Source: Burkholderiaceae bacterium 26 (GTDB taxonomy: Bacteria; Pseudomonadota; Gammaproteobacteria; Burkholderiales; Burkholderiaceae). Taken from it: a stretch of 64,000 nucleotides of DNA. The notes below the pieces were generated by a model, which worked only from the letters and a program-made list of their open reading frames with translations, was not told the DNA's origin and did not search any database. Shown piece after piece: positions 1-64,000 of this stretch; positions within the stretch are counted from its first letter, which is position 1; every line of letters starts with the position of its first letter. Location of the stretch: NCBI GenBank assembly GCA_000955795.1, contig JYOB01000001.1:1-64000 (forward strand), written 5' to 3'. Both the position numbers and the translations under genes were made by a program.

Positions 1-2
1 GG

Positions 3-668
3 CTGGCGGAAGCCACGCTGCCCGAGAGCACCATCCCGTGGCGCTGGCTGGTCGAAGACTACGACCGCATCCGCGAGCGCATCGAAGCCGTGTTCGACGA
101 CTTTGCCGGCTTCAACGAGAAGATTCGCGTGCCGGGCGGCTTCCGCCTGCGCAACACCGCATCCGAACGGGTGTGGAACACGCCGTCGGGCAAGGCGGAA
201 TTCCACACGCACGCGGTGCCGACCGACACGCCAGTCCATCGCGCCCGCGAGCGCCATGCCGACGCCACCGTCTTTACGCTTGCCACGGTGCGATCGCACG
301 ATCAGTACAACACCACCATCTATGGCATGGACGACCGCTACCGCGGCGTGTTCGGCCAGCGCCGCGTGGTCTTCATCAACAAGGAAGACCTGCACACGAT
401 CCGCATGAAGGACGGCGAGTGGGTCGACATGGTGACGCTCTCCGAAGACGGCAACACGCGCCGCGCCGATGGCTTCCGCCTGGTGGCGTACGACATTCCG
501 CGCGGCTGCTTGGCGGCGTATTACCCCGAGACGAATCCGCTGGTGCCGCTCTCTTCCGTTGCTGACCAGGCCCGCACGCCGACGTCCAAGTCGATTCCGG
601 TGATGCTGGTGCCGAGCCAGGCCGAGCGCACCGCCGAGTCCCAAGCGGCCACCACGGCAGAAGCCTGA
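3..668 (+). CDS. FdhF/YdeP-family molybdopterin oxidoreductase, C-terminal part (5' truncated by window)
   Basis: The frame is open from the first complete codon at base 3, so the gene begins outside the window. The visible 221 residues look like the C-terminal molybdopterin-dinucleotide-binding domain of formate-dehydrogenase-alpha-like enzymes. Landmarks are a segment reading NTPSGKAEFHTH, then ATVRSHDQYNTTIYGMDDRY, and an ending rich in 'AAYYPETNPLVPL'. That pattern fits the FdhF/YdeP subgroup rather than classical respiratory FdhG. The stop codon overlaps the next ATG (ATGA), and fdhD follows two genes later, consistent with a molybdoenzyme that needs FdhD sulfuration. The substrate cannot be told from this part. 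YdeP relatives are oxidoreductases of uncertain substrate, and formate is only a guess. Confidence 0.85.
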   Translation: MAEATLPESTIPWRWLVEDYDRIRERIEAVFDDFAGFNEKIRVPGGFRLRNTASERVWNTPSGKAEFHTHAVPTDTPVHRARERHADATVFTLATVRSHDQYNTTIYGMDDRYRGVFGQRRVVFINKEDLHTIRMKDGEWVDMVTLSEDGNTRRADGFRLVAYDIPRGCLAAYYPETNPLVPLSSVADQARTPTSKSIPVMLVPSQAERTAESQAATTAEA

Positions 669-913
669 TGTCTACCGAGCCGGCGTGGTCTGCGCTGCAA
701 CTGGCGCTGCTGGCCGCATTGCGCGACACCGACGCCGGCAAACCGGTGTCGCTGCCGTGGCTGACCAAGCGCGTAGGCGAGCGCGCCAGCACGGTGCTAC
801 GCGCGCTGCATCCGTTGGCTGAGGCCGGCCTGCTGCGCGTCGCCATGGACGACACACGCTGGCTCATCGTGCTGCTCGACGCCGGCCGCGCTCTGCCCGA
901 TTTCACTGCATGA
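668..913 (+). CDS. Small winged-helix-like protein between the molybdoenzyme and fdhD
   Basis: An 81-residue protein whose start overlaps the upstream stop (ATGA) and whose stop overlaps the fdhD start in the same way, so it is translationally coupled to both. Residues about 10-60 (leucine-rich helix, then WLTKRVGERASTVLRALHPL, then an EAGLL turn) look like a small winged-helix or MarR/LexA-like fold. This is followed by a short beta hairpin with a Trp. No catalytic motif is visible. Its position suggests an accessory or regulatory role for the formate-dehydrogenase-like enzyme. That role is inferred from context, and I do not recognise a named family. Confidence 0.75.
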   Translation: MSTEPAWSALQLALLAALRDTDAGKPVSLPWLTKRVGERASTVLRALHPLAEAGLLRVAMDDTRWLIVLLDAGRALPDFTA

Positions 914-1725
914 CTTTTCTGCCCCGCCACCCCGCCGGCTTGCCCGTCGTTTCCACCATCGCGACAAGACGCACGCGCACCGGCACGCAAGAAGAGGCCT
1001 CCACCGCTGTCGCCGATGAAGCACCGGTCGCGCTGGTCTTCAACGGCATCACGCATGCGGTGATGATGGCGTCGCCAGCCGACCTGGAAGACTTTGCACT
1101 GGGTTTCGCGCTGTCCGAAGGCATCATCGACAGTCGCGCGGATTGGCGTGGCGCAGACGTGGAAACGCACCCGCATGGGCTTGAAGTGCATGCGGAAATC
1201 GCTTCGCATTGCTTCGTGCGGCTGAAGGAACGCCGCCGCGCGCTGGCCGGCCCGACCGGCTGCGGCCTGTGTGGCATTGAAAGCCTGCAGACCTTTGAAG
1301 ATGCACCGACCCCGCTAGTCCCGCCCACGTGGATGGCGGCATTGACCGACGCACAAGTGCTGGACGCCATGCAGGCGATGACGGCGCATCAACCTGCCAA
1401 CGCGCTCACGGGCGGCTTGCATGCCGCGGGCTGGGTACCTGCGGACGGCAACGCGCCGCTGCATGTGCTGGAAGACGTGGGCCGTCACAACGCGCTGGAC
1501 AAGCTGATCGGCCGGCTGGCCCGGATCGGCATCCACCCCTCAGACGGGTTCATCGTCATGACAAGCCGCGCGAGCTTCGAACTAGCGCGCAAGTGCGTGC
1601 AGGTCCGGGTGCCGCTGCTGGCGACAATCTCCGCGCCGTCCTCGTTGGCGATCCGCCACGCCAAGGCCGGACAGCTAACACTGCTGGCGTTCTGCCGGGG
1701 CGAGAGCGTGACGCGATTTGCGTAG
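910..1725 (+). CDS. fdhD: Formate dehydrogenase accessory sulfurtransferase FdhD
   Basis: A 271-residue protein that fits FdhD. In the family, FdhD moves sulfur from a cysteine desulfurase (IscS) to the molybdenum cofactor to make active formate dehydrogenase. The Cys-x-x-Cys loop used in sulfur transfer is present as GCGLCG (C118 and C121). The conserved GRHNALDK-like segment appears as EDVGRHNALDKLIG and is followed by a TSRASFEL segment. The ATG at 910 overlaps the stop of the 81-residue gene, so the three genes form one coupled unit. A convergent potassium transporter gene ends 18 bases downstream, and no clear hairpin lies between them. Confidence 0.95.
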   Translation: MTFLPRHPAGLPVVSTIATRRTRTGTQEEASTAVADEAPVALVFNGITHAVMMASPADLEDFALGFALSEGIIDSRADWRGADVETHPHGLEVHAEIASHCFVRLKERRRALAGPTGCGLCGIESLQTFEDAPTPLVPPTWMAALTDAQVLDAMQAMTAHQPANALTGGLHAAGWVPADGNAPLHVLEDVGRHNALDKLIGRLARIGIHPSDGFIVMTSRASFELARKCVQVRVPLLATISAPSSLAIRHAKAGQLTLLAFCRGESVTRFA

Positions 1726-1743
1726 CGCACAGCACGCCAGAGG

Positions 1744-3639
1744 CTAAATCTCCACCTTGCTCCCCAGCTCGACCAGTCGGTTGGCGGGAATCCGGAAGAA
1801 GTCCGACGGCTTGGCGCTGTTGTGTTGCATCCAGGCAAACAGCGATTCGCGCCACATCGCCATGCCGGGCAGCGGCGACGGCACCACCGTGGCGCGCGTA
1901 ATGAAGAACGAGGTTTCCATATCTTCAAAAACGATGCCCAGTCGCTCACCCACGTTACGGACGATCTCGTCCACGGCCGGTGTTTCCTTGAAGCCGAAAT
2001 CGACCACGGCCGTGTGGATGTCGTCGCCAATGGTTTTGACAACCAGGCGCTTGGCTGGGTCCACATACGGCACGGCCAGCGTGCGGAAGTGGATGAACAG
2101 CACGCGCTTGTGCAGCACGTGGTTGTGCTTGAGGTTGTGCAGCAACGCCAAGGGCACGAAATCCATGCTCGGCGTGAGATACACGGCCGTGCCGTCCACA
2201 CGATACGGTGGATGGCGCAGCAGCCCTTCCATGAATGGTTCGAGCGGAATGCCACCTTCCACATTGCGCGCCTTCAACAGCTGCGTGCCCGAGTGCCACG
2301 TCACCATCAGGAAGAAGATCAAGCCACCCAGCAGCAGCGGAAACCAGCCACCCGCGGCAATCTTCAGCAGGTTGGCGGAGAAGAAGGACAAATCCACCGC
2401 CAGGAAAACCGTGCCGATACAGGCCACCAGCCACAGGCGCCACTTCCAGGCGTTACGCATGACGACCGTGACTAGACCCGTCGTGAGCACCATGGTGGTC
2501 GTTACCGCAATACCGTAGGCCGCAGCCAGGTTGTCGGACTTGCCGAAAGCCAACACCACCGCTACCACCAGCACCAAAAGCATGTAGTTGACCACCGGCA
2601 CGTAGATCTGGCCGATCTCCACATCCGACGTGTAGAGAATCTTCATGCGCGGCGCATAGCCCAGATGCACGGCCTGCGCCGTCATCGAAAATGCACCTGA
2701 GATGACTGCCTGCGACGCAATGACGGTGGCCGCCGTGGCCAATACCACCATCGGACCCACTGCCCAGTTCGGCATCAACAGGAAGAACGGGTTCTGCACG
2801 GCGCTCGGCTCGCGCAGCAGCAAGGCGCCCTGGCCAAAATAGTTCAGCAACAGGCACGGCATGGCAATGTAGAACCACGCATAGCGGATCGGGCGCACGC
2901 CAAAGTGGCCCATGTCGGCGTACAGCGCCTCAGCGCCGGTCAGCGCCAGAAACACCGAGCCGAACACGATGAACGCCAGCACCGTATGCCGGAATCCGAA
3001 CTCGATGGCGTACACAGGGCTCAGTGCCACCAATATCTGCGGCGACTTCGCCACCGAAACCACCCCCATCAGCCCCAGCAGCAGGAACCAGAGCACCATG
3101 ATTGGCCCGAACAGGCGCCCCACCACGTGCGTGCCCTGCTTCTGGATCAAAAACAGGGCGATCAGCACGATCAGCGCCAAAGGCAACACCCACTTCTGCA
3201 GCGCGGGCGCCATGATCTCCATGCCCTCAATGGCGGAGAGCACCGAAATGGCGGGTGTGATGACGGCATCGCCGTAGAACATGGCGGCCCCCAGCAGGCC
3301 GAGCAGCATCAACGTGCGTGTGAACCGGGCGCCTCCCCTGCTTGCGCGCATGGCTAGCGCCGTCAGGGCGAGGATGCCACCTTCGCCGTTGTTGTCCGCG
3401 CGCATAACGAACAACACGTATTTGACGGACACCACCAGCGTCATCGCCCAGAACAGCATCGACAGGATGCCGAAGACGGTCTGATCGGAAAACGGAACCC
3501 CATGCTCGGGGTTGAAGCATTCCTTTAGCGCGTACAGGGGGCTGGTGCCGATGTCCCCGAAAACCACGCCGATTGCGCCAATCATGGTGGCCATCAACGC
3601 GGGATTTTTTTTGGTTTTACTGGCTGCGGCGGTCGTCAT
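1744..3639 (-). CDS. kup: Kup-family potassium uptake protein
   Basis: A KUP/HAK/KT family potassium:proton symporter of the inner membrane. The family signature [13 protein letters not shown] lies near the N-terminus, followed by about twelve hydrophobic segments and a soluble C-terminal domain of roughly 170 residues. I chose the ATG at 3639 (631 residues), which puts the signature about 27 residues from the start, as in E. coli Kup. A GTG at 3687 would add 16 basic residues (647 in total). Neither has a strong ribosome-binding site. Ralstonia and Burkholderia often carry more than one kup copy, so this may be one of several. It is monocistronic, convergent with fdhD. Confidence 0.93.
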
Positions 3640-3865
3640 GGATAGGCTGCGACTGGAACGACGGGGGCGCACGCAATTTTCGTGCACCGTCTGCGGCGCT
3701 GGCTTTACGGGGCGAGCCGAGTGCGGCAGAAGCCACTAAAGCTTAGGTGAAAACGCGCGGTTTTGCGCCGGTGTTTGCACCGATGGCAAGCCTGCGCCAA
3801 CCCTGCTGAGCGGCTGAAAACAACATGTCCACCGGGTCTAAGCAAAAAGCTTAAAAAAACAGACT

Positions 3866-3894
3866 TTGACGGGGAGACGCGCCAAGCATATATT
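3866..3894 (+). promoter_or_regulatory. Sigma-70 type promoter of the cold-shock gene
   Basis: TTGACG (3866-3871) and TATATT (3889-3894) are separated by exactly 17 bases, close to the housekeeping consensus. Transcription would start near 3900-3902, leaving a leader of about 90 bases before the cold-shock ATG at 3991. Long leaders are typical of cold-shock mRNAs. Confidence 0.7.
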
Positions 3895-3896
3895 CA

Positions 3897-3912
3897 CCAA
3901 ACGATCGTTTGG
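3897..3912. promoter_or_regulatory. 16-bp perfect palindrome across the cold-shock gene start site
   Basis: CCAAACGATCGTTTGG is a perfect inverted repeat that overlaps the predicted transcription start. It could be an operator, or the first hairpin of the leader RNA. I do not recognise the binding protein. Confidence 0.5.
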
Positions 3913-3990
3913 CCGGTTCGGCCGGGTCTGCCAGCTGTGTTTGTATTTGGCCGGCGGCCGATCGATTTCTCAACTTCACGACTCAAAATC

Positions 3991-4194
3991 ATGGCTACTG
4001 GTACCGTCAAGTGGTTCAACGACGCAAAGGGTTTCGGCTTCATTACCCCGGATGATGGCGGCGAAGACCTTTTCGCACATTTCTCTGCTATCAACTCCGC
4101 AGGCTTCAAAAGCCTGAAGGAAGGTCAGAAGGTGTCGTTCGAAGTCACGCAAGGCCCTAAGGGCAAGCAAGCTTCGAACATCGTGCCCCAGTAA
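3991..4194 (+). CDS. cspA: Cold-shock protein (CspA family)
   Basis: A 67-residue single cold-shock domain that binds single-stranded RNA/DNA and keeps mRNAs unfolded. RNP1-like KGFGFI (residues 13-18) and RNP2-like DLFAHF are both present, and the length is standard for the family. The frame is open further upstream, but the family start is [11 protein letters not shown] at 3991, preceded by a promoter and a leader of about 90 bases. Whether this copy is cold-induced or constitutive cannot be told. The gene is followed by a strong hairpin and then by a short ORF that repeats only the second half of this domain. Confidence 0.95.
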
Positions 4195-4233
4195 CAAGGA
4201 GCACGCGGGCGCGGTAGCCCGGTTTTGGCTTGC

Positions 4234-4254
4234 CGCGCGGGGTTTCCTCGCGCG
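4234..4254 (+). terminator. GC-rich hairpin after the cold-shock gene
   Basis: Nine pairs (4234-4242 with 4246-4254, one G-T) close a three-base loop. There is no proper T run, so the stop may be incomplete. A weaker five-pair hairpin at 4206-4221 followed by GTTTT lies just before it. Confidence 0.45.
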
Positions 4255-4370
4255 TGTATTGGCCGGGATATTCCGCCAGGCAGGTTGTTCAGTACGTGTT
4301 TGCCATCAAGCAGTCGGAGGGTCATCGGAAGCGGTGACCTGGTTTGACGAACCCCTATAGGGAGCATGCA

Positions 4371-4577
4371 ATGGCCAGCCGAATTGAAGAGAACGCCGTT
4401 CAGTATGATCCGCCCGCCGGGGCAGCTGCAGAAATGCATGCTGCCCCGAGTTTCATTCGGGATTCGGAAATCCAGTTTTCGCGCTCGCAGACATTCCATG
4501 AAGGGCAGCGCGTCAGTTTTGACGTAGAGATCGGGCCCGACGGCGAACTGATCGCCGTCAACATCAAACCAATATGA
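4371..4577 (+). CDS. Small protein ending in half a cold-shock domain
   Basis: A 68-residue protein starting at the ATG at 4371, which has TAGGGAG seven bases upstream. The first 40 residues are not recognisable. The last 27 (FHEGQRVSFDVEIGPDGELI and on to IKPI) line up with the second half of the neighbouring cold-shock protein ([20 protein letters not shown]). The RNP1 and RNP2 RNA-binding motifs of the first half are absent. It could be a decayed duplicate of the adjacent gene, or a truncated family member with its own role. The good ribosome-binding site and downstream terminator favour expression. Confidence 0.65.
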   Translation: MASRIEENAVQYDPPAGAAAEMHAAPSFIRDSEIQFSRSQTFHEGQRVSFDVEIGPDGELIAVNIKPI

Positions 4578-4610
4578 CGCGCCGGTTTCAACTCGGCATG
4601 TTCAAAAGAA

Positions 4611-4633
4611 AAAGGGAGGCATGGCCTCCCTTT
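4611..4633. terminator. Bidirectional terminator between the half-CSD gene and mmsA
   Basis: AAAGGGAGGC and GCCTCCCTTT flank a three-base loop (ATG) and form a ten-pair stem with A and T tracts on either side. It can end transcripts from both convergent genes. Confidence 0.8.
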
Positions 4634-4653
4634 CTCATGGGTGATGCGCCGGA

Positions 4654-6177
4654 TTACTTGGCTGTCGGCATCACGAACTCGGCGCCCTTGGCAATCGAAT
4701 CCGGCCAGCGTTGCATCACGCTCTTGTAACGCGTGTAGAAACGAACGCCTTCTTCCCCATAGGCGTGGTGGTCACCGAACAGCGAGCGCTTCCAGCCGCC
4801 AAAACTATGCCACGCCATCGGCACCGGAATCGGCACGTTGATCCCGACCATACCCACCTGGATCTGCCGGGCAAATGCGCGCGCCACGCCGCCATCGCTC
4901 GTGTAGCACGACACGCCGTTGCCGAACTCGTGCGCGTTGATCAGCTTCACCGCCTCGGCAAGATCATGCACGCGCACCACCGAAAGCACCGGGCCGAAGA
5001 TTTCTTCCTTGTAGATCGTCATGCCGGGCTTGACGTGGTCGAACAGCGTGCCGCCCGTGAAGAAGCCTTCGGTATGGCCCTCGACCGAGTGGCCACGGCC
5101 GTCCACCACCAACTTGGCGCCCTCTTCCACGCCCTTGGCGATATAGCCCTCAACCTTCGCCTTGTGCGCGGCGGTTACGAGCGGGCCCATTTCGCTGTCG
5201 GCTTGCATGCCGTTGCCGATCTTGAGCGCACGGGCGCGCTCGGCAAGGCGCGGGACCAGCTTGTCAGCCACGTCGCCCACTGCCACGGCCACGGAGATCG
5301 CCATGCAGCGCTCGCCGGCCGAGCCGTAGCCGGCACCGATCAGGGCATCCACCGCTTGGTCGAGGTCCGCATCGGGCATGACCACGAGATGGTTCTTTGC
5401 TCCGCCCAGGGCTTGTACGCGCTTGCCGCGCTTGGTGCCCTCGGCGTAGATGTATTCGGCGATGGGCGTGCTGCCGACGAACGAGACGGCCTGCACATCC
5501 GGATGCTCGAGCAGCGCATCGACGGCATCCTTGCCACCCTGTACGACGTTGAACACGCCATCGGGCAGGCCAGCCTGCTTGAGCAGGTCGGCAATCATCA
5601 GACTGGGGGTTGGATCGCGCTCACTCGGCTTGAGGATGAACGTATTGCCGCACGCCAGTGCCACCGGCGCCATCCACATCGGCACCATGAACGGGAAATT
5701 GAACGGCGTGATGCCGGCCACCACGCCCAGCGGTTGGCGCAGGTTCCAGTTGTCGATGCCGCCGCCGATGTTGTCGGTGAAGTCGGTCTTGAGCAGGTTC
5801 GGAATGCCGCACGCGAACTCGACCACTTCAATGCCGCGCGTGACTTCGCCCTTGGCATCGGAGAACACCTTGCCGTGCTCCCGCGTGATGGCGGCAGCCA
5901 GGGCGTCCTGGTTCTGGTCGAGCAGTTCCTTGAACTTGAACAGAACGCGCGAGCGCTTGAGCGGCGAGGTCTCGGCCCAGTCGGCGGCGGCCGCATGCGC
6001 CGCGGCCACGGCCGCGTCCACTTCGGATTTGCCACCCAGCAGCACCTGCGCGCTCACGGCGCCCGTGGCGGGGTTGAACACATCGGCGCTGCGCGTGCCG
6101 TTGCCGGCATGGCGTTGCCCGCCGATGTAATGGCTGATGACGGATTCCGTCACGGCGGGATCAATCGGTCGGTTCAT
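4654..6177 (-). CDS. mmsA: Methylmalonate-semialdehyde dehydrogenase (CoA-acylating)
   Basis: A 507-residue aldehyde-dehydrogenase-superfamily protein. The family oxidises methylmalonate semialdehyde to propionyl-CoA (or malonate semialdehyde to acetyl-CoA) with NAD and CoA, in valine and beta-alanine breakdown. The NFPF segment (160-163) and the catalytic cysteine in GERCMA (C291) are present. The usual general-base Glu of hydrolytic ALDHs is replaced in the motif LGGAKNH, a hallmark of the CoA-acylating branch. It lies one base after an omega-amino-acid aminotransferase gene in the same direction, whose product from beta-alanine (malonate semialdehyde) would be its substrate. The two probably form an operon. 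Confidence 0.93.
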
Positions 6178-6178
6178 T

Positions 6179-7516
6179 TCAGGCTACCTCTTGCAGAACG
6201 GTACGAACGGTGTCGAAGATGCGCGCAATCTGCGCCTCTTCGATGATGAGCGGCGGGGAGAACGCCAGGATGTCGCCGGTGTAGCGCACCAGCACGCCAC
6301 GCTCCAGGCATTTCAGGAAGACTTCGTAAGCGCGCGCGCCCACCGCGCCCGGCCGCGATTCCAGCTCGATGCCGGCGACCAGGCCCAGGTTGCGGATGTC
6401 CTTCACATGCGGCGCGCCCTTGACCGAATGCGCCGCTGCTTCAAACGCCGGCGACATCGCACGTGCGCGCTCGAACAGCCCTTCGCTGCGGTACAGATCC
6501 AGCGCGGCCACCGCCGCTGCCGCCGCCAAGGGGTGCGCCGAATACGTATAGCCGTGGAACAGCTCGATCGCGCCTGGCGCGCCGGCATCGACCACGGTGT
6601 CGTGCACCGACTGGCGCACGGCCACGGCGCCCATCGGCACGGCGGCGTTGTTGATGCCCTTGGCCATCGTCAGCAGATCTGGCGTCACGCCAAAGAACTC
6701 CGCCGCCGTTGCCGCGCCAAGGCGGCCAAAACCGGTAATGACCTCGTCGAAGATAAGCAGGATGCCGTGCTTGTCGCACAGCGCGCGCAGGCGCTGCAGA
6801 TAGCCCTTGGGCGGCACCAGCACGCCCGTGGAACCTGCCAGCGGCTCAACGATGACGGCGGCAATGGTCGACGCGTCATGCAGCGTCACAAGACGCTCCA
6901 GTTCGTCGGCCAGGTGCTCACCCCAGGCTGGCTGGCCCTTGGAAAACGCATTGTGCTCAGGCGCATGCGTGTGCGGCAGGTGGTCGACGCTCGGCAGCAG
7001 GTTGGCCGAGAACGCCTTGCGGTTTGGCGAGATGCCGCCCACCGAGATGCCGCCGAAACCCACCCCGTGATAGCCGCGCTCGCGGCCGATCAGGCGTGTG
7101 CGCTGCCCTTCGCCCCGTGCACGGTGGTATGCCAGCGCAATCTTGAGCGCCGTATCCACCGCTTCCGAACCGGAGTTGACGAAGAAGATGCGATTCAGAC
7201 CCTCCGGCATGATCTCGGCGACTTTTTCTGCCGCACGAAACGCAAGCGGGTGGCCCATCTGGAAGGTGGGTGCGAAATCCAGCGTGGCAGCCTGCGCGGT
7301 GATGGCGTCGACGATTTCCTTGCGGCAATGGCCGGCGTTGACGCACCACAGGCCGGCCGTGCCGTCCAGCACCTCGCGGCCGTCGCCGTCTCGGTAGTAC
7401 ATGCCCTGGGCAGACGTCAGCAAGCGCGGTGCGGCCTTGTACTGGCGGTTGGCCGTAAACGGCATCCAGAAGTAAGACAGATCGGTCGTTTCCAGCGGGT
7501 GCGGTGCGGGTTTCAT
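6179..7516 (-). CDS. Omega-amino acid (beta-alanine)-pyruvate aminotransferase, class III PLP
   Basis: A 445-residue class III aminotransferase. The N-terminus ([15 protein letters not shown]) is typical of omega-amino-acid:pyruvate aminotransferases. [12 protein letters not shown] (114-125) binds the cofactor phosphate, D257 lies in IFDEV, and the Schiff-base lysine is K286 in TMAKGINN. With the mmsA partner one base downstream, the likely route is beta-alanine (or a related omega-amino acid) to a semialdehyde and then to acetyl- or propionyl-CoA. The exact substrate is not provable from sequence. The divergent MocR-type regulator, 140 bases away, probably controls the pair. Confidence 0.92.
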
Positions 7517-7573
7517 CGGTCACTCCGAAAAAACAGCGGAAAGGGAATGGACTGGCAAGCCAGCCGTTGGGGC

Positions 7574-7638
7574 AAACTGTACAGAGTCAAATCCGACACG
7601 GACATGCACAGATGGCGGTTCTATAAGAAACTGTATAG
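7574..7638. promoter_or_regulatory. Candidate MocR operators (two direct repeats)
   Basis: AAACTGTACAG (7574-7584) recurs as AAACTGTATAG (7628-7638), 54 bases apart start to start, in the space between the aminotransferase and mocR-like genes. The second copy is also the right arm of an inverted repeat CTATA...TATAG (7621-7638). Paired direct repeats in a divergent promoter region are usual for MocR/PdxR/TauR-type regulators. Confidence 0.6.
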
Positions 7639-7656
7639 GCGCCGACCACCCCGCCC

Positions 7657-9075
7657 ATGCCGCATCGCAACATGCAACTCGAACTCGATCCTTCTCATCC
7701 CCAGCGTACGTTGGTCGACCAGATCGTCCAAGGCATTCGTGCGGCGGTCGACAGCCATACCCTGCTGCCGGGCACGCGGCTGCCCTCCGTGCGCAAGTTG
7801 GCGCAGGCCCACGATGTGAGCACCTTTACGGTGGCGGAGGCCTATACGCGGCTGGCGGCGCTGGGCGCCATCGTGGCGCGGCCGCGCTCGGGCTATCTGG
7901 TGGCGGCGCGCACCCCCACCCAACCAGCGCCGGTGGCCCCGCGCTGGGAGCCGCCCACACTCAACGCGGCGTGGCTGCTGTCGGATGTGTTTGCCGATCG
8001 CTCCATCGCCATCAAACCGGGCTGCGGCTGGCTGCCGAACGACTGGCTGGACGAGCGCGGCGTGCAGGAAGCCATGCGCGCGGTGAGCCGTGTTTCCGCA
8101 CTGCGGGTGGCGGGCTACGGACATCCGTGGGGTTATGCGCCGCTGGGCGAATACGTGGCGCAGTCGCTTGCGCTGCGGGGGTTGCCGGTGGAACGCTCGC
8201 AAGTGCTGCTGACCAGCGGCGCCACCCAGGCACTCGATCTGATCGTCCGCACCTTGTTCAAGGCCGGCGACGTCGTGGCCGTGGATGATCCGGGCTACTG
8301 CAACGTGCTCCAGGTGCTCAAGCTGGCCGGCCTGCGCGTGATCGGGGTGCCACGCACGCCAGATGGGCTCGACACAGCGGCATTGGAAACCATCCTCCGC
8401 GCGGACGATGCGGACCGGCCGCGCGCGCTCTTCACCAGCTCCGTGCTGCAGAACCCCACCGGCTCGTCGATGACCGCGCAAAACGCTTACCGCGTGCTGC
8501 AACTGGCCGAACAACACGGCCTCTGGATCGTTGAAGACGATCTGCACCGCGAGCTGGCCGACCCCGCCGCGCCCATGCTGGCCTCGCTCGATGGCCTTCG
8601 CCGCACGTTGTACGTAAGTGGGTTCTCCAAGACGATTTCACCCTCATTGCGGGCGGGCTATGTGGTGGCAGACGCCGCCATCACGCGCGAGCTGGCGCGC
8701 ACCAAGATGGCAGTGGCGCTCACCTCGTCGGAGATCACCGAGCGCATCGTGCACGCTTTCGTCACGCGCCCCGTCTATGCCGAGCACGTGGCCCGGCTGA
8801 TTGCACGACTGGGAGAAGCGCACACGCAAGTCGAAGCCCTCATGCGCCAACATGGTGCCGAACTGTTCGATACACCGGGGCGCGGCCTCTTCCTATGGGC
8901 CCGGCTGCCGGGCCACGCAGATGCCGCTGCGCTGGCCAATCGGGCCATCGACCACAACATCTGGCTCGCGCCGGGACAGTACTTCCGGCCGCATGACGAG
9001 CCCAGCCCGTGGCTACGCTTCAATGTGGCTTACTCCGCCGAACCGGCACTCTGGGAATTCCTCTCGCACGCGTAA
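7657..9075 (+). CDS. MocR-type regulator: GntR DNA-binding domain fused to a class I aminotransferase fold
   Basis: A 472-residue protein with a GntR winged helix at residues about 15-85 (LPSVRKLAQAHDVSTFTV, then GYLVA) and an aminotransferase-like domain from about residue 105 to the end. The PLP lysine is K325 in SGFSKTISP, and cofactor-contact segments such as TSGATQALDL and NPTG are kept. In the family such proteins sense PLP or an amino-acid aldimine and activate a divergent target. The divergent gene here is the omega-aminotransferase and the gap contains matching direct repeats, so it is the likely regulator of that pair. The ligand is unknown. I used the first ATG; MQLELDP five codons later is an alternative start. 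Confidence 0.92.
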   Translation: MPHRNMQLELDPSHPQRTLVDQIVQGIRAAVDSHTLLPGTRLPSVRKLAQAHDVSTFTVAEAYTRLAALGAIVARPRSGYLVAARTPTQPAPVAPRWEPPTLNAAWLLSDVFADRSIAIKPGCGWLPNDWLDERGVQEAMRAVSRVSALRVAGYGHPWGYAPLGEYVAQSLALRGLPVERSQVLLTSGATQALDLIVRTLFKAGDVVAVDDPGYCNVLQVLKLAGLRVIGVPRTPDGLDTAALETILRADDADRPRALFTSSVLQNPTGSSMTAQNAYRVLQLAEQHGLWIVEDDLHRELADPAAPMLASLDGLRRTLYVSGFSKTISPSLRAGYVVADAAITRELARTKMAVALTSSEITERIVHAFVTRPVYAEHVARLIARLGEAHTQVEALMRQHGAELFDTPGRGLFLWARLPGHADAAALANRAIDHNIWLAPGQYFRPHDEPSPWLRFNVAYSAEPALWEFLSHA

Positions 9076-9106
9076 CGGCGCTGCCCAGCATGCGTCGCAA
9101 TGACGT

Positions 9107-9118
9107 ATTGCATGCAAT
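9107..9118. promoter_or_regulatory. 12-bp palindrome upstream of adc
   Basis: ATTGCATGCAAT is a perfect palindrome in the 194-base gap before acetoacetate decarboxylase, about 150 bases from its ATG. It could be an operator. Nothing downstream of it resembles a terminator. Confidence 0.35.
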
Positions 9119-9269
9119 CAATCACGTTATGGGCACTCAAACGTGAATTCGGCGTGACCGGATGGTTGCAGCGTCACACAAGCGCGACACGATGCGCTGT
9201 CGCCTACCGTTCTCTTGCGCCGTACCGATTCCCAACGCCACTTGCAGCCCAACCTGCACAAGGAGTGCC

Positions 9270-10013
9270 ATGGACATCAAGACCGTCCGCGAAACCGCGT
9301 TCGCAATGCCGCTCACGAGCCCCGCCTACCCGCCCGGCCCGTACCGCTTCATCCATCGCGAGTTCTTCATCATCACGTACCGCACCGACCCGGCCACGCT
9401 GCGCGCCATGGTGCCGGAGCCGCTGGAGGTGCCCGAACCGCTGGTCGCCTACGAGTTCATCCGCATGGCCGACTCCACCGGCTTTGGCGATTACACCGAA
9501 AGCGGCCAGGTCATCCCAGTCACCTACGAAGGCAAGCCCGGCACGTACACGCTCGCGATGTATCTGGACGACCATCCGCCCCTGGCCGGCGGCCGTGAAA
9601 TGTGGGGCTTTCCCAAGAAGCTCGCCTCACCCCAGCTCGTGACCGACAAGGACACGCTGATCGGCACGCTCGACTACGGCCCCGTGCGCGTGGCAACCGG
9701 CACCATGGGTTACAAGCACCGCGAGCTGGACCTCGCCGAGCAGAAACGCCGCCTGGAGCGCCCCAACTTTCTGCTCAAGATCATTCCGCACGTGGACGGC
9801 AAGACCGCGCGCATCTGCGAGCTGTCGCGCAACTACATGATTGACGTCGACATGAAAGGCGCCTGGACGGGGCCGGCGTCGCTGGAGTTGGCGCACCATG
9901 CACTGGCCCCCGTGGCCGAACTGCCCGTGCTGGAGATTGTCGAAGCCCGACACATCATTGCAGACCTGACCCTTGGCATGGGCGAGGTCGTGTTCGATTA
10001 CCTCGCGCAGTAA
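9270..10013 (+). CDS. adc: Acetoacetate decarboxylase
   Basis: A 247-residue cytosolic enzyme that decarboxylates acetoacetate to acetone and CO2. The lysine pair that forms and tunes the Schiff base is present as GFPKK (K116, K117), matching Lys115/Lys116 of the clostridial enzyme. The start at MDIKTVRET (9270) is preceded by AAGGAG eight bases upstream. An earlier in-frame start would add about 36 residues not expected in the family. A 3-hydroxybutyrate dehydrogenase follows in the same direction, so both act on acetoacetate, likely in ketone-body or polyhydroxybutyrate breakdown. Confidence 0.94.
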
Positions 10014-10062
10014 CGCCTGCCCGACGCCATCCTTTTTTTCCGTCAACCCTCGGAGTACACAC

Positions 10063-10848
10063 ATGTCTGATTTGAAAGGCAAAGTCGCTGTCGTCACGGG
10101 TGCCGCAAGCGGCATCGGCAAGCAGATCGCCCTCACGCTCGCCAATTCGGGCGCGGCCATCGCCATCGTTGACTTGAACGAAGACGGCGCCAAGGCCGTC
10201 GCCAAAGAGATCAGCGATGCAGGCGGCAAGGCGATCGGCCTGCGCATGGACGTCACCGACGAGCAAGCCGTGGACAGCGGCATCGATCGCGTGGCTGAAG
10301 AGCTCGGCTCGGTCGACATCCTCGTTTCGAACGCCGGGATCCAGATCGTCAACCCGTTCGTGAGCTACTCGTTTGCCGACTGGAAGAAGATGCAGGCTAT
10401 CCACGTCGACGGCGCGTTTCTGACCACACGCGCCGCGCTGCGCCACATGTACAAGGACGACCGTGGCGGCGTGGTGATCTACATGGGGTCGGTGCACTCT
10501 CACGAGGGCTCACCGCTCAAATCGGCCTACGTGGCGGCCAAGCACGCGCTGCTCGGCCTGAACAAGGTGCTGGCCAAGGAAGGCGCGGCGCATAACGTGC
10601 GTTCGCACGTGGTGTGCCCCGGTTTTGTGCGCACGCCGCTGGTCGAAAAGCAGATTCCCGAGCAGGCCAAGGAACTCGGCATCAGCGAAGACGAGGTCGT
10701 GAAAAAGGTCATGCTGGGTGATACCGTGGACGGCGTGTTCACCACGGTGGAAGACGTGGCCGAGACGGTTCGCTTCCTGGCCACGTTCCCGAGCGCTGCG
10801 CTGACTGGCCAATCGTTCGTGGTGAGCCACGGCTGGTTCATGCAGTAA
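10063..10848 (+). CDS. bdhA: 3-hydroxybutyrate dehydrogenase (short-chain dehydrogenase)
   Basis: A 261-residue SDR enzyme that interconverts 3-hydroxybutyrate and acetoacetate with NAD. It has the Rossmann motif TGAASGIG (12-19), the SNAG segment (89-92), and catalytic S143, Y156 and K160. The closing segment (VVSHGWFMQ) matches known bacterial D-3-hydroxybutyrate dehydrogenases. The ATG at 10063 has CGGAG eight bases upstream, so the start was placed there. It lies 49 bases after adc and 32 bases before a patatin-like phospholipase, an arrangement that suggests one transcript for handling C4 ketone bodies or PHB. Confidence 0.92.
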
Positions 10849-10880
10849 ATCTCAGCACACGCAAGGAGGTTGGAGAAGAT

Positions 10881-12143
10881 ATGCCCGCACCCAAACTACG
10901 CGTGGCCGCAAGCAAGCGGCCCACGCCGGCAGAATCGTCGCGCCCGGCAGATGCGCCGCTCACCACGGCACAGCGCATCGTGCTGCCGGCGTACGAGAAC
11001 ATCGCGCTGGTGCTGCAAGGCGGCGGCGCGCTTGGCTCGTACCAGGCCGGCGTGTTCGAAGGGCTGGACGAAGCCGGCATCGTGCCGAACTGGATTGCGG
11101 GCATCTCCATCGGGGCGCTGAATACGGCCATCATTGCCGGCAATGCGCCCGAGCATCGACAAGCAAAGCTGCGTGAGTTCTGGCAGATCATCACGCAGCC
11201 GACGTTCTCGCCGCCGCTGCCCGACATCCTGGAAAACGCCTGGTTTGACGGCAATGCGCATCTGCGCAAATGGCTGACCGCCATGCAGGCCGCCGACACG
11301 CTGCTCGAGGGCCAGCGCGGTTTTTTTACACCGCGCTTTCCCGCTCCGCTTCCAGCCAACGAAGTCGACCCGCTCGAAGCCAGCTATTACGACACCACGC
11401 CGCTCAAGGCGACGCTGGAACGCCTGTGCGATTTCGACCGCATCAACGATGGCGGCATCCGCGTGTCAGTGGGCGCCGTGAACGTGCGCACGGGCAATCT
11501 GGAAGCGTTTGATAACACCGAGCGCCGTCTGCGCGCGGAGCACTTCATGGCATCGGGCGCGCTGCCGCCGGGCTTTCCGCCCGTGCTGATCGACGGCGAG
11601 TATTACTGGGACGGCGGTGTCGTCTCCAACACACCGCTGTCGTATGTGCTGGGCACCAAGCCGCGCCGCGACACGCTGGTGTTTCAGGTAGACCTCTGGA
11701 GCGCGCTGGGCCCGGTGCCCAACACGATGATCGGCGTGGCCAGCCGGCAGAAGGACTTGCAGTACTCCAGCCGCACGCGGCTTACCACCGACTGGATGGA
11801 GCGTTCGCAATCCACGCGCCGGCTCATGCGCAAGCTGCTCGATCATCTGCCGCCCAAGGAGTTCGAGCGCACGCAGTGGTACAAGCACGCGCAGGAGATG
11901 GCCTGTACCAAGCGCTACAACGTCTTCCACCTCATCTACGCTGCCAAGGAACACGAAGGGCCGGGCAAGGACATCCAGTTCGGGCCATCAACCATGCGGG
12001 ACCATTGGGCCTCGGGCCTGGCGGATATTCGCGAATCGCTCTCGCACCCGGAGTGGCTGGAGATGCCCGATAACGACACGGGCTTCGTCACGCACGACAT
12101 CCACCGCCATCCGGGCGTGGAGCGGGAGGACAAGCGGCTCTGA
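10881..12143 (+). CDS. Patatin-like phospholipase with DUF3734-type C-terminus
   Basis: A 420-residue patatin-family hydrolase. The oxyanion loop GGGALG (47-52), the nucleophile in GISIG (S77) and the aspartate in WDGGVVSN (D244) form the expected Ser-Asp dyad. The C-terminal ~130 residues match the DUF3734 extension of this subgroup. There is no signal peptide, so it is probably cytosolic or peripheral. The ribosome-binding site is strong (AAGGAGG and GGAGA just upstream). Its place behind adc and bdhA suggests it belongs to the C4/PHB block. Whether it acts on lipid or on polyester is not shown by the sequence. Confidence 0.9.
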   Translation: MPAPKLRVAASKRPTPAESSRPADAPLTTAQRIVLPAYENIALVLQGGGALGSYQAGVFEGLDEAGIVPNWIAGISIGALNTAIIAGNAPEHRQAKLREFWQIITQPTFSPPLPDILENAWFDGNAHLRKWLTAMQAADTLLEGQRGFFTPRFPAPLPANEVDPLEASYYDTTPLKATLERLCDFDRINDGGIRVSVGAVNVRTGNLEAFDNTERRLRAEHFMASGALPPGFPPVLIDGEYYWDGGVVSNTPLSYVLGTKPRRDTLVFQVDLWSALGPVPNTMIGVASRQKDLQYSSRTRLTTDWMERSQSTRRLMRKLLDHLPPKEFERTQWYKHAQEMACTKRYNVFHLIYAAKEHEGPGKDIQFGPSTMRDHWASGLADIRESLSHPEWLEMPDNDTGFVTHDIHRHPGVEREDKRL

Positions 12144-12148
12144 GCAAG

Positions 12149-14260
12149 CTACTCCCGTGCGGGCGGCATGTGCAATGCAGTCGACAGCGGCGGCCGCGGC
12201 AGCGCGGCCGTCCATGCACGGCGGATCACCGCGCTGATCTGCTTGTAGACCTCTTTCGAGATCACCGTTTCGGCCAGCATCGTGTCGATCTTGCTCTGGC
12301 CGATGTAGAGCGCGAACAGCACCAGCAGGCGCTTTTCCAGCGCGGCGCTGTAGTCGCCAAACTTTCCGCGCAGCTCGGCCAAGCCCTCTTCCGCCGCCTC
12401 GATCCGGGCAATCAACACGCCGTCGAGCAGGTCTGCCATGCGCTCGCCCAACACGGGCTGCAGCGACGTACGGTTGTACGCGCGCAAGCGTTCGAGCACC
12501 GTCTGGCGACAAATGAGCAATTCAAAGCGATCGGCCAGCGCGTTGGCCAGTGGGCGGTCGATATGCACCACGCGGTGCAGCCAGACCGCGAACCGGTAGC
12601 CGGCGTGCTTGGCCAGGATGCGCCGCGATGCGCGCTTGTAGCCAAGACGCCCCTCCGTGCGGGCCGCGTCGATCATGTCGGCGGTGTTGCGCATCATCGC
12701 GTCAAGGTTCCGGATGGAGACCAGGCCGTTGCCGTACTCGGGAATCAACTCGCGCTCACGCGTGGCGAGTGAAACGAGGCCAATAGTCAGGCGCTCGCGT
12801 TCGGACAGCGCTTCCTCAAGGTTCAGCTCGACCGCGCCGGCCGCGACCTCTCGCCGATACGCCCCCGCTGCCTGGTCCGTCGCGCCCGAGGTGAAATGGA
12901 AATGCCCGCCGATGCGGCGCATGGTCGATTCCACTTCCTCTGTCGACATGTTCAGCGCCTGGCCTTGCAGGGCCTGCTCTTGCGGCGACAACTGATCCAG
13001 CCCCAGCTGGCGCATCACCCAGCGCAGCGTGGCGCCGTTGAAGAGCACACTCACCAGCACAAAGCCGGTGGCGAGGATGGTGACGAAATGACGATCCGCC
13101 TCGCGCACAGCCTGGTTCTCCGCCACACCCAGCGCCAGTACCAACGTGACGGCGCCACGCAAGCCACCCCATGCAATCGCGAGCTTGTAGGCATGGGTGA
13201 CCGGCGCGGAGAGCTTGAGCCACGCGAGCGCAGGCAACAGGCCAAACAGCACCGCAAGGCGCGCAGCGAGTGCGGCCAGCACGATCACCGCCAGCCACAG
13301 CGCGTCTTTCCACACCACGCCGTGCAACAGCTCCGGCACGCGCACCGCAGCCAGCAAAAAGACCACCGCCCCGGCCAGCGCAGCAATCTGCTCCCAAATG
13401 AGTTGCAGGTGCGACCAGTTGCGCGGCGTCAGGCGTGTCCGCCCCAGCGCGCCGATCACCAGCCCCGCACAAACCACCGACACCACGCCCGACACGCCCA
13501 GCACGTTTTCGGCCACGAGATACAGCGGATACGGCAGCGCCAGTGTCCACGCGGCTTCAGCCTGAGCAATGCCGCGCAGCGCCGGCAGCAGGAATGCGGC
13601 GATGCGCCCGGCAACCAACCCGAACACCACGCCGCCCCCGAACGCCTTGGCCAGTTCGCGCAGGCCGGTGCCAACGGTGGCATCACCGCCGTGGCCCGTC
13701 AGCATGGCAAGCAGCACGCCCATGATGGCAATGGCCGCCGCGTCGTTGAGCAGCGCCTCGCCTTCCACCAGGCGGATCAACCGTGCCGGCGCGCCCACGT
13801 CGCGAAACACCGCAATCACCGCGGATGGATCGGTCGTGGCAATCATCGCGCCAAGCAGCAGGCACGTGACGATGCCGAACGGCGTGACAGCGGCCGCTGC
13901 GAGCCCGATCACGCCCGTGGCGACCACCACGGCGACGATGGCCAGCATCAAGATCGGCGCGGCATCCGGCGCCATGCTGCGCACGTCCACCGACAGCGCT
14001 GCCTGAAAGAGCAGCGGCGGCAAGAACAGCCACAGATACGCCTCCGCCGGCCAACTCGGATCGACGAGCGGCGCGAAGAACGTGGTTGCGGAAGCCGGCG
14101 CGCTGTTCTGCACGATCACATAGGCGCCGCCAATGCCGATGCCCGCCAGTGCCAGCAATGTCGATTCCGGCAGCGTCAGCCGCGAGGCCAGCATCTGCAC
14201 CAGCGCCACCACGGCGAGCAAACCGCCCGCCACCAGCAACAGGATGACGACGCCGTTCAC
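12149..14260 (-). CDS. Na+/H+ antiporter, CPA1 family with long cytosolic tail
   Basis: A 703-residue protein with about twelve membrane segments over the first ~410 residues, then a hydrophilic tail of nearly 300. The transport core shows the CPA1 ion-site motifs TDPSAV and EALLNDAAAI. The tail has helical, charged segments and no recognised nucleotide-binding signature. Exchange of Na+ (or K+) for H+ is expected, but ion preference cannot be read from sequence. Its start overlaps the stop of the upstream oxidoreductase gene (ATGA), so the two are coupled. The stop lies five bases from the convergent phospholipase stop. Confidence 0.9.
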   Translation of the reverse strand: MNGVVILLLVAGGLLAVVALVQMLASRLTLPESTLLALAGIGIGGAYVIVQNSAPASATTFFAPLVDPSWPAEAYLWLFLPPLLFQAALSVDVRSMAPDAAPILMLAIVAVVVATGVIGLAAAAVTPFGIVTCLLLGAMIATTDPSAVIAVFRDVGAPARLIRLVEGEALLNDAAAIAIMGVLLAMLTGHGGDATVGTGLRELAKAFGGGVVFGLVAGRIAAFLLPALRGIAQAEAAWTLALPYPLYLVAENVLGVSGVVSVVCAGLVIGALGRTRLTPRNWSHLQLIWEQIAALAGAVVFLLAAVRVPELLHGVVWKDALWLAVIVLAALAARLAVLFGLLPALAWLKLSAPVTHAYKLAIAWGGLRGAVTLVLALGVAENQAVREADRHFVTILATGFVLVSVLFNGATLRWVMRQLGLDQLSPQEQALQGQALNMSTEEVESTMRRIGGHFHFTSGATDQAAGAYRREVAAGAVELNLEEALSERERLTIGLVSLATRERELIPEYGNGLVSIRNLDAMMRNTADMIDAARTEGRLGYKRASRRILAKHAGYRFAVWLHRVVHIDRPLANALADRFELLICRQTVLERLRAYNRTSLQPVLGERMADLLDGVLIARIEAAEEGLAELRGKFGDYSAALEKRLLVLFALYIGQSKIDTMLAETVISKEVYKQISAVIRRAWTAALPRPPLSTALHMPPARE

Positions 14261-15354
14261 GAGGCGGTCTCCTGAGCAGCCAGCCAGTCTGCGCGTTCTG
14301 CATCGGTCAGGTCCGGCACGACCGCCGTGCCGGTTTCGGCGGCGGCCACGGCGGCTTCGAGCACGGCCATGACGGCCACAGCCTGCACGGGCTGGACAGG
14401 GTTTGCGCGCAGGCCGAGGATGGCGTCGCGAACAGCAGCGTAGTAAGCGCGCTGATCGCCCGCGGGCGGTGCAATGCTGGTTTCGGCCGAGGTTGCACCG
14501 TCGATCTGCAGGCCCGCGTCATCGTCCACACCCCAGCCTTGCGCACCGGGCTGCATGCCGGCAAGCAGCTGCGCTTCCTGCTGATCCATCCGGCGCTTGA
14601 TGAACGAACCGCGCGTTCCATGAACGACCCAGCGCGGCGAGCCGCCCGCCACCAACATGCTCGCGTGAAGGACCGCTCGGCGCTCGCCCGCTTCCAGGAC
14701 GACATGCGCCCAGTCCGGCGTTTCGGCGCCCGGCCGCTGGCGTGCAAACGAGGCGCTCACCGCATCCGGCAGGCCAAGCAGTTGCAGTGTCTGGTCGATC
14801 AGGTGCGGGCCAAGATCAAACCAGATGCCCGTGCCCTGCCCCGCCTGCTCACGCCAGCGGGCACGAACCTGCGGGCGATAGCGGTCGAAATGCGCCTCGA
14901 CGTGCATGGCCTCGCCGATGTTGCCGCCGGCAATCGCGGCTTGCACAGCGAGGAAATCGCTGTCCCAGCGGCGGTTCTGGAAGACCGACAGCACGCGCCC
15001 TGTTTCACGCGCCACCCGAGCCAGATGCCGCGCCTCTGCCAGCGTGACGGTAAACGGCTTATCCACGACGACATGCTTGCCCGCGCGCAACGCAGCTTCG
15101 GCCAAAGGCGCATGGCGGTCGTTGGGCGCGGCAATGACGACGAGGTTGACGTCTGCATGCGTTGCCGCCGCCTCGGGCGTGCAGACCACGGCATTGGGCC
15201 GATCCGCATACACGGCGTCTGGCCGGTTAGAGCCGATGACCTGCAAATTCAGCCCGGGCGTGGCGTCGATCAAGGCGGCGTGAAAAAGCTTGCCGGCGTA
15301 GCCGTAGCCCACCAAAGCGGCTTTCAACGGCATCTGATGTGATGAGTGCGACAT
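14257..15354 (-). CDS. Gfo/Idh/MocA-family oxidoreductase
   Basis: A 365-residue NAD(P)-dependent oxidoreductase. The N-terminal Rossmann motif is LVGYGYAGKLFHAAL, followed by APNDRHAPLAEAAL and the family signature KHVVVDKPFT, in which the lysine is the likely catalytic residue. A C-terminal alpha/beta domain follows. I started it at 15354 (MSHSSHQMPLK). A start at 15333 (MPLKAAL) is equally possible, and neither has a clear ribosome-binding site. The substrate is probably a sugar or cyclitol, as in most of the family. Its last codons overlap the antiporter start, which is odd for a sugar enzyme and suggests shared expression. Confidence 0.88.
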   Translation of the reverse strand: MSHSSHQMPLKAALVGYGYAGKLFHAALIDATPGLNLQVIGSNRPDAVYADRPNAVVCTPEAAATHADVNLVVIAAPNDRHAPLAEAALRAGKHVVVDKPFTVTLAEARHLARVARETGRVLSVFQNRRWDSDFLAVQAAIAGGNIGEAMHVEAHFDRYRPQVRARWREQAGQGTGIWFDLGPHLIDQTLQLLGLPDAVSASFARQRPGAETPDWAHVVLEAGERRAVLHASMLVAGGSPRWVVHGTRGSFIKRRMDQQEAQLLAGMQPGAQGWGVDDDAGLQIDGATSAETSIAPPAGDQRAYYAAVRDAILGLRANPVQPVQAVAVMAVLEAAVAAAETGTAVVPDLTDAERADWLAAQETAS

Positions 15355-15505
15355 GTGTAAAAAATGGCAGAAAGCAGGCGAGTGAGACGACCAAGGCGCA
15401 ACTTGGTGCCCAAAATCTAGCGGTATGCCACGGAAAATTGCCGCGCACAAGATTGGCAAACGTTGCCCATCGTCAAAAGCCCGCCTTAACTCTCTTGTAA
15501 ATAGG

Positions 15506-15524
15506 AATTGTTCTCATTATTATT
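15506..15524. promoter_or_regulatory. Fur-box-like operator upstream of the TonB receptor
   Basis: On the minus strand this site reads AATAATGAGAACAATT, close to the Fur consensus (AATGATAATCATT-type). It sits about 80-95 bases before the receptor ATG, where it would block transcription when iron is plentiful. Confidence 0.65.
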
Positions 15525-15601
15525 TGCGCCTTCACATTCTGAAGGCGCCAACCTCGGGGGAGGGAGTCGCGCTCTACTTTTTTCACTTTACGGGAACTGC
15601 A

Positions 15602-17722
15602 ATGCCGCCGAAACGTTTGTGCTTGTCTCTGGCCGTCCTTGGAACGCTGCCGTTTGCCCAGGTGGCAACTGCCGCCGACACCGTTGCCGCAGCCGACGCC
15701 GGCACCTTGCCAACTTCCATGGTCAAGGGTACGCGCAGCAGCATGAGCTACGACACGCCCATCGCGAACACTGCCACGAAGATTCCCGTGCCGTTGCGCG
15801 AGATTCCGCAGTCGGTGAACGTCGTGCCGCGTGCAGTGATCCAGGACCAGGGCGCGCTGTCGATCAACGACACGCTGCGCAACGTGCCGGGCGTGTCAGC
15901 CTCGCTGGGCGATGCGCAGCGCGATCAGGTGACCATTCGCGGTTTCTCGTCGATCAATGACCAGTACGTCGATGGTCTGCGGGACGACTCGCTTTACTTC
16001 CGCGATCTCTCCAACGTCGATCGCATTGAAGTGCTGAAGGGCCCGGCGGCCGTGCTGTATGGGCGCGGTTCGTCCGGCGGCATCATCAATCGCGTGACCA
16101 AGAAACCGCTGGCGACGCCGCTGGCCGAGGTGGGCGTGATGGTGGGCACCGAGCGCCAGAAGCGCGCGGAGTTCGACCTGAACACGTCCATCAACGACGA
16201 CGCCATCCGCGCGCGCATCACCGGCGCCGTTGAAGATTCGGGCGGTTTCCGCAACGACTACTTCCTGCGCCGCCAGGCCATTTCGCCATCGTTCCTGTTC
16301 AACCTCGCACCGGATACCAAGCTGACGGTGCAGTTCGACTACCTGCACGACAGGCGTATTGCAGACCAGGGCGTACCGTCGTACCACGGCCGCCCTGTCG
16401 ACGTACCGATCGAGACACGCTATGGCTCCGCCAATGCGGCTGCCGGCAATGTCGAGTCCACCGTCAAGAGCGTGACCGGCACGCTGGACCACCGCTTCAA
16501 CGACAAATGGTCGTTCCATAGCGTCGTGCGCAACTACGAATACTCGCTCGGCCGCAACAACTACACGACCGTCAGCCGCGTCACCGATGGGCCGATCCCG
16601 ACCGTCACGCTCTCCGTCAACCAGCGCAACCGCAGCGACCGCGGCACGCTGTGGCAGAACGAGCTGACGCAGAAGGCCGAAACCTGGGGCATCCAGCACA
16701 CGCTGCTGTACGGCATCGAGCTGGGTTACCAGGACAAGAGCGACCGCGTGGCCGGCGCGCCGGGCAGCACGACCTACAACCTCTTCAACCCGACGCTGCA
16801 GGTGTTGCCGACCGTACCCGGCAACGCAGTGCCCACCAACTACGGCCTCTCGCACAACGAGACGTATGCGGCGTACGTGCAGGACTTGATCAAGTTCTCA
16901 CCGCAATGGACGGTGCTCGCCGGCCTGCGCTATGAAATCCTCAAGCAAAGCCGCGACGACCTGACCGCGCGCAATGTGGATCTGTCTCGCACCGACAAGC
17001 CGGTCAGCCCGCGCCTGGGCGTTGTGTATCACCCGATCGAGCCGCTTTCGCTGTACGCGTCGTACAGCCGCTCGTTCCAGCCGCTGGCGGATAGCTTTAC
17101 GTTCTTCCCCAACAGCGGCGCACTGGCCCCGCAATCGACCACGAACTACGAGATTGGCGCCAAGTACGATCTGTCGGCCGGTGCAAGCGTCACGGCCGCG
17201 CTGTTCGACATGAAGCAGACCAACCTGACGGCGGCAGATCCCGTCACGCTGCTGGGTGTGCCCATCGGCACGCAGCGCACGCGCGGCCTGGAGCTGTCGT
17301 TCACGGGCGAGATTGTGAAAACCTGGTCGCTGATGGCGAGCTATGCCTACCTAAACGGCCGCCTGGAGAACCCGAACGACCGCAGCGGCGGCGTAGCCGT
17401 CAACGGCAATCAGCCGTCGCTCACACCGCGGCATAGCGGCTCGGTATGGCTGAAGCACGATCTGCCGAACGGCTTCTACGTAGCCGGCGGCGTGCGTGCG
17501 GAAGCTGCGCGTTATGCATCGCAGTACAACCTGACAACGCTGCCCGGCTACATGACCGTCGACCTGGGCGCCGGTTATCGCAGCAAGCACGTTGATGTCA
17601 CGTTGAACCTGCAGAACCTGTTCAACCGCGCGTACTACGTGTCGGCGCACGGCGGCGCAGAGAACTACAACATGCCGGGTGCCCCGCGCATGGCGCTGCT
17701 GGGCGTGCGCTACAAGATGTAA
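15602..17722 (+). CDS. TonB-dependent siderophore receptor
   Basis: A 706-residue outer-membrane receptor. A signal peptide ends near residue 25 (AQVATAADT). A plug domain follows, with LREIPQSVNVV and NDTLRNVPGVSA (roughly residues 60-110), and then a 22-strand-type barrel to the C-terminus. It most resembles the ferrichrome/catecholate class (FhuE/FcuA/Fiu-like). The ligand is not identifiable. The frame is open 59 codons further upstream, but only the ATG at 15602 gives a signal peptide. A Fur-like box lies upstream and a PepSY membrane protein follows 12 bases downstream, which supports a role in ferric-siderophore import. Confidence 0.92.
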   Translation: MPPKRLCLSLAVLGTLPFAQVATAADTVAAADAGTLPTSMVKGTRSSMSYDTPIANTATKIPVPLREIPQSVNVVPRAVIQDQGALSINDTLRNVPGVSASLGDAQRDQVTIRGFSSINDQYVDGLRDDSLYFRDLSNVDRIEVLKGPAAVLYGRGSSGGIINRVTKKPLATPLAEVGVMVGTERQKRAEFDLNTSINDDAIRARITGAVEDSGGFRNDYFLRRQAISPSFLFNLAPDTKLTVQFDYLHDRRIADQGVPSYHGRPVDVPIETRYGSANAAAGNVESTVKSVTGTLDHRFNDKWSFHSVVRNYEYSLGRNNYTTVSRVTDGPIPTVTLSVNQRNRSDRGTLWQNELTQKAETWGIQHTLLYGIELGYQDKSDRVAGAPGSTTYNLFNPTLQVLPTVPGNAVPTNYGLSHNETYAAYVQDLIKFSPQWTVLAGLRYEILKQSRDDLTARNVDLSRTDKPVSPRLGVVYHPIEPLSLYASYSRSFQPLADSFTFFPNSGALAPQSTTNYEIGAKYDLSAGASVTAALFDMKQTNLTAADPVTLLGVPIGTQRTRGLELSFTGEIVKTWSLMASYAYLNGRLENPNDRSGGVAVNGNQPSLTPRHSGSVWLKHDLPNGFYVAGGVRAEAARYASQYNLTTLPGYMTVDLGAGYRSKHVDVTLNLQNLFNRAYYVSAHGGAENYNMPGAPRMALLGVRYKM

Positions 17723-17734
17723 GCGGCAAACGCA

Positions 17735-18877
17735 ATGCTGCGACGGGTACTCTTCCGCCTGCACTGGCTGATCGGGTTGTCAGCCAGTGTGGTGCTGGCC
17801 ATCGTTGGCGCCACCGGCGCCCTGATGGCGTACGAAGACGAACTGCTGCGGGCGCTCAACCCCGGCGTGCTTAGCCTGCCCGCGCGCACCGGCCCCGCGC
17901 CAACGCTGCCGCAGGTGGCCGCGCAGGCCCGCGCTGCCGTGCCCGAGCGCCCTGTCACCTTCATCACTGCCGCATCCGACCCAACCGAGCCGTGGCGCGT
18001 CTGGTATGCGTGGCCACCCGGCAAACACGGCGGCAGCAGCCGCGGGGAGCTGCGCTACATCGATGCCGCCACCGGCACGTTGCTGCCCGAGGCGCGAGCC
18101 CAGCGTTTCTTTGCCACCGTCAAGCTGCTGCACCGGACGTTGCTTGCTGATGAGATCGGCAAGCAGATCGTGGGGGCCAGCACGATTGGGCTCGTCGTGA
18201 TGGCACTGTCGGGTTTGTACCTGCGCTGGCCGCGCCGCGTAACGAACTGGCGAAGCTGGCTGGTCATCCGCTGGAGCCGCGCTGGCCGCATCCGCTGGTG
18301 GGATGTACATACCGTCATCGGCACGCTGGTGCTGCCGCTGTATTTGCTGGCCGCCTTCGGCGGGCTGTATTGGGCGTATGACTGGTACCGCGATGGCCTG
18401 CAGCGCTTTGCCGGCATGCCTGTCGCCGCCAAGGCAAAACCGTTGGAAGGCGTGCGACAACCGCTCGGAGGTGCGGCATTGGCGCGCACTTGGAACGCTT
18501 TTCTGGCCAACGCGTCCAATTACAGAACTGCCACCCTCCGTATCGACGACGCCCATACCGGCAAAGTCGATATCAACTGGCTTCCCGCCGACGCACCGCA
18601 CGACCGCGCCTTCAACAGCTTGACGATAGACGCCAGCACCGGCGCGGTCATCCGCAACGAATCCTTCGCAAGCAAACCGCCAATGCAACGTCTGCTGGCC
18701 GGCATGTTGCCGCTTCACAATGGACGCTACTTCGGGCCGATCGGCGTCGTGCTAGTGTTGATCGGAGCATTGATGCTGCCGGTGTTTGCGGCAACGGGAT
18801 GGTGGCTGTATCTGGATCGGCGCCGTCGCGCGCAACCGCAGCGCAAAAACACATCCGCAGCGACACGTCCTTGCTGA
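17735..18877 (+). CDS. PepSY-associated transmembrane protein (PiuB-like, iron-linked)
   Basis: A 380-residue inner-membrane protein. A first membrane helix with the typical start [17 protein letters not shown] is followed by a periplasmic stretch, two further membrane helices around residues 150-210, a second periplasmic region and a final helix near 325-360. Conserved histidines sit near the membrane segments. PepSY_TM proteins often follow siderophore receptors and are thought to help reduce or release ferric iron at the inner membrane, but a specific reaction is not established. It lies 12 bases behind the receptor and is probably in the same Fur-controlled operon. Confidence 0.85.
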
Positions 18878-18932
18878 AAACGTAGGGGCGTCGACGCGAT
18901 GTCGGGCGCCTCAACACAACAAGGACAACACC

Positions 18933-19475
18933 ATGGTGATCGAGAAATCCCGCGACCTTTCCCTGCGCCCTCTGGAGCGCAATGACCTGCGTTTCGTGCA
19001 CGAGTTGAACAACGACGCGAAGATCATGCGTTACTGGTTCGAAGAACCATACGAAACCTTCACCGAACTCTCACAACTCTACGACCGCCACGTGCACGAC
19101 CAGCGCGAGCGCCGCTTCATCTGCGAGAACGACGCCGGCGAAGCCGTGGGTCTGGTCGAGCTGATGGAGCTGAACTACATCCACCGCCGCGGCGAATTCC
19201 AGATCATCATCGCGCCCGGCTGGCAAGGTCACGGCTATGCATCAACCGCAACGCGACTGGCAATCGACTATGCATTCATGGTGCTGAATCTGCACAAGCT
19301 GTATCTCGTCGTCGATGTGGAGAACGAACGTGCGATCCACGTGTACGAGAAATGCGGCTTCCAGCGCGAAGGCGAACTGATCGAAGAGTTCTTCAGCAAC
19401 GGTGCGTATCACAATGCCTTGCGCATGTGCGTGTTCCAGCGCGACTACGTAAAGACGGTCCGCGAAGGCAGCTAA
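18933..19475 (+). CDS. speG: Spermidine N1-acetyltransferase (GNAT)
   Basis: A 180-residue GNAT acetyltransferase that transfers acetyl from acetyl-CoA to spermidine or spermine, lowering toxic polyamine levels. It matches SpeG along its length: [51 protein letters not shown] (the acetyl-CoA loop) and [17 protein letters not shown]. The ATG at 18933 follows AAGGACAAC. The upstream PepSY gene ends 55 bases before, and the gene converges on an ArsR-type regulator 16 bases downstream. It is probably a separate transcript, as function gives no link to either neighbour. Confidence 0.93.
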
Positions 19476-19491
19476 CGCACGGCGGCCAAAT

Positions 19492-20208
19492 CTACGCCGT
19501 GTGCAGCCACGCGTGCAATTCGCGCTGCCCGGTTTCGGTCATGCTCAGTGCGCGCGAATGCTTCTGCCGCGCCAGCCACCCCAGTGCGATGCAGCGTTCT
19601 GCCACTGCGGCCCCGAGCGCACCGGCCAGATGCGGGCGCCGCTCGCTCCAATCCATGCAACCGTAAGCAAAGCGGCGTCGGCCGTTGCGCAGCGCATTCA
19701 CATCGACGCCGATGGCAGCCAGCGCCTGCTCACCCTCGGGCGTCACGTCATAGGCGCCGTGCGTTTCATCGAGCTGCATTAGCCAGCCGCGCGACAGCAG
19801 TTTCTCCGAGACCTCCGTGCCAAGCTGACCCGCCAGATGGTCGTAACACAGGCGCGCCGCTCGCAGGTTTTCGGGCACGGTCGAGCGTCGTGGGTCGGCC
19901 GGCTTTTCTGGCGCGACGACGAGCAACGATTCGATCATCTCCGCCACCGCCGGCGAGCGCAGCCCGAAGTATTTGTAGCGCCCGCTGGACAGCGAAGTGA
20001 TGAGCGCATCGGTCTCAAGCCGGCGCAAGTGCGCGCTGGCCGTGGCGGGCTCCACGCCGGCCCCGTAGGCGAGTTCCTTGGCGGTAAGCGAGCGGCCTTC
20101 CATCAACAGCAGCAGCATGCGGATGCGGGTGGGGTCGCCAATGGTGGCGGCCACGCGGCCGATGTCAGGCTGAGTGGTCGATTCCGTGGCTCGGGAAGAT
20201 GCGGTCAT
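19492..20208 (-). CDS. ArsR-type winged-helix regulator with C-terminal extension
   Basis: A 238-residue regulator. Residues about 15-85 form an ArsR/SmtB-like winged helix (RVAATIGDPTRIRMLLLLM, then ATASAHLRRLETD). The remaining ~150 residues are an added effector-type domain without the CxC or His/Asp metal sites of ArsR. Several cysteines and a GCMDWSERRPHLAG segment are visible near the end. I used the ATG at 20208, because upstream codons give low-quality sequence. It is divergent from a P450 gene with a dyad in the gap, so it probably controls itself and the P450 group. The inducer is unknown. Confidence 0.85.
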   Translation of the reverse strand: MTASSRATESTTQPDIGRVAATIGDPTRIRMLLLLMEGRSLTAKELAYGAGVEPATASAHLRRLETDALITSLSSGRYKYFGLRSPAVAEMIESLLVVAPEKPADPRRSTVPENLRAARLCYDHLAGQLGTEVSEKLLSRGWLMQLDETHGAYDVTPEGEQALAAIGVDVNALRNGRRRFAYGCMDWSERRPHLAGALGAAVAERCIALGWLARQKHSRALSMTETGQRELHAWLHTA

Positions 20209-20233
20209 GGTTCGATGGAGACCAAACTGTTGG

Positions 20234-20246
20234 CGCGTGACACGCG
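20234..20246. promoter_or_regulatory. Dyad operator between the ArsR-type gene and the P450 gene
   Basis: CGCGTGACACGCG is a 13-base perfect dyad (centre A at 20240), 26 bases upstream of the regulator ATG and about 50 upstream of the P450 ATG. It is well placed to be the regulator's binding site. Confidence 0.5.
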
Positions 20247-20296
20247 GGCGGGCAGTCCAGACAATGGGCGCCATCTTACTCCCGCGCCCCACGCTG

Positions 20297-21436
20297 ATGA
20301 CTGCCATGGACATCGCCCCGCCCGCCGACGCGCTGCAAGCCATCGTGCATGCCGACCCGGCCCCCTATCACGCTGAACTTGCCGCCAAGCGCCCATTCTT
20401 CTTCGATGCCGCCCTCGGCTGGTGGGTGGCCGCCAGCGCCGAAGCCGTGGACGCTGTGCTCGGCAGCGCTGCCTGCCGCGTACGGCCGGCCGATGAACCC
20501 GTGCCCAGGGCCGTGGCCGCAACAGCCACCGGCGCATTCTTCGGGCGCCTCGTGCGCCAGATCGACGGACCGGACCACAGCGCGCGCAAGGCGAAGGTGA
20601 TGGCCGCGCTGGGCCGGCTGGATGTGTCGGCGCTGGCCGGCCGCGCGCAGCGGCATGCTCGCACTGCGCTGCCCGATGCAACGCATCTGCCCGCTGCGCT
20701 GGAGACCGATGCCCACTTCGCCGTGCCGCTCGCCACGATCGCGCAAACGCTGCTGGGCGATCACGCCGATGCGCCTGCCTGCCAGGCTGACATTGCCGCG
20801 TACTTGGCCGCGCTCGGCCCGGGTGCCAGCGCAGCAGCCGTTGCACAAGCAGATGCCGCCGTCGACCGCCTGCAGCGCCGCTTTACCGACTCCCCGCTCG
20901 CTAGCGGTGATGATGACGGCGACGCCGAGATCACCAACCTCGCTGCCCTGCTCGCGCAAACCTACGACGCCTGCGCCGGGCTGCTCGGCAACTGCATCGT
21001 CGCGCTGTCCCGGCACGCTGGCTTGGCGACACGGCTGCGCGCACAACCGCACGCCATCGAGCCCTTCGTGCGCGAGATCCTGCGCCGCGACGCGCCTGTG
21101 CAGAACACGCGCCGCTTTGTCGCGCACGATGTTGTGCTGCTCGGCCAGTCGCTGCGCGCGGGCGACAAGATCCTGGTGCTGCTGGCCGCTGCCAACGTCG
21201 ATGGCACAGCCAACCCGGACCCGCTACGTTTCGACATCGACCGCGCAGAGCCGCGCCTGTGGACGTTCGGCGGCGGCGTGCACCGCTGCCCCGCCGATGC
21301 ATTGGCAACCACCATCGCGCGCGAAGCGGTGCTGCATCTGCTGAGCCTGCCGGATATCGACCGGTGGCTCGCCAGCCTTGGTGAGGTGGCGTATCGCCCG
21401 TCGCCCAACGCGCGCATTCCCAGCTTTCACGCTTGA
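20297..21436 (+). CDS. Cytochrome P450 with atypical I-helix
   Basis: A 379-residue soluble P450. It has ExxR (E260, R263), a C-helix HSARK segment (residues 94-98) and the heme loop FGGGVHRC with ligand C331, followed by Pro-Ala where Ile/Leu-Gly is usual. The I-helix position reads AGLLGN (residues 227-232) and lacks the acid-threonine pair used to deliver protons to bound oxygen. This suggests an unusual mechanism, such as peroxygenase-like chemistry or a role without O2 cleavage. The substrate is unknown. A start at 20306 is also possible. It is followed by an ABM-domain protein, and redox partners must come from elsewhere. Confidence 0.88.
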   Translation: MTAMDIAPPADALQAIVHADPAPYHAELAAKRPFFFDAALGWWVAASAEAVDAVLGSAACRVRPADEPVPRAVAATATGAFFGRLVRQIDGPDHSARKAKVMAALGRLDVSALAGRAQRHARTALPDATHLPAALETDAHFAVPLATIAQTLLGDHADAPACQADIAAYLAALGPGASAAAVAQADAAVDRLQRRFTDSPLASGDDDGDAEITNLAALLAQTYDACAGLLGNCIVALSRHAGLATRLRAQPHAIEPFVREILRRDAPVQNTRRFVAHDVVLLGQSLRAGDKILVLLAAANVDGTANPDPLRFDIDRAEPRLWTFGGGVHRCPADALATTIAREAVLHLLSLPDIDRWLASLGEVAYRPSPNARIPSFHA

Positions 21437-21483
21437 AATTGCAAACAACGAAACCGCTGCGAAAACACCCCAGGAGACTTGCC

Positions 21484-21828
21484 ATGATCGCTGTCATCTT
21501 CGAAGTCGAGCCCGCACCGGGCCAGCGCGACACCTACCTCAACCTCGCCGCGCGTTTGAAGCCGCTGCTTGAGCAGGTCGACGGCTTTATCTCGGTGGAG
21601 CGCTTCCAGAGCATCACCAACCCAGACAAGATGCTTTCGCTGTCGTTCTTTCGCGATGAAGAGGCCGTCAAGGCCTGGCGCAACATGGAGCAGCACCGCG
21701 GCGCACAGCACGCCGGCCGCGACCACGCATTTGCCGACTATCGGTTGCGCATCGCCCACGTGGTGCGCGACTACGGCATGACCGAGCGCGACCAAGCCCC
21801 AGCCGACAGCCGCGCCGAGCACGCCTGA
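21484..21828 (+). CDS. Antibiotic biosynthesis monooxygenase (ABM) domain protein
   Basis: A 114-residue dimeric alpha/beta barrel-type protein. The opening MIAVIFEVEPAPGQRDTYL and the segment FISVERFQSIT are typical of the ABM superfamily. Members include cofactor-free monooxygenases, heme-degrading enzymes and proteins of unknown role, and no heme-binding or catalytic residue is decisive here. It lies 47 bases behind the P450 gene with a good ribosome-binding site (CAGGAGA), so the two are probably co-transcribed and may act on the same small molecule. Confidence 0.85.
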   Translation: MIAVIFEVEPAPGQRDTYLNLAARLKPLLEQVDGFISVERFQSITNPDKMLSLSFFRDEEAVKAWRNMEQHRGAQHAGRDHAFADYRLRIAHVVRDYGMTERDQAPADSRAEHA

Positions 21829-21980
21829 GCGCACGGCACGGCGTTCGACTGTAGCCCGGTACAACGCCTTTTGCACTCACCGGGCACCACCTTTGCTTAG
21901 TCAGTTAGAACCCGCACGGCCAAGCGCGCCGCACCACGGCATCGGCATGCCCCGTGCGCAACGATTGCAAAGGAATTGTC

Positions 21981-23135
21981 ATGTCTACCGCTTTTCATGA
22001 GGCCGAACGTGAGCCGCAAGCCGCTCCTGCAAGTACCGTTCAGAGTCCTGTGCGTTATGCCGTGGTCGGCGCCGGTTGGATTTCCCAAGCCGCGTTTCTG
22101 CCGGGCGTGGCACAGAGCGGCAACTCCGTCGTCACCGCGCTAGTTACCGGGGATGAGGTCAAAGCCACGGCACTGGCCGACCGCTACGGCATCGGGCACG
22201 TGCACGGTTATGCCGACTACGACCAACTGCTCACCTCCGGAGATATCGACGCGATCTACCTCGCGCTGCCCAACGACATGCACCGGCAGTACGCCCTGCC
22301 CGCCCTGCAGCGTGGCATCCACGTCCTGCTTGAAAAGCCCATGGCAACCAGCGAGGCGGATTGCGAGGCGATGATCGAAGCGGCCCGCAACGGCAACGCA
22401 AAATTGATGATCGCCTATCGGCTGCACTTTGAGCCCGCCACGCTGGCCGCCATTGAACTCGTGCGCGCAGGCAAGCTGGGCCGCATCCGCGCGTTTTCGG
22501 CCATGTTCAGCCAATCCGTGGCGCCGTCCAACCACCGCGCCAGCCACGGCTATTGGGCCGGGCCTGTGTCGGACATGGGCGTGTACCCCATCAACGCGGT
22601 GCGCAATCTGTTTGGCGAAGAACCGGTGGAGGTTTCAGCGTGCGGCGTGCGCGACCCCGAGCTGCCCTTCAACTTCGATGACACCGTCAGCGTGACGCTG
22701 CGCTTTGCCGACCACCGCATCGCCCAGTTCGTGGTCAGCTACAGCGGCGCCAGCATGGACCAGTACCGCATCCTCGGCACAAAGGGGGACCTGGAAGTCT
22801 CGCCCGGCTTCATGTTTGGCGTCGGGCTGAAATACCGCGCCACAATCGACGGCAAGACGCACGAACAAGCCTTCGACGCCACCGACCAGTTTGGCGGCGA
22901 GCTGCAGTACTTCTCCGATTGCATCCTCCGCAACCGGGAGCCCGAACCGAACGGTGAAGAAGGCCTGGCCGACGTGCGCGTGCTGGCCGCCATTGAACGC
23001 GCGCTGGAATCCGGTCAGCCCCAAAACCTTGGGCCGTTCCAGCGTCAGGGCCGCATGGAAACAGCGCAGGTGCGCAAGCTCCCACCCGTGCCCTCGCCGG
23101 AATTGGTGGACGCGGCTGAACCCAGCAAGGGATAA
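21981..23135 (+). CDS. Gfo/Idh/MocA-family oxidoreductase
   Basis: A 384-residue NAD(P)-dependent oxidoreductase, the second of this family in the window and only distantly like the one at 14257-15354. It has a Rossmann motif VVGAGWISQAAF (about residue 30) and the family signature HVLLEKPMATSEADCEAM with the catalytic lysine. A longer N-terminal tail (about 25 residues) precedes the fold. The ATG at 21981 follows AAGGAAT. A probable glucose-fructose-oxidoreductase-like reaction on a sugar or polyol is the family norm, and the substrate is unknown. The 152-base gap after the ABM gene makes co-transcription with it uncertain. Confidence 0.88.
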   Translation: MSTAFHEAEREPQAAPASTVQSPVRYAVVGAGWISQAAFLPGVAQSGNSVVTALVTGDEVKATALADRYGIGHVHGYADYDQLLTSGDIDAIYLALPNDMHRQYALPALQRGIHVLLEKPMATSEADCEAMIEAARNGNAKLMIAYRLHFEPATLAAIELVRAGKLGRIRAFSAMFSQSVAPSNHRASHGYWAGPVSDMGVYPINAVRNLFGEEPVEVSACGVRDPELPFNFDDTVSVTLRFADHRIAQFVVSYSGASMDQYRILGTKGDLEVSPGFMFGVGLKYRATIDGKTHEQAFDATDQFGGELQYFSDCILRNREPEPNGEEGLADVRVLAAIERALESGQPQNLGPFQRQGRMETAQVRKLPPVPSPELVDAAEPSKG

Positions 23136-23151
23136 CAATCAGGGGAAAAAA

Positions 23152-23175
23152 ACGCCCGCAACGAACGGCGGGCGT
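23152..23175 (-). terminator. Rho-independent terminator for the small membrane protein gene
   Basis: ACGCCCGC (23152-23159) pairs with GCGGGCGT (23168-23175). On the minus strand the hairpin is followed by a run of seven T, so it ends the 23188-23484 transcript. Confidence 0.85.
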
Positions 23176-23187
23176 GGGATTCAGGAT

Positions 23188-23484
23188 TTACAGATTGATG
23201 CGCTGGACGGCGTCGCGCATGCGCTTCCGGATCGAGACATCCGAGTTGGTGTTGCTGCTGGAGCCGTCGGTTTCCATGGCGTTGTCGCACCGCCATTCAG
23301 TGGCTTCACCGTTGTCGGTCAGCGCACAGACGCGGTGGGTCCAGCGGTCCCACACGAACACATCACTGCCGGCTTCGCCAGAGAGCAGCGGCTCAAAACG
23401 GTACATCCACAAGTACCCGACACCCAGCAGGGTGACCAGAAAGATCGCCATCCAGGACGCTTTGATTCGGCGCCACATTTTCAT
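23188..23484 (-). CDS. Small single-pass membrane protein, unknown function
   Basis: A 98-residue protein starting at the ATG at 23484, which has a clear ribosome-binding site (GAGGAG, 3 bases upstream of ATG). A basic N-terminus (KMWRRIKAS) is followed by one membrane helix (residues about 11-28) and then a polar domain with two cysteines (RVCALTDNG and RWRCDN-like), facing the periplasm by the positive-inside rule. It is not in a family I recognise. It has its own terminator and so is probably monocistronic. The upstream open frame to 23595 is not supported. Confidence 0.7.
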   Translation of the reverse strand: MKMWRRIKASWMAIFLVTLLGVGYLWMYRFEPLLSGEAGSDVFVWDRWTHRVCALTDNGEATEWRCDNAMETDGSSSNTNSDVSIRKRMRDAVQRINL

Positions 23485-23647
23485 TTCTCCTCGTGGAGCC
23501 GCTGCGCCGGACGCGCCTGACAGGGCGTCGCTGGGCCAAAAGCGCGGTGCTCCGAGGGGCAAATCGTAACATGGGGCACCCGCGCCCCTGCTCAAGCGGG
23601 GCCGTCAATGCGGCAGTGCCGCAACACCAATGCCTCGGTCTGCAGCC

Positions 23648-26600
23648 TCAGTTGAAGACGTCCTGGCGGTAGCGGCCGGATTGCATCTGCGCCGTCAACC
23701 AGTCAGACGCGGTCGCAAGGTCGCTACCGTAGCGCGCCTGGTGCATGCGGATCAGCGTGTCGCGCACCGCCGGCGCCATCGCACGGCCGTCGCCGCACAC
23801 GTACAACGTGGCGCCCGCATCGAACGCCGCCCATACGGCTTCGCGCGCATCCCACAGCGCATGCTGCACGAAGCGATGCGGATGATGGGCCACACATGAA
23901 TATGCCGGGAAAACGCGCACCAGGCCTGCGTCTTCCCACGCACGCAAGGTGTCGCGGTACAGAAAGTCGTGCTCGGGGTGGCGGCAGCCGAAACACAGCA
24001 GCGACGTTGCCACCGCCTCCCCTGCCGCCTGCTGCGCGGCGCGCTCTTCCAGGAAACCTCGGAACGGCGCGATGCCCGTTCCGGCGCCGATCAGCACCAT
24101 TGGCTTACCGGCATCGGCGTCGGGGGCAAACGGCGGGTTGGGCGTGCGCACGGCGGCAGCGATCTCTGCGCCTGCAGGCAGCGTCATCAGGTAGTTCGAT
24201 GCCGTACCGCGATACGTGCCGACTCCAGACCACGCTGGCCCCGACACCGTGCCCACCGTGAGCGCTGCCACGCCCGGCGACACACGTGTCGACGACGCAA
24301 TGGAGTAGAAGCGCGGTCGCATTGCGCCAAGCCGCGCGAGAAACGCCTCCAGCGTCAATTCAATCGCAGGGAAGCGGATCAGCAGGTCAAGCACGCTCAC
24401 GTGCGCGACTTGAATGTCCTGGTCGAAGCGCTGCGCTGCGTCGTCGCCTTCCAGCCAGACCGCAAGTTGGCCTCGCGTGAACGGACAGCGCGTGGCCGCA
24501 TGCAGCGCGGTGATGTCGCGCACGGTGGCGGTGTCCTGCAGCTCGACGAAATCACGCAGCAGTTGGCGCACGGACACCGCTCGGTTGAGCGGCAAGTGCC
24601 GCACGTGCGCATGGCGCGCAGTCAGCGTGACGAGCGCGTCGCCCTCCAGCCCGAGTCGCGCGATGGCCGCGTCGACTCGGTCGTCGGCATTGCGCGGATA
24701 GACGGCGAGGTGGTCTCCGGTAGCGTAGGTCACGCCGTCAGGCAACCGCATGGTGAGGTGACGCGTGGGGCCGCGCGGGGCTTCCTGTGTGAAGTCCCAC
24801 AGGCCGGTGGGGTCGCTGATGAGTTCTTCGTTGGCCAGCACCGTCATCGCGCGGGCGGCCGGCGGCAGCGTGGCGGCGCGCACGGCGTCGGGAGCGAGAT
24901 AGTCGACGTGGACGGAGGGGCCATCGGTTTGCGCCTGGCGGGCACCCAGGGCGCTCCACAGGCCGCGCGTCCAGGCATCAACGGCGGCATCGAAACCGGC
25001 GTTGCCGTCAGCCTCGCCGCGCGGCACGATGGCTTGTGCGCCGGCTGCCGCAAGCATCGCTTCCACCCGCTTTGGAAAGGCCTGGAACGCGGGCCATTGC
25101 GAGTTGCCGCAGCCAAGCACCGCATAGCGCAATCCTGTTGCCTGCCGCGTAAGCGCATCGGCGGCATCCAGGCGCGCCTCCAGCGTGCGGGCGCTGTCCG
25201 GCGCGCGGCCGTTGTACGTGGCGGCCACCACGATCAGCACGCCCTGCTGCGGCAGCGCGTCGGCAATCGCATCCAGCGGCGCCACCTTGGCGTCGAAGCC
25301 GGCCCGTGATGCGGTGGCGGCAAGCTGCTCGGCGATGTCCTGGCAGGTGCCCAGGCTGCCGCCGTACAGCACATGCATCGGTTCGCCGCCGCCGGCGAGT
25401 GCGGCTTCGGCGTCGTTTCGTGTGACCACCTCCGTGCGCGAAGGCATGGCGATCGACAGCCGCTCCCGCGCATTGCGCAGCCGCGCGCGCAGGCGGAAAC
25501 CGTCCGGTTTGAGCGTCAGCGTTTCCTTGATATGGAAGCCGTAATCGTACGGGTCGGACAACGCAAAGCGCTGCAGGATCACCGCCAGCGCGAGCTTGGC
25601 TTCCGTCAACGCAAACTGGCGGCCGATGCAGGCGCGCTCGCCGTTGCCGAAGGGCTTGTAGGCATGCGGGTGGAGCTTGGCTTCGTTCTCTGGCAGGAAA
25701 CGGTCGATATCGAAGACTTCAGGGCGGTCCCACACCGCCGGGTCGCGATGCAGGGCCAGCAGCACGGTCACCACGCGCTGGTCCTTGCGGATGGCGTACC
25801 GGCCGCCAATGCGTGTGTCTTCATACGGCGCCACGCCAAAGCTCGGGGCGGTCGGCCACAGGCGCAGCGTTTCCTTCAGCACGCGCTCGATCACGTCGAG
25901 CTGCGCGAGGTGCGCATACTGCGGCACGGTATCGCCCGGCAGCACGCGGTCAACCTCCGCGTACGCTTGCGCCAGCACCGCCGGATGGCGGAGCAGCATG
26001 TACATCGCAAAAGTCAGCAGGCCGCTCGTGGTTTCATGCCCCGCAATCAGGAAGGTGATGACCTGGAAGCGGATGTTGGTGTCATCCAAAGGCTCGTCAG
26101 ACACCGGATCGCGCGCGTTGAGCATCAACCCAAGCAGGTCGCTTGCGCCGACGCCGCCATCTTTTGCCTGACGGCGCGCGCGGATTACCTCGTCCACCAA
26201 TTGATGCATGGCGGCCACGTCGTGCGCAAACCGGCGATGGTGCTCGCGCATGAAGCGGTCTTTGAGCGGCAGGCGCGTGAGCTTGCCCATGGCTTCGGAC
26301 AGCACACCCACCATGGCCGCCAGGAACGGATGCAGCTCCGGCGTGTTGAACGAATCAAAGCGGTATCCAAAGCCCGCCAGCGAGATGGTGTCGAGCGTGA
26401 GCCGCGTCATATCGTCGGCCACGGGGATATCGGCGTCGGGCCCCTGGCGCGCCCATTTTTCGGCCAGCGCGTTGGCCACTTCAAGCATGACGTCGAAGTA
26501 GCCCTTCATCGCGCGCTGGCTGAAGGCCGGCAGCAGAATGCGATGCGCCTTGCCCCAGTTGGGCTCGTCCTGATGCGCGGTGAAGAGGCCATCGCCCGCC

Positions 26601-26887
26601 CCCGCCCTCAGGAACGACAGCGGCGGCCCGATCAGCTTGCGAAAGCGCGTTTCGTCGCACAGTTCGGCCACCAGATCGGCGGAATAGACGAACGGCACGC
26701 GCCGCCCGGCAAAGTCGAGCTGGTAAAGGCCTTGGGGAAACTGCCGGCTGGTTTCCAGAAGTGTCTGGGCCAGCCGGTCTTTGGGCAGTTGAAGCAGGTT
26801 GCCCAGCCACGGCAGCCCCTTGGGCTGCGGGATGGGCGCCGCCGCTGCGGGCGAAGCATTGGCGGGTAACTCGGAGGCGGAACGCAT
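23648..26887 (-). CDS. Self-sufficient cytochrome P450 / NADPH-P450 reductase fusion (CYP102 type)
   Basis: A 1079-residue fusion like P450 BM3 (1049), which hydroxylates fatty acids. The heme domain spans about residues 20-475, with DGLFT (F102 at the BM3 F87 site), I-helix AGHETTS (282-288), ExxR (E339, R342) and heme loop FGNGERACIG with ligand C420. A linker leads to an FMN domain (VLYGGSLGTC, from about residue 507), then FAD- and NADPH-binding domains (VLIGAGTGIAPFRGF near 910). No shuttle partner is needed. It stands alone, with no adjacent regulator. Natural substrates are likely medium- to long-chain fatty acids, by family. Confidence 0.95.
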   Translation of the reverse strand: MRSASELPANASPAAAAPIPQPKGLPWLGNLLQLPKDRLAQTLLETSRQFPQGLYQLDFAGRRVPFVYSADLVAELCDETRFRKLIGPPLSFLRAGAGDGLFTAHQDEPNWGKAHRILLPAFSQRAMKGYFDVMLEVANALAEKWARQGPDADIPVADDMTRLTLDTISLAGFGYRFDSFNTPELHPFLAAMVGVLSEAMGKLTRLPLKDRFMREHHRRFAHDVAAMHQLVDEVIRARRQAKDGGVGASDLLGLMLNARDPVSDEPLDDTNIRFQVITFLIAGHETTSGLLTFAMYMLLRHPAVLAQAYAEVDRVLPGDTVPQYAHLAQLDVIERVLKETLRLWPTAPSFGVAPYEDTRIGGRYAIRKDQRVVTVLLALHRDPAVWDRPEVFDIDRFLPENEAKLHPHAYKPFGNGERACIGRQFALTEAKLALAVILQRFALSDPYDYGFHIKETLTLKPDGFRLRARLRNARERLSIAMPSRTEVVTRNDAEAALAGGGEPMHVLYGGSLGTCQDIAEQLAATASRAGFDAKVAPLDAIADALPQQGVLIVVAATYNGRAPDSARTLEARLDAADALTRQATGLRYAVLGCGNSQWPAFQAFPKRVEAMLAAAGAQAIVPRGEADGNAGFDAAVDAWTRGLWSALGARQAQTDGPSVHVDYLAPDAVRAATLPPAARAMTVLANEELISDPTGLWDFTQEAPRGPTRHLTMRLPDGVTYATGDHLAVYPRNADDRVDAAIARLGLEGDALVTLTARHAHVRHLPLNRAVSVRQLLRDFVELQDTATVRDITALHAATRCPFTRGQLAVWLEGDDAAQRFDQDIQVAHVSVLDLLIRFPAIELTLEAFLARLGAMRPRFYSIASSTRVSPGVAALTVGTVSGPAWSGVGTYRGTASNYLMTLPAGAEIAAAVRTPNPPFAPDADAGKPMVLIGAGTGIAPFRGFLEERAAQQAAGEAVATSLLCFGCRHPEHDFLYRDTLRAWEDAGLVRVFPAYSCVAHHPHRFVQHALWDAREAVWAAFDAGATLYVCGDGRAMAPAVRDTLIRMHQARYGSDLATASDWLTAQMQSGRYRQDVFN

Positions 26888-26989
26888 GCGCGGTCGACTG
26901 CGAAAATGGGTTGTCCGCCAATGTACGCGCCGCCCCGCTCCGCATCAAACAAAGTCGCCATGTTTGAATGCCGCCCCCTAAAAGTGAAC

Positions 26990-27011
26990 CGGGCGACCCG
27001 TAGGCCGCCCG
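26990..27011 (-). terminator. Possible terminator after the DUF2968 gene
   Basis: CGGGCG and CGCCCG flank a ten-base loop, extendable with one mismatch. On the minus strand only four T follow a few bases later, so it is weak. Confidence 0.35.
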
Positions 27012-27037
27012 ATCTGGGGATGAGGTGAAGCGTTGAA

Positions 27038-27829
27038 TCAGCGCCGGCGCGGCTGTGGACTGAACGGCGCGTTGACCTGTGCTTCGAGTTCGCGGATCTG
27101 ACGCTGCAATTCGTCTACGCGGGCGCGAGCGGCGCGGCGTTCGATATCCAGCGCTTCGGCTTCGGTCCGGGCAGTCTTCTGCCGCTCCTGCGCCTGGGCC
27201 TGCTGCTGACGCTGGATGTCCAGGTCGGTCTTCAGACCACGGAGCTTTTCCTGCTGGGCGGCAATCTGGCGCTCGGAACGCTCTTTCTGGGCTTCCAGGC
27301 GGATGCGCTGCAGCTCCAGATCGGCCATCGTGCGGGTCTGCCTGGCGAAGTCGTTGTACAGACGTTCGGCAAAGGCTTCGTTGGTGGTCTTGATGACGCG
27401 CCAGAGGTCTTTCTGCTGGAACAGCGTGACGTAGTACGTCAGGTCACTCTGGGCAAACAACAGGCTGGCGCCGTAGGCACCGTTGTACGTGGTTCGAAGC
27501 TCCGACAGTTCGTGCGCCTGCATGCGCTGTTGCAGCTCGAATACAGCGCTGCTCGGAGCCGGGCCGCCAGAGCGGGCCGCGCTGCCGGGCATCGCTGGCG
27601 CGCTGGCGGCGGGTGCCGTTGCCGCCGGCTGGCCAACCGTGGCGGTCAAGGCCGGCACGGGCGCGGCGGCAGCAATGGGGGCAATGGCTGTGGGCGGTGC
27701 GGCTGGGCTCTGCGCTACGGCCGATGTGCAGGCGGCCGTACCGGCCATCACTGCGACTGCGGCCGCGATGGCCAATCCCCTCTGAAACGCCTGGTGCGAC
27801 GCTTTCCCTGATTGTTGTTGTGTTCTCAT
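27038..27829 (-). CDS. DUF2968-type exported coiled-coil protein
   Basis: A 263-residue protein. The start at 27829 gives a basic N-terminus and hydrophobic stretch (AIAAAVAVMAG) ending near an alanine-rich cleavage site; the cysteine after it (TAAC) is a poor lipobox. An Ala/Pro linker (about 35-95) leads to a helix-rich half, where residues ~150-245 are almost all Lys, Arg, Glu and Gln, giving a long coiled coil. It resembles the DUF2968 family of Burkholderiales, which has no known function. It lies 107 bases downstream of the sigma-54 activator on the same strand, so it may be the last gene of the Tad locus or an independent one. Confidence 0.8.
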   Translation of the reverse strand: MRTQQQSGKASHQAFQRGLAIAAAVAVMAGTAACTSAVAQSPAAPPTAIAPIAAAAPVPALTATVGQPAATAPAASAPAMPGSAARSGGPAPSSAVFELQQRMQAHELSELRTTYNGAYGASLLFAQSDLTYYVTLFQQKDLWRVIKTTNEAFAERLYNDFARQTRTMADLELQRIRLEAQKERSERQIAAQQEKLRGLKTDLDIQRQQQAQAQERQKTARTEAEALDIERRAARARVDELQRQIRELEAQVNAPFSPQPRRR

Positions 27830-27936
27830 CTCGACCCTGTGGATTCTGCGCAGGTGTTGCAGCCGAAAACTATACGCGATCCGCCTCCCCAAGTGGCGAG
27901 CCGGACGCCCGCCGCGCAGTAGGGTGTTGTATGGCG

Positions 27937-29334
27937 TCACTCCAGCTCGCGCAGCTCGGCTTCGCCGTCGGCAATCTGGAATTTGCGCATCTTTTCCCAC
28001 AGCACCTTGCGGCTGATGCCAAGCGTAGCGGCGGTGTCCTGGCGGCGCCAGTTGTTGGCATCCAGCGCGGCCAGGATACGGCGGCGTTCTTCTTCGCCGC
28101 CATTGCCGCCCCCACTGCGCTCGCCATAGCCGCCATTGCCGCCTTCGCGCTCGAAGGCATCGCGCTGCAGGCCGGCAAACAGCGGCAAGATACGGGCTTC
28201 GTCCCAGCGACCGAACTGGCGCAGCGTGATGCCGATGCGCTCTGCCAGGTTGCGCAGCTCGCGCACGTTGCCGGCAAAGTAGGCGCGAGTGACCGAGGTA
28301 CGCACCCATTCCGGCACCGGCGGCATGGCATTGAAGGTCTTGTCGCCCAGCAAATGCTGCAGGAAGGAAAGCAGCAGCGCGATCTTGTCGTCCGCCCCGC
28401 GCTGCTCCAGGCTGGGGATGCGCAGCTCGATCACAGCCAGACGGAAGTACAGATCTGCGCGGAACTTGCCCGTGGCGACCATTTCGCGCAGGTTCTTGTT
28501 GGTGGCGGCTACCAGCCGGAAATCCAGCTTGACCGGCACCGTCGAACCCAACCGCGTGCATTCGCTGTCTTCCAGCACGCGCAACAGCTTCACCTGCTGG
28601 TACAGCGGCAGATCGCCCAGCTCATCGAGGAACAGCGTGCCGCCGTTGGCCTGTTCAAAGTAGCCGCGATGCGCGTACATGGCGCCCGTGAACGCGCCTT
28701 TGGCATGGCCGAAGAACTGCGATTCGAACAGCCCGTCGGGAATCGCACCGCAGTTGACCGCCACGAATGGCCCCTTGCCGTAGACGCTGTTCTTGTCGTG
28801 CAGCAGGCGCGCAATACGCTCCTTGCCGGCGCCGGTTTCGCCGTAGAGCATGACGTTGCTGTCGCAATCGGCAAAGGTATCGACCTGCTCCAGCAACCCA
28901 TGCATGGCCGGCGATGCGGCCACGAGGTCGCTCTGATCCTGCGCCTGGGCCTGCGCAGACGACATCGACGGCAGGACCTTGCTGATCTGCGCGCGCAGCT
29001 CGGTGGCGCCAAAATCCGGACCCAGCACGTACGTGTATTCGGGTGGGAAGCGGCTCGAATCATGCTGCGTATCCGCCGCCACCCAGATCACCGGCATGCC
29101 TTGCGCAGCCTGCCAGTCGAGCACCGTAAAGCCACCGCTTTCCACTACCGACGCGCTGATCACCGCCACCGCAGGCTTCAGCCGAGGCTCGGCCGGTTGA
29201 AAATCGATACCGCCCGCGCGGATGACCTCCGCCCCGAACGGCGCCATGAACCGCGCTACACGATCGGCAATGTCGTGGCGGCCTTCCCAGACAAAAATCT
29301 CAAGCGTTTCGTACGCCCAGCGATCGGTTTTCAT
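27937..29334 (-). CDS. Sigma-54-dependent activator with degenerate receiver domain
   Basis: A 465-residue NtrC-family activator. Residues 1-125 resemble a receiver fold, but the phospho-acceptor position reads AVISAS (Ser60) with no Asp. The AAA+ domain has Walker A GETGAGKE (165-172), an intact sigma-54 contact loop GAFTGA (213-218) and Walker [10 protein letters not shown] Fis-type helix-turn-helix closes the protein ([19 protein letters not shown]). It lies 15 bases after tadG, so it is expressed with the pilus genes. It is the best candidate regulator of the two sigma-54 promoters near 42.4-42.7 kb. Loss of the aspartate means control is unlikely to be by phosphorylation. Confidence 0.9.
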
Positions 29335-29349
29335 GTCGTCGCTTCCATG

Positions 29350-31068
29350 TCAGTAAACCAACTCGACGGCGTCGCAGTCGAGCGAGAGGAGTTTGATGTC
29401 GGCGTAGCCGAGTTGGATGCCGAGGACTTCGAGTAGAGGGGTCAGGATGGCGTCGAGCGTCGAGCCGATCAGAGCCAGCACCGGAGACAGAATCGCCGTA
29501 CCGATCGGCCCAAGTGGAATTCCCAGGACGGTCAACTGCAGCTGATCAAGGTTGCTGTTCAGGACAGAGCCAAACACTGCTTGCGTACTCACACGCGGTG
29601 GTGAATTGCCGCTTGTATCGGTCTGCGGATTCAAACCGATCTGAGTGGCCGCGATGGTTTCGTCAGCCCACCCCGAATTGGGGGTCGGCGACACGTTGGC
29701 CTTAATACTGACTGCACCAATCCCAAGCAGAGTGACGAGAGGCGCCGGTGCGGCCGATGCGCAATTCAACGCGCCACTTACCGCCGTATCCGCCCCTGTA
29801 GCAATGCACAGCGAAACGGGCTGGGGTTGTACGGAGATGGTGGCTGTCGAGTTCTGACGAGGAACGACGCAGCTGGTCGATTTCGCGTGCCCCTGGGCGC
29901 CCGCGACCTGCAAACCGATCGGCAACGTAATACCGGCAAGCCCCAGCACATTGGCATTGATGCCTAAACCCAACCGCACTTGCGCCGTCCGCGCTTGCGT
30001 TCTCCACTGCCCTGCGTTCGGTCCCGACAAAAATTGCCCCGGTGGCCCAACAGCAATCGCCGGCGGTTCAATGATCTTCAGCGATAGCGTGACCGTCCCA
30101 AGCCCCAGGATGTTGAGCACAACAGGCGCCACATTCACGGCCGACTGGCTATTCGCAATCTGCGCAGCGGTTGTCAGGAGATCAAGTACGTTGACGGTGG
30201 CATTGAGTGCGGCCTGTTCATTGCCCGCCAGCGCCAGCACCTGCAGCAAGCCCGGCGACGAGGCTCCTCCATCGCCAATATTGATCGGCACATTCAGATC
30301 GCTGCCAAACGACAGCGCATTGCTGGCTCCTGCCCCACCCACCGACACGCCGGCCAGCCCGGACTGCGACGCCACCGAGATCACGGCATTGAAAAAAGTC
30401 CCCAGGCTAGGCGACAGCGACAGCAGTTCCTGCATCGACCCCGCACCCAGCGCCACCGCAAGATCGGCCAGGCGGATATTGGTCGTGGCCAGCCCCTGAT
30501 ACGAAACGGCATCAATATTCAGGTTCGTGTGGAGCAGGTATCCGAGCAGTTGGTTAAGGAGTCCGTTATTGACGGAGGCGAGCCCAGACCCGAGCGAGAA
30601 CGCCACGATGGATGTGTTCTTCGCAATCGCCGTCGCCGTCAGTTGCCGCCGGCCCACCATGAAGAAATACGGCACGTTCTGCGTGATCGTCACCTGCGCT
30701 GCGTTGGTGTTGCCGTCAACGGCCGCCTGCGCGGTGAAGTACGTGGGCGCCGTGCCCGCGCTGGCATCCCAAACGCCTGGCACGACTGCCAGCGTGACAT
30801 TGGTGCCATCCACTGTCAGTCCGTTCTGCATCACCGCCTGTTGTGCGGCGGTCGGCAGGTCAAGCCTCTGCACGGCGGCCATCGCTGCCAGATCGGCCGA
30901 GCGTTGCAGCGCGCGCTGCTGATAGAACAGGTTGCCGATGTCGATCGACACCAACACCGCCAGCCCGACCGTGGCGATAAAAGTGGCCGTCATCACGCTG
31001 ACCGCGCCACGCAGGCGGCGGCGGAGCATGACGGCTCGGCGAAGACGGGGGGCGGTGGCTCGTGTCAC
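29350..31068 (-). CDS. tadG: TadG-like minor pseudopilin / Flp pilus assembly protein
   Basis: A 572-residue protein. An N-terminal basic segment is followed by one hydrophobic helix beginning near residue 22 (GAVSVMTATFIATVGLAVL), the TadE/G-like membrane anchor, then the conserved block RSADLAAMAAVQ. The remainder is a long, low-charge periplasmic region rich in Leu-Gly-Ala repeats, ending with a C-terminal Cys. TadG is thought to help build or anchor the Flp pilus, but its biochemical action is not known. It is near the 3' end of the cluster, 24 bases after the DUF3613 gene. The long extracytoplasmic part is larger than in many TadG proteins. Confidence 0.85.
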   Translation of the reverse strand: MTRATAPRLRRAVMLRRRLRGAVSVMTATFIATVGLAVLVSIDIGNLFYQQRALQRSADLAAMAAVQRLDLPTAAQQAVMQNGLTVDGTNVTLAVVPGVWDASAGTAPTYFTAQAAVDGNTNAAQVTITQNVPYFFMVGRRQLTATAIAKNTSIVAFSLGSGLASVNNGLLNQLLGYLLHTNLNIDAVSYQGLATTNIRLADLAVALGAGSMQELLSLSPSLGTFFNAVISVASQSGLAGVSVGGAGASNALSFGSDLNVPINIGDGGASSPGLLQVLALAGNEQAALNATVNVLDLLTTAAQIANSQSAVNVAPVVLNILGLGTVTLSLKIIEPPAIAVGPPGQFLSGPNAGQWRTQARTAQVRLGLGINANVLGLAGITLPIGLQVAGAQGHAKSTSCVVPRQNSTATISVQPQPVSLCIATGADTAVSGALNCASAAPAPLVTLLGIGAVSIKANVSPTPNSGWADETIAATQIGLNPQTDTSGNSPPRVSTQAVFGSVLNSNLDQLQLTVLGIPLGPIGTAILSPVLALIGSTLDAILTPLLEVLGIQLGYADIKLLSLDCDAVELVY

Positions 31069-31092
31069 AGCGTGAGGTACGTTTTGCAGAGA

Positions 31093-31422
31093 TCAGCGCC
31101 CAGACTGCTGGACAAGGTTGACCGTCGACGCCCGCGTTCCGGAGCTCTGCTGTGCAAGGCCAGGCATGGCCTGATTGAACGAATTGAGGTAGCGCTGATA
31201 GGCCAGCGCTGCCTGCTCGCCTCGCAACGGCACGAACTCGCCCGCGTAGGTGCCCTCGGCTTGCGCCTTGAACAGCGCCCGCGTCGCATCATTCACGTGG
31301 GTGCCGACCTTGGGTGCCGCCGCGGCGCCCTGCGAGTCGCTGCCCGAGAACCCCTGGGCGCCGGCGACGCCGCACGTCAGCCATGCCGCCACACCGGCGG
31401 CCATCAAGATGCGGGAAATCAT
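31093..31422 (-). CDS. DUF3613-type exported protein of the Tad locus
   Basis: A 109-residue protein with a signal peptide (AAGVAAWLTCGVAGAQ) and a short helical mature part ending in a repeat-like EQAALAYQRYLNSFNQ segment. DUF3613 genes sit in Tad loci of Ralstonia and relatives, without a known function. Its ATG overlaps the tadD stop (ATGA), and tadG starts 24 bases downstream. The mature part is short and soluble, so a periplasmic partner of TadD or TadG is the natural guess. Confidence 0.75.
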   Translation of the reverse strand: MISRILMAAGVAAWLTCGVAGAQGFSGSDSQGAAAAPKVGTHVNDATRALFKAQAEGTYAGEFVPLRGEQAALAYQRYLNSFNQAMPGLAQQSSGTRASTVNLVQQSGR

Positions 31423-32354
31423 TGTGAAGCCTCCAAGGTGTCAAGCAGGCGACCGCGCTGCAATGCCAGCGGGCGCGCCGATGTTTGGGTGGCGGTCGCC
31501 GCGGCGGCGACCGAGACGCCAGCAGACGCTGCGGCAGAAGGCCCCATTGCCACGCCGCGCGGCGCCATCGTCGTGGTTTCCCGAGCGATACGGCGATCTC
31601 GCCACGCAGCGCGCACGCGGGCAACGTCGTCATCGACTGCCTTGAGGGCAGAGGCCGTCAGTTGTGCATGCGACGCGAGCGATGCAGCATCGCCCTTGCG
31701 ATCGTTCACGGTCAGCCAGATCACTAGGTTGCCCGCGATCTTCGGGCTGGCGGCGGCCATCTGCTGTGCCTGCATCAACGGCACGCGGGCTTGCTCGACC
31801 TCGCCAGCACGCATGAGCGCGTAGCCAAGATCGCTGGCGGTGCTGGCGTCGGTCGGATTGGCCTGAGCCGCCACCTGCAGCCGGCGAGCCGCTTCGGCAA
31901 AGTTGCCCTGGCGCCCCGCAACGATGCCCAGCCCACGCCAGGCCGCGGCATTGAGCAATCCGCCTTGCGTGCCTGCACCCATGGCGGAGGTGGCGCCCAC
32001 CACCGCGCGGTACTCGGCATCGGCAGCGGCAAGTTGATCGGTTTCGCGCAGCGCATCCGCGCGCAGCAGCATGATTTCGGGCGCGCGGCCATAGCGTTGC
32101 TGGTAGGCATCGATATGCGCGAGCGACGCGTAGTACAGGCCCTGCTCCTGCATCTTGCGGATCAACGAAAGATACGTCGCCGGACTGGTGATCTCGGACT
32201 TCTCCTGGCTTTGGCGCTGACGTGCCATTTCAATATCGGCATCGGCGCGCAGGCTCATGTCGGACGTGGCCATCGAGCCACAGCCAGCCAGGAGGATTGT
32301 CAACATGGCCACGCCGGCCCAGCTGGCGCGCGCGGTGTTTGGGAAGCGTGTCAT
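31419..32354 (-). CDS. tadD: TadD lipoprotein with TPR repeats
   Basis: A 311-residue lipoprotein. The signal ends in a clean lipobox (LLAGC, Cys near residue 26), so it is lipid-anchored, probably in the outer membrane facing the periplasm. Tetratricopeptide repeats fill the middle (segments such as AAWRGLGIVAGRQGNFAEAA and DASTASDLGYALMRAGEVEQA). TadD is a pilotin-like or scaffold protein that helps the outer-membrane channel (RcpA) assemble. It overlaps the DUF3613 gene by four bases, and tadC stops one base before its start. An Ala/Thr-rich C-terminal tail follows the repeats. Confidence 0.9.
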   Translation of the reverse strand: MTRFPNTARASWAGVAMLTILLAGCGSMATSDMSLRADADIEMARQRQSQEKSEITSPATYLSLIRKMQEQGLYYASLAHIDAYQQRYGRAPEIMLLRADALRETDQLAAADAEYRAVVGATSAMGAGTQGGLLNAAAWRGLGIVAGRQGNFAEAARRLQVAAQANPTDASTASDLGYALMRAGEVEQARVPLMQAQQMAAASPKIAGNLVIWLTVNDRKGDAASLASHAQLTASALKAVDDDVARVRAAWRDRRIARETTTMAPRGVAMGPSAAASAGVSVAAAATATQTSARPLALQRGRLLDTLEASQ

Positions 32355-32355
32355 C

Positions 32356-33345
32356 TCAATGTCCCCCGGTGTGTTGCAAGCTGCGCATGACGCCCATGAA
32401 GCCCGGCCCCGCAGTGACGATCAGCAACGCGGGCAACAGCGTCATGACCATGATCATCGTCATCTGCACGGTCAGCTTGCCCACGCGCTCCTTCAGGCGC
32501 GCGCGGCGGTTCTCCTGCAGACGCCCACCGAACTGCCGCAGCGGCTCCTGCACTGCGCCGCCGAAGCGATCCACCTGCGTGAGTAGCGTAATCAGGCCCT
32601 TCAGGTCTTCGTTGTCGAACAGGCGCGCAATGCGCAGCAGTGTCTGCTCGCGGGGGCGGCCCGAGGCGAACTGCTGGTTGGCGCGGCCAAATTCGCCCGC
32701 CAGCACGGGCAGCATGCTGTGGAACTCGTTAGCGATCACCTGCAGGCTCTGGTCAATTGACAAGCCGACGCCCTGCAGCAGCCGCAGCATGTCGACCATG
32801 ACGGGCAGCTCATCGTCCATACGGCGCCGGCGGGTTTCCTTGCGGCGCCCGAGCAGCCACTTCGGAGCAAGGTAGCCCAACGCGATGCCGACAAAGCCGA
32901 ACACGAACACAAACAGGAGCGATGACGCATGCAATGCGCCGAACACAGCAAGCAGCGGCGGCAGCAGGATACGGGTCCCACCAAAGACGGTGCGGGCGTG
33001 TTCGCCGTAGTAGCCGCATTCTTCAAGCAGCTTGCGGTCTTCCTCCGTCACGATGCGGCGGCCCAGGCCGGTGTCGATCCACCGTTGTCCAACCTTGGCA
33101 ATCTGTTGCTGGAGCTGCTGCGCTTCACGCGGGCCGTGCGGGCGGGGTTTGGCGGCGGGCTGCACAACCGGCGACGCGGCGGTTGCGGCGGGGTTGGCCG
33201 CCGTCGCGCGCATGTCGGACAGCGCCGTATCGAGCTTGCGTGCGCTGCGATGTCGCGTGAGCGTTGCGCGCACCGCGAGCCCGCCGAATACCAGCACGCC
33301 CGCCGCCGCCGCGGTCAGGCTGAGGGTGATCAAGGTGTCGTCCAT
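32356..33345 (-). CDS. tadC: TadC inner-membrane platform protein
   Basis: A 329-residue T2SS/T4P platform (GspF-like) protein. It starts with a membrane helix, then has a basic linker, a pair of helices near residues 115-155 (LPPLLAVFGALHASSLLFVFVFG), a cytosolic helical bundle (DELPVMVDMLRLLQGVGLS) and a C-terminal helix. With TadB it forms the inner-membrane core that couples TadA ATP hydrolysis to pilus assembly. It is 9 bases downstream of tadB and one base upstream of tadD. The N-terminal linker is Ala/Pro-rich, so it is somewhat longer than usual. Confidence 0.9.
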   Translation of the reverse strand: MDDTLITLSLTAAAAGVLVFGGLAVRATLTRHRSARKLDTALSDMRATAANPAATAASPVVQPAAKPRPHGPREAQQLQQQIAKVGQRWIDTGLGRRIVTEEDRKLLEECGYYGEHARTVFGGTRILLPPLLAVFGALHASSLLFVFVFGFVGIALGYLAPKWLLGRRKETRRRRMDDELPVMVDMLRLLQGVGLSIDQSLQVIANEFHSMLPVLAGEFGRANQQFASGRPREQTLLRIARLFDNEDLKGLITLLTQVDRFGGAVQEPLRQFGGRLQENRRARLKERVGKLTVQMTMIMVMTLLPALLIVTAGPGFMGVMRSLQHTGGH

Positions 33346-33354
33346 GCGCCCTCC

Positions 33355-34281
33355 TCAGACCGATTTCGCCAGCTTGGCCAGCATGACCGCACCCAGCACT
33401 TCCATGCCGAAGGCCGTGAGAATCAACGTCTTGCCGAACGGGTCGCGCCACATCGACATGATGTACGCCGCGTTGAACATGACGATGACACCGCCCACCA
33501 CGATCGGCAGCAAGCCGATGATCCATGCGGACAACCGCGTTTCCGCCGACAGTGCAAACAGCTCGCGCTGGGCTTGCTGCCGGTCACGCATGAATGCAGC
33601 CGTGCGCTCCATCACAATGTCGGCCCGCCCGCCGTAGCGCAATGCCAGGCGCAGCACCGACGACAGCAGGACCAGTTCGTTCACGCGGTACTGCTGGCCG
33701 ACGGTCAGCACCGCTGCGTCGAGGTCTTTGCCGGCGCGCTGCATCTGCGTGATGGCGATCAGGCAGTTGCGCAACGGCTGCTCGGTATTTGCACTCGCCG
33801 CCTGAAACGCCGCGGGTACCGCGCTGCCAATGCTCATCAGCCGCACCACGCCATCGAGAAAGCCTGGCAATTGCGCCAGCAGGCGCTCGTTCATCTTCCG
33901 GGTGCGATTCCAAAACAGGAACGCAACGATCAAGACATACAGTGCCAGCGCGGTCAGGGCCGAAAGCGCGCTCGACATCGCCCAGACCGCGAGCGCAATC
34001 AACAGCGCTGGGCCAATCAGCAGCACGTAAAAACGCCGGCTCGGCTCGATATCGGCGCGGCGCAATGCATCGTGCCAGGCGCGATTGAGCGAATCGGGCA
34101 CGCTTGCCGGCACGGGCTCCACATTCGGTTGATAACGCGCATTGATCTGCTCGGTCTGTGCGCGCACGAAGCTGCGCGATGCCTCGCGCTCGCGACGGCG
34201 CACGGCCTCCGCCCACAGCATGAGCGATGCGCCCATCAGGAGCAGCGCGAGGCAACCGAACCAGAGCGTCATGCTAGACAT
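33355..34281 (-). CDS. tadB: TadB inner-membrane platform protein
   Basis: A 308-residue GspF-like membrane protein that pairs with TadC. It has an N-terminal membrane helix, a central hydrophobic pair (residues ~105-145) and a C-terminal pair. The cytosolic loop between them contains NERLLAQLPGFLDGVVRLMSIG, the typical F-domain motif. It overlaps the tadA 3' end by eight bases, so translation is coupled to the ATPase. A role in assembly and perhaps retraction of the Flp fibre is known for the family. Confidence 0.9.
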   Translation of the reverse strand: MSSMTLWFGCLALLLMGASLMLWAEAVRRREREASRSFVRAQTEQINARYQPNVEPVPASVPDSLNRAWHDALRRADIEPSRRFYVLLIGPALLIALAVWAMSSALSALTALALYVLIVAFLFWNRTRKMNERLLAQLPGFLDGVVRLMSIGSAVPAAFQAASANTEQPLRNCLIAITQMQRAGKDLDAAVLTVGQQYRVNELVLLSSVLRLALRYGGRADIVMERTAAFMRDRQQAQRELFALSAETRLSAWIIGLLPIVVGGVIVMFNAAYIMSMWRDPFGKTLILTAFGMEVLGAVMLAKLAKSV

Positions 34282-35629
34282 GGAAACGGCCTCCGCCGCC
34301 GAATCCGGTCATGCCACCGTCCATCCCGCCGCCCTCGCTATTGCGCATGCGGGCCAGCTTGGGCGAATGCGGCTGCAGGCCGAGCGCCGTCCAGCGGTCG
34401 ACCTCCTCGCCGTCCGGGCCAATGTAGGGCTCGTAGCGGTACAGCTCCTGCGTGGAGATGATGTTGTCCCCCAGCCCCGTCACTTCCGTGATCGACAGGA
34501 TGCGGCGCTTACCGTTGGACAACCGCCCGATCTGCACGATGAAATCAATGGCGTTGGTGATCTGCCGGCGCAAGCTCACCTCACTGCCTTGGAAGCCGGC
34601 AAAGCCCGCCAGCATCTCCAGCCGGTAGAGGCATTCGCGCGGGCTGCTGGCGTGAATGGTGCCCATCGAGCCATCGTGGCCGGTGCTCATGGCTTGCAGC
34701 ATCTCCAGCACTTCACCGCCACGCACTTCGCCCACGATAATGCGGTCGGGCCGCATGCGCAGGCTGTTGCGCAGCAGCTCCCGAATCGTGACGACGCCCG
34801 TGCCCTCGAATCCGCCCGGCCGGCTTTCCAAGCGCACCACGTGCGGGTGGTTGAGCGACAGTTCGGCCGTGTCCTCAATCGTGATCACGCGCTCGACCTC
34901 GGGAATGTGATACGCCATCGCGTTAAGCAGCGAGGTCTTGCCCGAGCTGGTACCGCCACTCACCAGGATGTTGCATCGGGCGCGCACAGCAGATTCGATC
35001 AGCGCACCGATCTCTTCACTCATGGTGCCCAGGCCGAGCAGGTCTTCCGGCTTGAGCGGGTCTTTTCGAAACTTGCGGATCGACACCACTGGCCCTTCGA
35101 GGGCCAGCGGCGGAATGACCACGTTGATGCGGCCGCCGTCGGGCAAGCGCGCATCGACCATCGGGTTCGACTCATCCAACCGGCGCCCGATCGGCGCGAG
35201 GATGCGACGCACGATGCGCAGCAGGTGGTTGTTGTCGGAAAAGCGCACCGGAATGCGCTCGAGAATGCCGTGACGCGACACGTACACGTCCAGATGACCG
35301 TTGACGAGAATGTCTTCCACCGCCGGGTCGGCCAGCAGGTCTTCGATGGGGCCAAAGCCGGCCAACTCCTTGGTCAGCGCCTCGGCAATCTGCCGCACCT
35401 CCGTCTCGTTGACGGGGATGCGGCGCATACGCGTGAAGCCTTCCACTTCCAGATCGACAAAACGCTGGATGGCCGTGCGCGACCAACGACCGAACTCGGC
35501 GCCAAGTTCTTCGATGCGCGTCAGCAGGTGTTCGTGCGCGGCTTCCTTGATGTCCTGGAAGGCCTGCGAGACGGCAAACACGCCGTGGCCGGCGTCCGCC
35601 TGGTTGGAGAACTCGATGGGTTGGGTCAT
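34274..35629 (-). CDS. tadA: TadA/CpaF secretion ATPase
   Basis: A 451-residue GspE-family ATPase that powers Flp pilus assembly from the cytoplasmic side. Walker A is GGTSSGKT (225-232), the Asp box has EDTAEL, Walker B lies around 296-306 ([11 protein letters not shown]) and the His box is [12 protein letters not shown]. The N-terminal domain (1-190) matches the CpaF type. It overlaps tadZ by four bases and tadB by eight. The C-terminus is short and glycine-rich. Confidence 0.95.
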
Positions 35630-36969
35630 GTCGCGTTCCGTTCGGTGGTACCGATATCCAGTTCAGTGGCGTCTGCCGACTTGCGTTTGGAGCGCCCGCC
35701 AAAGCGCCCGCCCAGCCGCGCACTCACGCCAGACACCCAGCTCGACACACCTGACGCGCGCTCACTCTGCTGCGCATAGCCCAGCGTCTGGGCAATCTGG
35801 GCTAGCGCACGCACATAGGCATCCGTGGGGTGGGTCTCGGCCAGCATCGCGCCCTGGTTGGAGGCGATCACCAGCGCTTCGCGGCGGTTCGGCACGGTCA
35901 GCACCGAGGGGATCTCCAGCCGCTCGGCAATCTGCGCTGCGTCCAACGACAGGCGCGTGTCGAATTTCGATATGGTCAGGTGCAGGTGGTCGCGGTCAAT
36001 TTCGCGCTTCTTGAGTTCCTGCATCAGCTCGGCGGCCGACACAATGGCGCCGACGCTCTGCTCGGTTACCAGCATCACGTCGTCGGCGGCTTTGATGATC
36101 TGCGCGATGAAGTCGATGTTGCCGAACCCGCCCAGGTCAACGACCTGCAGGTCGAAGAACGTACGCAGCCGATTGAGCAGGCCGAGCGCTTCGGAGAACG
36201 AAATGTCGCGCATTTCCGCCAGCGAGATCGGCAGCGGCAGGACGGCAAGCCCGTTCGGATGACGCGACAGCGCGGTCTGTACAAACACCTGGTCGAAACG
36301 GCGCAGGTTGCGCACAGCCTCAACGAAATGGAAATTGGTCTGCACGTTGAGGTACAGCGCGCCGTCACGCAGCGGCTGCCCCAGGTCGAGCAGCATCACG
36401 TCACTGGCCGACGTGCGGCGCACGAGCGTGGCCAGATTGGTGGCCAACGTGGTGGCGCCCACGCCAGGGCGTGCGCCCAACACGGCCAGCACGCGGCCGC
36501 GGCGGGTCGGCTCAGCCGATGCGCGCTCCGCCAGCAGGCGGCGCACCACGCGCACGGCCTCGGCCGGTGCGCCGTCCACATCGACGAAATCCTTCACCCC
36601 TGCGCGCAAGGCAGCCAGCATCGCGCGGCCATCGGCAGCGGAACCCACAGCCACGAGCGGCAAGCCCGGAAACAACCGCGTGAGTTGCGCGACCAGTTGC
36701 GTCGCCTCGTTGACGGCGTCGGCGCCCTCGCCCAACTTTTGGTCGTGATCTGGCACGTCAATGAGCGTGGGCGACGAGGCAAAGCGCACGAACACGACTT
36801 CGGGGTTCACTGCGCCAATCTGCTCGATGAACGCGTCGTGGCCGGTCGTCTCAGCCACCAGCACGCCCAGCTCGCGAATCGCCCCGGCCAGCCAGCGGTG
36901 CACAGCTGCCGCCTGGGCGTCGCCTTGCATACCGCCACGCGCGCCGCCGTGCAGAAGGAAGTAATCCAT
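35626..36969 (-). CDS. tadZ: TadZ/CpaE localization protein (MinD/ParA-like)
   Basis: A 447-residue protein with a receiver-like N-terminus (1-~150) and a MinD-like ATPase domain. The phosphate loop reads GARPGVGATTLATNL (deviant Walker A), followed by LLDLGQPLRDG and VVDLGGFGN. In the family it sets the site of pilus assembly at the pole, often without true ATP cycling. The stop overlaps the tadA start (ATGA). It is 9 bases after rcpA. Confidence 0.9.
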   Translation of the reverse strand: MDYFLLHGGARGGMQGDAQAAAVHRWLAGAIRELGVLVAETTGHDAFIEQIGAVNPEVVFVRFASSPTLIDVPDHDQKLGEGADAVNEATQLVAQLTRLFPGLPLVAVGSAADGRAMLAALRAGVKDFVDVDGAPAEAVRVVRRLLAERASAEPTRRGRVLAVLGARPGVGATTLATNLATLVRRTSASDVMLLDLGQPLRDGALYLNVQTNFHFVEAVRNLRRFDQVFVQTALSRHPNGLAVLPLPISLAEMRDISFSEALGLLNRLRTFFDLQVVDLGGFGNIDFIAQIIKAADDVMLVTEQSVGAIVSAAELMQELKKREIDRDHLHLTISKFDTRLSLDAAQIAERLEIPSVLTVPNRREALVIASNQGAMLAETHPTDAYVRALAQIAQTLGYAQQSERASGVSSWVSGVSARLGGRFGGRSKRKSADATELDIGTTERNAT

Positions 36970-36978
36970 GCCGGCCCC

Positions 36979-38343
36979 TTACTTCGAGAACCCGGGCATG
37001 GTGGCCGGATCTGCCACCCCCAGGGCAAACGGCCGCCACACAGCGTCGCCTGCGGTATCGCGATCCCGCCCGCCGCTCTGTCCCGGCAGCATCTTGTCGA
37101 TCGGCGCATTGCGTGCCATCGGCTTGACCAGATGCGGCGTGACGATGATCACCAACTCCCGCTCTTCCTGGTTGTAGTTCAGGCGTTTGAAGAACGTCCC
37201 GATGATCGGCACGTCGCCCAGGAACGGCACCTTGTCGACGTTGGACAGCGTCGATCGGCTGACCAGCCCGCCGATGACAAAGCTCTCGCCATCGCCGAGT
37301 TCAACGGTCGTATCGGCACGGCGCGTGACGATGGCCGGCACCGTTGCGCCATTAAGCGTGATGCCTCGGCTGAAATCCAGGTCGCTCGCTTCGGGCGCCA
37401 CTTTCAGAGCGATGCGGTTTTCCGACAGGATCGTCGGTGAGACCGTCAGCCCGATGCCGAACGGCTTGTACTCGATGGTGGTGGTACCCAGCGCTTGCGG
37501 CACGGGAATCGGAATCTCGCCGCCGGCCAGGAAGTTGGCGCTCTGGCCTGACAGGGCAACCAGGCTTGGCTCAGCCAGCACGCGCGCCATGCCGTTTGAT
37601 TCCATCAAACTCAGGTTGCCAAAGAGCCCCTTGCTGACTGATCCGATCAGCAGGTTGAACGCGGAGCCGATCGGCATGGTCGATTCGGTCGACAACCCTG
37701 TCGAGCCGAATGTGTATTTGGTCAGCGATGATGGAGAGAACGTGCTGAAGCTGAAACCGCCACGTGTGCGGGTGAAGGAGAAACCCGCTTCCTTGAGCAC
37801 TGTCTTGCTGAACTCCACCACGCGCACGTCGACTTGCACCGTGCCCGGCACGTTCATCGAGGTGGTGTCGATGACGTTGCCGTCTTTAGGTTTTTCCCCG
37901 CCGCTGGCTGCGGCGGCCGAGCGGCGCGCACGGGCAAGCGCGTAGACATCTTTAGGCTGGCCGGACACGACCGCGCTATCGCCCTGCGCAACCACGGCCG
38001 GATCGCCCGGCAGCGGCGCCACGGCGTCCACTTGGACGTTGTAAGTCGTCGCAACGCCGCCTTGCGTCCAGACCATCACGTTGGCCGCGCCCGGCTTCTT
38101 CGCGATGATCAAAACGCTCGTGGCCGTGCCGCGCCCCTTAAGCAGCAACGCATCGGCAATTTCAGGGTTGCCGATGGCAATGCGCTCTAGCGGCTTGCCC
38201 AGGCGAATTTCGCGCTGACTGCCCGTCAGGAGATGAAGCGTCTGGCCGGTGGGTGCCGTCTCGGCAAATGCGCTTGACACGAAGGCAGCGCAGCCCAACG
38301 CGAGTACGCCCATCCAACCGCGAACCATGGCGGCATCAGTCAT
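36979..38343 (-). CDS. rcpA: RcpA/CpaC outer-membrane secretin
   Basis: A 454-residue secretin that forms the outer-membrane channel for the Flp pilus. A signal peptide (ALGCAAFVSSAFAE) is followed by the CpaC N-domain (LHLLTGSQREIRLGKPLERI) and the secretin domain in the C-terminal half (AEPSLVALSGQSANFLAGGE, then GLTVSPTIL). I set the start at the ATG 38343, which has AGGAG four bases upstream. A GTG at 38355 lacks one. It overlaps rcpC by eight bases and is followed by tadZ. Confidence 0.93.
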   Translation of the reverse strand: MTDAAMVRGWMGVLALGCAAFVSSAFAETAPTGQTLHLLTGSQREIRLGKPLERIAIGNPEIADALLLKGRGTATSVLIIAKKPGAANVMVWTQGGVATTYNVQVDAVAPLPGDPAVVAQGDSAVVSGQPKDVYALARARRSAAAASGGEKPKDGNVIDTTSMNVPGTVQVDVRVVEFSKTVLKEAGFSFTRTRGGFSFSTFSPSSLTKYTFGSTGLSTESTMPIGSAFNLLIGSVSKGLFGNLSLMESNGMARVLAEPSLVALSGQSANFLAGGEIPIPVPQALGTTTIEYKPFGIGLTVSPTILSENRIALKVAPEASDLDFSRGITLNGATVPAIVTRRADTTVELGDGESFVIGGLVSRSTLSNVDKVPFLGDVPIIGTFFKRLNYNQEERELVIIVTPHLVKPMARNAPIDKMLPGQSGGRDRDTAGDAVWRPFALGVADPATMPGFSK

Positions 38344-39265
38344 GTTGCTCCTCACGTTTTCCTGCGCGGATGATTTCTACGCCGCTGGTGGCGACCGTAT
38401 TGGCTCGTGCGGTCGCGCGCGTTGACGCCACCACGGGCAGCGGCGGCACCTGAAGCACCGGCGAGCGGCGCGCCGCGCCAGTCAGGCTGGCAAGGGATAC
38501 CCCGGCCTGTGCCACGTCCATCGGATTGCGGTTCGCGGCAGCCAGCAGGGCTGCGTCCTGCGGCTTCACGGTCGGCTCGGCGTCGTCCCCCGGGTTGCGC
38601 AGCGCCAGCAGCAGGCGACCGCTCTGATGTGCCATCGCCAACTGGCTGACCGCTTCCACCGGCACTGCCAGCACGGCCGTTTTGGCTTGATCAACCTTGC
38701 GCGTGACCCCGTTGTTCTCGGGCTGCTTCTGCGCCCCTTCATTGACGGCCAGCGGGCCAAACGCCAGGACACGCAGGTGCGGCAACAGCAGGCGTGCCTG
38801 GCTGTCTTCGACCTCCTGGCCATCCTTGCGCATCACCAGGAACACGTCGACGTAATCGCCCGGCATCACGCGGTTGCCCACACCGATCACCTCATCCACG
38901 TTGATGGCCACCGCGCGCTGCCCGGCCTCCACCTGCTGCGCTAGGCCCGAGGACAGTTGCGAGGCAATCAACGGCACACCGACGCCGACCGGCAGAATGG
39001 GTTCACGCCCCACCACCTTCGTCACGTCCGAAAACGCCTCCGCCGGATTGATGGGCAGTTGCTCGACGGCCACCTGGTCTGCGGTGATGGGCTTGCCCGC
39101 CTCCAGCGGTTTCGTGGTCACGACCACCGGATAGACGGCTTTGCCATCTTTCTGCTCGGCCACGGGTGCCGGCGGGCGATGCGCCGTCTTCCATGCCACG
39201 GCGCCAAGAATGGCGGCCAGCAGCAACAGTGCGGCGGCGAAGATCTGGAGGTGTTTGCTGGTCAT
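38336..39265 (-). CDS. rcpC: RcpC/CpaB pilus assembly protein
   Basis: A 309-residue protein with one N-terminal membrane helix (LLLLAAILGAVAW) and a SAF-type domain (PVVVTTKPLEAGKPITADQV). RcpC works with the secretin RcpA at the outer membrane or periplasm, and its SAF/beta-clip fold may bind glycan. A proline-rich and mainly Ala/Val C-terminus ends at an in-frame stop overlapping rcpA. It is separated from tadE by 52 bases. Confidence 0.9.
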   Translation of the reverse strand: MTSKHLQIFAAALLLLAAILGAVAWKTAHRPPAPVAEQKDGKAVYPVVVTTKPLEAGKPITADQVAVEQLPINPAEAFSDVTKVVGREPILPVGVGVPLIASQLSSGLAQQVEAGQRAVAINVDEVIGVGNRVMPGDYVDVFLVMRKDGQEVEDSQARLLLPHLRVLAFGPLAVNEGAQKQPENNGVTRKVDQAKTAVLAVPVEAVSQLAMAHQSGRLLLALRNPGDDAEPTVKPQDAALLAAANRNPMDVAQAGVSLASLTGAARRSPVLQVPPLPVVASTRATARANTVATSGVEIIRAGKREEQHD

Positions 39266-39317
39266 CTGGGCGGCGTGTCCGAGCGGTCGATCGAGAGGGT
39301 CAGCGAACTGAAAAGTG

Positions 39318-39821
39318 TCAGGAGCCAGGCACCAGCTGCACGACGGCTGAACCCGTCAATGTGTCCGGCGCGGGCAAGAGGGGTATCGAAGGCAGCAACG
39401 GGTTATTGCCGGAGGTCACGGGCAACGTCAGGACCACGCTCAGGCATTGCATGCCTGCCACGTTCTGGCAATTCACGAGCGGGGTGCTGTTCTGATTGGT
39501 CTGCACCCGCCCGGTAAGGAACGTGGGGAGTACCGACGTCACGGCCGCATAGGCAGCTGCCACGCGTTGCGTGTTGGAAGGCTGATAGCGGAGTGCAGCG
39601 CGTGCGCCCTCCTCAGCCGCAAGGGTCAGCGCCTGCTGCATGGCGAGGATCACGCCGTAGTACACGATGCCAAGCATGAGCACCAGCAGCACCGGCACGA
39701 CGACGGCAAATTCGACAGAGGCTGCGCCGCGGCCACCGCGCCGCCAAGGGCGACGGACAGCATGCGCGCGGACTTCCGGGTGCATGCGAGCACCCTCCCG
39801 TTCCCGTTGCAATGTCGGCAT
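39318..39821 (-). CDS. tadE: TadE minor pseudopilin
   Basis: A 167-residue protein. After a basic N-terminus, the TadE signature GAASVEFAVVVPVLLVLMLG gives the prepilin-type processing and membrane segment, with the E five residues after the G. The rest is periplasmic with two cysteines. The ATG at 39821 has AAAGGAG six bases upstream, which supports it over a later ATG at 39785. TadE is a pseudopilin needed for Flp pilus formation. It lies 64 bases after tadV. Confidence 0.88.
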   Translation of the reverse strand: MPTLQREREGARMHPEVRAHAVRRPWRRGGRGAASVEFAVVVPVLLVLMLGIVYYGVILAMQQALTLAAEEGARAALRYQPSNTQRVAAAYAAVTSVLPTFLTGRVQTNQNSTPLVNCQNVAGMQCLSVVLTLPVTSGNNPLLPSIPLLPAPDTLTGSAVVQLVPGS

Positions 39822-39885
39822 GGCCGACTCCTTTCTTATAGGCAGGCCGCTTGGCGGCTCTTGTTCAATGCTTCAACTGTCTGAA

Positions 39886-40449
39886 CTACATGCCTGGCAG
39901 CCATGGCATGCGCATCACTGAGGGCACCCATGGCAGGCTCAGCAGCCCGATTGCCATATAGGCCGCGTACGGAATTCCTCGACGCCCTGCCTGAGCGGTA
40001 TCCCAGCGTGCGATCGCCGGGCACACGCGCATCACGATCCACGCCGAAGGAGAAGACGCATCAAGCTGGCGTAACCCCATGATGGCGAGCGCGTGCAAGC
40101 CGGAAATCATGCTCGAGACAAGCCAGACGGCCACGAGGCCATGCCAGCCGGCCAGCAGGCCGACGACGGTGAAAAACTTCACGTCGCCGGCGCCCATCCA
40201 GCCGAGTGCATATAGCGGCAAAAAGCAGGCAAACGCGATCGCACCGCCGAGCCAGAAATCCTGCCAGTCATAGGCAAGGTCCTGCACCCCGCCCAACTTG
40301 ATCAGGATGACGGACAGCACAACTCCCGCTGCGACGAGCCAGTTCGGCACCCGTCTAGAACGGAAATCCTGCGCAATTGCAACTAATGAAAGGACTACGA
40401 TCGCTGCCCAGCCTGGCGTATCGACGTGGCCGTACCAAGTTGCTAGCAA
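39886..40449 (-). CDS. tadV: TadV/CpaA prepilin peptidase
   Basis: A 187-residue inner-membrane aspartic protease that cleaves the Flp leader. The two catalytic aspartates are D28 (AQDFRSRRVPNW) and D89 in GAGD. It is small, lacking the N-methylation domain of PilD, as is normal for this branch. The only in-frame start is a TTG at 40449 that overlaps the flp stop codon by seven bases. There is no separate ribosome-binding site, so it is probably made by translational coupling to flp, at much lower level. Confidence 0.88.
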   Translation of the reverse strand: MLATWYGHVDTPGWAAIVVLSLVAIAQDFRSRRVPNWLVAAGVVLSVILIKLGGVQDLAYDWQDFWLGGAIAFACFLPLYALGWMGAGDVKFFTVVGLLAGWHGLVAVWLVSSMISGLHALAIMGLRQLDASSPSAWIVMRVCPAIARWDTAQAGRRGIPYAAYMAIGLLSLPWVPSVMRMPWLPGM

Positions 40450-40622
40450 GCCACGTTCTTGTTGACGGCTTGGCAGATGGACGCAAACACGCTCTCAAGC
40501 TTGGTACCGAGCGTGGACACGATCGTCACGATCGCTGCTGCGATGAGGCCAGCGATCATGCCGTACTCGACGGCAGTGGCACCTTGTTCGTCACGGATGA
40601 ACTTCAGAATGGCGTTCTTCAT
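40443..40622 (-). CDS. flp: Flp major pilin
   Basis: A 59-residue prepilin. The leader is MKNAILKFIRDEQG. Cleavage is after G14, followed by ATAVEY with E19-Y20 (the Flp motif G/xxxxEY), and then a hydrophobic helix to the C-terminus. It ends with a Cys pair region (CQAVNKNVAC). AGGAGAG precedes the ATG. It is the subunit of the bundle-forming pilus used for surface attachment, biofilm and, in plant or animal hosts, colonisation. It heads the Tad operon on the minus strand and is followed by tadV within its own stop. Confidence 0.95.
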   Translation of the reverse strand: MKNAILKFIRDEQGATAVEYGMIAGLIAAAIVTIVSTLGTKLESVFASICQAVNKNVAC

Positions 40623-41126
40623 GATCTCTCTCCTGTTTGCACTCGCCCGCGGATGTGTTGATCCCGACCAGCTTTCGGCGCTCCAACCTTAGCCAGTTCA
40701 TATTTACTAATAACGGATAAAACGCATGGGGATTTACTGCGATGACACGAGCAGCAAAAAAATCTCGCCGTTCGCGCCGTTCCACTAATGGAACGGAATT
40801 AAAACATCACCGAACGAAGCGTCCCGAACACGCCCGATGATCACCACACGCCCCCCATGGGCATTCATTTTTTTTTGGATATGTCACGTATGTCACGTAA
40901 CACCCCGTAACAACTTTATAGGCGTGCGGTGCCGCAAACAAAATAACTCAATTGAGGTACTTGCCTCAAATTAGAGTGAAGTCTCTATTTAATTTCGTTA
41001 AAGACGTGCCAACCCTCTGAAAACCAATGGAAATCCCCTAATGACCCTAAGACTAGATCAATTATCTGGACGGGTTTCCCATTAATCCTCGGGGCCGGTC
41101 TGAACGCTCCCCATGTCTGTCTAGGC
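40623..41126 (-). promoter_or_regulatory. AT-rich leader and control region of the Tad operon
   Basis: No gene is seen in this gap. It is clearly more AT-rich than its neighbours and has several symmetrical elements: an inverted repeat CCGTTCCA-ctaa-TGGAACGG at 40777-40796, two tandem copies of TATGTCACG at 40880-40897, GCGG/CCGC at 40926-40935, and TTGAGG-tacttg-CCTCAA at 40952-40969 overlapping the palindrome CTCAATTGAG. A perfect sigma-54 -24 heptamer (TGGCACG, minus strand 41011-41005) lacks a proper -12 element. The word ACGTGACA recurs here and between the two repeat lipoprotein genes. Confidence 0.6.
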
Positions 41127-41167
41127 AAAAAAAGGATGCGCGAGCGACGGGAACACGCCCGCGCACC
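41127..41167 (-). terminator. Terminator of the minus-strand NPLAP lipoprotein gene
   Basis: GG-TGCGCG (41134-41142, A bulge) pairs with CGCGCACC (41160-41167). On the minus strand a run of seven T follows (41133-41127). Confidence 0.75.
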
Positions 41168-41191
41168 TTCAAGAGCACAGACAGGTACTGC

Positions 41192-42316
41192 TCAGTGCGC
41201 CAGGCTGCCAACGCCGCCCAGCAAGTTGGTTACAGGGGCCAGCGGATTGCTGCCCGATGCGCCGCCGGCCGCGCTGGTCGCGCCGCTCAGCAGGTTGGTG
41301 ACGGGGGCCAGCGGGTTGCTGCCACCGGCTGCGCCGCCCAGCAGGCCCGTGACAGGAGCCAGGGGGTTGGAACCGCCAGATGCGCCGCCCAGCAAGCCGG
41401 TCAACGGAGCCAGCGGGTTCGTGCCGCCGGTGCCGCCGCCCACGCCGCCGAGCAAGCCTCCCAGGGGATTGCTGCCCGCCGAACCGCCGGTCGTGGCGAC
41501 GCCGCCGATTGCCGCAACCGTGGTGCCGAGTGAAGTCACCACCGGGCCCAGGTTCGAGACCACCGGCACGCCCGTCCCGGTGATGGTGTTGCCGGCGCCG
41601 GCCACGCCGCCGCCAACGGTCCCCAGCAGGTTGTTCAGGGCTCCGCCCAGGCCCGTCGAATCGCCAATCATCTGGGTGGCGCCGCTGACCTGCGTGGTAA
41701 CCGGCACGATCGCCGTGCTCAGTTGCTGCGTCACCTGCTGAACCGCGCCGGAAGACAGCGCGCTGCCCAGCAGCGTGCCGCCGCCGATCAGCGCCTGGCC
41801 GATCTGCTGAACGCCGCCGCCCACCGGTTGGGTGATCGGTGCGAGCGGTGCGCCAGAGCCTTGGCCGAGGCCCTGCACGAGGGAGCCGGCGCTTACGGTT
41901 GCCTGGCCGAGATCCGTCACGACATTGCCGGTGCTGGCCACCGTCGTGCCGATCGGGTTCGGGTTCTGGCCCATCTTGCCGAGCCCGGTCTGGACGCCCA
42001 GGCCGAGATCGCTGACCGCTTTGCCAGTGTTGTCCACGGTGCCGCCAAGGCCAGCCTTGGCTTGGTCCGACAGGCCGGGAATGTTTGCGTTTTGGAGCGT
42101 CGAGCCGAGGCTGCTGACTGCCTGGCCGGTCGCCACAACGGTGTTGCCGGTGCCGTTTGCGACCTTGCCGACGGGCGTCACGCCTGTCGTGTCGCTCGGG
42201 CTCGGATTCGGCGAACTGCCGGAGCCGGAGCCTCCCGAAGAGCACGCCGCCAGCATGAGAGCGGCAACAGCGCAGGCCAACGGCGCAATGCGAATGGAGT
42301 GTCGAATGTGAGTCAT
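41192..42316 (-). CDS. NPLAP-repeat surface lipoprotein (paralogue of 42806-44278)
   Basis: A 374-residue lipoprotein: signal peptide with lipobox LAAC (C25), then a short Gly/Ser/Pro linker (SSGGSGSGSS, then PNPSPS). About 200 residues of weak repeats of the type VGxTVxSxGNVVxxxG follow, then C-terminal tandem units of about 20 residues containing NPLAP(L/V)TxLLGG. Four full units and one altered unit (NPLGG) are seen. Annotation pipelines may call this 'collagen-like', but Gly is not at every third position. The gene has a sigma-54 promoter and a terminator of its own. The middle region aligns with the divergent paralogue. Surface attachment or matrix formation is a guess. Confidence 0.85.
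   Translation of the reverse strand: MTHIRHSIRIAPLACAVAALMLAACSSGGSGSGSSPNPSPSDTTGVTPVGKVANGTGNTVVATGQAVSSLGSTLQNANIPGLSDQAKAGLGGTVDNTGKAVSDLGLGVQTGLGKMGQNPNPIGTTVASTGNVVTDLGQATVSAGSLVQGLGQGSGAPLAPITQPVGGGVQQIGQALIGGGTLLGSALSSGAVQQVTQQLSTAIVPVTTQVSGATQMIGDSTGLGGALNNLLGTVGGGVAGAGNTITGTGVPVVSNLGPVVTSLGTTVAAIGGVATTGGSAGSNPLGGLLGGVGGGTGGTNPLAPLTGLLGGASGGSNPLAPVTGLLGGAAGGSNPLAPVTNLLSGATSAAGGASGSNPLAPVTNLLGGVGSLAH
41196..41490 (-). repeat. NPLAP tandem repeats in the minus-strand lipoprotein
   Basis: Four NPLAP units and one altered unit encode the C-terminal region. They are spaced about 54-66 bases apart and vary in sequence. Confidence 0.75.
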
Positions 42317-42386
42317 GGTCCGTCCCCTTCTTGGAATGATGTGTCTTGATGTCTGAGCTCGGTATTGCGGACTGCGAGCCACATTC

Positions 42387-42402
42387 TGCAAATGGCATGC
42401 CA
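42387..42402 (-). promoter_or_regulatory. Sigma-54 promoter of the minus-strand NPLAP gene
   Basis: On the minus strand it reads TGGCATGCCATTTGCA, which matches TGGCACGnnnnTTGCW at every fixed position except one (T for C in the -24 box). The start site would be near 42377, about 60 bases before the ATG at 42316. Confidence 0.75.
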
Positions 42403-42514
42403 GGCGCAGTAGAAACCGGATTCAGTTTTCAAAGGACGGCGTGGTTATTGGTTTTGTAGGCAGCGTGCCAAGTGTCAGCCGACCCTGAACACAGACTGTT
42501 TCCCACCCAAATCC

Positions 42515-42553
42515 GTGTTCCGAGCGTTACGACGTAACGTGACACGGGAACAC
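42515..42553. promoter_or_regulatory. Large dyad between the two sigma-54 promoters (candidate activator site)
   Basis: GTGTTCC (42515-42521) and GGAACAC (42547-42553) flank an inner inverted repeat CGTTAC-GAC-GTAACG (42525-42539) and the word ACGTGACA (42538-42544 region). It lies about 140-170 bases upstream of one predicted start and 190-220 upstream of the other, the usual range for an enhancer bound by a sigma-54 activator. ACGTGACA also appears in the flp leader. Confidence 0.6.
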
Positions 42554-42713
42554 ATTCGCTTCGGACATAACCCTCTAAGCAAACGTTTAACCCCCACTTT
42601 GGTGGGGTATGTAAATCCCATATTCTGATTAGTTTTCACAATCCCTCCATTTTTATTGAGCTAAACGCGGCAAATTCACATACCTCATTACGCATTGCGT
42701 AATAACCATGACA

Positions 42714-42729
42714 TGGCACACCGTTTGCA
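42714..42729 (+). promoter_or_regulatory. Sigma-54 promoter of the plus-strand NPLAP gene
   Basis: TGGCACACCGTTTGCA fits TGGCACGnnnnTTGCW with one mismatch in the G at position 7 and with the correct spacing. Start near 42740, leaving about 65 bases to the ATG at 42806. Confidence 0.8.
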
Positions 42730-42805
42730 GAGTCCGGCCACCTCACATCGACAGTGAGACATTTTCCAGCTGACTAAAGCGGACTTTTAAAACGGGAGAT
42801 CCATC

Positions 42806-44278
42806 ATGAATAAGAACATCAAGTGCCTGGCCGCCACCATGGCAAGCCTGCTGGTTTTGGGTGGTTGCGCCAGCTCCGGCTCCGGCGACATGGGCAGTTC
42901 GCTGGGCGGCTCCAACGGCAGCGGCTCGAATAACAGCGGCAGCGGCTCCACGCCGTCGCCTTCACCGTCTCCGTCGCCCTCCCCGTCGCCGTCGCCTTCG
43001 CCGTCCCCCAGCCCGACGCCGGCACCGGCTCCGCTGACGCCGGCTGGCGCCGTCCTCAACAATGCAGGCGGCGTCGTCACGGCAGCCGGCTCGACGGTGA
43101 GCGGCCTTGGCAATACCATCGCCACCGCACCGCTGCCCTCGCAATTGAGCGGCGTGCAAAGCGGTCTGGGCGGCGTGGTCGAAAATGCCGGCGCGACAGT
43201 CTCGGCACTGGGCACTGGCATTCAAGACGGGCTGGGCAGCATCGGCCGCAACGCCAATCCGGTGGGCACCACCGTTTCCAGCCTCGGGAATGTGGTGACC
43301 GGCGCAGGCAACACGGTCACGAGCGCCGGCACGCTGGTCAATAACCTTGGCACTGGCCCGCTGGCGCCGCTGGCTCCGGTGACGACACCGCTGGCAGGCG
43401 TGGTCACGCAAGTCGGGCAAGCGGTCGCCAATGGCGGCAGCACGCTGGGCACGGCCCTGTCGACCGGCCCGGTGGAACAACTCACGCAGCAACTGAGCAC
43501 CGCCATCGTGCCGCTGACTTCGCAGATCACCAGCGGTACACAGACGCTGGGCGCTGCCACGGGCCTCGGCTCGCCGGCAAACACGCTGCTGGGCACGATT
43601 GGTGGCGCGGTGGCCAATGGCGGCACCACCCTCACCGCAGCGAACGTTCCGGTGGTGAGCGGCCTGGGTGGCGTGGTGACGGCCACGGGCAACACGGTTG
43701 CCGCGCTCGGCGGCGTGGTGTATTCGCCGACGGCATCGGGCGGCAACCCGCTCGCTCCGATCACTGGCGCACTTGGTGGCCTCGGCGGCCTTGGCGGCGC
43801 TGGCGGCTCCAATCCGCTGGCTCCGATCACGGGCTTGCTGGGCGGCCTTGGTGGCGCGACGGGCGGCAGCAACCCGCTCGCTCCGATCACCGGCGCACTC
43901 GGCGGTCTTGGCGGCGCTGGTGGTGCCAATCCGTTGGCTCCGATCACAGGCTTGGTGGGCGGCCTGGGTGGCGCGACGGGCGGCAGCAACCCGCTCGCTC
44001 CGATCACCGGCGCACTTGGTGGTCTTGGCGGCGCTGGTGGCTCCAACCCGCTCGCTCCCATCACTAGCGCACTGGGCGGCCTGGGCGGCGCAGCCGGCGG
44101 GGCCAGCAACCCGCTCGGCCCCGTCAGCACGCTCACGGCTCCGGTTGGCAACGTGGTCACCACGGTAGGCACAGGCTTGGCGTCGGCCGGCGGGGCTACA
44201 CCGCTGGCGCCGGTCACTGGCGCGGTGGGCGGTCTGCTGGGCACGGTGGGCACCGCACTGGGCGGCACGCCCCGCTGA
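42806..44278 (+). CDS. NPLAP-repeat surface lipoprotein with Ser-Pro stalk
   Basis: A 490-residue lipoprotein: lipobox LGGC (C21), a Gly/Ser/Asn linker, ten Ser-Pro pairs (a rigid stalk, ~51-70), then a 230-residue region of loose VVTxxGxTVxxLG repeats like the neighbour's. The C-terminal domain has tandem NPLAPITG-LGG units (six full and one altered), including a 39-residue double unit in two copies. GGGAG precedes the ATG. The lipid anchor and stalk suggest a surface-exposed adhesin or matrix-forming protein, but the function is unknown. Gly is frequent but not periodic in threes, so it is not true collagen. A sigma-54 promoter lies upstream, and a TpsB transporter gene follows 268 bases downstream. 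Confidence 0.87.
   Translation: MNKNIKCLAATMASLLVLGGCASSGSGDMGSSLGGSNGSGSNNSGSGSTPSPSPSPSPSPSPSPSPSPSPTPAPAPLTPAGAVLNNAGGVVTAAGSTVSGLGNTIATAPLPSQLSGVQSGLGGVVENAGATVSALGTGIQDGLGSIGRNANPVGTTVSSLGNVVTGAGNTVTSAGTLVNNLGTGPLAPLAPVTTPLAGVVTQVGQAVANGGSTLGTALSTGPVEQLTQQLSTAIVPLTSQITSGTQTLGAATGLGSPANTLLGTIGGAVANGGTTLTAANVPVVSGLGGVVTATGNTVAALGGVVYSPTASGGNPLAPITGALGGLGGLGGAGGSNPLAPITGLLGGLGGATGGSNPLAPITGALGGLGGAGGANPLAPITGLVGGLGGATGGSNPLAPITGALGGLGGAGGSNPLAPITSALGGLGGAAGGASNPLGPVSTLTAPVGNVVTTVGTGLASAGGATPLAPVTGAVGGLLGTVGTALGGTPR
42956..43015 (+). repeat. Six-base Ser-Pro microsatellite
   Basis: Ten near-identical TCNCCN hexamers encode (Ser-Pro)10. Such tracts can slip in replication and change stalk length without a frameshift. 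Confidence 0.8.
43741..44120 (+). repeat. NPLAP tandem array with 117-bp higher-order unit
   Basis: Six NPLAPITG units and one altered unit. Segments starting at 43798 and 43915 repeat as a 117-base (39-residue) double unit with few changes, a sign of recent duplication. Confidence 0.85.
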
Positions 44279-44294
44279 TCCACGCTCTGCGCTT

Positions 44295-44324
44295 CGGCGG
44301 ACCGGCTATCACGCCAGTCCGCCG
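44295..44324 (+). terminator. Hairpin after the plus-strand NPLAP gene
   Basis: CGGCGGAC (44295-44302) pairs with GTCCGCCG (44317-44324) around a 14-base loop. There is no strong T run, so termination may be partial and allow read-through to the TpsB gene. Confidence 0.45.
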
Positions 44325-44546
44325 CTGTCACGTTTCAAACGCACCGATGCCGCGCAACTCGGCATCGTCATTGGGCTGGCTGGCACGCACCGACGCATCC
44401 CAGTATTTACTTGGGCCGTTGCGTCGCGTGAACGCTCCCTCTATGTGTCTTGTTGTAAAGCACCATGTCTCGCGGTTATCGTTTGATCCAACGCGCGGCT
44501 GCACCGCTTCGCGACACCACAAACGAAAACCACGGAGGAGACAGGC

Positions 44547-46220
44547 GTGCGGACCACCACCATGCGGTTGGCCCTGGCCACAGGCGTAGCACTGACCGGC
44601 CCGGCACTGAGCTGGGCACAAAGCAGCCCCAACCAAGGCAACCCGATCGACACGCTTCCCAAGGTCGATACCTCCCGCCCGCCCCAGCAGAAGATCCAGG
44701 TAGAAGTGCAGCGGCCGAATCCGGCGCTGGAAAATCTGCTTGCCACGCATCTCACCCCGACCAAGTTCCAGATCGAAGGCGTCAAGACGCTGCCGTTCCC
44801 CGAGGTGGCCGCGCATTTCGCGCCGTTGGCCGGGCATGACATCACCGTCGCGCAACTGCTGCAGGCCGCGAACGATGTCACCAAGCTGTATGCCGACCGC
44901 GGTTTCCCGCTCTCGTTTGCGTTTGTGCCGGCACAGACGTTTGAAGGCGGCGTCGTGCGCGTCACGGTGGTTGAAGGCTATGTGGCCCGCATGCGCATCG
45001 AGGGCACGCCCGGCCCATTGGAAGGCCGCCTGCGCGAAATCTCGCAGCGCCTGATGAATGAGAAACCCCTCCGCCGCGAAACCTTCGAGCGCGTGACGGG
45101 TGTGCTCGCGCTGCAACCCGGCGTGCAGATCACCGCGACCGTGCAGCCGCCCACCACCACCGATGGCGCGAGCGAACTCGTGTTGAACGTCAAGCGCCAG
45201 CCGTACACCATTGGCACGGGCGTCGAATACCGCTCGCCGGGTGTGCGGGCGATCATCACGGGCACGCTCAATAGCGTGACGCCGCTGGGTGAGCAGATCA
45301 CCGTCTCGACGCTGCAACCGCGCGGGTCGGATCACGAGACGTTCTACTCCGCAACCTGGGCGCAGCCGATCGGCGCCGATGGGCTGCTTGCCAAGCTCAC
45401 GTGGTCACACTATCGCGGCATGCCCGAAAATCTGCCGCTGGAGCAACTGGGCTATCAGTCGCGCTATCTGACCGACACGCAGCGGCTTGGGTTGTCGTTG
45501 AGCTATCCGGTGTTGCTGTCGAACTCGCGCAACCTGACGGTGACGGGCACTTTCTACGGCAACGACGACAAGCAGCGCTATACGCCGCAAAACCCCGGTT
45601 TTGCTCAAACTGAACTGGATGCCAAGGTGCGCGTGGCCGGCGCCGAAGCGCTGTACACCGAAGTGAAACCCGGTGAAACGCGCCGTGCTTCGCTTGGCAT
45701 TTACCAAGGCATCAACAGCCTCGGTGCAGGCAAATCGGTCAACAACAACGTCGACCTGAGCTTCCTGCGCACGCGCATCACCGCCAGCGAAGCCCACGAC
45801 CTGCCCCTGGGTTTTGGCGTGGTGGTGTCGGGAGCCGCGCAGTACAGCGGCGCGGTACTGCCATCGTCGGAACAGATCAGCTTTGGCGGGCGCTTCTTCG
45901 GCCTCGCCTATCCGGCCGGTGAAGTGGCGGGTGATCGCGGCTGGGGCGCGTCGATCGAACTCAACCGTGCCTTCCAGGTATCGATGGATTACCTGAAAAC
46001 CCTGCAGCCCTACGTGCTGTACGACACCGCAAAGGTCTATTCAAACGCGGGCACGCTCGTGCATGATCAGCTCGGGTCGATCGCGCTGGGGGTGCGCTTC
46101 TCCGATCGGAAGTACTACACGCTGGACCTCGCCATCGCGCGACCGGTCGGCGACAAACCGATCAACTCAAGCTCGCGCAGCCTGCGGTTCAACGCAGCCT
46201 ATACCTACCAGTTCAACTGA
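44547..46220 (+). CDS. TpsB-type two-partner-secretion transporter (ShlB/FhaC/HecB family), no adjacent TpsA
   Basis: A 557-residue outer-membrane transporter. A signal peptide (ALTGPALSWAQ) and a Pro-rich segment precede a POTRA domain (TPTKFQIEGVKTLPF to TVVEGYVARMRIEG, ~70-150). A second POTRA-like part and a 16-strand-type barrel (from ~215) end at YTYQFN. The GTG start has GGAGGAG six bases upstream. TpsB proteins export large TpsA adhesins or hemolysins, but no TpsA with a TPS domain lies nearby. The flanking genes are the two NPLAP lipoproteins and a LuxR-type regulator, so it may move one of the repeat proteins to the surface. That would be unusual for a lipoprotein and is inference. 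Confidence 0.9.
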   Translation: MRTTTMRLALATGVALTGPALSWAQSSPNQGNPIDTLPKVDTSRPPQQKIQVEVQRPNPALENLLATHLTPTKFQIEGVKTLPFPEVAAHFAPLAGHDITVAQLLQAANDVTKLYADRGFPLSFAFVPAQTFEGGVVRVTVVEGYVARMRIEGTPGPLEGRLREISQRLMNEKPLRRETFERVTGVLALQPGVQITATVQPPTTTDGASELVLNVKRQPYTIGTGVEYRSPGVRAIITGTLNSVTPLGEQITVSTLQPRGSDHETFYSATWAQPIGADGLLAKLTWSHYRGMPENLPLEQLGYQSRYLTDTQRLGLSLSYPVLLSNSRNLTVTGTFYGNDDKQRYTPQNPGFAQTELDAKVRVAGAEALYTEVKPGETRRASLGIYQGINSLGAGKSVNNNVDLSFLRTRITASEAHDLPLGFGVVVSGAAQYSGAVLPSSEQISFGGRFFGLAYPAGEVAGDRGWGASIELNRAFQVSMDYLKTLQPYVLYDTAKVYSNAGTLVHDQLGSIALGVRFSDRKYYTLDLAIARPVGDKPINSSSRSLRFNAAYTYQFN

Positions 46221-46270
46221 CGCGCGCTGAAATCGTGAACACGTGAACTAATTTTTTATATTTTTTATAT

Positions 46271-46284
46271 TTTCAGCGCTGAAA
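46271..46284. promoter_or_regulatory. 14-bp palindrome in the LuxR-type gene leader
   Basis: TTTCAGCGCTGAAA lies next to a very AT-rich stretch (TTTTTTATATTTT, ~46253-46272) about 70 bases before the ATG. CCCC-tctcaa-GGGG follows at 46297-46310. Likely a promoter with an operator. Confidence 0.5.
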
Positions 46285-46351
46285 GTCGACCATACTCCCC
46301 TCTCAAGGGGGGGATACATCGCCGCCGGAATTTGGGAGCATCAAAAGCGGA

Positions 46352-47605
46352 ATGTTAAGTTTTTCCAAAGAGTTGCCGATTACCACAGAAGTCGCGCAGA
46401 ACAACAATAATCATGACAGCGACGGCGGCATCACGCCGCAACACGCCGACAGCAAGGGAATGCACTCTGAGCTGTCGCAATACGCCCCGGGGGCCATCAT
46501 GCTGCAACGTCTATCGGATGACGCAGAATTCCATCGACTCGTCGATACCATCTACGAGGCGGTACTCGAGCCTGCGCAGATGCCGATCGCCCTGGCCCTG
46601 CTCTCCGTCTACGCCGGCGCCGAAAGCGCACACTATTTCGTCTGGGATAAGCACACCGACACGCCGCGTCACGGCGTTTCGTCGGGCTGGTGCCAGCACT
46701 GCCCGCAACCAGGTCACTGCAACGCCTTCTGCCAGGACCCGCAACTGATCAACGCCGGGCAACCTGAAGAGACGCCGTCAGCCTCGATGACCCTGATCGA
46801 TACGCCCGACATGTGCGTCACGATGCGTCTGCGCACGCGCGACGACGATCTGTCGGAAGTCAGCGCCATCGAGCGCGAGACACGCCTTCAACGCGTGCTG
46901 CCGCACCTGCAGCGGGCTGCGCGCATGCAGCAGCGCAATCTGGAGCTGAACGAACTCGCCGCACTCGGGATGGCCGGCCTGGATACGCTGGACTTCGGCG
47001 TGATGGTCATCGAGCGCACCATGCGCGTGAAATACGCCAATGCCTGGGCGCGCACGATGACGACGGGCGACGACCGTCTGTCGCTTGATGGCGGCCTGCT
47101 GCATTCGGCAGATCACACGCACGACGCTGCACTGCGCAACCTTATCGAACAAGCCGCCGGCTCGCTCGGCGTACAAGGCGCGGCCGGTTCGTGGATGTAC
47201 CTGGCGCGCGATGGCCGCCCGGTGCCTTTCATTGCTACGCCGCTCGCGCCTTCCGATGCAATGCGTTCGACCTGGGCTTCGCCGCTGGCGCTGGTGCTCG
47301 TCGGCAACTCCGAGGCGCGCTCGGTCATGGACGCCGGCGTACTCGCCTCGCTCTTCGGTCTGACCAACAAGGAATGCATCGTCGCGGCGCGGCTGGCCGC
47401 GGGCGAAACCCTGCAGGAAATTGCCGAGCGCGAATTCCTCTCGCTGCACACGGTGCGCGTGCATATCCGCGACATCCTGCGCAAGACCGGCACACATCGC
47501 CAGTCAGAACTCGTGCGCCTGCTGCATCTGCTGCCCAGCGTCGATCTGGAACGTGCAGGTGCCGCCACCCCGGCTTCACGCCGGCGCGGCCGCCTTAACG
47601 CGTAA
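46352..47605 (+). CDS. LuxR-type helix-turn-helix regulator
   Basis: A 417-residue regulator with a LuxR/FixJ helix-turn-helix at about residues 340-400 (LTNKECIVAARLAAGETLQEIAE and then SLHTVRVHIRDILRKTG). The middle part (220-320) looks like a PAS-type sensor (DFGVMVIERTMRVKYANAWAR). A Cys-rich motif lies at about residue 110-135 (HCPQPGHCNAFC). The N-terminal 40 residues are disordered. No acyl-homoserine-lactone-binding pattern is clear. It lies 131 bases behind the TpsB gene with its own likely promoter, so it may control that gene or the NPLAP pair. This is contextual. Confidence 0.85.
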   Translation: MLSFSKELPITTEVAQNNNNHDSDGGITPQHADSKGMHSELSQYAPGAIMLQRLSDDAEFHRLVDTIYEAVLEPAQMPIALALLSVYAGAESAHYFVWDKHTDTPRHGVSSGWCQHCPQPGHCNAFCQDPQLINAGQPEETPSASMTLIDTPDMCVTMRLRTRDDDLSEVSAIERETRLQRVLPHLQRAARMQQRNLELNELAALGMAGLDTLDFGVMVIERTMRVKYANAWARTMTTGDDRLSLDGGLLHSADHTHDAALRNLIEQAAGSLGVQGAAGSWMYLARDGRPVPFIATPLAPSDAMRSTWASPLALVLVGNSEARSVMDAGVLASLFGLTNKECIVAARLAAGETLQEIAEREFLSLHTVRVHIRDILRKTGTHRQSELVRLLHLLPSVDLERAGAATPASRRRGRLNA

Positions 47606-47908
47606 GTTCGCGCTCGATTTTCCCTCCTGCTTCGCCTGATTTCCGACGCCCAATCACGGGCGTCGAGCCATCCGCGTATACCCGGCTCACGTTTCGGCGG
47701 TTTCTGCCGATCCTTCAAGACAGGCGTGGCGCCGCAAGCCTGCTTGATGCGAAGCGGTAGCCGCGAATGATTCCGACGCATTCTGTGAATAGCGCGCAAC
47801 AAACGCACCTTTTCGCGGCCTGAAACGACAGGTTTTTGCGCTATCCTCGCCGCAAAACACAGACTAGGCGCTGGTCGTAGATCGGGGGGCCGCGCCGGAT
47901 GCGCTCGC
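47606..47908. other. Intergenic region without a visible gene
   Basis: Between the LuxR-type gene and the GGDEF-EAL gene I see no credible ORF, no clear hairpin and no recognisable promoter element other than a possible GC-box-like segment near the GGDEF start. Confidence 0.5.
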
Positions 47909-49996
47909 ATGCATAACGATTTCCATATTGCGCTGCTGCTGTTTGCGTGGGTCAGCACTGGGCTGACCACGTTTGCCGCACTGGACGCTGCGACACGTCT
48001 GCCGGGGGGCTCGACGGTCGCAAAACGCCGCAACTGGCGCATTGCCTGCGCCGCCATTCTTGGCATTGGGTTGTGGTCCGGGCTTTGGCTCGGCCAGCTT
48101 GGCCTGCATCGGCAGGTCGGCACACCTATATCCGCGCCGATTGCGGCAACGCTCATGACTGCGCTGGCTGCATCGCTGGCGGCTTTCTCCATCGTGTTGC
48201 CGGACACGTCGTCCTCCAATGGCGCACAGGCTCAGCAACGACGCAGCGTTGCCATGGGCGCTGTGGCGCTTGGCATCGGGCTGTTGACGATGGAGCTGTA
48301 TCTCACGCGTCCCTGGGCGCATAACGAGGCCTTACCGCTGCGCCGCGCCCTGCTGGGCTGGGGCGGCGGCACGCTGGTGCTTGGCGCAGGCGTGTGCCTG
48401 GCAATGTGTATGGCGTTTCATATGCCACCCGCCCAGCGCCGCGCTGCCGTAGGTCTGCGTGCACGCGCTGCGGCCGTGCTGGCCACAACGGCTGTGCTGT
48501 CGCTTGTGTTGTGGCCGGGTGCCACCGCATGGCCGGCAGACGAGTCGACGATGCATATCGTGCCCGTCATCATGCTCAGCGCCGGCGGTGTGTTGATCGC
48601 GCTGGGCTTGCATGCCGTGCTGATGATGCTCGAAACGCGTGTCGACTCGGCGCAGGCACACCTGGAAGCATCACTGGCACGCGTGGCAAATCAAACGCCC
48701 CGGCCTCAACTCCATGACACCCTGACCGGCCTGCCGAACCGATTGCATCTACGCGAAGCACTGGAGGCGGCAATTTTGTCATCCACGCGGCGCGGGCGTC
48801 CGTTCGCCCTCTTCTATCTGGATCTCGACAACTTCGGCCAAATCAACGATCAATACGGCCGCAACGCGGGCGACCGCGTGCTGCAGATCATTGCCGAGCG
48901 CCTACGCCAGACCATTCGCGGCGAAGACACCGTGGCACGCCTTGGCGGCGACGAATTCGGCATCCTCGTTGAAGGCCTGGCGCTACCCGAATCTGCCGCC
49001 ACCATCGGCGACAAGCTGCTGTTCCGCCTGCGTGAATCGGTGGAGGTGGACGGCCGGCGCCTTCGCGCGACCGCCAGCATTGGCGTGGTCGTCCATCCAC
49101 ACAACGGCGCGACGGCAGACACGCTGCTTGAACATGCCGACACGGCCATGTTCGATTGCAAGCAGTCCACCGGCAACGCCTACCGCTTCTTCGAGCCGCG
49201 CCTGAACACCACCGCGCACCGCGTGCTACAGATTCAACGTGCGCTCTCGCATGCAGCGCTCAACGGGCAGCTCTCTGTGCACTACCAGCCGAAGTACGAT
49301 GCGCACACCCAGGCCATGACCGGCGCTGAAGCACTGCTGCGCTGGAATCATCCGGAGCTCGGCCCCGTGTCTCCGGCGGAGTTCATCCCGCTGGCCGAAC
49401 GCACCGGCACCATCGTCGAACTTGGCGACTGGGTGGTCGAAGAAGTCTGCCGCCAGATCATGCATTGGGACGCCCTCGGCATGCCGCCGCAGCGCATTGC
49501 CGTCAACCTCTCGCCACGGCAGTTCCAGCAGCCCGATCTCGTGCAGCGTCTGTCGCAGATCCTGCATCGCTATCAGGTTGCCGCGCATCGGTTGATGTTC
49601 GAGATTACCGAGACGGCGGCCATGCGCGATGCCGGCCAGAGCATTGCCGCCATTCGTCAGATCCAGTCGCTCGGCTTCGAGGTGGCCATCGACGATTTCG
49701 GCACCGGTTATTCCAGCCTCAGTTATCTGCAGCGCTTTCGCGCCCAGCAGATCAAAATCGATCGCGCGTTCGTCTCTGCGCTCGACGACAACCCGCCCGA
49801 GGCAGCTGCCATCATTCGTGCCATTTGTGCGATGGCGCACTCGCTGGACATGACGGTGGTTGCAGAGGGCGTGGAAACCCAAGCGCAAATGCAGGCACTG
49901 GTGAATTTGCAATGCGATCAGGTGCAGGGCTATCTTCTGGCCCGCCCCATGCCGGCCAAGGATTTTCAGGGCTTGCTTGGAATGGAGTACGCCTGA
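47909..49996 (+). CDS. Membrane GGDEF-EAL protein (cyclic-di-GMP enzyme)
   Basis: A 695-residue protein. Seven or so hydrophobic helices form the N-terminal ~240 residues, with a loose MHYT-like spacing. The GGDEF domain follows, with an intact RLGGDEFG (about 346-350, active site), and then an EAL domain with GAEALLRWNH (about 472) and the catalytic DDFGTGYSSL. Both active-site motifs are intact, so it may synthesise and break cyclic-di-GMP; which dominates cannot be known. GGDEF sites are often allosteric in hybrids. It likely influences adhesion and biofilm, in line with the pilus genes nearby. Confidence 0.93.
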   Translation: MHNDFHIALLLFAWVSTGLTTFAALDAATRLPGGSTVAKRRNWRIACAAILGIGLWSGLWLGQLGLHRQVGTPISAPIAATLMTALAASLAAFSIVLPDTSSSNGAQAQQRRSVAMGAVALGIGLLTMELYLTRPWAHNEALPLRRALLGWGGGTLVLGAGVCLAMCMAFHMPPAQRRAAVGLRARAAAVLATTAVLSLVLWPGATAWPADESTMHIVPVIMLSAGGVLIALGLHAVLMMLETRVDSAQAHLEASLARVANQTPRPQLHDTLTGLPNRLHLREALEAAILSSTRRGRPFALFYLDLDNFGQINDQYGRNAGDRVLQIIAERLRQTIRGEDTVARLGGDEFGILVEGLALPESAATIGDKLLFRLRESVEVDGRRLRATASIGVVVHPHNGATADTLLEHADTAMFDCKQSTGNAYRFFEPRLNTTAHRVLQIQRALSHAALNGQLSVHYQPKYDAHTQAMTGAEALLRWNHPELGPVSPAEFIPLAERTGTIVELGDWVVEEVCRQIMHWDALGMPPQRIAVNLSPRQFQQPDLVQRLSQILHRYQVAAHRLMFEITETAAMRDAGQSIAAIRQIQSLGFEVAIDDFGTGYSSLSYLQRFRAQQIKIDRAFVSALDDNPPEAAAIIRAICAMAHSLDMTVVAEGVETQAQMQALVNLQCDQVQGYLLARPMPAKDFQGLLGMEYA

Positions 49997-50408
49997 ACAC
50001 TCAAGCTCGAAAAGGCGGCATAAAAAATGCGCCGGCTTGATGCATTCGACACAACCTTTCAGCAACCTTTCACCTTCATATTCGGAAATATTAGGGGAAT
50101 GGTAGATGCGATTGCCGAAGCAATGAAGCAGTCACATAAGAAAGGAATTGTGTTGGAATTGCGTAGAGAGTGCGCTGCATCGACTGCAATACAGCCCAAT
50201 GGTTTTGCAACGGTTCATATGTTTACGATTTCGACACACCCCGCAAACGCCCGCCACATACAGGTTTGCGCAAAAGCGGCGCAGCAAAAAATCCACGCCG
50301 TTGACATGAGGTCTTAACGAAATTCAATTCTCACCTGCAAAGTCGTTATAATGCCGTGGGCTACGGGGAGCGTGCCCATGTTTCAATTGCAAAGTTGAGG
50401 AATCCATA
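49997..50408 (+). promoter_or_regulatory. AT-richer leader of the H-NS gene, with -10 element
   Basis: No supported gene lies in this gap. A perfect -10 TATAAT (50347-50352) sits about 57 bases before the H-NS ATG; its -35 (TTCAAT, ~50323) is weak. A perfect -35 TTGACA at 50301 has only a weak -10 downstream. A short frame at 50027-50317 was rejected. Confidence 0.5.
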
Positions 50409-50717
50409 ATGCCGACTTACAAGGAAATCGTTCAGAAGATCTCTGAACTGCAGCGCCAAGCCGATGAACTCCGGGCAAATGAACAAGCAACGGTGATTGC
50501 TGAAATCAAACACAAGATCGTGGAATACGGCCTGACCGCCGAAGACCTCGGTTTTGGCGCCAAGGGCGCAGTGGCCTCGAAGAAGGCTGGCCGCAAGGTG
50601 CCGGTGCGTTACCGCGACAACAATGGCAATACCTGGACGGGTCGTGGCAAGCGCCCGGGCTGGCTGGTAAAGGAGTTGTCGTCGGGCCGGAAGATGGAGG
50701 ATTTTCTGGTTGCCTGA
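50409..50717 (+). CDS. H-NS family nucleoid protein
   Basis: A 102-residue H-NS-like protein. The N-terminal coiled-coil (residues ~4-48) forms dimers and oligomers. The C-terminal DNA-binding loop TWTGRGKRPGWL (75-86) is the conserved minor-groove motif of the family. It silences AT-rich DNA, which in this window would include the flp and NPLAP control regions. It is monocistronic, with a terminator behind it. No orthologue name (Hns, BpH3, MvaT) can be given from sequence alone. Confidence 0.93.
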   Translation: MPTYKEIVQKISELQRQADELRANEQATVIAEIKHKIVEYGLTAEDLGFGAKGAVASKKAGRKVPVRYRDNNGNTWTGRGKRPGWLVKELSSGRKMEDFLVA

Positions 50718-50780
50718 GCAACGCTTTCAGCGCAGCGTTCCGAGCCCGCACAAAGAGGCGAGCCGGAAACCACAGAAGAG

Positions 50781-50807
50781 AAAGGCCGGCGAATTTGCCG
50801 GCCTTTT
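50781..50807 (+). terminator. Rho-independent terminator of the H-NS gene
   Basis: AAAGGCCGGC (50781-50790) pairs with GCCGGCCTTT (50797-50806) around a six-base loop, followed by T. The A-rich left side could also stop the convergent chemoreceptor transcript. Confidence 0.88.
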
Positions 50808-50837
50808 GCATTTCTGCGTGACAGAGGTCAAGCGGGG

Positions 50838-52379
50838 TTATACCTGGAAGCGCCCCACTGCCGTGCGCAGCAATTGCGCCTGCTCTTCCAGGGACAGCGC
50901 TGCGGCCGCCGCCTGCTCCACGAGCGCGGCATTCTGCTGCGTCACTTCGTCCATCTGATTCACAGCCTGGTTGACCTGTTCGATGCCGGAACTCTGCTCG
51001 TCAGACGCCGCGGAAATCTCGCCCATGATGTCTGTGACGCGCTTGACGGCGGTCACCACGTCCTGAATCACCACACCGGCCTCTTCCACCAGCGCTGAGC
51101 CGTTCTGCACACGGCCCACCGAATCGCCGATCAGTTCCTTGATCTCCTTGGCCGCACTTGCTGAGCGTTGCGCCAGGCTGCGCACCTCCCCCGCCACCAC
51201 GGCAAAGCCGCGGCCTTGCTCGCCTGCGCGGGCGGCCTCTACGGCAGCGTTCAGCGCCAGGATGTTGGTTTGGAAGGCGATGCCCTCGATCACACCGATG
51301 ATGTCGGCAATCTTCTTGCTGCTCTCGTTGATGCCGGACATGGTCTCGACCACGCGCCCGACCACCTCACCGCCCTTGACCGCAATATCCGACGCGTTGA
51401 CGGCCAGCGTGCTTGCCTGACGCGCGTTATCAGCGTTCTGCTTCACGATGCTTGTCAGCTCTTCCATGCTCGACGCCGTTTCCTCCAGCGACGAGGCCTG
51501 CTGCTCGGTACGCTGCGACAGGTCGGCATTGCCGGCGGCAATCTGCTTGGTGGCACTGGCAATGGAATCCGCCGAATTCTTGATGTCGCCAATCGTGCCG
51601 GTCAGTTGCTGCTGCATCTGCGACATGGCGAACAGCATGCTGTCGCGGTCCCCCGAGCGGGTTTCAACTTGCACAGCCAGATCACCCGCGGCGATGCGGC
51701 CGGCAATATGGGCGGCATAGGCTGGCTCGCCCCCCAACTGGCGCTGCAGGCTGCGCGTAACGGCCACGACCACCACCGTCATCAGCAAGCCGACGCCAAA
51801 CAGCAGCCCCAGTGCCTTGAGGAGCGAGGCGTGGAATGCGGTCGTGATGTCGTCCATGTAGGTGCCCGTGACGAGGCACCAATCCCACGGCTGGTAATAC
51901 AGCACGTAGCTCTTCTTCGGCTGCGGCGCCTCTGCGCCGGGCTTCGGCCATAGATAATCGACAAAACCGCCGCCGCTCTTGCCCGCGCGAGAGATTTCCT
52001 GGAACAGATGATTCCCTGCCGGATCGGTAAAACCCGACATGTCTTTGCCGTTCATTTCGGCTTTGATCGGGTGCATCACCATCACCGAGTTGGTCTGGTT
52101 GATGCTGAAGTAGCCATCCTTACCGTAGCGGATCACCTTGATGCGCGCGAGGGCCTGGGCGCGTGCTTCGTCGGCGGTGAGCTTGCCGTCTTGCGCCATC
52201 TGTCCGTAGTCCTTGATGATGCTGAATACGGATTCACTGATGTTCTGCAAGTCGCGCTCGCGTTCTTCCAGACGCAGAGTGCGGGTTTCCCAGGCGCTCC
52301 ACAACGTAATCAACAACAGACAAAGCCAGCTCAGGACGAGCGGCAGCCACAGCTTCTGACGAAGCGTGAGTCGATTCAT
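50838..52379 (-). CDS. Methyl-accepting chemotaxis protein with Cache-type sensor
   Basis: A 513-residue chemoreceptor. TM1 ([14 protein letters not shown]) and TM2 ([17 protein letters not shown], ~190) bracket a ~155-residue periplasmic part that looks like a single Cache domain ([36 protein letters not shown]). HAMP, then a long coiled-coil signalling domain with the conserved hairpin [20 protein letters not shown] follow. The ATG at 52379 has GGAGGG/AAGGAAG just upstream. An upstream in-frame start at 52415 is less likely. It lacks the C-terminal NWETF pentapeptide. The ligand is unknown; sCache domains often bind small organic acids. Confidence 0.93.
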
Positions 52380-52557
52380 CTTCCTTCCCTCCAAGCGTTT
52401 CTTTTGTCCGCGCATGGCACTAATGCCGTTTGCGGCGCTCCCCTGGCGCGATTACACGCGCTCTGCTTGAGCTATCGAACACAAACGCGAAAAACTTGAG
52501 TAGGGCATGTACTCAAGCGCCCGTTCGCCAGCGAGAAAGGGAAAGAAAGAAAACGCC

Positions 52558-53985
52558 TCAGCGCAAGGCGTCAGGATTGATGCTCGGAAGCGTGCCGCCA
52601 GTGGAGGTCGTGGCGGGCACGGGCGTTGATGTCGATTCCGTTTGCGGTGCAGCAGCTTCCGCCGGGGGATGGTCGACAGGTGTCCAGGACTCCCACAAGC
52701 CATGGCGACGCAGCGTTTCGGGCGCGTCGACGGAAGTTGAAGAAGACGCCACGGCAAATTCTGCCGAGGCTACTTTTGCCGCCACCTCGATATGCGACCC
52801 GGCCATGCGCACGGCATGGCCACCGGCGTCCCGCACTGCAACGCCGTGCGCAGCAATCTGGCGATAGCTGCCATCCTTGTGCCGCATGCGGAATTCCGCC
52901 ACGTATGCGGGTGTGTTGCCGTCAACATGTGCTTGGATGCGATTGAGCACCATGGGCAGATCGTCCGGATACACAAGGCGGAGATACTCGCTCGTGCTTG
53001 GGCCGATCTCCTTGAGCGAGTAGCCCAGCATGTCGGCAAAGCGCGCGGAAAACTGCGCGGCACGCGTGACCAGATCGAACTCCCAAAGGCCGACATCTGC
53101 GCCGTCGAGCAGCAGTTGATGACGTGCAACGAGCTCTGCTTCGCGGCGGCGATAGCTCTGCTCCAGGTCGTTGAGTGCCTGCACGGTTTCCTTGCGCAGA
53201 CGAATTTCGCGCGCCGAGATGGCGGTGGCAGTGTCGCCCGTAGCGCGGTCCCGATAGCCCAGCAGCAGCGCTGCCAGCACCGTTGCAACCGTGCCAATCA
53301 CCAGCAATAACCGCAACCCTGCGGGCGCATTGCCCGGCATGGCGGAAAGCGGTGAAAACGAGCCTGCAAGCGACGCCGTGTACACGGCATCCACCGTCAG
53401 CGCGGTGCCAAACAGCACGCTCAAAAACAGACTCACGCCAGGGCGACGCACCGCCACCCCCGTCGCCCCCGATCGTGCCGAAAGCGCAAACTGCAGCGCC
53501 GCCGCACACCCCATGGCCGACAGCACCATGACGATAGCCAGCAGCCCAGCGTCTTCCCAAGCGGTGGCGCTGAAGCTTGTCACGCCGGCCAGCAGCAACA
53601 CCGCGATCGGCCCGCTTACGCTCAGTAACACGCCAAGCAACATGGCGCGCATCAGACCTGCACGACCGCCCAGCACACACCACAATGCCGCAACGGCCAG
53701 GCTCCAGCAGAACGAAGCCAGCGTCATCACGAGCACCGCGGTGTCTTCGTGCAGCGGCCAACGCGCAAGCAGAGGCAGCAGCGGCACCGCCCACAGCCCA
53801 ACCGCCGAGATCAGCGCCGTCATGACCAGCGGCACGCGCGTGCGCGGGGCCATCGCGCTGCGCAAGTCATCGAGCAATCTCAGCAGCAAACTGCCCGCGC
53901 CGCACGCCACGACAAATGGCAGCAACGCAGGCAACAATGCGTGCGCCAGCGCACTGATCAGGTGAGCGATGAACGCCTCATCCAC
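52558..53985 (-). CDS. Multi-pass membrane protein with single PAS domain
   Basis: A 475-residue protein. Seven hydrophobic segments over residues 1-~240 recall the N-terminal part of the GGDEF-EAL protein in this window. A short coiled-coil (ALNDLEQSYRRREAEL) leads to a PAS_3-type domain (DGADVGLWEFDLVTRAAQF, then YPDDLPMVLNRIQAHV and FRMRHKDGSYRQIA) at about 285-400. No kinase, cyclase or GGDEF output follows; the tail is Ser/Thr/Pro-rich. It is 38 bases after galE in the same direction. A role as a sensor that works through a partner protein is a guess. Confidence 0.8.
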   Translation of the reverse strand: MDEAFIAHLISALAHALLPALLPFVVACGAGSLLLRLLDDLRSAMAPRTRVPLVMTALISAVGLWAVPLLPLLARWPLHEDTAVLVMTLASFCWSLAVAALWCVLGGRAGLMRAMLLGVLLSVSGPIAVLLLAGVTSFSATAWEDAGLLAIVMVLSAMGCAAALQFALSARSGATGVAVRRPGVSLFLSVLFGTALTVDAVYTASLAGSFSPLSAMPGNAPAGLRLLLVIGTVATVLAALLLGYRDRATGDTATAISAREIRLRKETVQALNDLEQSYRRREAELVARHQLLLDGADVGLWEFDLVTRAAQFSARFADMLGYSLKEIGPSTSEYLRLVYPDDLPMVLNRIQAHVDGNTPAYVAEFRMRHKDGSYRQIAAHGVAVRDAGGHAVRMAGSHIEVAAKVASAEFAVASSSTSVDAPETLRRHGLWESWTPVDHPPAEAAAPQTESTSTPVPATTSTGGTLPSINPDALR

Positions 53986-54023
53986 GAAGGGGCGTCTCCT
54001 GTTGGTTCGATCCGTTCAATGAA

Positions 54024-55049
54024 TCAACCACGGGTCTGAAAGCCGTCCGGATTCATGCTCTGCCAACGCCACGAGTCTTCACACATGCGCTCGATGCCGT
54101 ATTGCGCGCGCCACCCCAGGAGCGAGGCCGCCAGTGCAGGATCGGCATAGCACGCTGCAATATCGCCGGGGCGGCGATCCACGATCTGATACGGCACCGG
54201 CTTGCCGCTGGCGCGCTTGTAAGCCTCCACGACTTCCAGAACCGAATATCCGCGGCCCGTGCCGAGGTTGACGGTAAAACCGCGGTTGTCACGGCGCAGC
54301 GTGTCGAGCGCCGACAGATGCCCGCGCGCCAGATCCACCACGTGGATGTAGTCGCGCACGCCGGTACCGTCGGGCGTGGGCCAGTCGCCGCCGTAAATCG
54401 AGAGCTTCTCTCGCTTGCCGACCGCCACCTGTGCCACGTACGGCATCAGATTATTTGGGATGCCGCGCGGGTCTTCGCCGATCAGGCCGCTATGGTGCGC
54501 CCCCACCGGGTTGAAATAACGCAAATAAGCGATTTGCCAGGCGGCGTTGGAAATCTCCAGATCGCGCAGCACCTGCTCGCCCATCACCTTGGTCTGGCCA
54601 TACGGGTTGGTGGCCGACAGCGGAAACGATTCGGTAATCGGCACGGTATGCGGATTGCCATACACCGTTGCCGACGAGCTGAATACGAGCTGGCGCACAT
54701 TCGCATGCGCCATGGCCGCGCACAGCGTGACCAGCCCGCCCATATTGTTGTCGTAATAGGCCAGCGGCTTCTGCACCGATTCGCCCACCGACTTGAGCGC
54801 CGCAAAGTGAATGACAGCCGAGATACGCGAACTGGCAAACAGGTCGTCGAGCAGGCGCCGGTCACGTACGTCGCCCTGAACGAACTTGGGTGTCTTGGCG
54901 GTGATCTGCTCGATGCGGGACAGCACAGTTGAGCTGCTGTTGCAGAGGTTGTCGAGGCCGATCACCTGGTAGCCCGCATCCAACAGTTCAACCCAGGTGT
55001 GCGAGGCGATGTAGCCGGTAGCGCCGGTCAGCAGAATGGTTTCTGTCAT
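54024..55049 (-). CDS. galE: UDP-glucose 4-epimerase
   Basis: A 341-residue extended SDR enzyme that interconverts UDP-glucose and UDP-galactose. The NAD motif is TGATGYIASHT (residues 8-18, with Ala at the third glycine), with the catalytic Ser in SSSATVYG (124-131) and Y150/K154 in NPYGQTK. It supplies UDP-galactose for lipopolysaccharide or exopolysaccharide. The third glycine of the usual GxxGxxG is Ala, which is also seen in other active epimerases. It is followed after 38 bases by a membrane PAS gene. Confidence 0.95.
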   Translation of the reverse strand: MTETILLTGATGYIASHTWVELLDAGYQVIGLDNLCNSSSTVLSRIEQITAKTPKFVQGDVRDRRLLDDLFASSRISAVIHFAALKSVGESVQKPLAYYDNNMGGLVTLCAAMAHANVRQLVFSSSATVYGNPHTVPITESFPLSATNPYGQTKVMGEQVLRDLEISNAAWQIAYLRYFNPVGAHHSGLIGEDPRGIPNNLMPYVAQVAVGKREKLSIYGGDWPTPDGTGVRDYIHVVDLARGHLSALDTLRRDNRGFTVNLGTGRGYSVLEVVEAYKRASGKPVPYQIVDRRPGDIAACYADPALAASLLGWRAQYGIERMCEDSWRWQSMNPDGFQTRG

Positions 55050-55214
55050 GGGGTGCGAGGTATCGAGGAAGGAGAGAGCTAGCGTGCCGGTTTGAACCCG
55101 GCATCGTCGTTCTACGCTGCGTCGACCTGCTCCGCAGCGCGCAAAACAGCGCGATCATAGCAAAGCCTGCCAACGGCTCGCGGTCAGTTTGAAGCTCTGG
55201 TTGCCCAAAAGGCA

Positions 55215-56195
55215 CTACGGCCGGCCGTCGGGATGGGCAGCCGCCTGCCACTCAGCATAGGCGGCGCGCAGACGCCATGCCGAAGTCGCATCGCGCAAGC
55301 CCAGTGCGCACCCCACCTCAGCAGGGTCTGCGCCTGCATCGAACAGCGCGGCGGTGTAGCCGTTACGCAGCGTCTGCGGTGACAGCCGCTCGCTGCGGTG
55401 CAGCAACGCCGGCAACGCGGCCAGCCATGCCTCCACGCGCCGGTACACCGACGCGGCGTGCATGACGCGCCCGCCGGAATCGGCAACGAACACGCACTCG
55501 CCCGGCACTTCTGCGTGTGCGCGCACCGCCAGCCACGCCGCCAACGCAGGGCGAGCAGCTTCGAGCAAAGGCGCCTTGTATGAGGGGCCGCGCGGGCGCT
55601 CGACGGTGATCGCCTCCAGCGCCTCATCCACTTGGCGGAGCAACAGCGATTGCACCTGCGCAACCTTCAGCCCCGCGCCATGGCACACGGCTACGAGTGC
55701 GCGGTCGCGCGCCAGCTTGAACGCGCTGGCGTTGACGGCGGCCTCGCCGGCCTGCGCGCCCACTTCCAGTGACGCCTCAATTGCCGCACGTTCAGCCGAT
55801 GAAAGGAACGTGGTCGGATCGTTCTCGCCTTCGGCCAACTTCTGCTGCACCGCAGAGCTTGCAGGGTTGTGCGTGCCAGTCCGTTGCTGCTCGATCTGAT
55901 GGAAGACGCGCTCGATCAGGCGCGCGTAACGGTAGCGATGCAGCTTGGTCAGGCCCGACTCGTCGAGAAACGCAGCGATGTCGCCGGCACTCCAATCGGC
56001 CAATGCGCGCTGGTGCGACTCGGCCCAGCGCAGCCATTTGCGCCACATCGCGCGATACACCGTCGCCGACGATTCGCGATAGCCGCGTGCGGCCAACCAG
56101 TGCTCGAAGGCTTGCGCGGGCCGCTCAGCCCAGTCTTGCAGGCTGGGCTGAAACAGATCCGGAACGGGCGTGGCGGGCGGCGTGAATGAGGTCAA
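55215..56195 (-). CDS. Tyrosine-recombinase-like protein with lost catalytic residues
   Basis: A 326-residue protein with an N-terminal SAM-like domain (residues 28-105) and a recombinase-fold C-terminal domain. Alignment by eye with XerC/D puts K177 (GLKVAQV) at catalytic Arg I, Q274 at His II, R277 at Arg II (kept), L300 at His III (LGL for LGH) and L309 at the nucleophilic Tyr. With Tyr, His and Arg I missing it cannot cut DNA by the normal route. It may be a DNA-binding adaptor or decaying integrase. No att site, tRNA or other phage genes were seen nearby. The start overlaps no neighbour, and the codon use looks normal. Confidence 0.75.
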   Translation of the reverse strand: MTSFTPPATPVPDLFQPSLQDWAERPAQAFEHWLAARGYRESSATVYRAMWRKWLRWAESHQRALADWSAGDIAAFLDESGLTKLHRYRYARLIERVFHQIEQQRTGTHNPASSAVQQKLAEGENDPTTFLSSAERAAIEASLEVGAQAGEAAVNASAFKLARDRALVAVCHGAGLKVAQVQSLLLRQVDEALEAITVERPRGPSYKAPLLEAARPALAAWLAVRAHAEVPGECVFVADSGGRVMHAASVYRRVEAWLAALPALLHRSERLSPQTLRNGYTAALFDAGADPAEVGCALGLRDATSAWRLRAAYAEWQAAAHPDGRP

Positions 56196-56281
56196 TGCGG
56201 TAGCGGAAATGCAGAAAAACGGGCGCGGGCGGACCGGGGGTTTGGCAATTCGCGTATCCTGCCGAGCGTAACACGCAGCCC

Positions 56282-56488
56282 ATGTATCCCATTGCGGACC
56301 CCATCGTGAAGAAAACAGACCTCGAAAAACTCAAGGGCCTCAAGATTGCCAACAACATCAAGCGCGGCAGCCAGCGCACCGGCAAGCCCGGCCAGGGCAC
56401 CGGCAAGGCGATTCCCCAGAACAAACTTCTGAAAGCGCTGCTCGGCAAGCCCGCTGAAGACGACGCGAAGAAGTCGGGAAAATCCTGA
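56282..56488 (+). CDS. Small basic protein of unknown function
   Basis: A 68-residue, lysine-rich protein (KKTDLEKLKGLKIANNIKRG, then a GTGKAIPQNKLLKALLGK segment), divergent from the recombinase-like gene. The P-loop-like GQGTGKA is too short for a real nucleotide site. A basic, soluble, possibly nucleic-acid-binding role is only a guess. Support: a start with reasonable spacing and a plausible codon pattern. Confidence 0.55.
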   Translation: MYPIADPIVKKTDLEKLKGLKIANNIKRGSQRTGKPGQGTGKAIPQNKLLKALLGKPAEDDAKKSGKS

Positions 56489-58648
<2,160 letters not shown>

Positions 58649-58809
58649 CGTATCGGTCACGCGCCATATGAAGGTTTTGCATCACGTGGCCGTTTTTACA
58701 ATCTGACGGCCACCGCCGATCCACCGTGAATGCCGAAATGACAACGGCTGGCGCGGTCGGCCCGGTTCTTGCGTGAAAAGGCGCATCACGCACATTCACA
58801 AGAACCGGT

Positions 58810-59610
58810 TTGCCTAAGAACGTCTCTCCCCAGTCTTCTGCCAACGCCGTTCCGCTGCCCTCGCTCGACCTGGGCCGGACGGCTTTCCTGCTGGACTTTG
58901 ACGGCACGCTCGTCGACATCGCTCCGCAGCCCGATGCCGTCCATGTCTCTGCGCCGCTGCGTGAAACGCTGGCCGCGCTGCACGCCGCAAGCGGGGGCGC
59001 ATTGGCGATCATCAGCGGGCGCACGGTGCACGACGTGGAGTCGCGCCTGTCTCTGCCGGGGCTCGTCATCGCCGGTGTGCACGGCGCCGAACGCCGCTAT
59101 GCAGACGGCGGCTTCGTCCGCCTGAACACCGACGCCGACGCGCTCGCCCGGCTGGAGCGCGAGTTGCGCGCCGAACTCACGCAGTTGTCGACGCAGTTTT
59201 CCGGCGTGGTACTGGAGAGCAAGGGCATCGCTTTTGCCCTGCACTACCGCCACGCGCCAGAGGCTGAGAACGCCGTGCTGACGGTGGCTGACCGCCTCGC
59301 GCGCCGCTACGCCGACCACGTGCGCCTGCAGGCCGGCAAGATGGTTGTCGAACTCAAGCCGCGCGGCGCCAGCAAAGGCGATGTAGTACATACGCTGATG
59401 ACCGAGTCGCCCTTCATGGGCCGCACCGTGCTGTTTGCTGGCGATGACCTGACCGATGAAAGCGCCTTCGATGCCGTCAATGCGCTGGAGGGCTGGTCGA
59501 TCAAGGTGGGTGCGGGCCCGAGCCAGGCGCGCTGGCGCGTGCAAGATGCCGCGGCATTGCGCGCATGGCTCACAACGCTTACGGCCCCGCCCAAGCGAGG
59601 TGCCGCATGA
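58810..59610 (+). CDS. otsB: Trehalose-6-phosphate phosphatase
   Basis: A 266-residue HAD-family phosphatase that removes phosphate from trehalose-6-phosphate. Motif I is DFDGT (D29, D31), motif II is IISGRT and the C-terminal DD motif is AGDDLTDES. Start is TTG at 58810, the only plausible start in frame. The gene overlaps otsA by four bases (ATGA), so both are translated together. The otsB-otsA order is as in E. coli. It makes trehalose for osmotic, desiccation and heat tolerance. Confidence 0.93.
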   Translation: MPKNVSPQSSANAVPLPSLDLGRTAFLLDFDGTLVDIAPQPDAVHVSAPLRETLAALHAASGGALAIISGRTVHDVESRLSLPGLVIAGVHGAERRYADGGFVRLNTDADALARLERELRAELTQLSTQFSGVVLESKGIAFALHYRHAPEAENAVLTVADRLARRYADHVRLQAGKMVVELKPRGASKGDVVHTLMTESPFMGRTVLFAGDDLTDESAFDAVNALEGWSIKVGAGPSQARWRVQDAAALRAWLTTLTAPPKRGAA

Positions 59611-61037
59611 GCCGACTCATTGTTGTCTCCAACCGCGTTGCGCCCGTTACCGAGGGCCAGGGAACTGCGGGCGGCTTGGCCGTGGGGGTGTTTGATGCGC
59701 TGCGTGAAACCGGCGGCATCTGGTTTGGCTGGAGCGGTGAGAGCGCGACCACTGTGTCGCACGAGCCGAACATCGTCACCAAGGGCAACATCACGTATGC
59801 CACCGTCGGCCTGAACCGCAAAGACTACGATCAGTACTACCGCGGCTTCGCCAACGCAACGTTGTGGCCGATCTTCCACTACCGCGTGGATCTCTCGCGC
59901 TACGAGCGCCAGGAGTACCACGGCTACCGACGCGTGAATGCGCAGTTCGCGCATCAGCTCAAGGCACTGGTGCAGCCCGATGACATCCTCTGGGTGCACG
60001 ACTACCACCTGATTCCATTTGCCGCGGAGTGCCGCGCGCTGGGGCTCACCAACCGCATCGGGTTCTTCCTGCACATTCCGTTTCCGTCGCCGGAAATCCT
60101 GACGACGATTCCGCCGCATGAAGACCTGATGCGCGCCCTGTGTTCGTACGATCTGGTCGGTTTCCAGACCGAGACCGATCGCGTAGCCTTTTACGACTAC
60201 ATCGAGCGTGAGGCGCGCGGCTATATCGAACAGAAGGAACAGAACGGCCCCGTGCACGCCTACGGCCACACGCTGCGCGCCGAGGTCTACCCGATCGGTG
60301 TGCATCCGGACGAGATTGCGCAGCAGGCCAAGGCGTCGCTGGCGCGGCGCAATCCGTTCACGCGGCATGCGAGCCCGCGCGGCGAGCGCGCCGTTGGTCA
60401 GGGGCAAGGTCAAGGCCAGCAGCCGCCGAGACTCATCATGAGCGTGGATCGGCTCGACTATTCCAAGGGGCTCCCGGAGCGTTTCCGCGCGTTCGAGCAG
60501 TTGCTGGACGATTTTCCGGACCACCGCCGCCACGTGACCTTCATCCAGATAGCGCCAACGTCGCGACAGGATGTGCAGACCTATCAGCAGATCCGGCAGC
60601 GGCTGGAGGCCGAGTCGGGCCGCATCAACGGCAAGCATTCGGAGCTGGACTGGACGCCCATCCGCTACATCAACAAGCAGTACGAACGGCGCGTGCTGAT
60701 GGCCCTCTTCCGCAGCTCGCAGATCGGCTATGTCACACCGCTGCGCGACGGCATGAACCTCGTTGCCAAGGAATACGTGGCCGCGCAAGACCCGGAAGAC
60801 CCGGGCGTGCTCGTGCTGTCACGCTTTGCCGGCGCGGCGCGCGAGCTGGATGCCGCGCTGATCGTCAACCCGTACGACACGCGCGGCATGGCCGAGGCAC
60901 TGAACCGCGCATTGACGATGCCACTGGAAGAGCGCAAGGCGCGCTACGCCCACATGATGGATCGGCTGCGGGCAGCCAACCTCACCATCTGGCGCGAGCG
61001 GTTTGTGGCCGATCTGCGCAACGCGCCATCGCAGTAG
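59607..61037 (+). CDS. otsA: Trehalose-6-phosphate synthase
   Basis: A 476-residue GT20 enzyme (E. coli OtsA is 474). It joins UDP-glucose and glucose-6-phosphate to make trehalose-6-phosphate. Signature segments are [31 protein letters not shown] and [13 protein letters not shown]. The ATG overlaps the otsB stop. It ends exactly at the stop of the convergent Mut7-C gene, without spacing or a hairpin. Confidence 0.95.
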
Positions 61038-61814
61038 TCAGGCGCCTGCGCTACCAGTGCGCGACATACGCGCGACCGCTTCCGGTAGGTCTATCAATAC
61101 GTCGGCTTGGGGCGACAGCATGTCGGCCAGCACCGCATTCATGCGTGCCCAGTGCGAACCGGGCCAATAGATACGCCGGCAGGCATCGCAGGTACTGAAG
61201 AGCCGTTGGCGCTCGCGCACGCGGGGCGGCACGCTGGCGGATGCCTCTTCCGGGCTCAGCATCCGCAGCGGCACATTGCATTCGAGACAGCGTGAGAACG
61301 GCTTGGCCACATCGGCCAGCCGCAGGCGCGTCACGATTTCACGCATCTGCGCCTGCGGCTCGCGCGCGCGGATGAATGCGCCCCGGCGGATGCCGCGTCG
61401 CTTGAGAAGCTCACGGTCACGCGAGAGCACGATCCAGTCTTCGCCCAGGGCCAGCGCTTCGATGGCCGCGTCGGCGTAATTGTTGTCGTAGGTAGTGTCA
61501 AAGCCCGCCATGCGCAGCAGCCGAGCGGTGGCCCCCAAGTGGGCGTCGCACAGAAAATGCAGCGGCGCGGTCGGCAACAGGGGCTCCACGGCTGAGACGG
61601 CAACGTGCCCCCGACCGGGCAACATGGCCTCCAGACCCGCGGGTGCGCCATCCACCAGGACTTGCCCCACTTCGGTATGCGGCACGCCAAGCGCCTCGAT
61701 AGCGTGCTTGAGCGTGGCGCCCTCTGCCCACGCGCGCACAACGGGACGCCCGCGCAACGCCAGCGGAAGAAGCGGCGTCAGACTGGAATCGAACGTGAGG
61801 ATGACGGTCTGCAT
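61038..61814 (-). CDS. Mut7-C RNase-domain protein with ubiquitin-like N-terminus
   Basis: A 258-residue protein. Residues 1-~80 resemble a ubiquitin-like fold, and 85-~165 a PIN-like Mut7-C RNase domain with acidic residues D90 (FLCDAHLG), D106, D115 and D133 (SRDRELL). The C-terminus has a zinc ribbon with C176, C179, C209 and C212 (CLECN ... CDACRRIYWPGSHW). The family is related to the exonuclease MUT-7 C-terminus and is thought to cleave RNA. Substrate and role in bacteria are unknown. It abuts otsA stop-to-stop. Confidence 0.85.
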   Translation of the reverse strand: MQTVILTFDSSLTPLLPLALRGRPVVRAWAEGATLKHAIEALGVPHTEVGQVLVDGAPAGLEAMLPGRGHVAVSAVEPLLPTAPLHFLCDAHLGATARLLRMAGFDTTYDNNYADAAIEALALGEDWIVLSRDRELLKRRGIRRGAFIRAREPQAQMREIVTRLRLADVAKPFSRCLECNVPLRMLSPEEASASVPPRVRERQRLFSTCDACRRIYWPGSHWARMNAVLADMLSPQADVLIDLPEAVARMSRTGSAGA

Positions 61815-61879
61815 GCTTGCGACGATACTCCCAACCCGACATCCGCGCCCCGGTGCTCCGGCTCTAGCACCAATAAAAA

Positions 61880-61908
61880 TGCGGCGTGACCGCTAAAGTC
61901 ACGCCGCA
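61880..61908 (-). terminator. Terminator of the small secreted repeat-protein gene
   Basis: TGCGGCGTGAC (61880-61890) pairs with GTCACGCCGCA (61898-61908). On the minus strand a U-rich run (ATTTTTATT) follows. Confidence 0.88.
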
Positions 61909-61943
61909 AACAGGGAGGAGGAGAAATTCAGTCGGTGCGCGGT

Positions 61944-62273
61944 TTATGCGCGCGATGCAGCGCCGGCCTTCGGATAGCTGGCATCGCCATTCCACGACAG
62001 GTAGCCATACGTGTCGGCCTGGCGATCCGCGCCTTGGCTGTACGGATCAAAGCGATCGTTCTTCCACGACAGGTAGCCGTAGGTGTCTGCCTGGCGGTCA
62101 GCGCCTTGGGTGTACGGGTCGAAGCGGCCTGCCTGCGTCGCCGCCGGAGCGTCAAAGTTCGGCTGGATGGAAGCCGTTGCGGGCTGCGACAGCAGCGCGG
62201 CAGAAGCCGATACGGTGGCCACCATGGCCAGGACGGCGCGGCGGGAAAAAGCGGAGAAGAGGCGGGAGTTCAT
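61944..62273 (-). CDS. Small secreted protein with a 24-residue tandem duplication
   Basis: A 109-residue protein. A signal peptide (LAMVATVSASAALLSQPATA) leads to a 70-residue mature part with two copies of a 24-residue unit (RFDPY(T/S)QGADRQADTYGYLSW, residues 50-73 and 74-97). Only a few residues differ. The 5' side has AAGGAAC before the ATG at 62273. It is not a known family. Tyr/Gln/Asp-rich units suggest a stable, extended surface or periplasmic protein. It has its own terminator. Confidence 0.75.
   Translation of the reverse strand: MNSRLFSAFSRRAVLAMVATVSASAALLSQPATASIQPNFDAPAATQAGRFDPYTQGADRQADTYGYLSWKNDRFDPYSQGADRQADTYGYLSWNGDASYPKAGAASRA
61983..62126 (-). repeat. 72-bp tandem duplication in the secreted protein
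   Basis: Two 72-base units in frame encode the duplicated 24 residues; they differ mostly at third positions, so the duplication is not brand-new. Confidence 0.85.
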
Positions 62274-62370
62274 GATCTGTTCCTTGTTCGTTTGCGCTCG
62301 TTGTTGCGCTTGGAGGGCAGAATAGATCGTTGCTCCCGTCTGATAAATGCGACTTTGCAGAAATAACTGT

Positions 62371-63315
62371 TCAGGCGGCGCTAACAATCTGCAGCCGTGG
62401 ATTTTCCTTGAGCTGTAGGCACGGGTGGTCAGCAAACAGCGTCGCCACCCAGTCCACAAACACCCGCACCTTGGGCGACAAGTGCCGGTTGTGCGGATAC
62501 ACCACCGACACAGGCACCGGCTCCGAAACATGGTCCGGCAGCACTTCCACCAGCGCCCCCGACATCAGGTGCTCGTACACCAGGAAGCGCGAAGTCTGCA
62601 GCAGCCCCAGGCCATGCAGGCCGCACGCCACCGCCGATTCGGCATCGTTGACGGACACCATGCTGCGCACCTTGTGGATCTGCTTCTGCCCGTCGATCAC
62701 GAAATCCCAGTCCATGCGGCGGCCGTTGCGCGCAGAGAAGTAATTCACCGCCGTGTGGTCCTGGAGGTCTTCCAACGTCTGGGGCGTGCCGAAGCGGGCC
62801 AGATATTCGGGCGACGCGCAATTGACCATCGACAGCTGGCCGATGCGCCGGGCGACGAGGCTCGAATCCTGCAACTCGCCGCCACGCACGGCGCAATCCA
62901 CACCTTCCTGGACCAGGTCGACGGTGCGGTCGCTCATGCCGATCTCCAGCTGAAGATCGGGGTACGCCTCGTGAAAATCCCGAATGCGCGGCACAAGCAA
63001 CCGTTTGCCAATCGACGCAGGCACGTCGATGCGCAGGGTGCCGCGCGCCCCCGATGCGCTTTGCGAGAACGCAGCCTCGGTCTCTTCCAGATCGCCGAGC
63101 AAACGCACGCAGCGCTCGTAGTACGCAGCGCCATCGGCGGTGACGTTCACGCGGCGCGTGGTCCGGTGCAGCAGGCGCACGCCGAGATGCGCCTCAAGGC
63201 TTTGCACCAGGTTCGTCACCGTGGCGCGGGGTAACTGAAGGCTGTCGGCAGCCTTGGTGAAACTGCTGGCCTCCACGACACGCGTGAAAACCTGCATGGC
63301 CTGCAAGCGATCCAT
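62371..63315 (-). CDS. LysR-type transcriptional regulator
   Basis: A 314-residue LysR regulator. The start ATG at 63315 has AAGGAG six bases upstream. The helix-turn-helix spans 2-60 (MQVFTRVVEASSFTKAADSL and RATVTNLVQSLEAHLGVRLL). The effector domain follows, with the usual GMSDRTVDLVQEGVDCAVR and CASPEYLARFGTP pockets. It is divergent from the alpha/beta hydrolase gene at the window end, with a 339-base gap, so it probably controls that gene. The inducer is unknown. Confidence 0.92.
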   Translation of the reverse strand: MDRLQAMQVFTRVVEASSFTKAADSLQLPRATVTNLVQSLEAHLGVRLLHRTTRRVNVTADGAAYYERCVRLLGDLEETEAAFSQSASGARGTLRIDVPASIGKRLLVPRIRDFHEAYPDLQLEIGMSDRTVDLVQEGVDCAVRGGELQDSSLVARRIGQLSMVNCASPEYLARFGTPQTLEDLQDHTAVNYFSARNGRRMDWDFVIDGQKQIHKVRSMVSVNDAESAVACGLHGLGLLQTSRFLVYEHLMSGALVEVLPDHVSEPVPVSVVYPHNRHLSPKVRVFVDWVATLFADHPCLQLKENPRLQIVSAA

Positions 63316-63654
63316 CTGCGGCTCCTTAGGGACGGACTCCACGGGGCGGGCGCACTGCCGGAATCAAACGGGCAATGCGCCGGACCTGTGGAATCAAGGG
63401 GTCTGCTCATGCACGAGAACACGCACGCGCTCTGAGCATGAGGCGCGATCAGGAAGGCGGCGACTACGGGTTTTCGCAGTGCAACAAGATCGGCCTCGAG
63501 CAAGAACACTTTGTAGCACAACCGTAAATTTTGATTGTTCGGCTGCAACTAATAGTGATGTCCGATTATAGGCATTTATCCGCGGTCGTCTAATCACCAT
63601 CATTCAGCCCATCGATATCCGGGTTATCCGCAAAGGTAAGCCCCGCCTGACATC
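63316..63654 (-). promoter_or_regulatory. Divergent control region with sigma-70 promoter for the LysR-type gene
   Basis: On the minus strand TTAGAC (63593-63588) and TATAAT (63570-63565) are separated by exactly 17 bases, leaving a leader of ~245 bases. No gene is seen in this gap. A plus-strand promoter for the hydrolase is not clear. Confidence 0.5.
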
Positions 63655-64000
63655 ATGGGTTCTTCTCCACCGCGCCTCGTTGTTTCGGATCGCACGCTGG
63701 CCAGCGATGCGGCATCCGCCGCTGTTCGTCCAGCGCGACCGTACGCAACGCCGGCCCCCACAAATGTTGCACTGAATAACAATTTGCGCAGCGCAGCATC
63801 GACGCTGCCTGAGCAAGCTTCTGCATGCGATGAAACGGCTGGTGCGGAGCCGCTGCCGCGCCAGGTCTCGTCGGAAGACTATTGGACGCAGGGTTACGCC
63901 AGCCGCATCCGCCTGCGCGTGTTCCGCCCTGAAATGCACGCCGACGATGCCGCCGCGCCGTTGCGCCGCCCCGGGGTGCTGTACCTGCATGGCGGTGGTT
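63655..64000 (+). CDS. Alpha/beta hydrolase, 5' part (cut by window end)
   Basis: The frame from the ATG at 63655 stays open for 115 codons to the window edge. The first ~70 residues are a low-complexity Ala/Pro/Ser extension. RIRLRVFRPE and VLYLHGGG follow: the HGGG oxyanion motif of the hormone-sensitive-lipase group of esterases. The active-site serine and C-terminus are outside the window. Divergent from a LysR regulator, which is typical of an inducible esterase or lactonase. A later start is possible because the N-terminal extension is unusual. Confidence 0.7.
   Translation, partial: MGSSPPRLVVSDRTLASDAASAAVRPARPYATPAPTNVALNNNLRSAASTLPEQASACDETAGAEPLPRQVSSEDYWTQGYASRIRLRVFRPEMHADDAAAPLRRPGVLYLHGGG

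What the first reader, a model, noticed from the sequence alone, without database searches (positions are those of the whole stretch)
41192..47605. Putative sigma-54-controlled surface system: divergent NPLAP lipoproteins, orphan TpsB, LuxR-type regulator
The sequence shows two paralogous lipoproteins with lipoboxes, Gly-rich linkers and NPLAP tandem repeats. They are transcribed away from each other, each with a -24/-12 promoter. Next to them lie a TpsB/ShlB-type outer-membrane transporter without any TpsA partner and a LuxR-type regulator. Sigma-54 control plus a lipid anchor and a rigid Ser-Pro stalk suggests a regulated surface or matrix system. Known two-partner systems export non-lipidated TpsA proteins, so export of lipid-anchored repeat proteins by a TpsB, if real, would be new. 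The link between transporter and lipoproteins rests only on neighbourhood.
Basis: partly seen in the sequence, partly recalled or inferred. Interest (0 to 1): 0.85.

Follow-up and report, generated by a model that had tools for sequence, protein, structure and literature searches.

The report
Pilus-linked lipoprotein and TpsB export pair
Next to a pilus gene cluster, this Ralstonia carries lipid-anchored surface-type proteins paired with an outer-membrane transporter that is normally used for a different kind of cargo, and this pairing recurs across many related bacteria, which points to an undescribed way of putting lipoproteins on the cell surface.

Summary
The two lipoproteins belong to Pfam PF15984 (Collagen_mid; known in Burkholderia cenocepacia as adhesin-like "Bcc-CLPs"). 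The TpsB is not a stray orphan: a Collagen_mid gene lies directly upstream of it in 71 of 80 named loci, the two families co-occur in 221 of 398 Burkholderiaceae genomes with 5 discordant, and the pair recurs in two distant families. The paired TpsBs form one clade (100/99). Of 25 module-bearing genomes 5 have no TPS-domain (TpsA) gene; where placed, such genes lie on another contig or at least 86 kb away. The pair sits beside a Tad/Flp pilus operon whose last gene is a sigma-54 activator, also in 13 of 13 other genomes. Sigma-54 sites precede 90 of 95 first genes, 1 of 12 second genes and 1 of 58 flp genes. LuxR was found only in Ralstonia-type loci and is not part of the module. Best reading: a Tad-linked, sigma-54-controlled variant of two-partner secretion that displays lipidated, non-TPS passengers. 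Translocation itself is inferred, not shown.

The parts
41192..42316 (-). Collagen_mid lipoprotein A (374 aa), lipobox LAAC, NPLAP-type repeats at about 41192-41470
   Evidence: PF15984 E 2.2e-58; lipobox and repeats read from the sequence
42387..42402 (-). sigma-54 -24/-12 site of lipoprotein A, TGGCATGCCATTTGCA, 11 of 12
   Evidence: sites of this class stand before 90 of 95 first genes
42527..42537 (.). dyad TTACG-A-CGTAA in the divergent intergenic region, possible activator half-sites
42687..42703 (.). dyad ATTACGCATTGCGTAAT, 2 mismatches from GTTACGN5CGTAAC; candidate activator site
42714..42729 (+). sigma-54 -24/-12 site of lipoprotein B, TGGCACACCGTTTGCA, perfect consensus
   Evidence: one of 6 perfect sites in the genome
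42806..44278 (+). Collagen_mid lipoprotein B (490 aa), lipobox LGGC, Ser-Pro stalk, NPLAP repeats at about 43745-44125
   Evidence: PF15984 E 5.4e-67
44547..46220 (+). TpsB-type outer-membrane transporter (557 aa, GTG start): signal-peptide-like start (read by eye), POTRA_2, ShlB barrel; L6 motif GLAY instead of VRG(Y/F)
40446..40622 (-). flp pilin, first gene of the Tad operon
   Evidence: PF04964 E 3.9e-17
29350..40449 (-). rest of the Tad/Flp pilus operon: TadV 39886-40449, TadE 39318-39821, RcpC/CpaB 38336-39265, RcpA secretin 36979-38355, TadZ 35626-36969, TadA 34274-35629, TadB 33355-34281, TadC 32356-33345, TadD-like 31419-32354, TadG-like 29350-31068
   Evidence: Pfam
27937..29334 (-). 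sigma-54 activator (bEBP): Sigma54_activat, Fis-type HTH, GAFTGA; last gene of the Tad operon
   Evidence: follows TadG in 13 of 13 other genomes
46352..47605 (+). LuxR-type regulator; neighbour, judged not a part of the conserved module
   Evidence: GerE E 1.5e-10; homologues found only in Ralstonia-type loci

Best explanation
This is a Tad-pilus-linked, sigma-54-controlled surface module. Collagen_mid proteins are made as Sec/Lol lipoproteins (the Cys is followed mostly by Ala, Gly or Ser, not by the Asp inner-membrane retention signal) and delivered to the outer membrane. The dedicated TpsB clade recognises the conserved, probably helical Collagen_mid region in the periplasm, instead of the classical TPS domain, and threads the almost uncharged, Gly-rich chain through its barrel, so the lipid-anchored protein ends up on the surface, where it promotes cell-cell contact together with Flp pili. 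The activator encoded at the end of the Tad operon fires sigma-54 promoters of the lipoprotein-TpsB operon (and of the divergent lipoprotein), so surface display follows pilus expression. Shown by sequence: family, lipobox, adjacency, co-distribution, clade, absence of TPS-domain genes nearby, sigma-54 sites, activator position. Inferred: translocation by the TpsB, the recognition signal, activator binding to the dyads, and adhesive function in Ralstonia.
For: Adjacency on the same strand in 71 of 80 named loci, and in 14 of the 19 stretches that held Collagen_mid (the 5 others include two own-genome paralogue stretches and one contig start). Co-occurrence 221 both / 4 TpsB only / 1 Collagen_mid only / 172 neither, of 398 (overlap computed). 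Of 368 other class-wide genomes, Collagen_mid is over the cut-off in two, the two best of four TpsB hits, with the genes adjacent. The 12 Collagen_mid-adjacent TpsBs form one clade, 100/99, apart from 16 others; the nearest outgroup sits beside a TPS-domain TpsA. TPS-domain genes: in 24 genomes with known places, absent in 5, on another contig in 13, on the same contig at least 86 kb away in 6. TpsB model matches CdiB and FhaC. Sigma-54 sites. Activator. Dyads. The two long Paraburkholderia loci without Tad genes (L165, L167) also lack the sigma-54 site. Literature: the B. cenocepacia relative BCAL1524 is found in outer-membrane vesicles and promotes autoaggregation (PMC10303873, abstract and passages); lipoprotein and flp genes are co-induced (PMC7970998, passages).
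Against: No experiment shows surface exposure or TpsB dependence; a vesicle-gel spot shows outer-membrane association only. The own genome has three further Collagen_mid genes without a neighbouring TpsB. In 7 of 7 Pandoraea loci TpsB stands apart from Collagen_mid. Herbaspirillum autotrophicum has TpsB beside Tad without a Collagen_mid gene upstream. Two of the four distant TpsB hits have no Collagen_mid match over the cut-off. The L6 arginine typical of the superfamily is lost in 29 of 30 module TpsBs, which could mean altered or reduced transport. The Collagen_mid model has low confidence (pLDDT 64). Co-distribution is partly shared ancestry. 268 bp with strong predicted RNA structure separate lipoprotein B and TpsB here, so a single transcript is not certain. 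The two distant pairs have no sigma-54 site in 350 bp and no match to five Tad queries in their 20-kb stretches.
Confidence: 0.6

Rival explanations
1. The TpsB and the lipoproteins are co-regulated surface parts of one Tad-linked adhesion island but act independently: the lipoproteins stay on the periplasmic face or reach the surface by another route, and the TpsB exports something else or only assembles itself.
For: Pandoraea separates the genes; the own genome has Collagen_mid lipoproteins without adjacent TpsB; L6 arginine lost in 29 of 30.
Against: The pair recurs without detected Tad genes in two distant families. No TPS cargo near it, and none at all in 5 of 25 genomes.
Confidence: 0.22
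2. The lipoprotein is an accessory of the TpsB (a pilotin or BAM-lipoprotein-like helper, or a plug) rather than its cargo.
For: Strict pairing and order; lipidation; helical prediction of the conserved domain.
Against: Long repeat-rich, nearly uncharged C-terminal regions and up to three lipoprotein genes per locus (L048) look like displayed material, not a stoichiometric helper; the deletion phenotype of a relative is reduced autoaggregation (PMC10303873).
Confidence: 0.1
3. The lipoproteins are exported or presented by the Tad machinery itself (pilus-associated adhesins), and the TpsB has a minor role.
For: Tad genes near 64 of 71 pairs; in G045 Collagen_mid stays with Tad, not with TpsB; co-induction with flp genes (PMC7970998).
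Against: Pairs without detected Tad genes in about 20-kb stretches (L165, L167; L187, L188); the lipobox implies the Lol route (established knowledge).
Confidence: 0.08

Closest known systems
Two-partner secretion (type Vb): FhaC, CdiB, ShlB
   Same: Transporter with POTRA_2 and ShlB domains and a CdiB/FhaC-like model; cargo-type gene directly upstream on the same strand
   Different: Partner has no TPS domain match, is lipidated and predicted helical; the TpsB forms its own clade and in Burkholderiales mostly lacks the VRG(Y/F) arginine
Bcc-CLP / Collagen_mid lipoproteins of Burkholderia (BCAL1523, BCAL1524; PMC10224339)
   Same: Same Pfam family, lipidation, position next to flp genes, and a neighbouring outer-membrane protein gene bcal1522 of similar size (1,686 bp)
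   Different: That paper lists BCAL1522 as 'exported heme utilization-related' and has no mention of ShlB or two-partner; that BCAL1522 is the TpsB is my inference from position and size, its sequence was not looked at
Slam translocons for surface lipoproteins
   Same: Would do the same job, moving a lipid-anchored protein to the surface; PMC9090332 likens Slam to two-partner secretion (passages)
   Different: Slam is, as recalled, a TPR plus DUF560 barrel; the window TpsB matches POTRA_2 and ShlB only
Tad/Flp pilus loci
   Same: Complete Tad gene set beside the module
   Different: Carries a terminal sigma-54 activator and the Collagen_mid-TpsB operon; the searches listed no paper whose title or abstract start ties these together

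Membership tests
Two-partner secretion (type Vb) | TpsB with ShlB-type POTRA and Omp85-type barrel | tested here: met
   Pfam POTRA_2 and ShlB; AF2 pLDDT 84, Foldseek best CdiB 6wim E 7.5e-27, FhaC
Two-partner secretion (type Vb) | TpsA partner with N-terminal TPS domain (PF05860) | tested here: not met
   No TPS match in the lipoproteins at E<=1; in 24 genomes with known places TPS-domain genes are absent (5), on another contig (13) or at least 86 kb away (6)
Two-partner secretion (type Vb) | Passenger not lipidated | tested here: not met
   Lipobox found by pattern in 110 of 119 Collagen_mid frames of the 80 loci; 9 not set by the pattern, some cut by contig ends
Two-partner secretion (type Vb) | L6 motif (V/I)RG(Y/F) (motif recalled; seen as VRGF in the own C5 TpsB) | tested here: not met
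   R absent in 29 of 30 rows; present as GRGY in the two distant relatives
Two-partner secretion (type Vb) | Transport of the partner across the outer membrane | not testable with these tools
   needs an experiment
Collagen_mid (PF15984) lipoproteins / Bcc-CLPs | PF15984 domain over the curated cut-off | tested here: met
   197.8 and 225.9 bits, cut-off 31.1
Collagen_mid (PF15984) lipoproteins / Bcc-CLPs | Collagen Gly-X-Y repeats | tested here: not met
   Longest GXX run 3 and 5; shuffle means 3.6 and 3.9
Slam surface-lipoprotein system | TPR plus DUF560 barrel (recalled) | tested here: not met
   Only POTRA_2 and ShlB match at E<=1
Sigma-54 regulon | -24/-12 promoter plus a cognate activator | tested here: inconclusive
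   Sites conserved and activator gene nearby; expression and binding not tested

The most novel reading that the evidence does not exclude
A new subclass of two-partner secretion: an Omp85/TpsB barrel dedicated to N-terminally lipidated passengers, with the Collagen_mid region as a new, helical kind of secretion signal, deployed on a sigma-54 signal issued by the neighbouring Tad pilus operon. In its boldest form the acyl chains stay in the inner leaflet and the uncharged linker remains threaded through the barrel, so that the TpsB is both exporter and surface anchor.
Probability: 0.5. Interest if true: 0.85.

Novelty: new variant of a known kind. Interest (0 to 1): 0.74.

Why it matters
How lipoproteins cross the outer membrane is, as far as I recall, largely open outside Slam and a few threaded cases. 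Here a very common transporter family is strictly paired with lipoproteins in more than two hundred of the genomes searched, including non-pathogenic model strains, so the question becomes directly testable. It also offers an identity for the outer-membrane gene next to the B. cenocepacia collagen-like adhesins, which the 2023 survey did not describe as a TpsB, and gives the Tad-linked sigma-54 activator a likely target.

Tried and rejected
Rejected: (1) orphan TpsB that lost its TpsA. (2) LuxR gene as a conserved part of the module: homologues in 10 of 80 loci, all Ralstonia-type. (3) True collagen-like protein: no GXX runs, helical low-confidence model. (4) A beta-helical TpsA in disguise: no TPS domain; the Collagen_mid profile gave one solved-structure hit, E 0.016, a viral coat fragment, taken as chance; no Foldseek match at E<=0.001. 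(5) Sigma-54 control of flp itself: 1 of 58.

Led nowhere: promoter/terminator scan between lipoprotein B and TpsB, nothing found; annotation of plasmid records around TpsB relatives, no features held there; distant TpsB hit in G457 lies at a contig edge. A 15-base back-translation of NPLAP matched the own genome once, on contig C8, outside the window, and was not followed up. One search cut the domain stretches wrongly and was redone. The script stopped with an error on one locus and was finished. Two Collagen_mid matches of the class-wide search are below the family cut-off (G479, G576) and were not followed.

Counts to read with care: the 221/4/1/172 overlap was computed from the handles printed, which I copied by hand; the g11 count was read by eye. 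In some searches, 107 of 119 Collagen_mid frames were used; 12 were dropped because no start could be set. The five first genes without a site are L111 (start wrongly set), L157 (contig edge), L134, L165 and L167. The tree holds 28 of the 55 POTRA_2 matches, because loci were capped at 30 and two (L220, L222) were left out; one row (L215) has a very long branch. Locus L102 bears the record name Ralstonia sp. but was grouped with Cupriavidus by me. In one search the place of the G045 TpsB is not known, so it is left out of the 24; draft contig ends limit the distance claim. Shuffle controls keep base composition only.
Full report
What was checked. The four genes of the finding are real and at the stated places. 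Both lipoproteins carry a lipobox and Pfam PF15984, Collagen_mid; lipoprotein B also has a Ser-Pro stretch, lipoprotein A does not. The next gene is a ShlB/FhaC-type transporter whose AF2 model (pLDDT 84, pTM 0.78) matches CdiB and FhaC best. The intergenic region holds two sigma-54 sites. The plus-strand site is one of six perfect TGGCACRNNNNTTGCW sites in the genome, against three for the reversed pattern; the consensus is as printed in PMC4371752 (passages).

The minus-strand neighbour is a full Tad/Flp pilus operon (flp 40446-40622 down to a TadG-like gene ending at 29350). Its last gene, 27937-29334, is a sigma-54 activator with Sigma54_activat and Fis-type HTH domains and the GAFTGA motif. 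In 13 of 13 other genomes fetched, a 51-68% identical activator also follows TadG. Of those 13 stretches 8 hold GAFTGA and in the other 5 the activator has GSFTGA.

Is the lipoprotein-TpsB link real? In 80 named loci found with the TpsB profile (the best 80 of 258), a Collagen_mid frame lies directly upstream on the same strand in 71. The nine others are one contig edge (L094), seven Pandoraea loci, and Herbaspirillum autotrophicum (L143), where TpsB lies beside Tad but the upstream genes are unrelated. Tad genes (at least 2 of 5 searched) lie near 64 of the 71 pairs; of the 7 without, 5 are cut by a contig end within 3 kb upstream of TpsB and 2 (L165, L167) are long stretches. In an even draw of 398 Burkholderiaceae genomes 225 have the TpsB at E<=1e-60 and 222 have Collagen_mid; 221 have both, 4 TpsB only, 1 Collagen_mid only, 172 neither. 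In a class-wide draw of 369 genomes (own included), besides the own genome only G597 and G799 have Collagen_mid over the cut-off (two weaker matches lie below it), and they are the two best of four further TpsB hits. In both, the lipoprotein gene directly precedes tpsB and Pfam confirms both families. The other two hits have no Collagen_mid match.

Is this TpsB a classical one? A tree of 28 TpsBs from 13 genomes puts the 12 Collagen_mid-adjacent ones in one clade (100/99). The nearest outgroup (G529) stands beside a 2252-aa protein with a TPS domain (E 2.6e-33). In the own genome the two TPS-domain genes are on contig C5, where another TpsB lies. Across 25 module-bearing genomes, 5 (G008, G010, G015, G058, G597) have no TPS-domain match at E<=0.001. 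Of the 24 with known places of both, 13 have such genes only on other contigs and 6 have some on the same contig, the nearest 86 kb away (with module places). In the Omp85 superfamily the L6 motif is (V/I)RG(Y/F) (recalled; the own C5 TpsB has VRGF). In the module alignment the arginine is absent in 29 of 30 rows, the exception being L161, whereas the two distant relatives keep GRGY. The simplest reading is that the arginine was lost after the pairing arose, on the Burkholderiales branch; the G529 outgroup also lacks it (GQAY), so this is not certain. Whether the loss alters transport is unknown.

Regulation. Scanning 350 bp upstream of 107 Collagen_mid genes (12 of 119 dropped because no start could be set), sigma-54 scores of at least 10 of 12 occur before 90 of 95 first genes but 1 of 12 second genes of tandem pairs (shuffles 1.1%; first pass). 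As an in-locus control, 1 of 58 flp genes has such a site. The three unlinked Collagen_mid genes of the own genome score none, 8 and 6. The two long loci without Tad genes, L165 and L167, also lack the site (6 and 9). G045 has no site within 350 bp, but one of 11 of 12 about 400 bp before the first gene. The dyad TTACG-N5-CGTAA occurs 56 times in 34 kb of these upstream regions and 6 times in the other 1.53 Mb of the 80 loci; 5 of those 6 lie, by position, between or just before Collagen_mid genes whose start was not set. GTTACGN5CGTAAC with up to 2 mismatches is found before 17 of 18 Ralstonia, 45 of 45 Cupriavidus, 7 of 7 Collimonas and 7 of 8 other Oxalobacteraceae genes, but only 1 of 29 Paraburkholderia/Burkholderia/Trinickia genes. 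There the same half-sites stand 8 bases apart in 11 of 29: all 11 are first genes, most at about -233 from the start codon, and 0 of 1450 shuffles hold it. I read the dyads as the likely activator site; binding is not shown.

The passengers. Collagen_mid lipoproteins are Gly-rich (median 23%) and poor in charge (median 2.9% K+R+D+E; 8 of 490 residues in lipoprotein B). The residue after the lipid Cys is Ala, Gly or Ser in 105 of 110, so Lol delivery to the outer membrane is expected (established rule, recalled). The window proteins are not collagens: no GXX runs beyond chance, and the conserved domain is predicted helical with low confidence and no convincing solved relative.

Literature. Estevens et al. 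2023 (PMC10224339: outline, section 3.2 and passages) named these proteins Bcc-CLPs, proposed them as adhesins, and noted that bcal1523-1524 may form an operon with bcal1522 and bcal1520 beside the flp operon; ShlB and two-partner do not occur in the text. PMC7970998 (passages) reports co-induction of flp genes with BCAL1520, 1523 and 1524 on contact with host-membrane vesicles. PMC2753556 (passages) lists two putative operons BCAL1524-1520 and BCAL1525-1537 and effects of cepR mutation on several genes there. PMC10303873 (abstract and passages) reports BCAL1524 in outer-membrane vesicles, less autoaggregation in its deletion mutant, and complementation. PMC4371752 (Table 3 in passages) lists predicted sigma-54 sites before two adjacent hypothetical genes RSp1093 and RSp1094 in R. 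solanacearum; that these are the Collagen_mid pair by a Tad locus is my guess. Searches for Collagen_mid, TpsB with lipoproteins, Tad pilus with ShlB, and collagen-like with FhaC listed no paper whose title or abstract start describes this pairing; most listed papers were not opened, and the library lacks most subscription journals.

Mechanism and verdict. The simplest account that covers the pairing, its recurrence without detected Tad genes, the lack of TPS cargo and the vesicle data is that this TpsB clade displays Collagen_mid lipoproteins. It works like two-partner secretion but fails defining tests of that family (TPS domain, non-lipidated passenger), so it is filed as a variant, not a member. 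I put 0.6 on export of the lipoproteins by the TpsB.

Noticed in passing
window 44295-44324: Predicted hairpin just after the stop codon of lipoprotein B without a T tract; the 268-nt stretch before tpsB folds better than shuffles (z -2.3). It could tune the lipoprotein-to-TpsB ratio.
   Followed up: partly
window 27937-29334, residues 1-135: The N-terminal domain of the Tad-linked sigma-54 activator matches no Pfam family at E<=0.01; its signal is unknown.
   Followed up: no
window 27038-27790: A DUF2968 gene follows the activator; a homologue also follows it in 9 of the 13 other genomes.
   Followed up: partly
G000 contig C8 187641-188204 and contig C4 89481-91199 (L055, L056): Three further Collagen_mid lipoprotein genes of the own genome without TpsB, Tad genes or a sigma-54 site nearby.
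   Followed up: partly
window 47909-49996: GGDEF-EAL protein directly after the LuxR-type gene, a possible c-di-GMP link to surface attachment.
   Followed up: no
L161 (Trinickia) and L205, L209 (distant relatives): These TpsBs keep an arginine in the L6 motif while the other 29 rows of alignment A3 have lost it.
   Followed up: partly
L165, L167 (Paraburkholderia): The two long loci that lack Tad genes near the pair also lack the sigma-54 site, as if both were lost together.
   Followed up: partly
window 23648-26887: A 1079-aa gene that looks like a self-sufficient cytochrome P450-reductase fusion beside the Tad operon end (named from the sequence, no search made).
   Followed up: no
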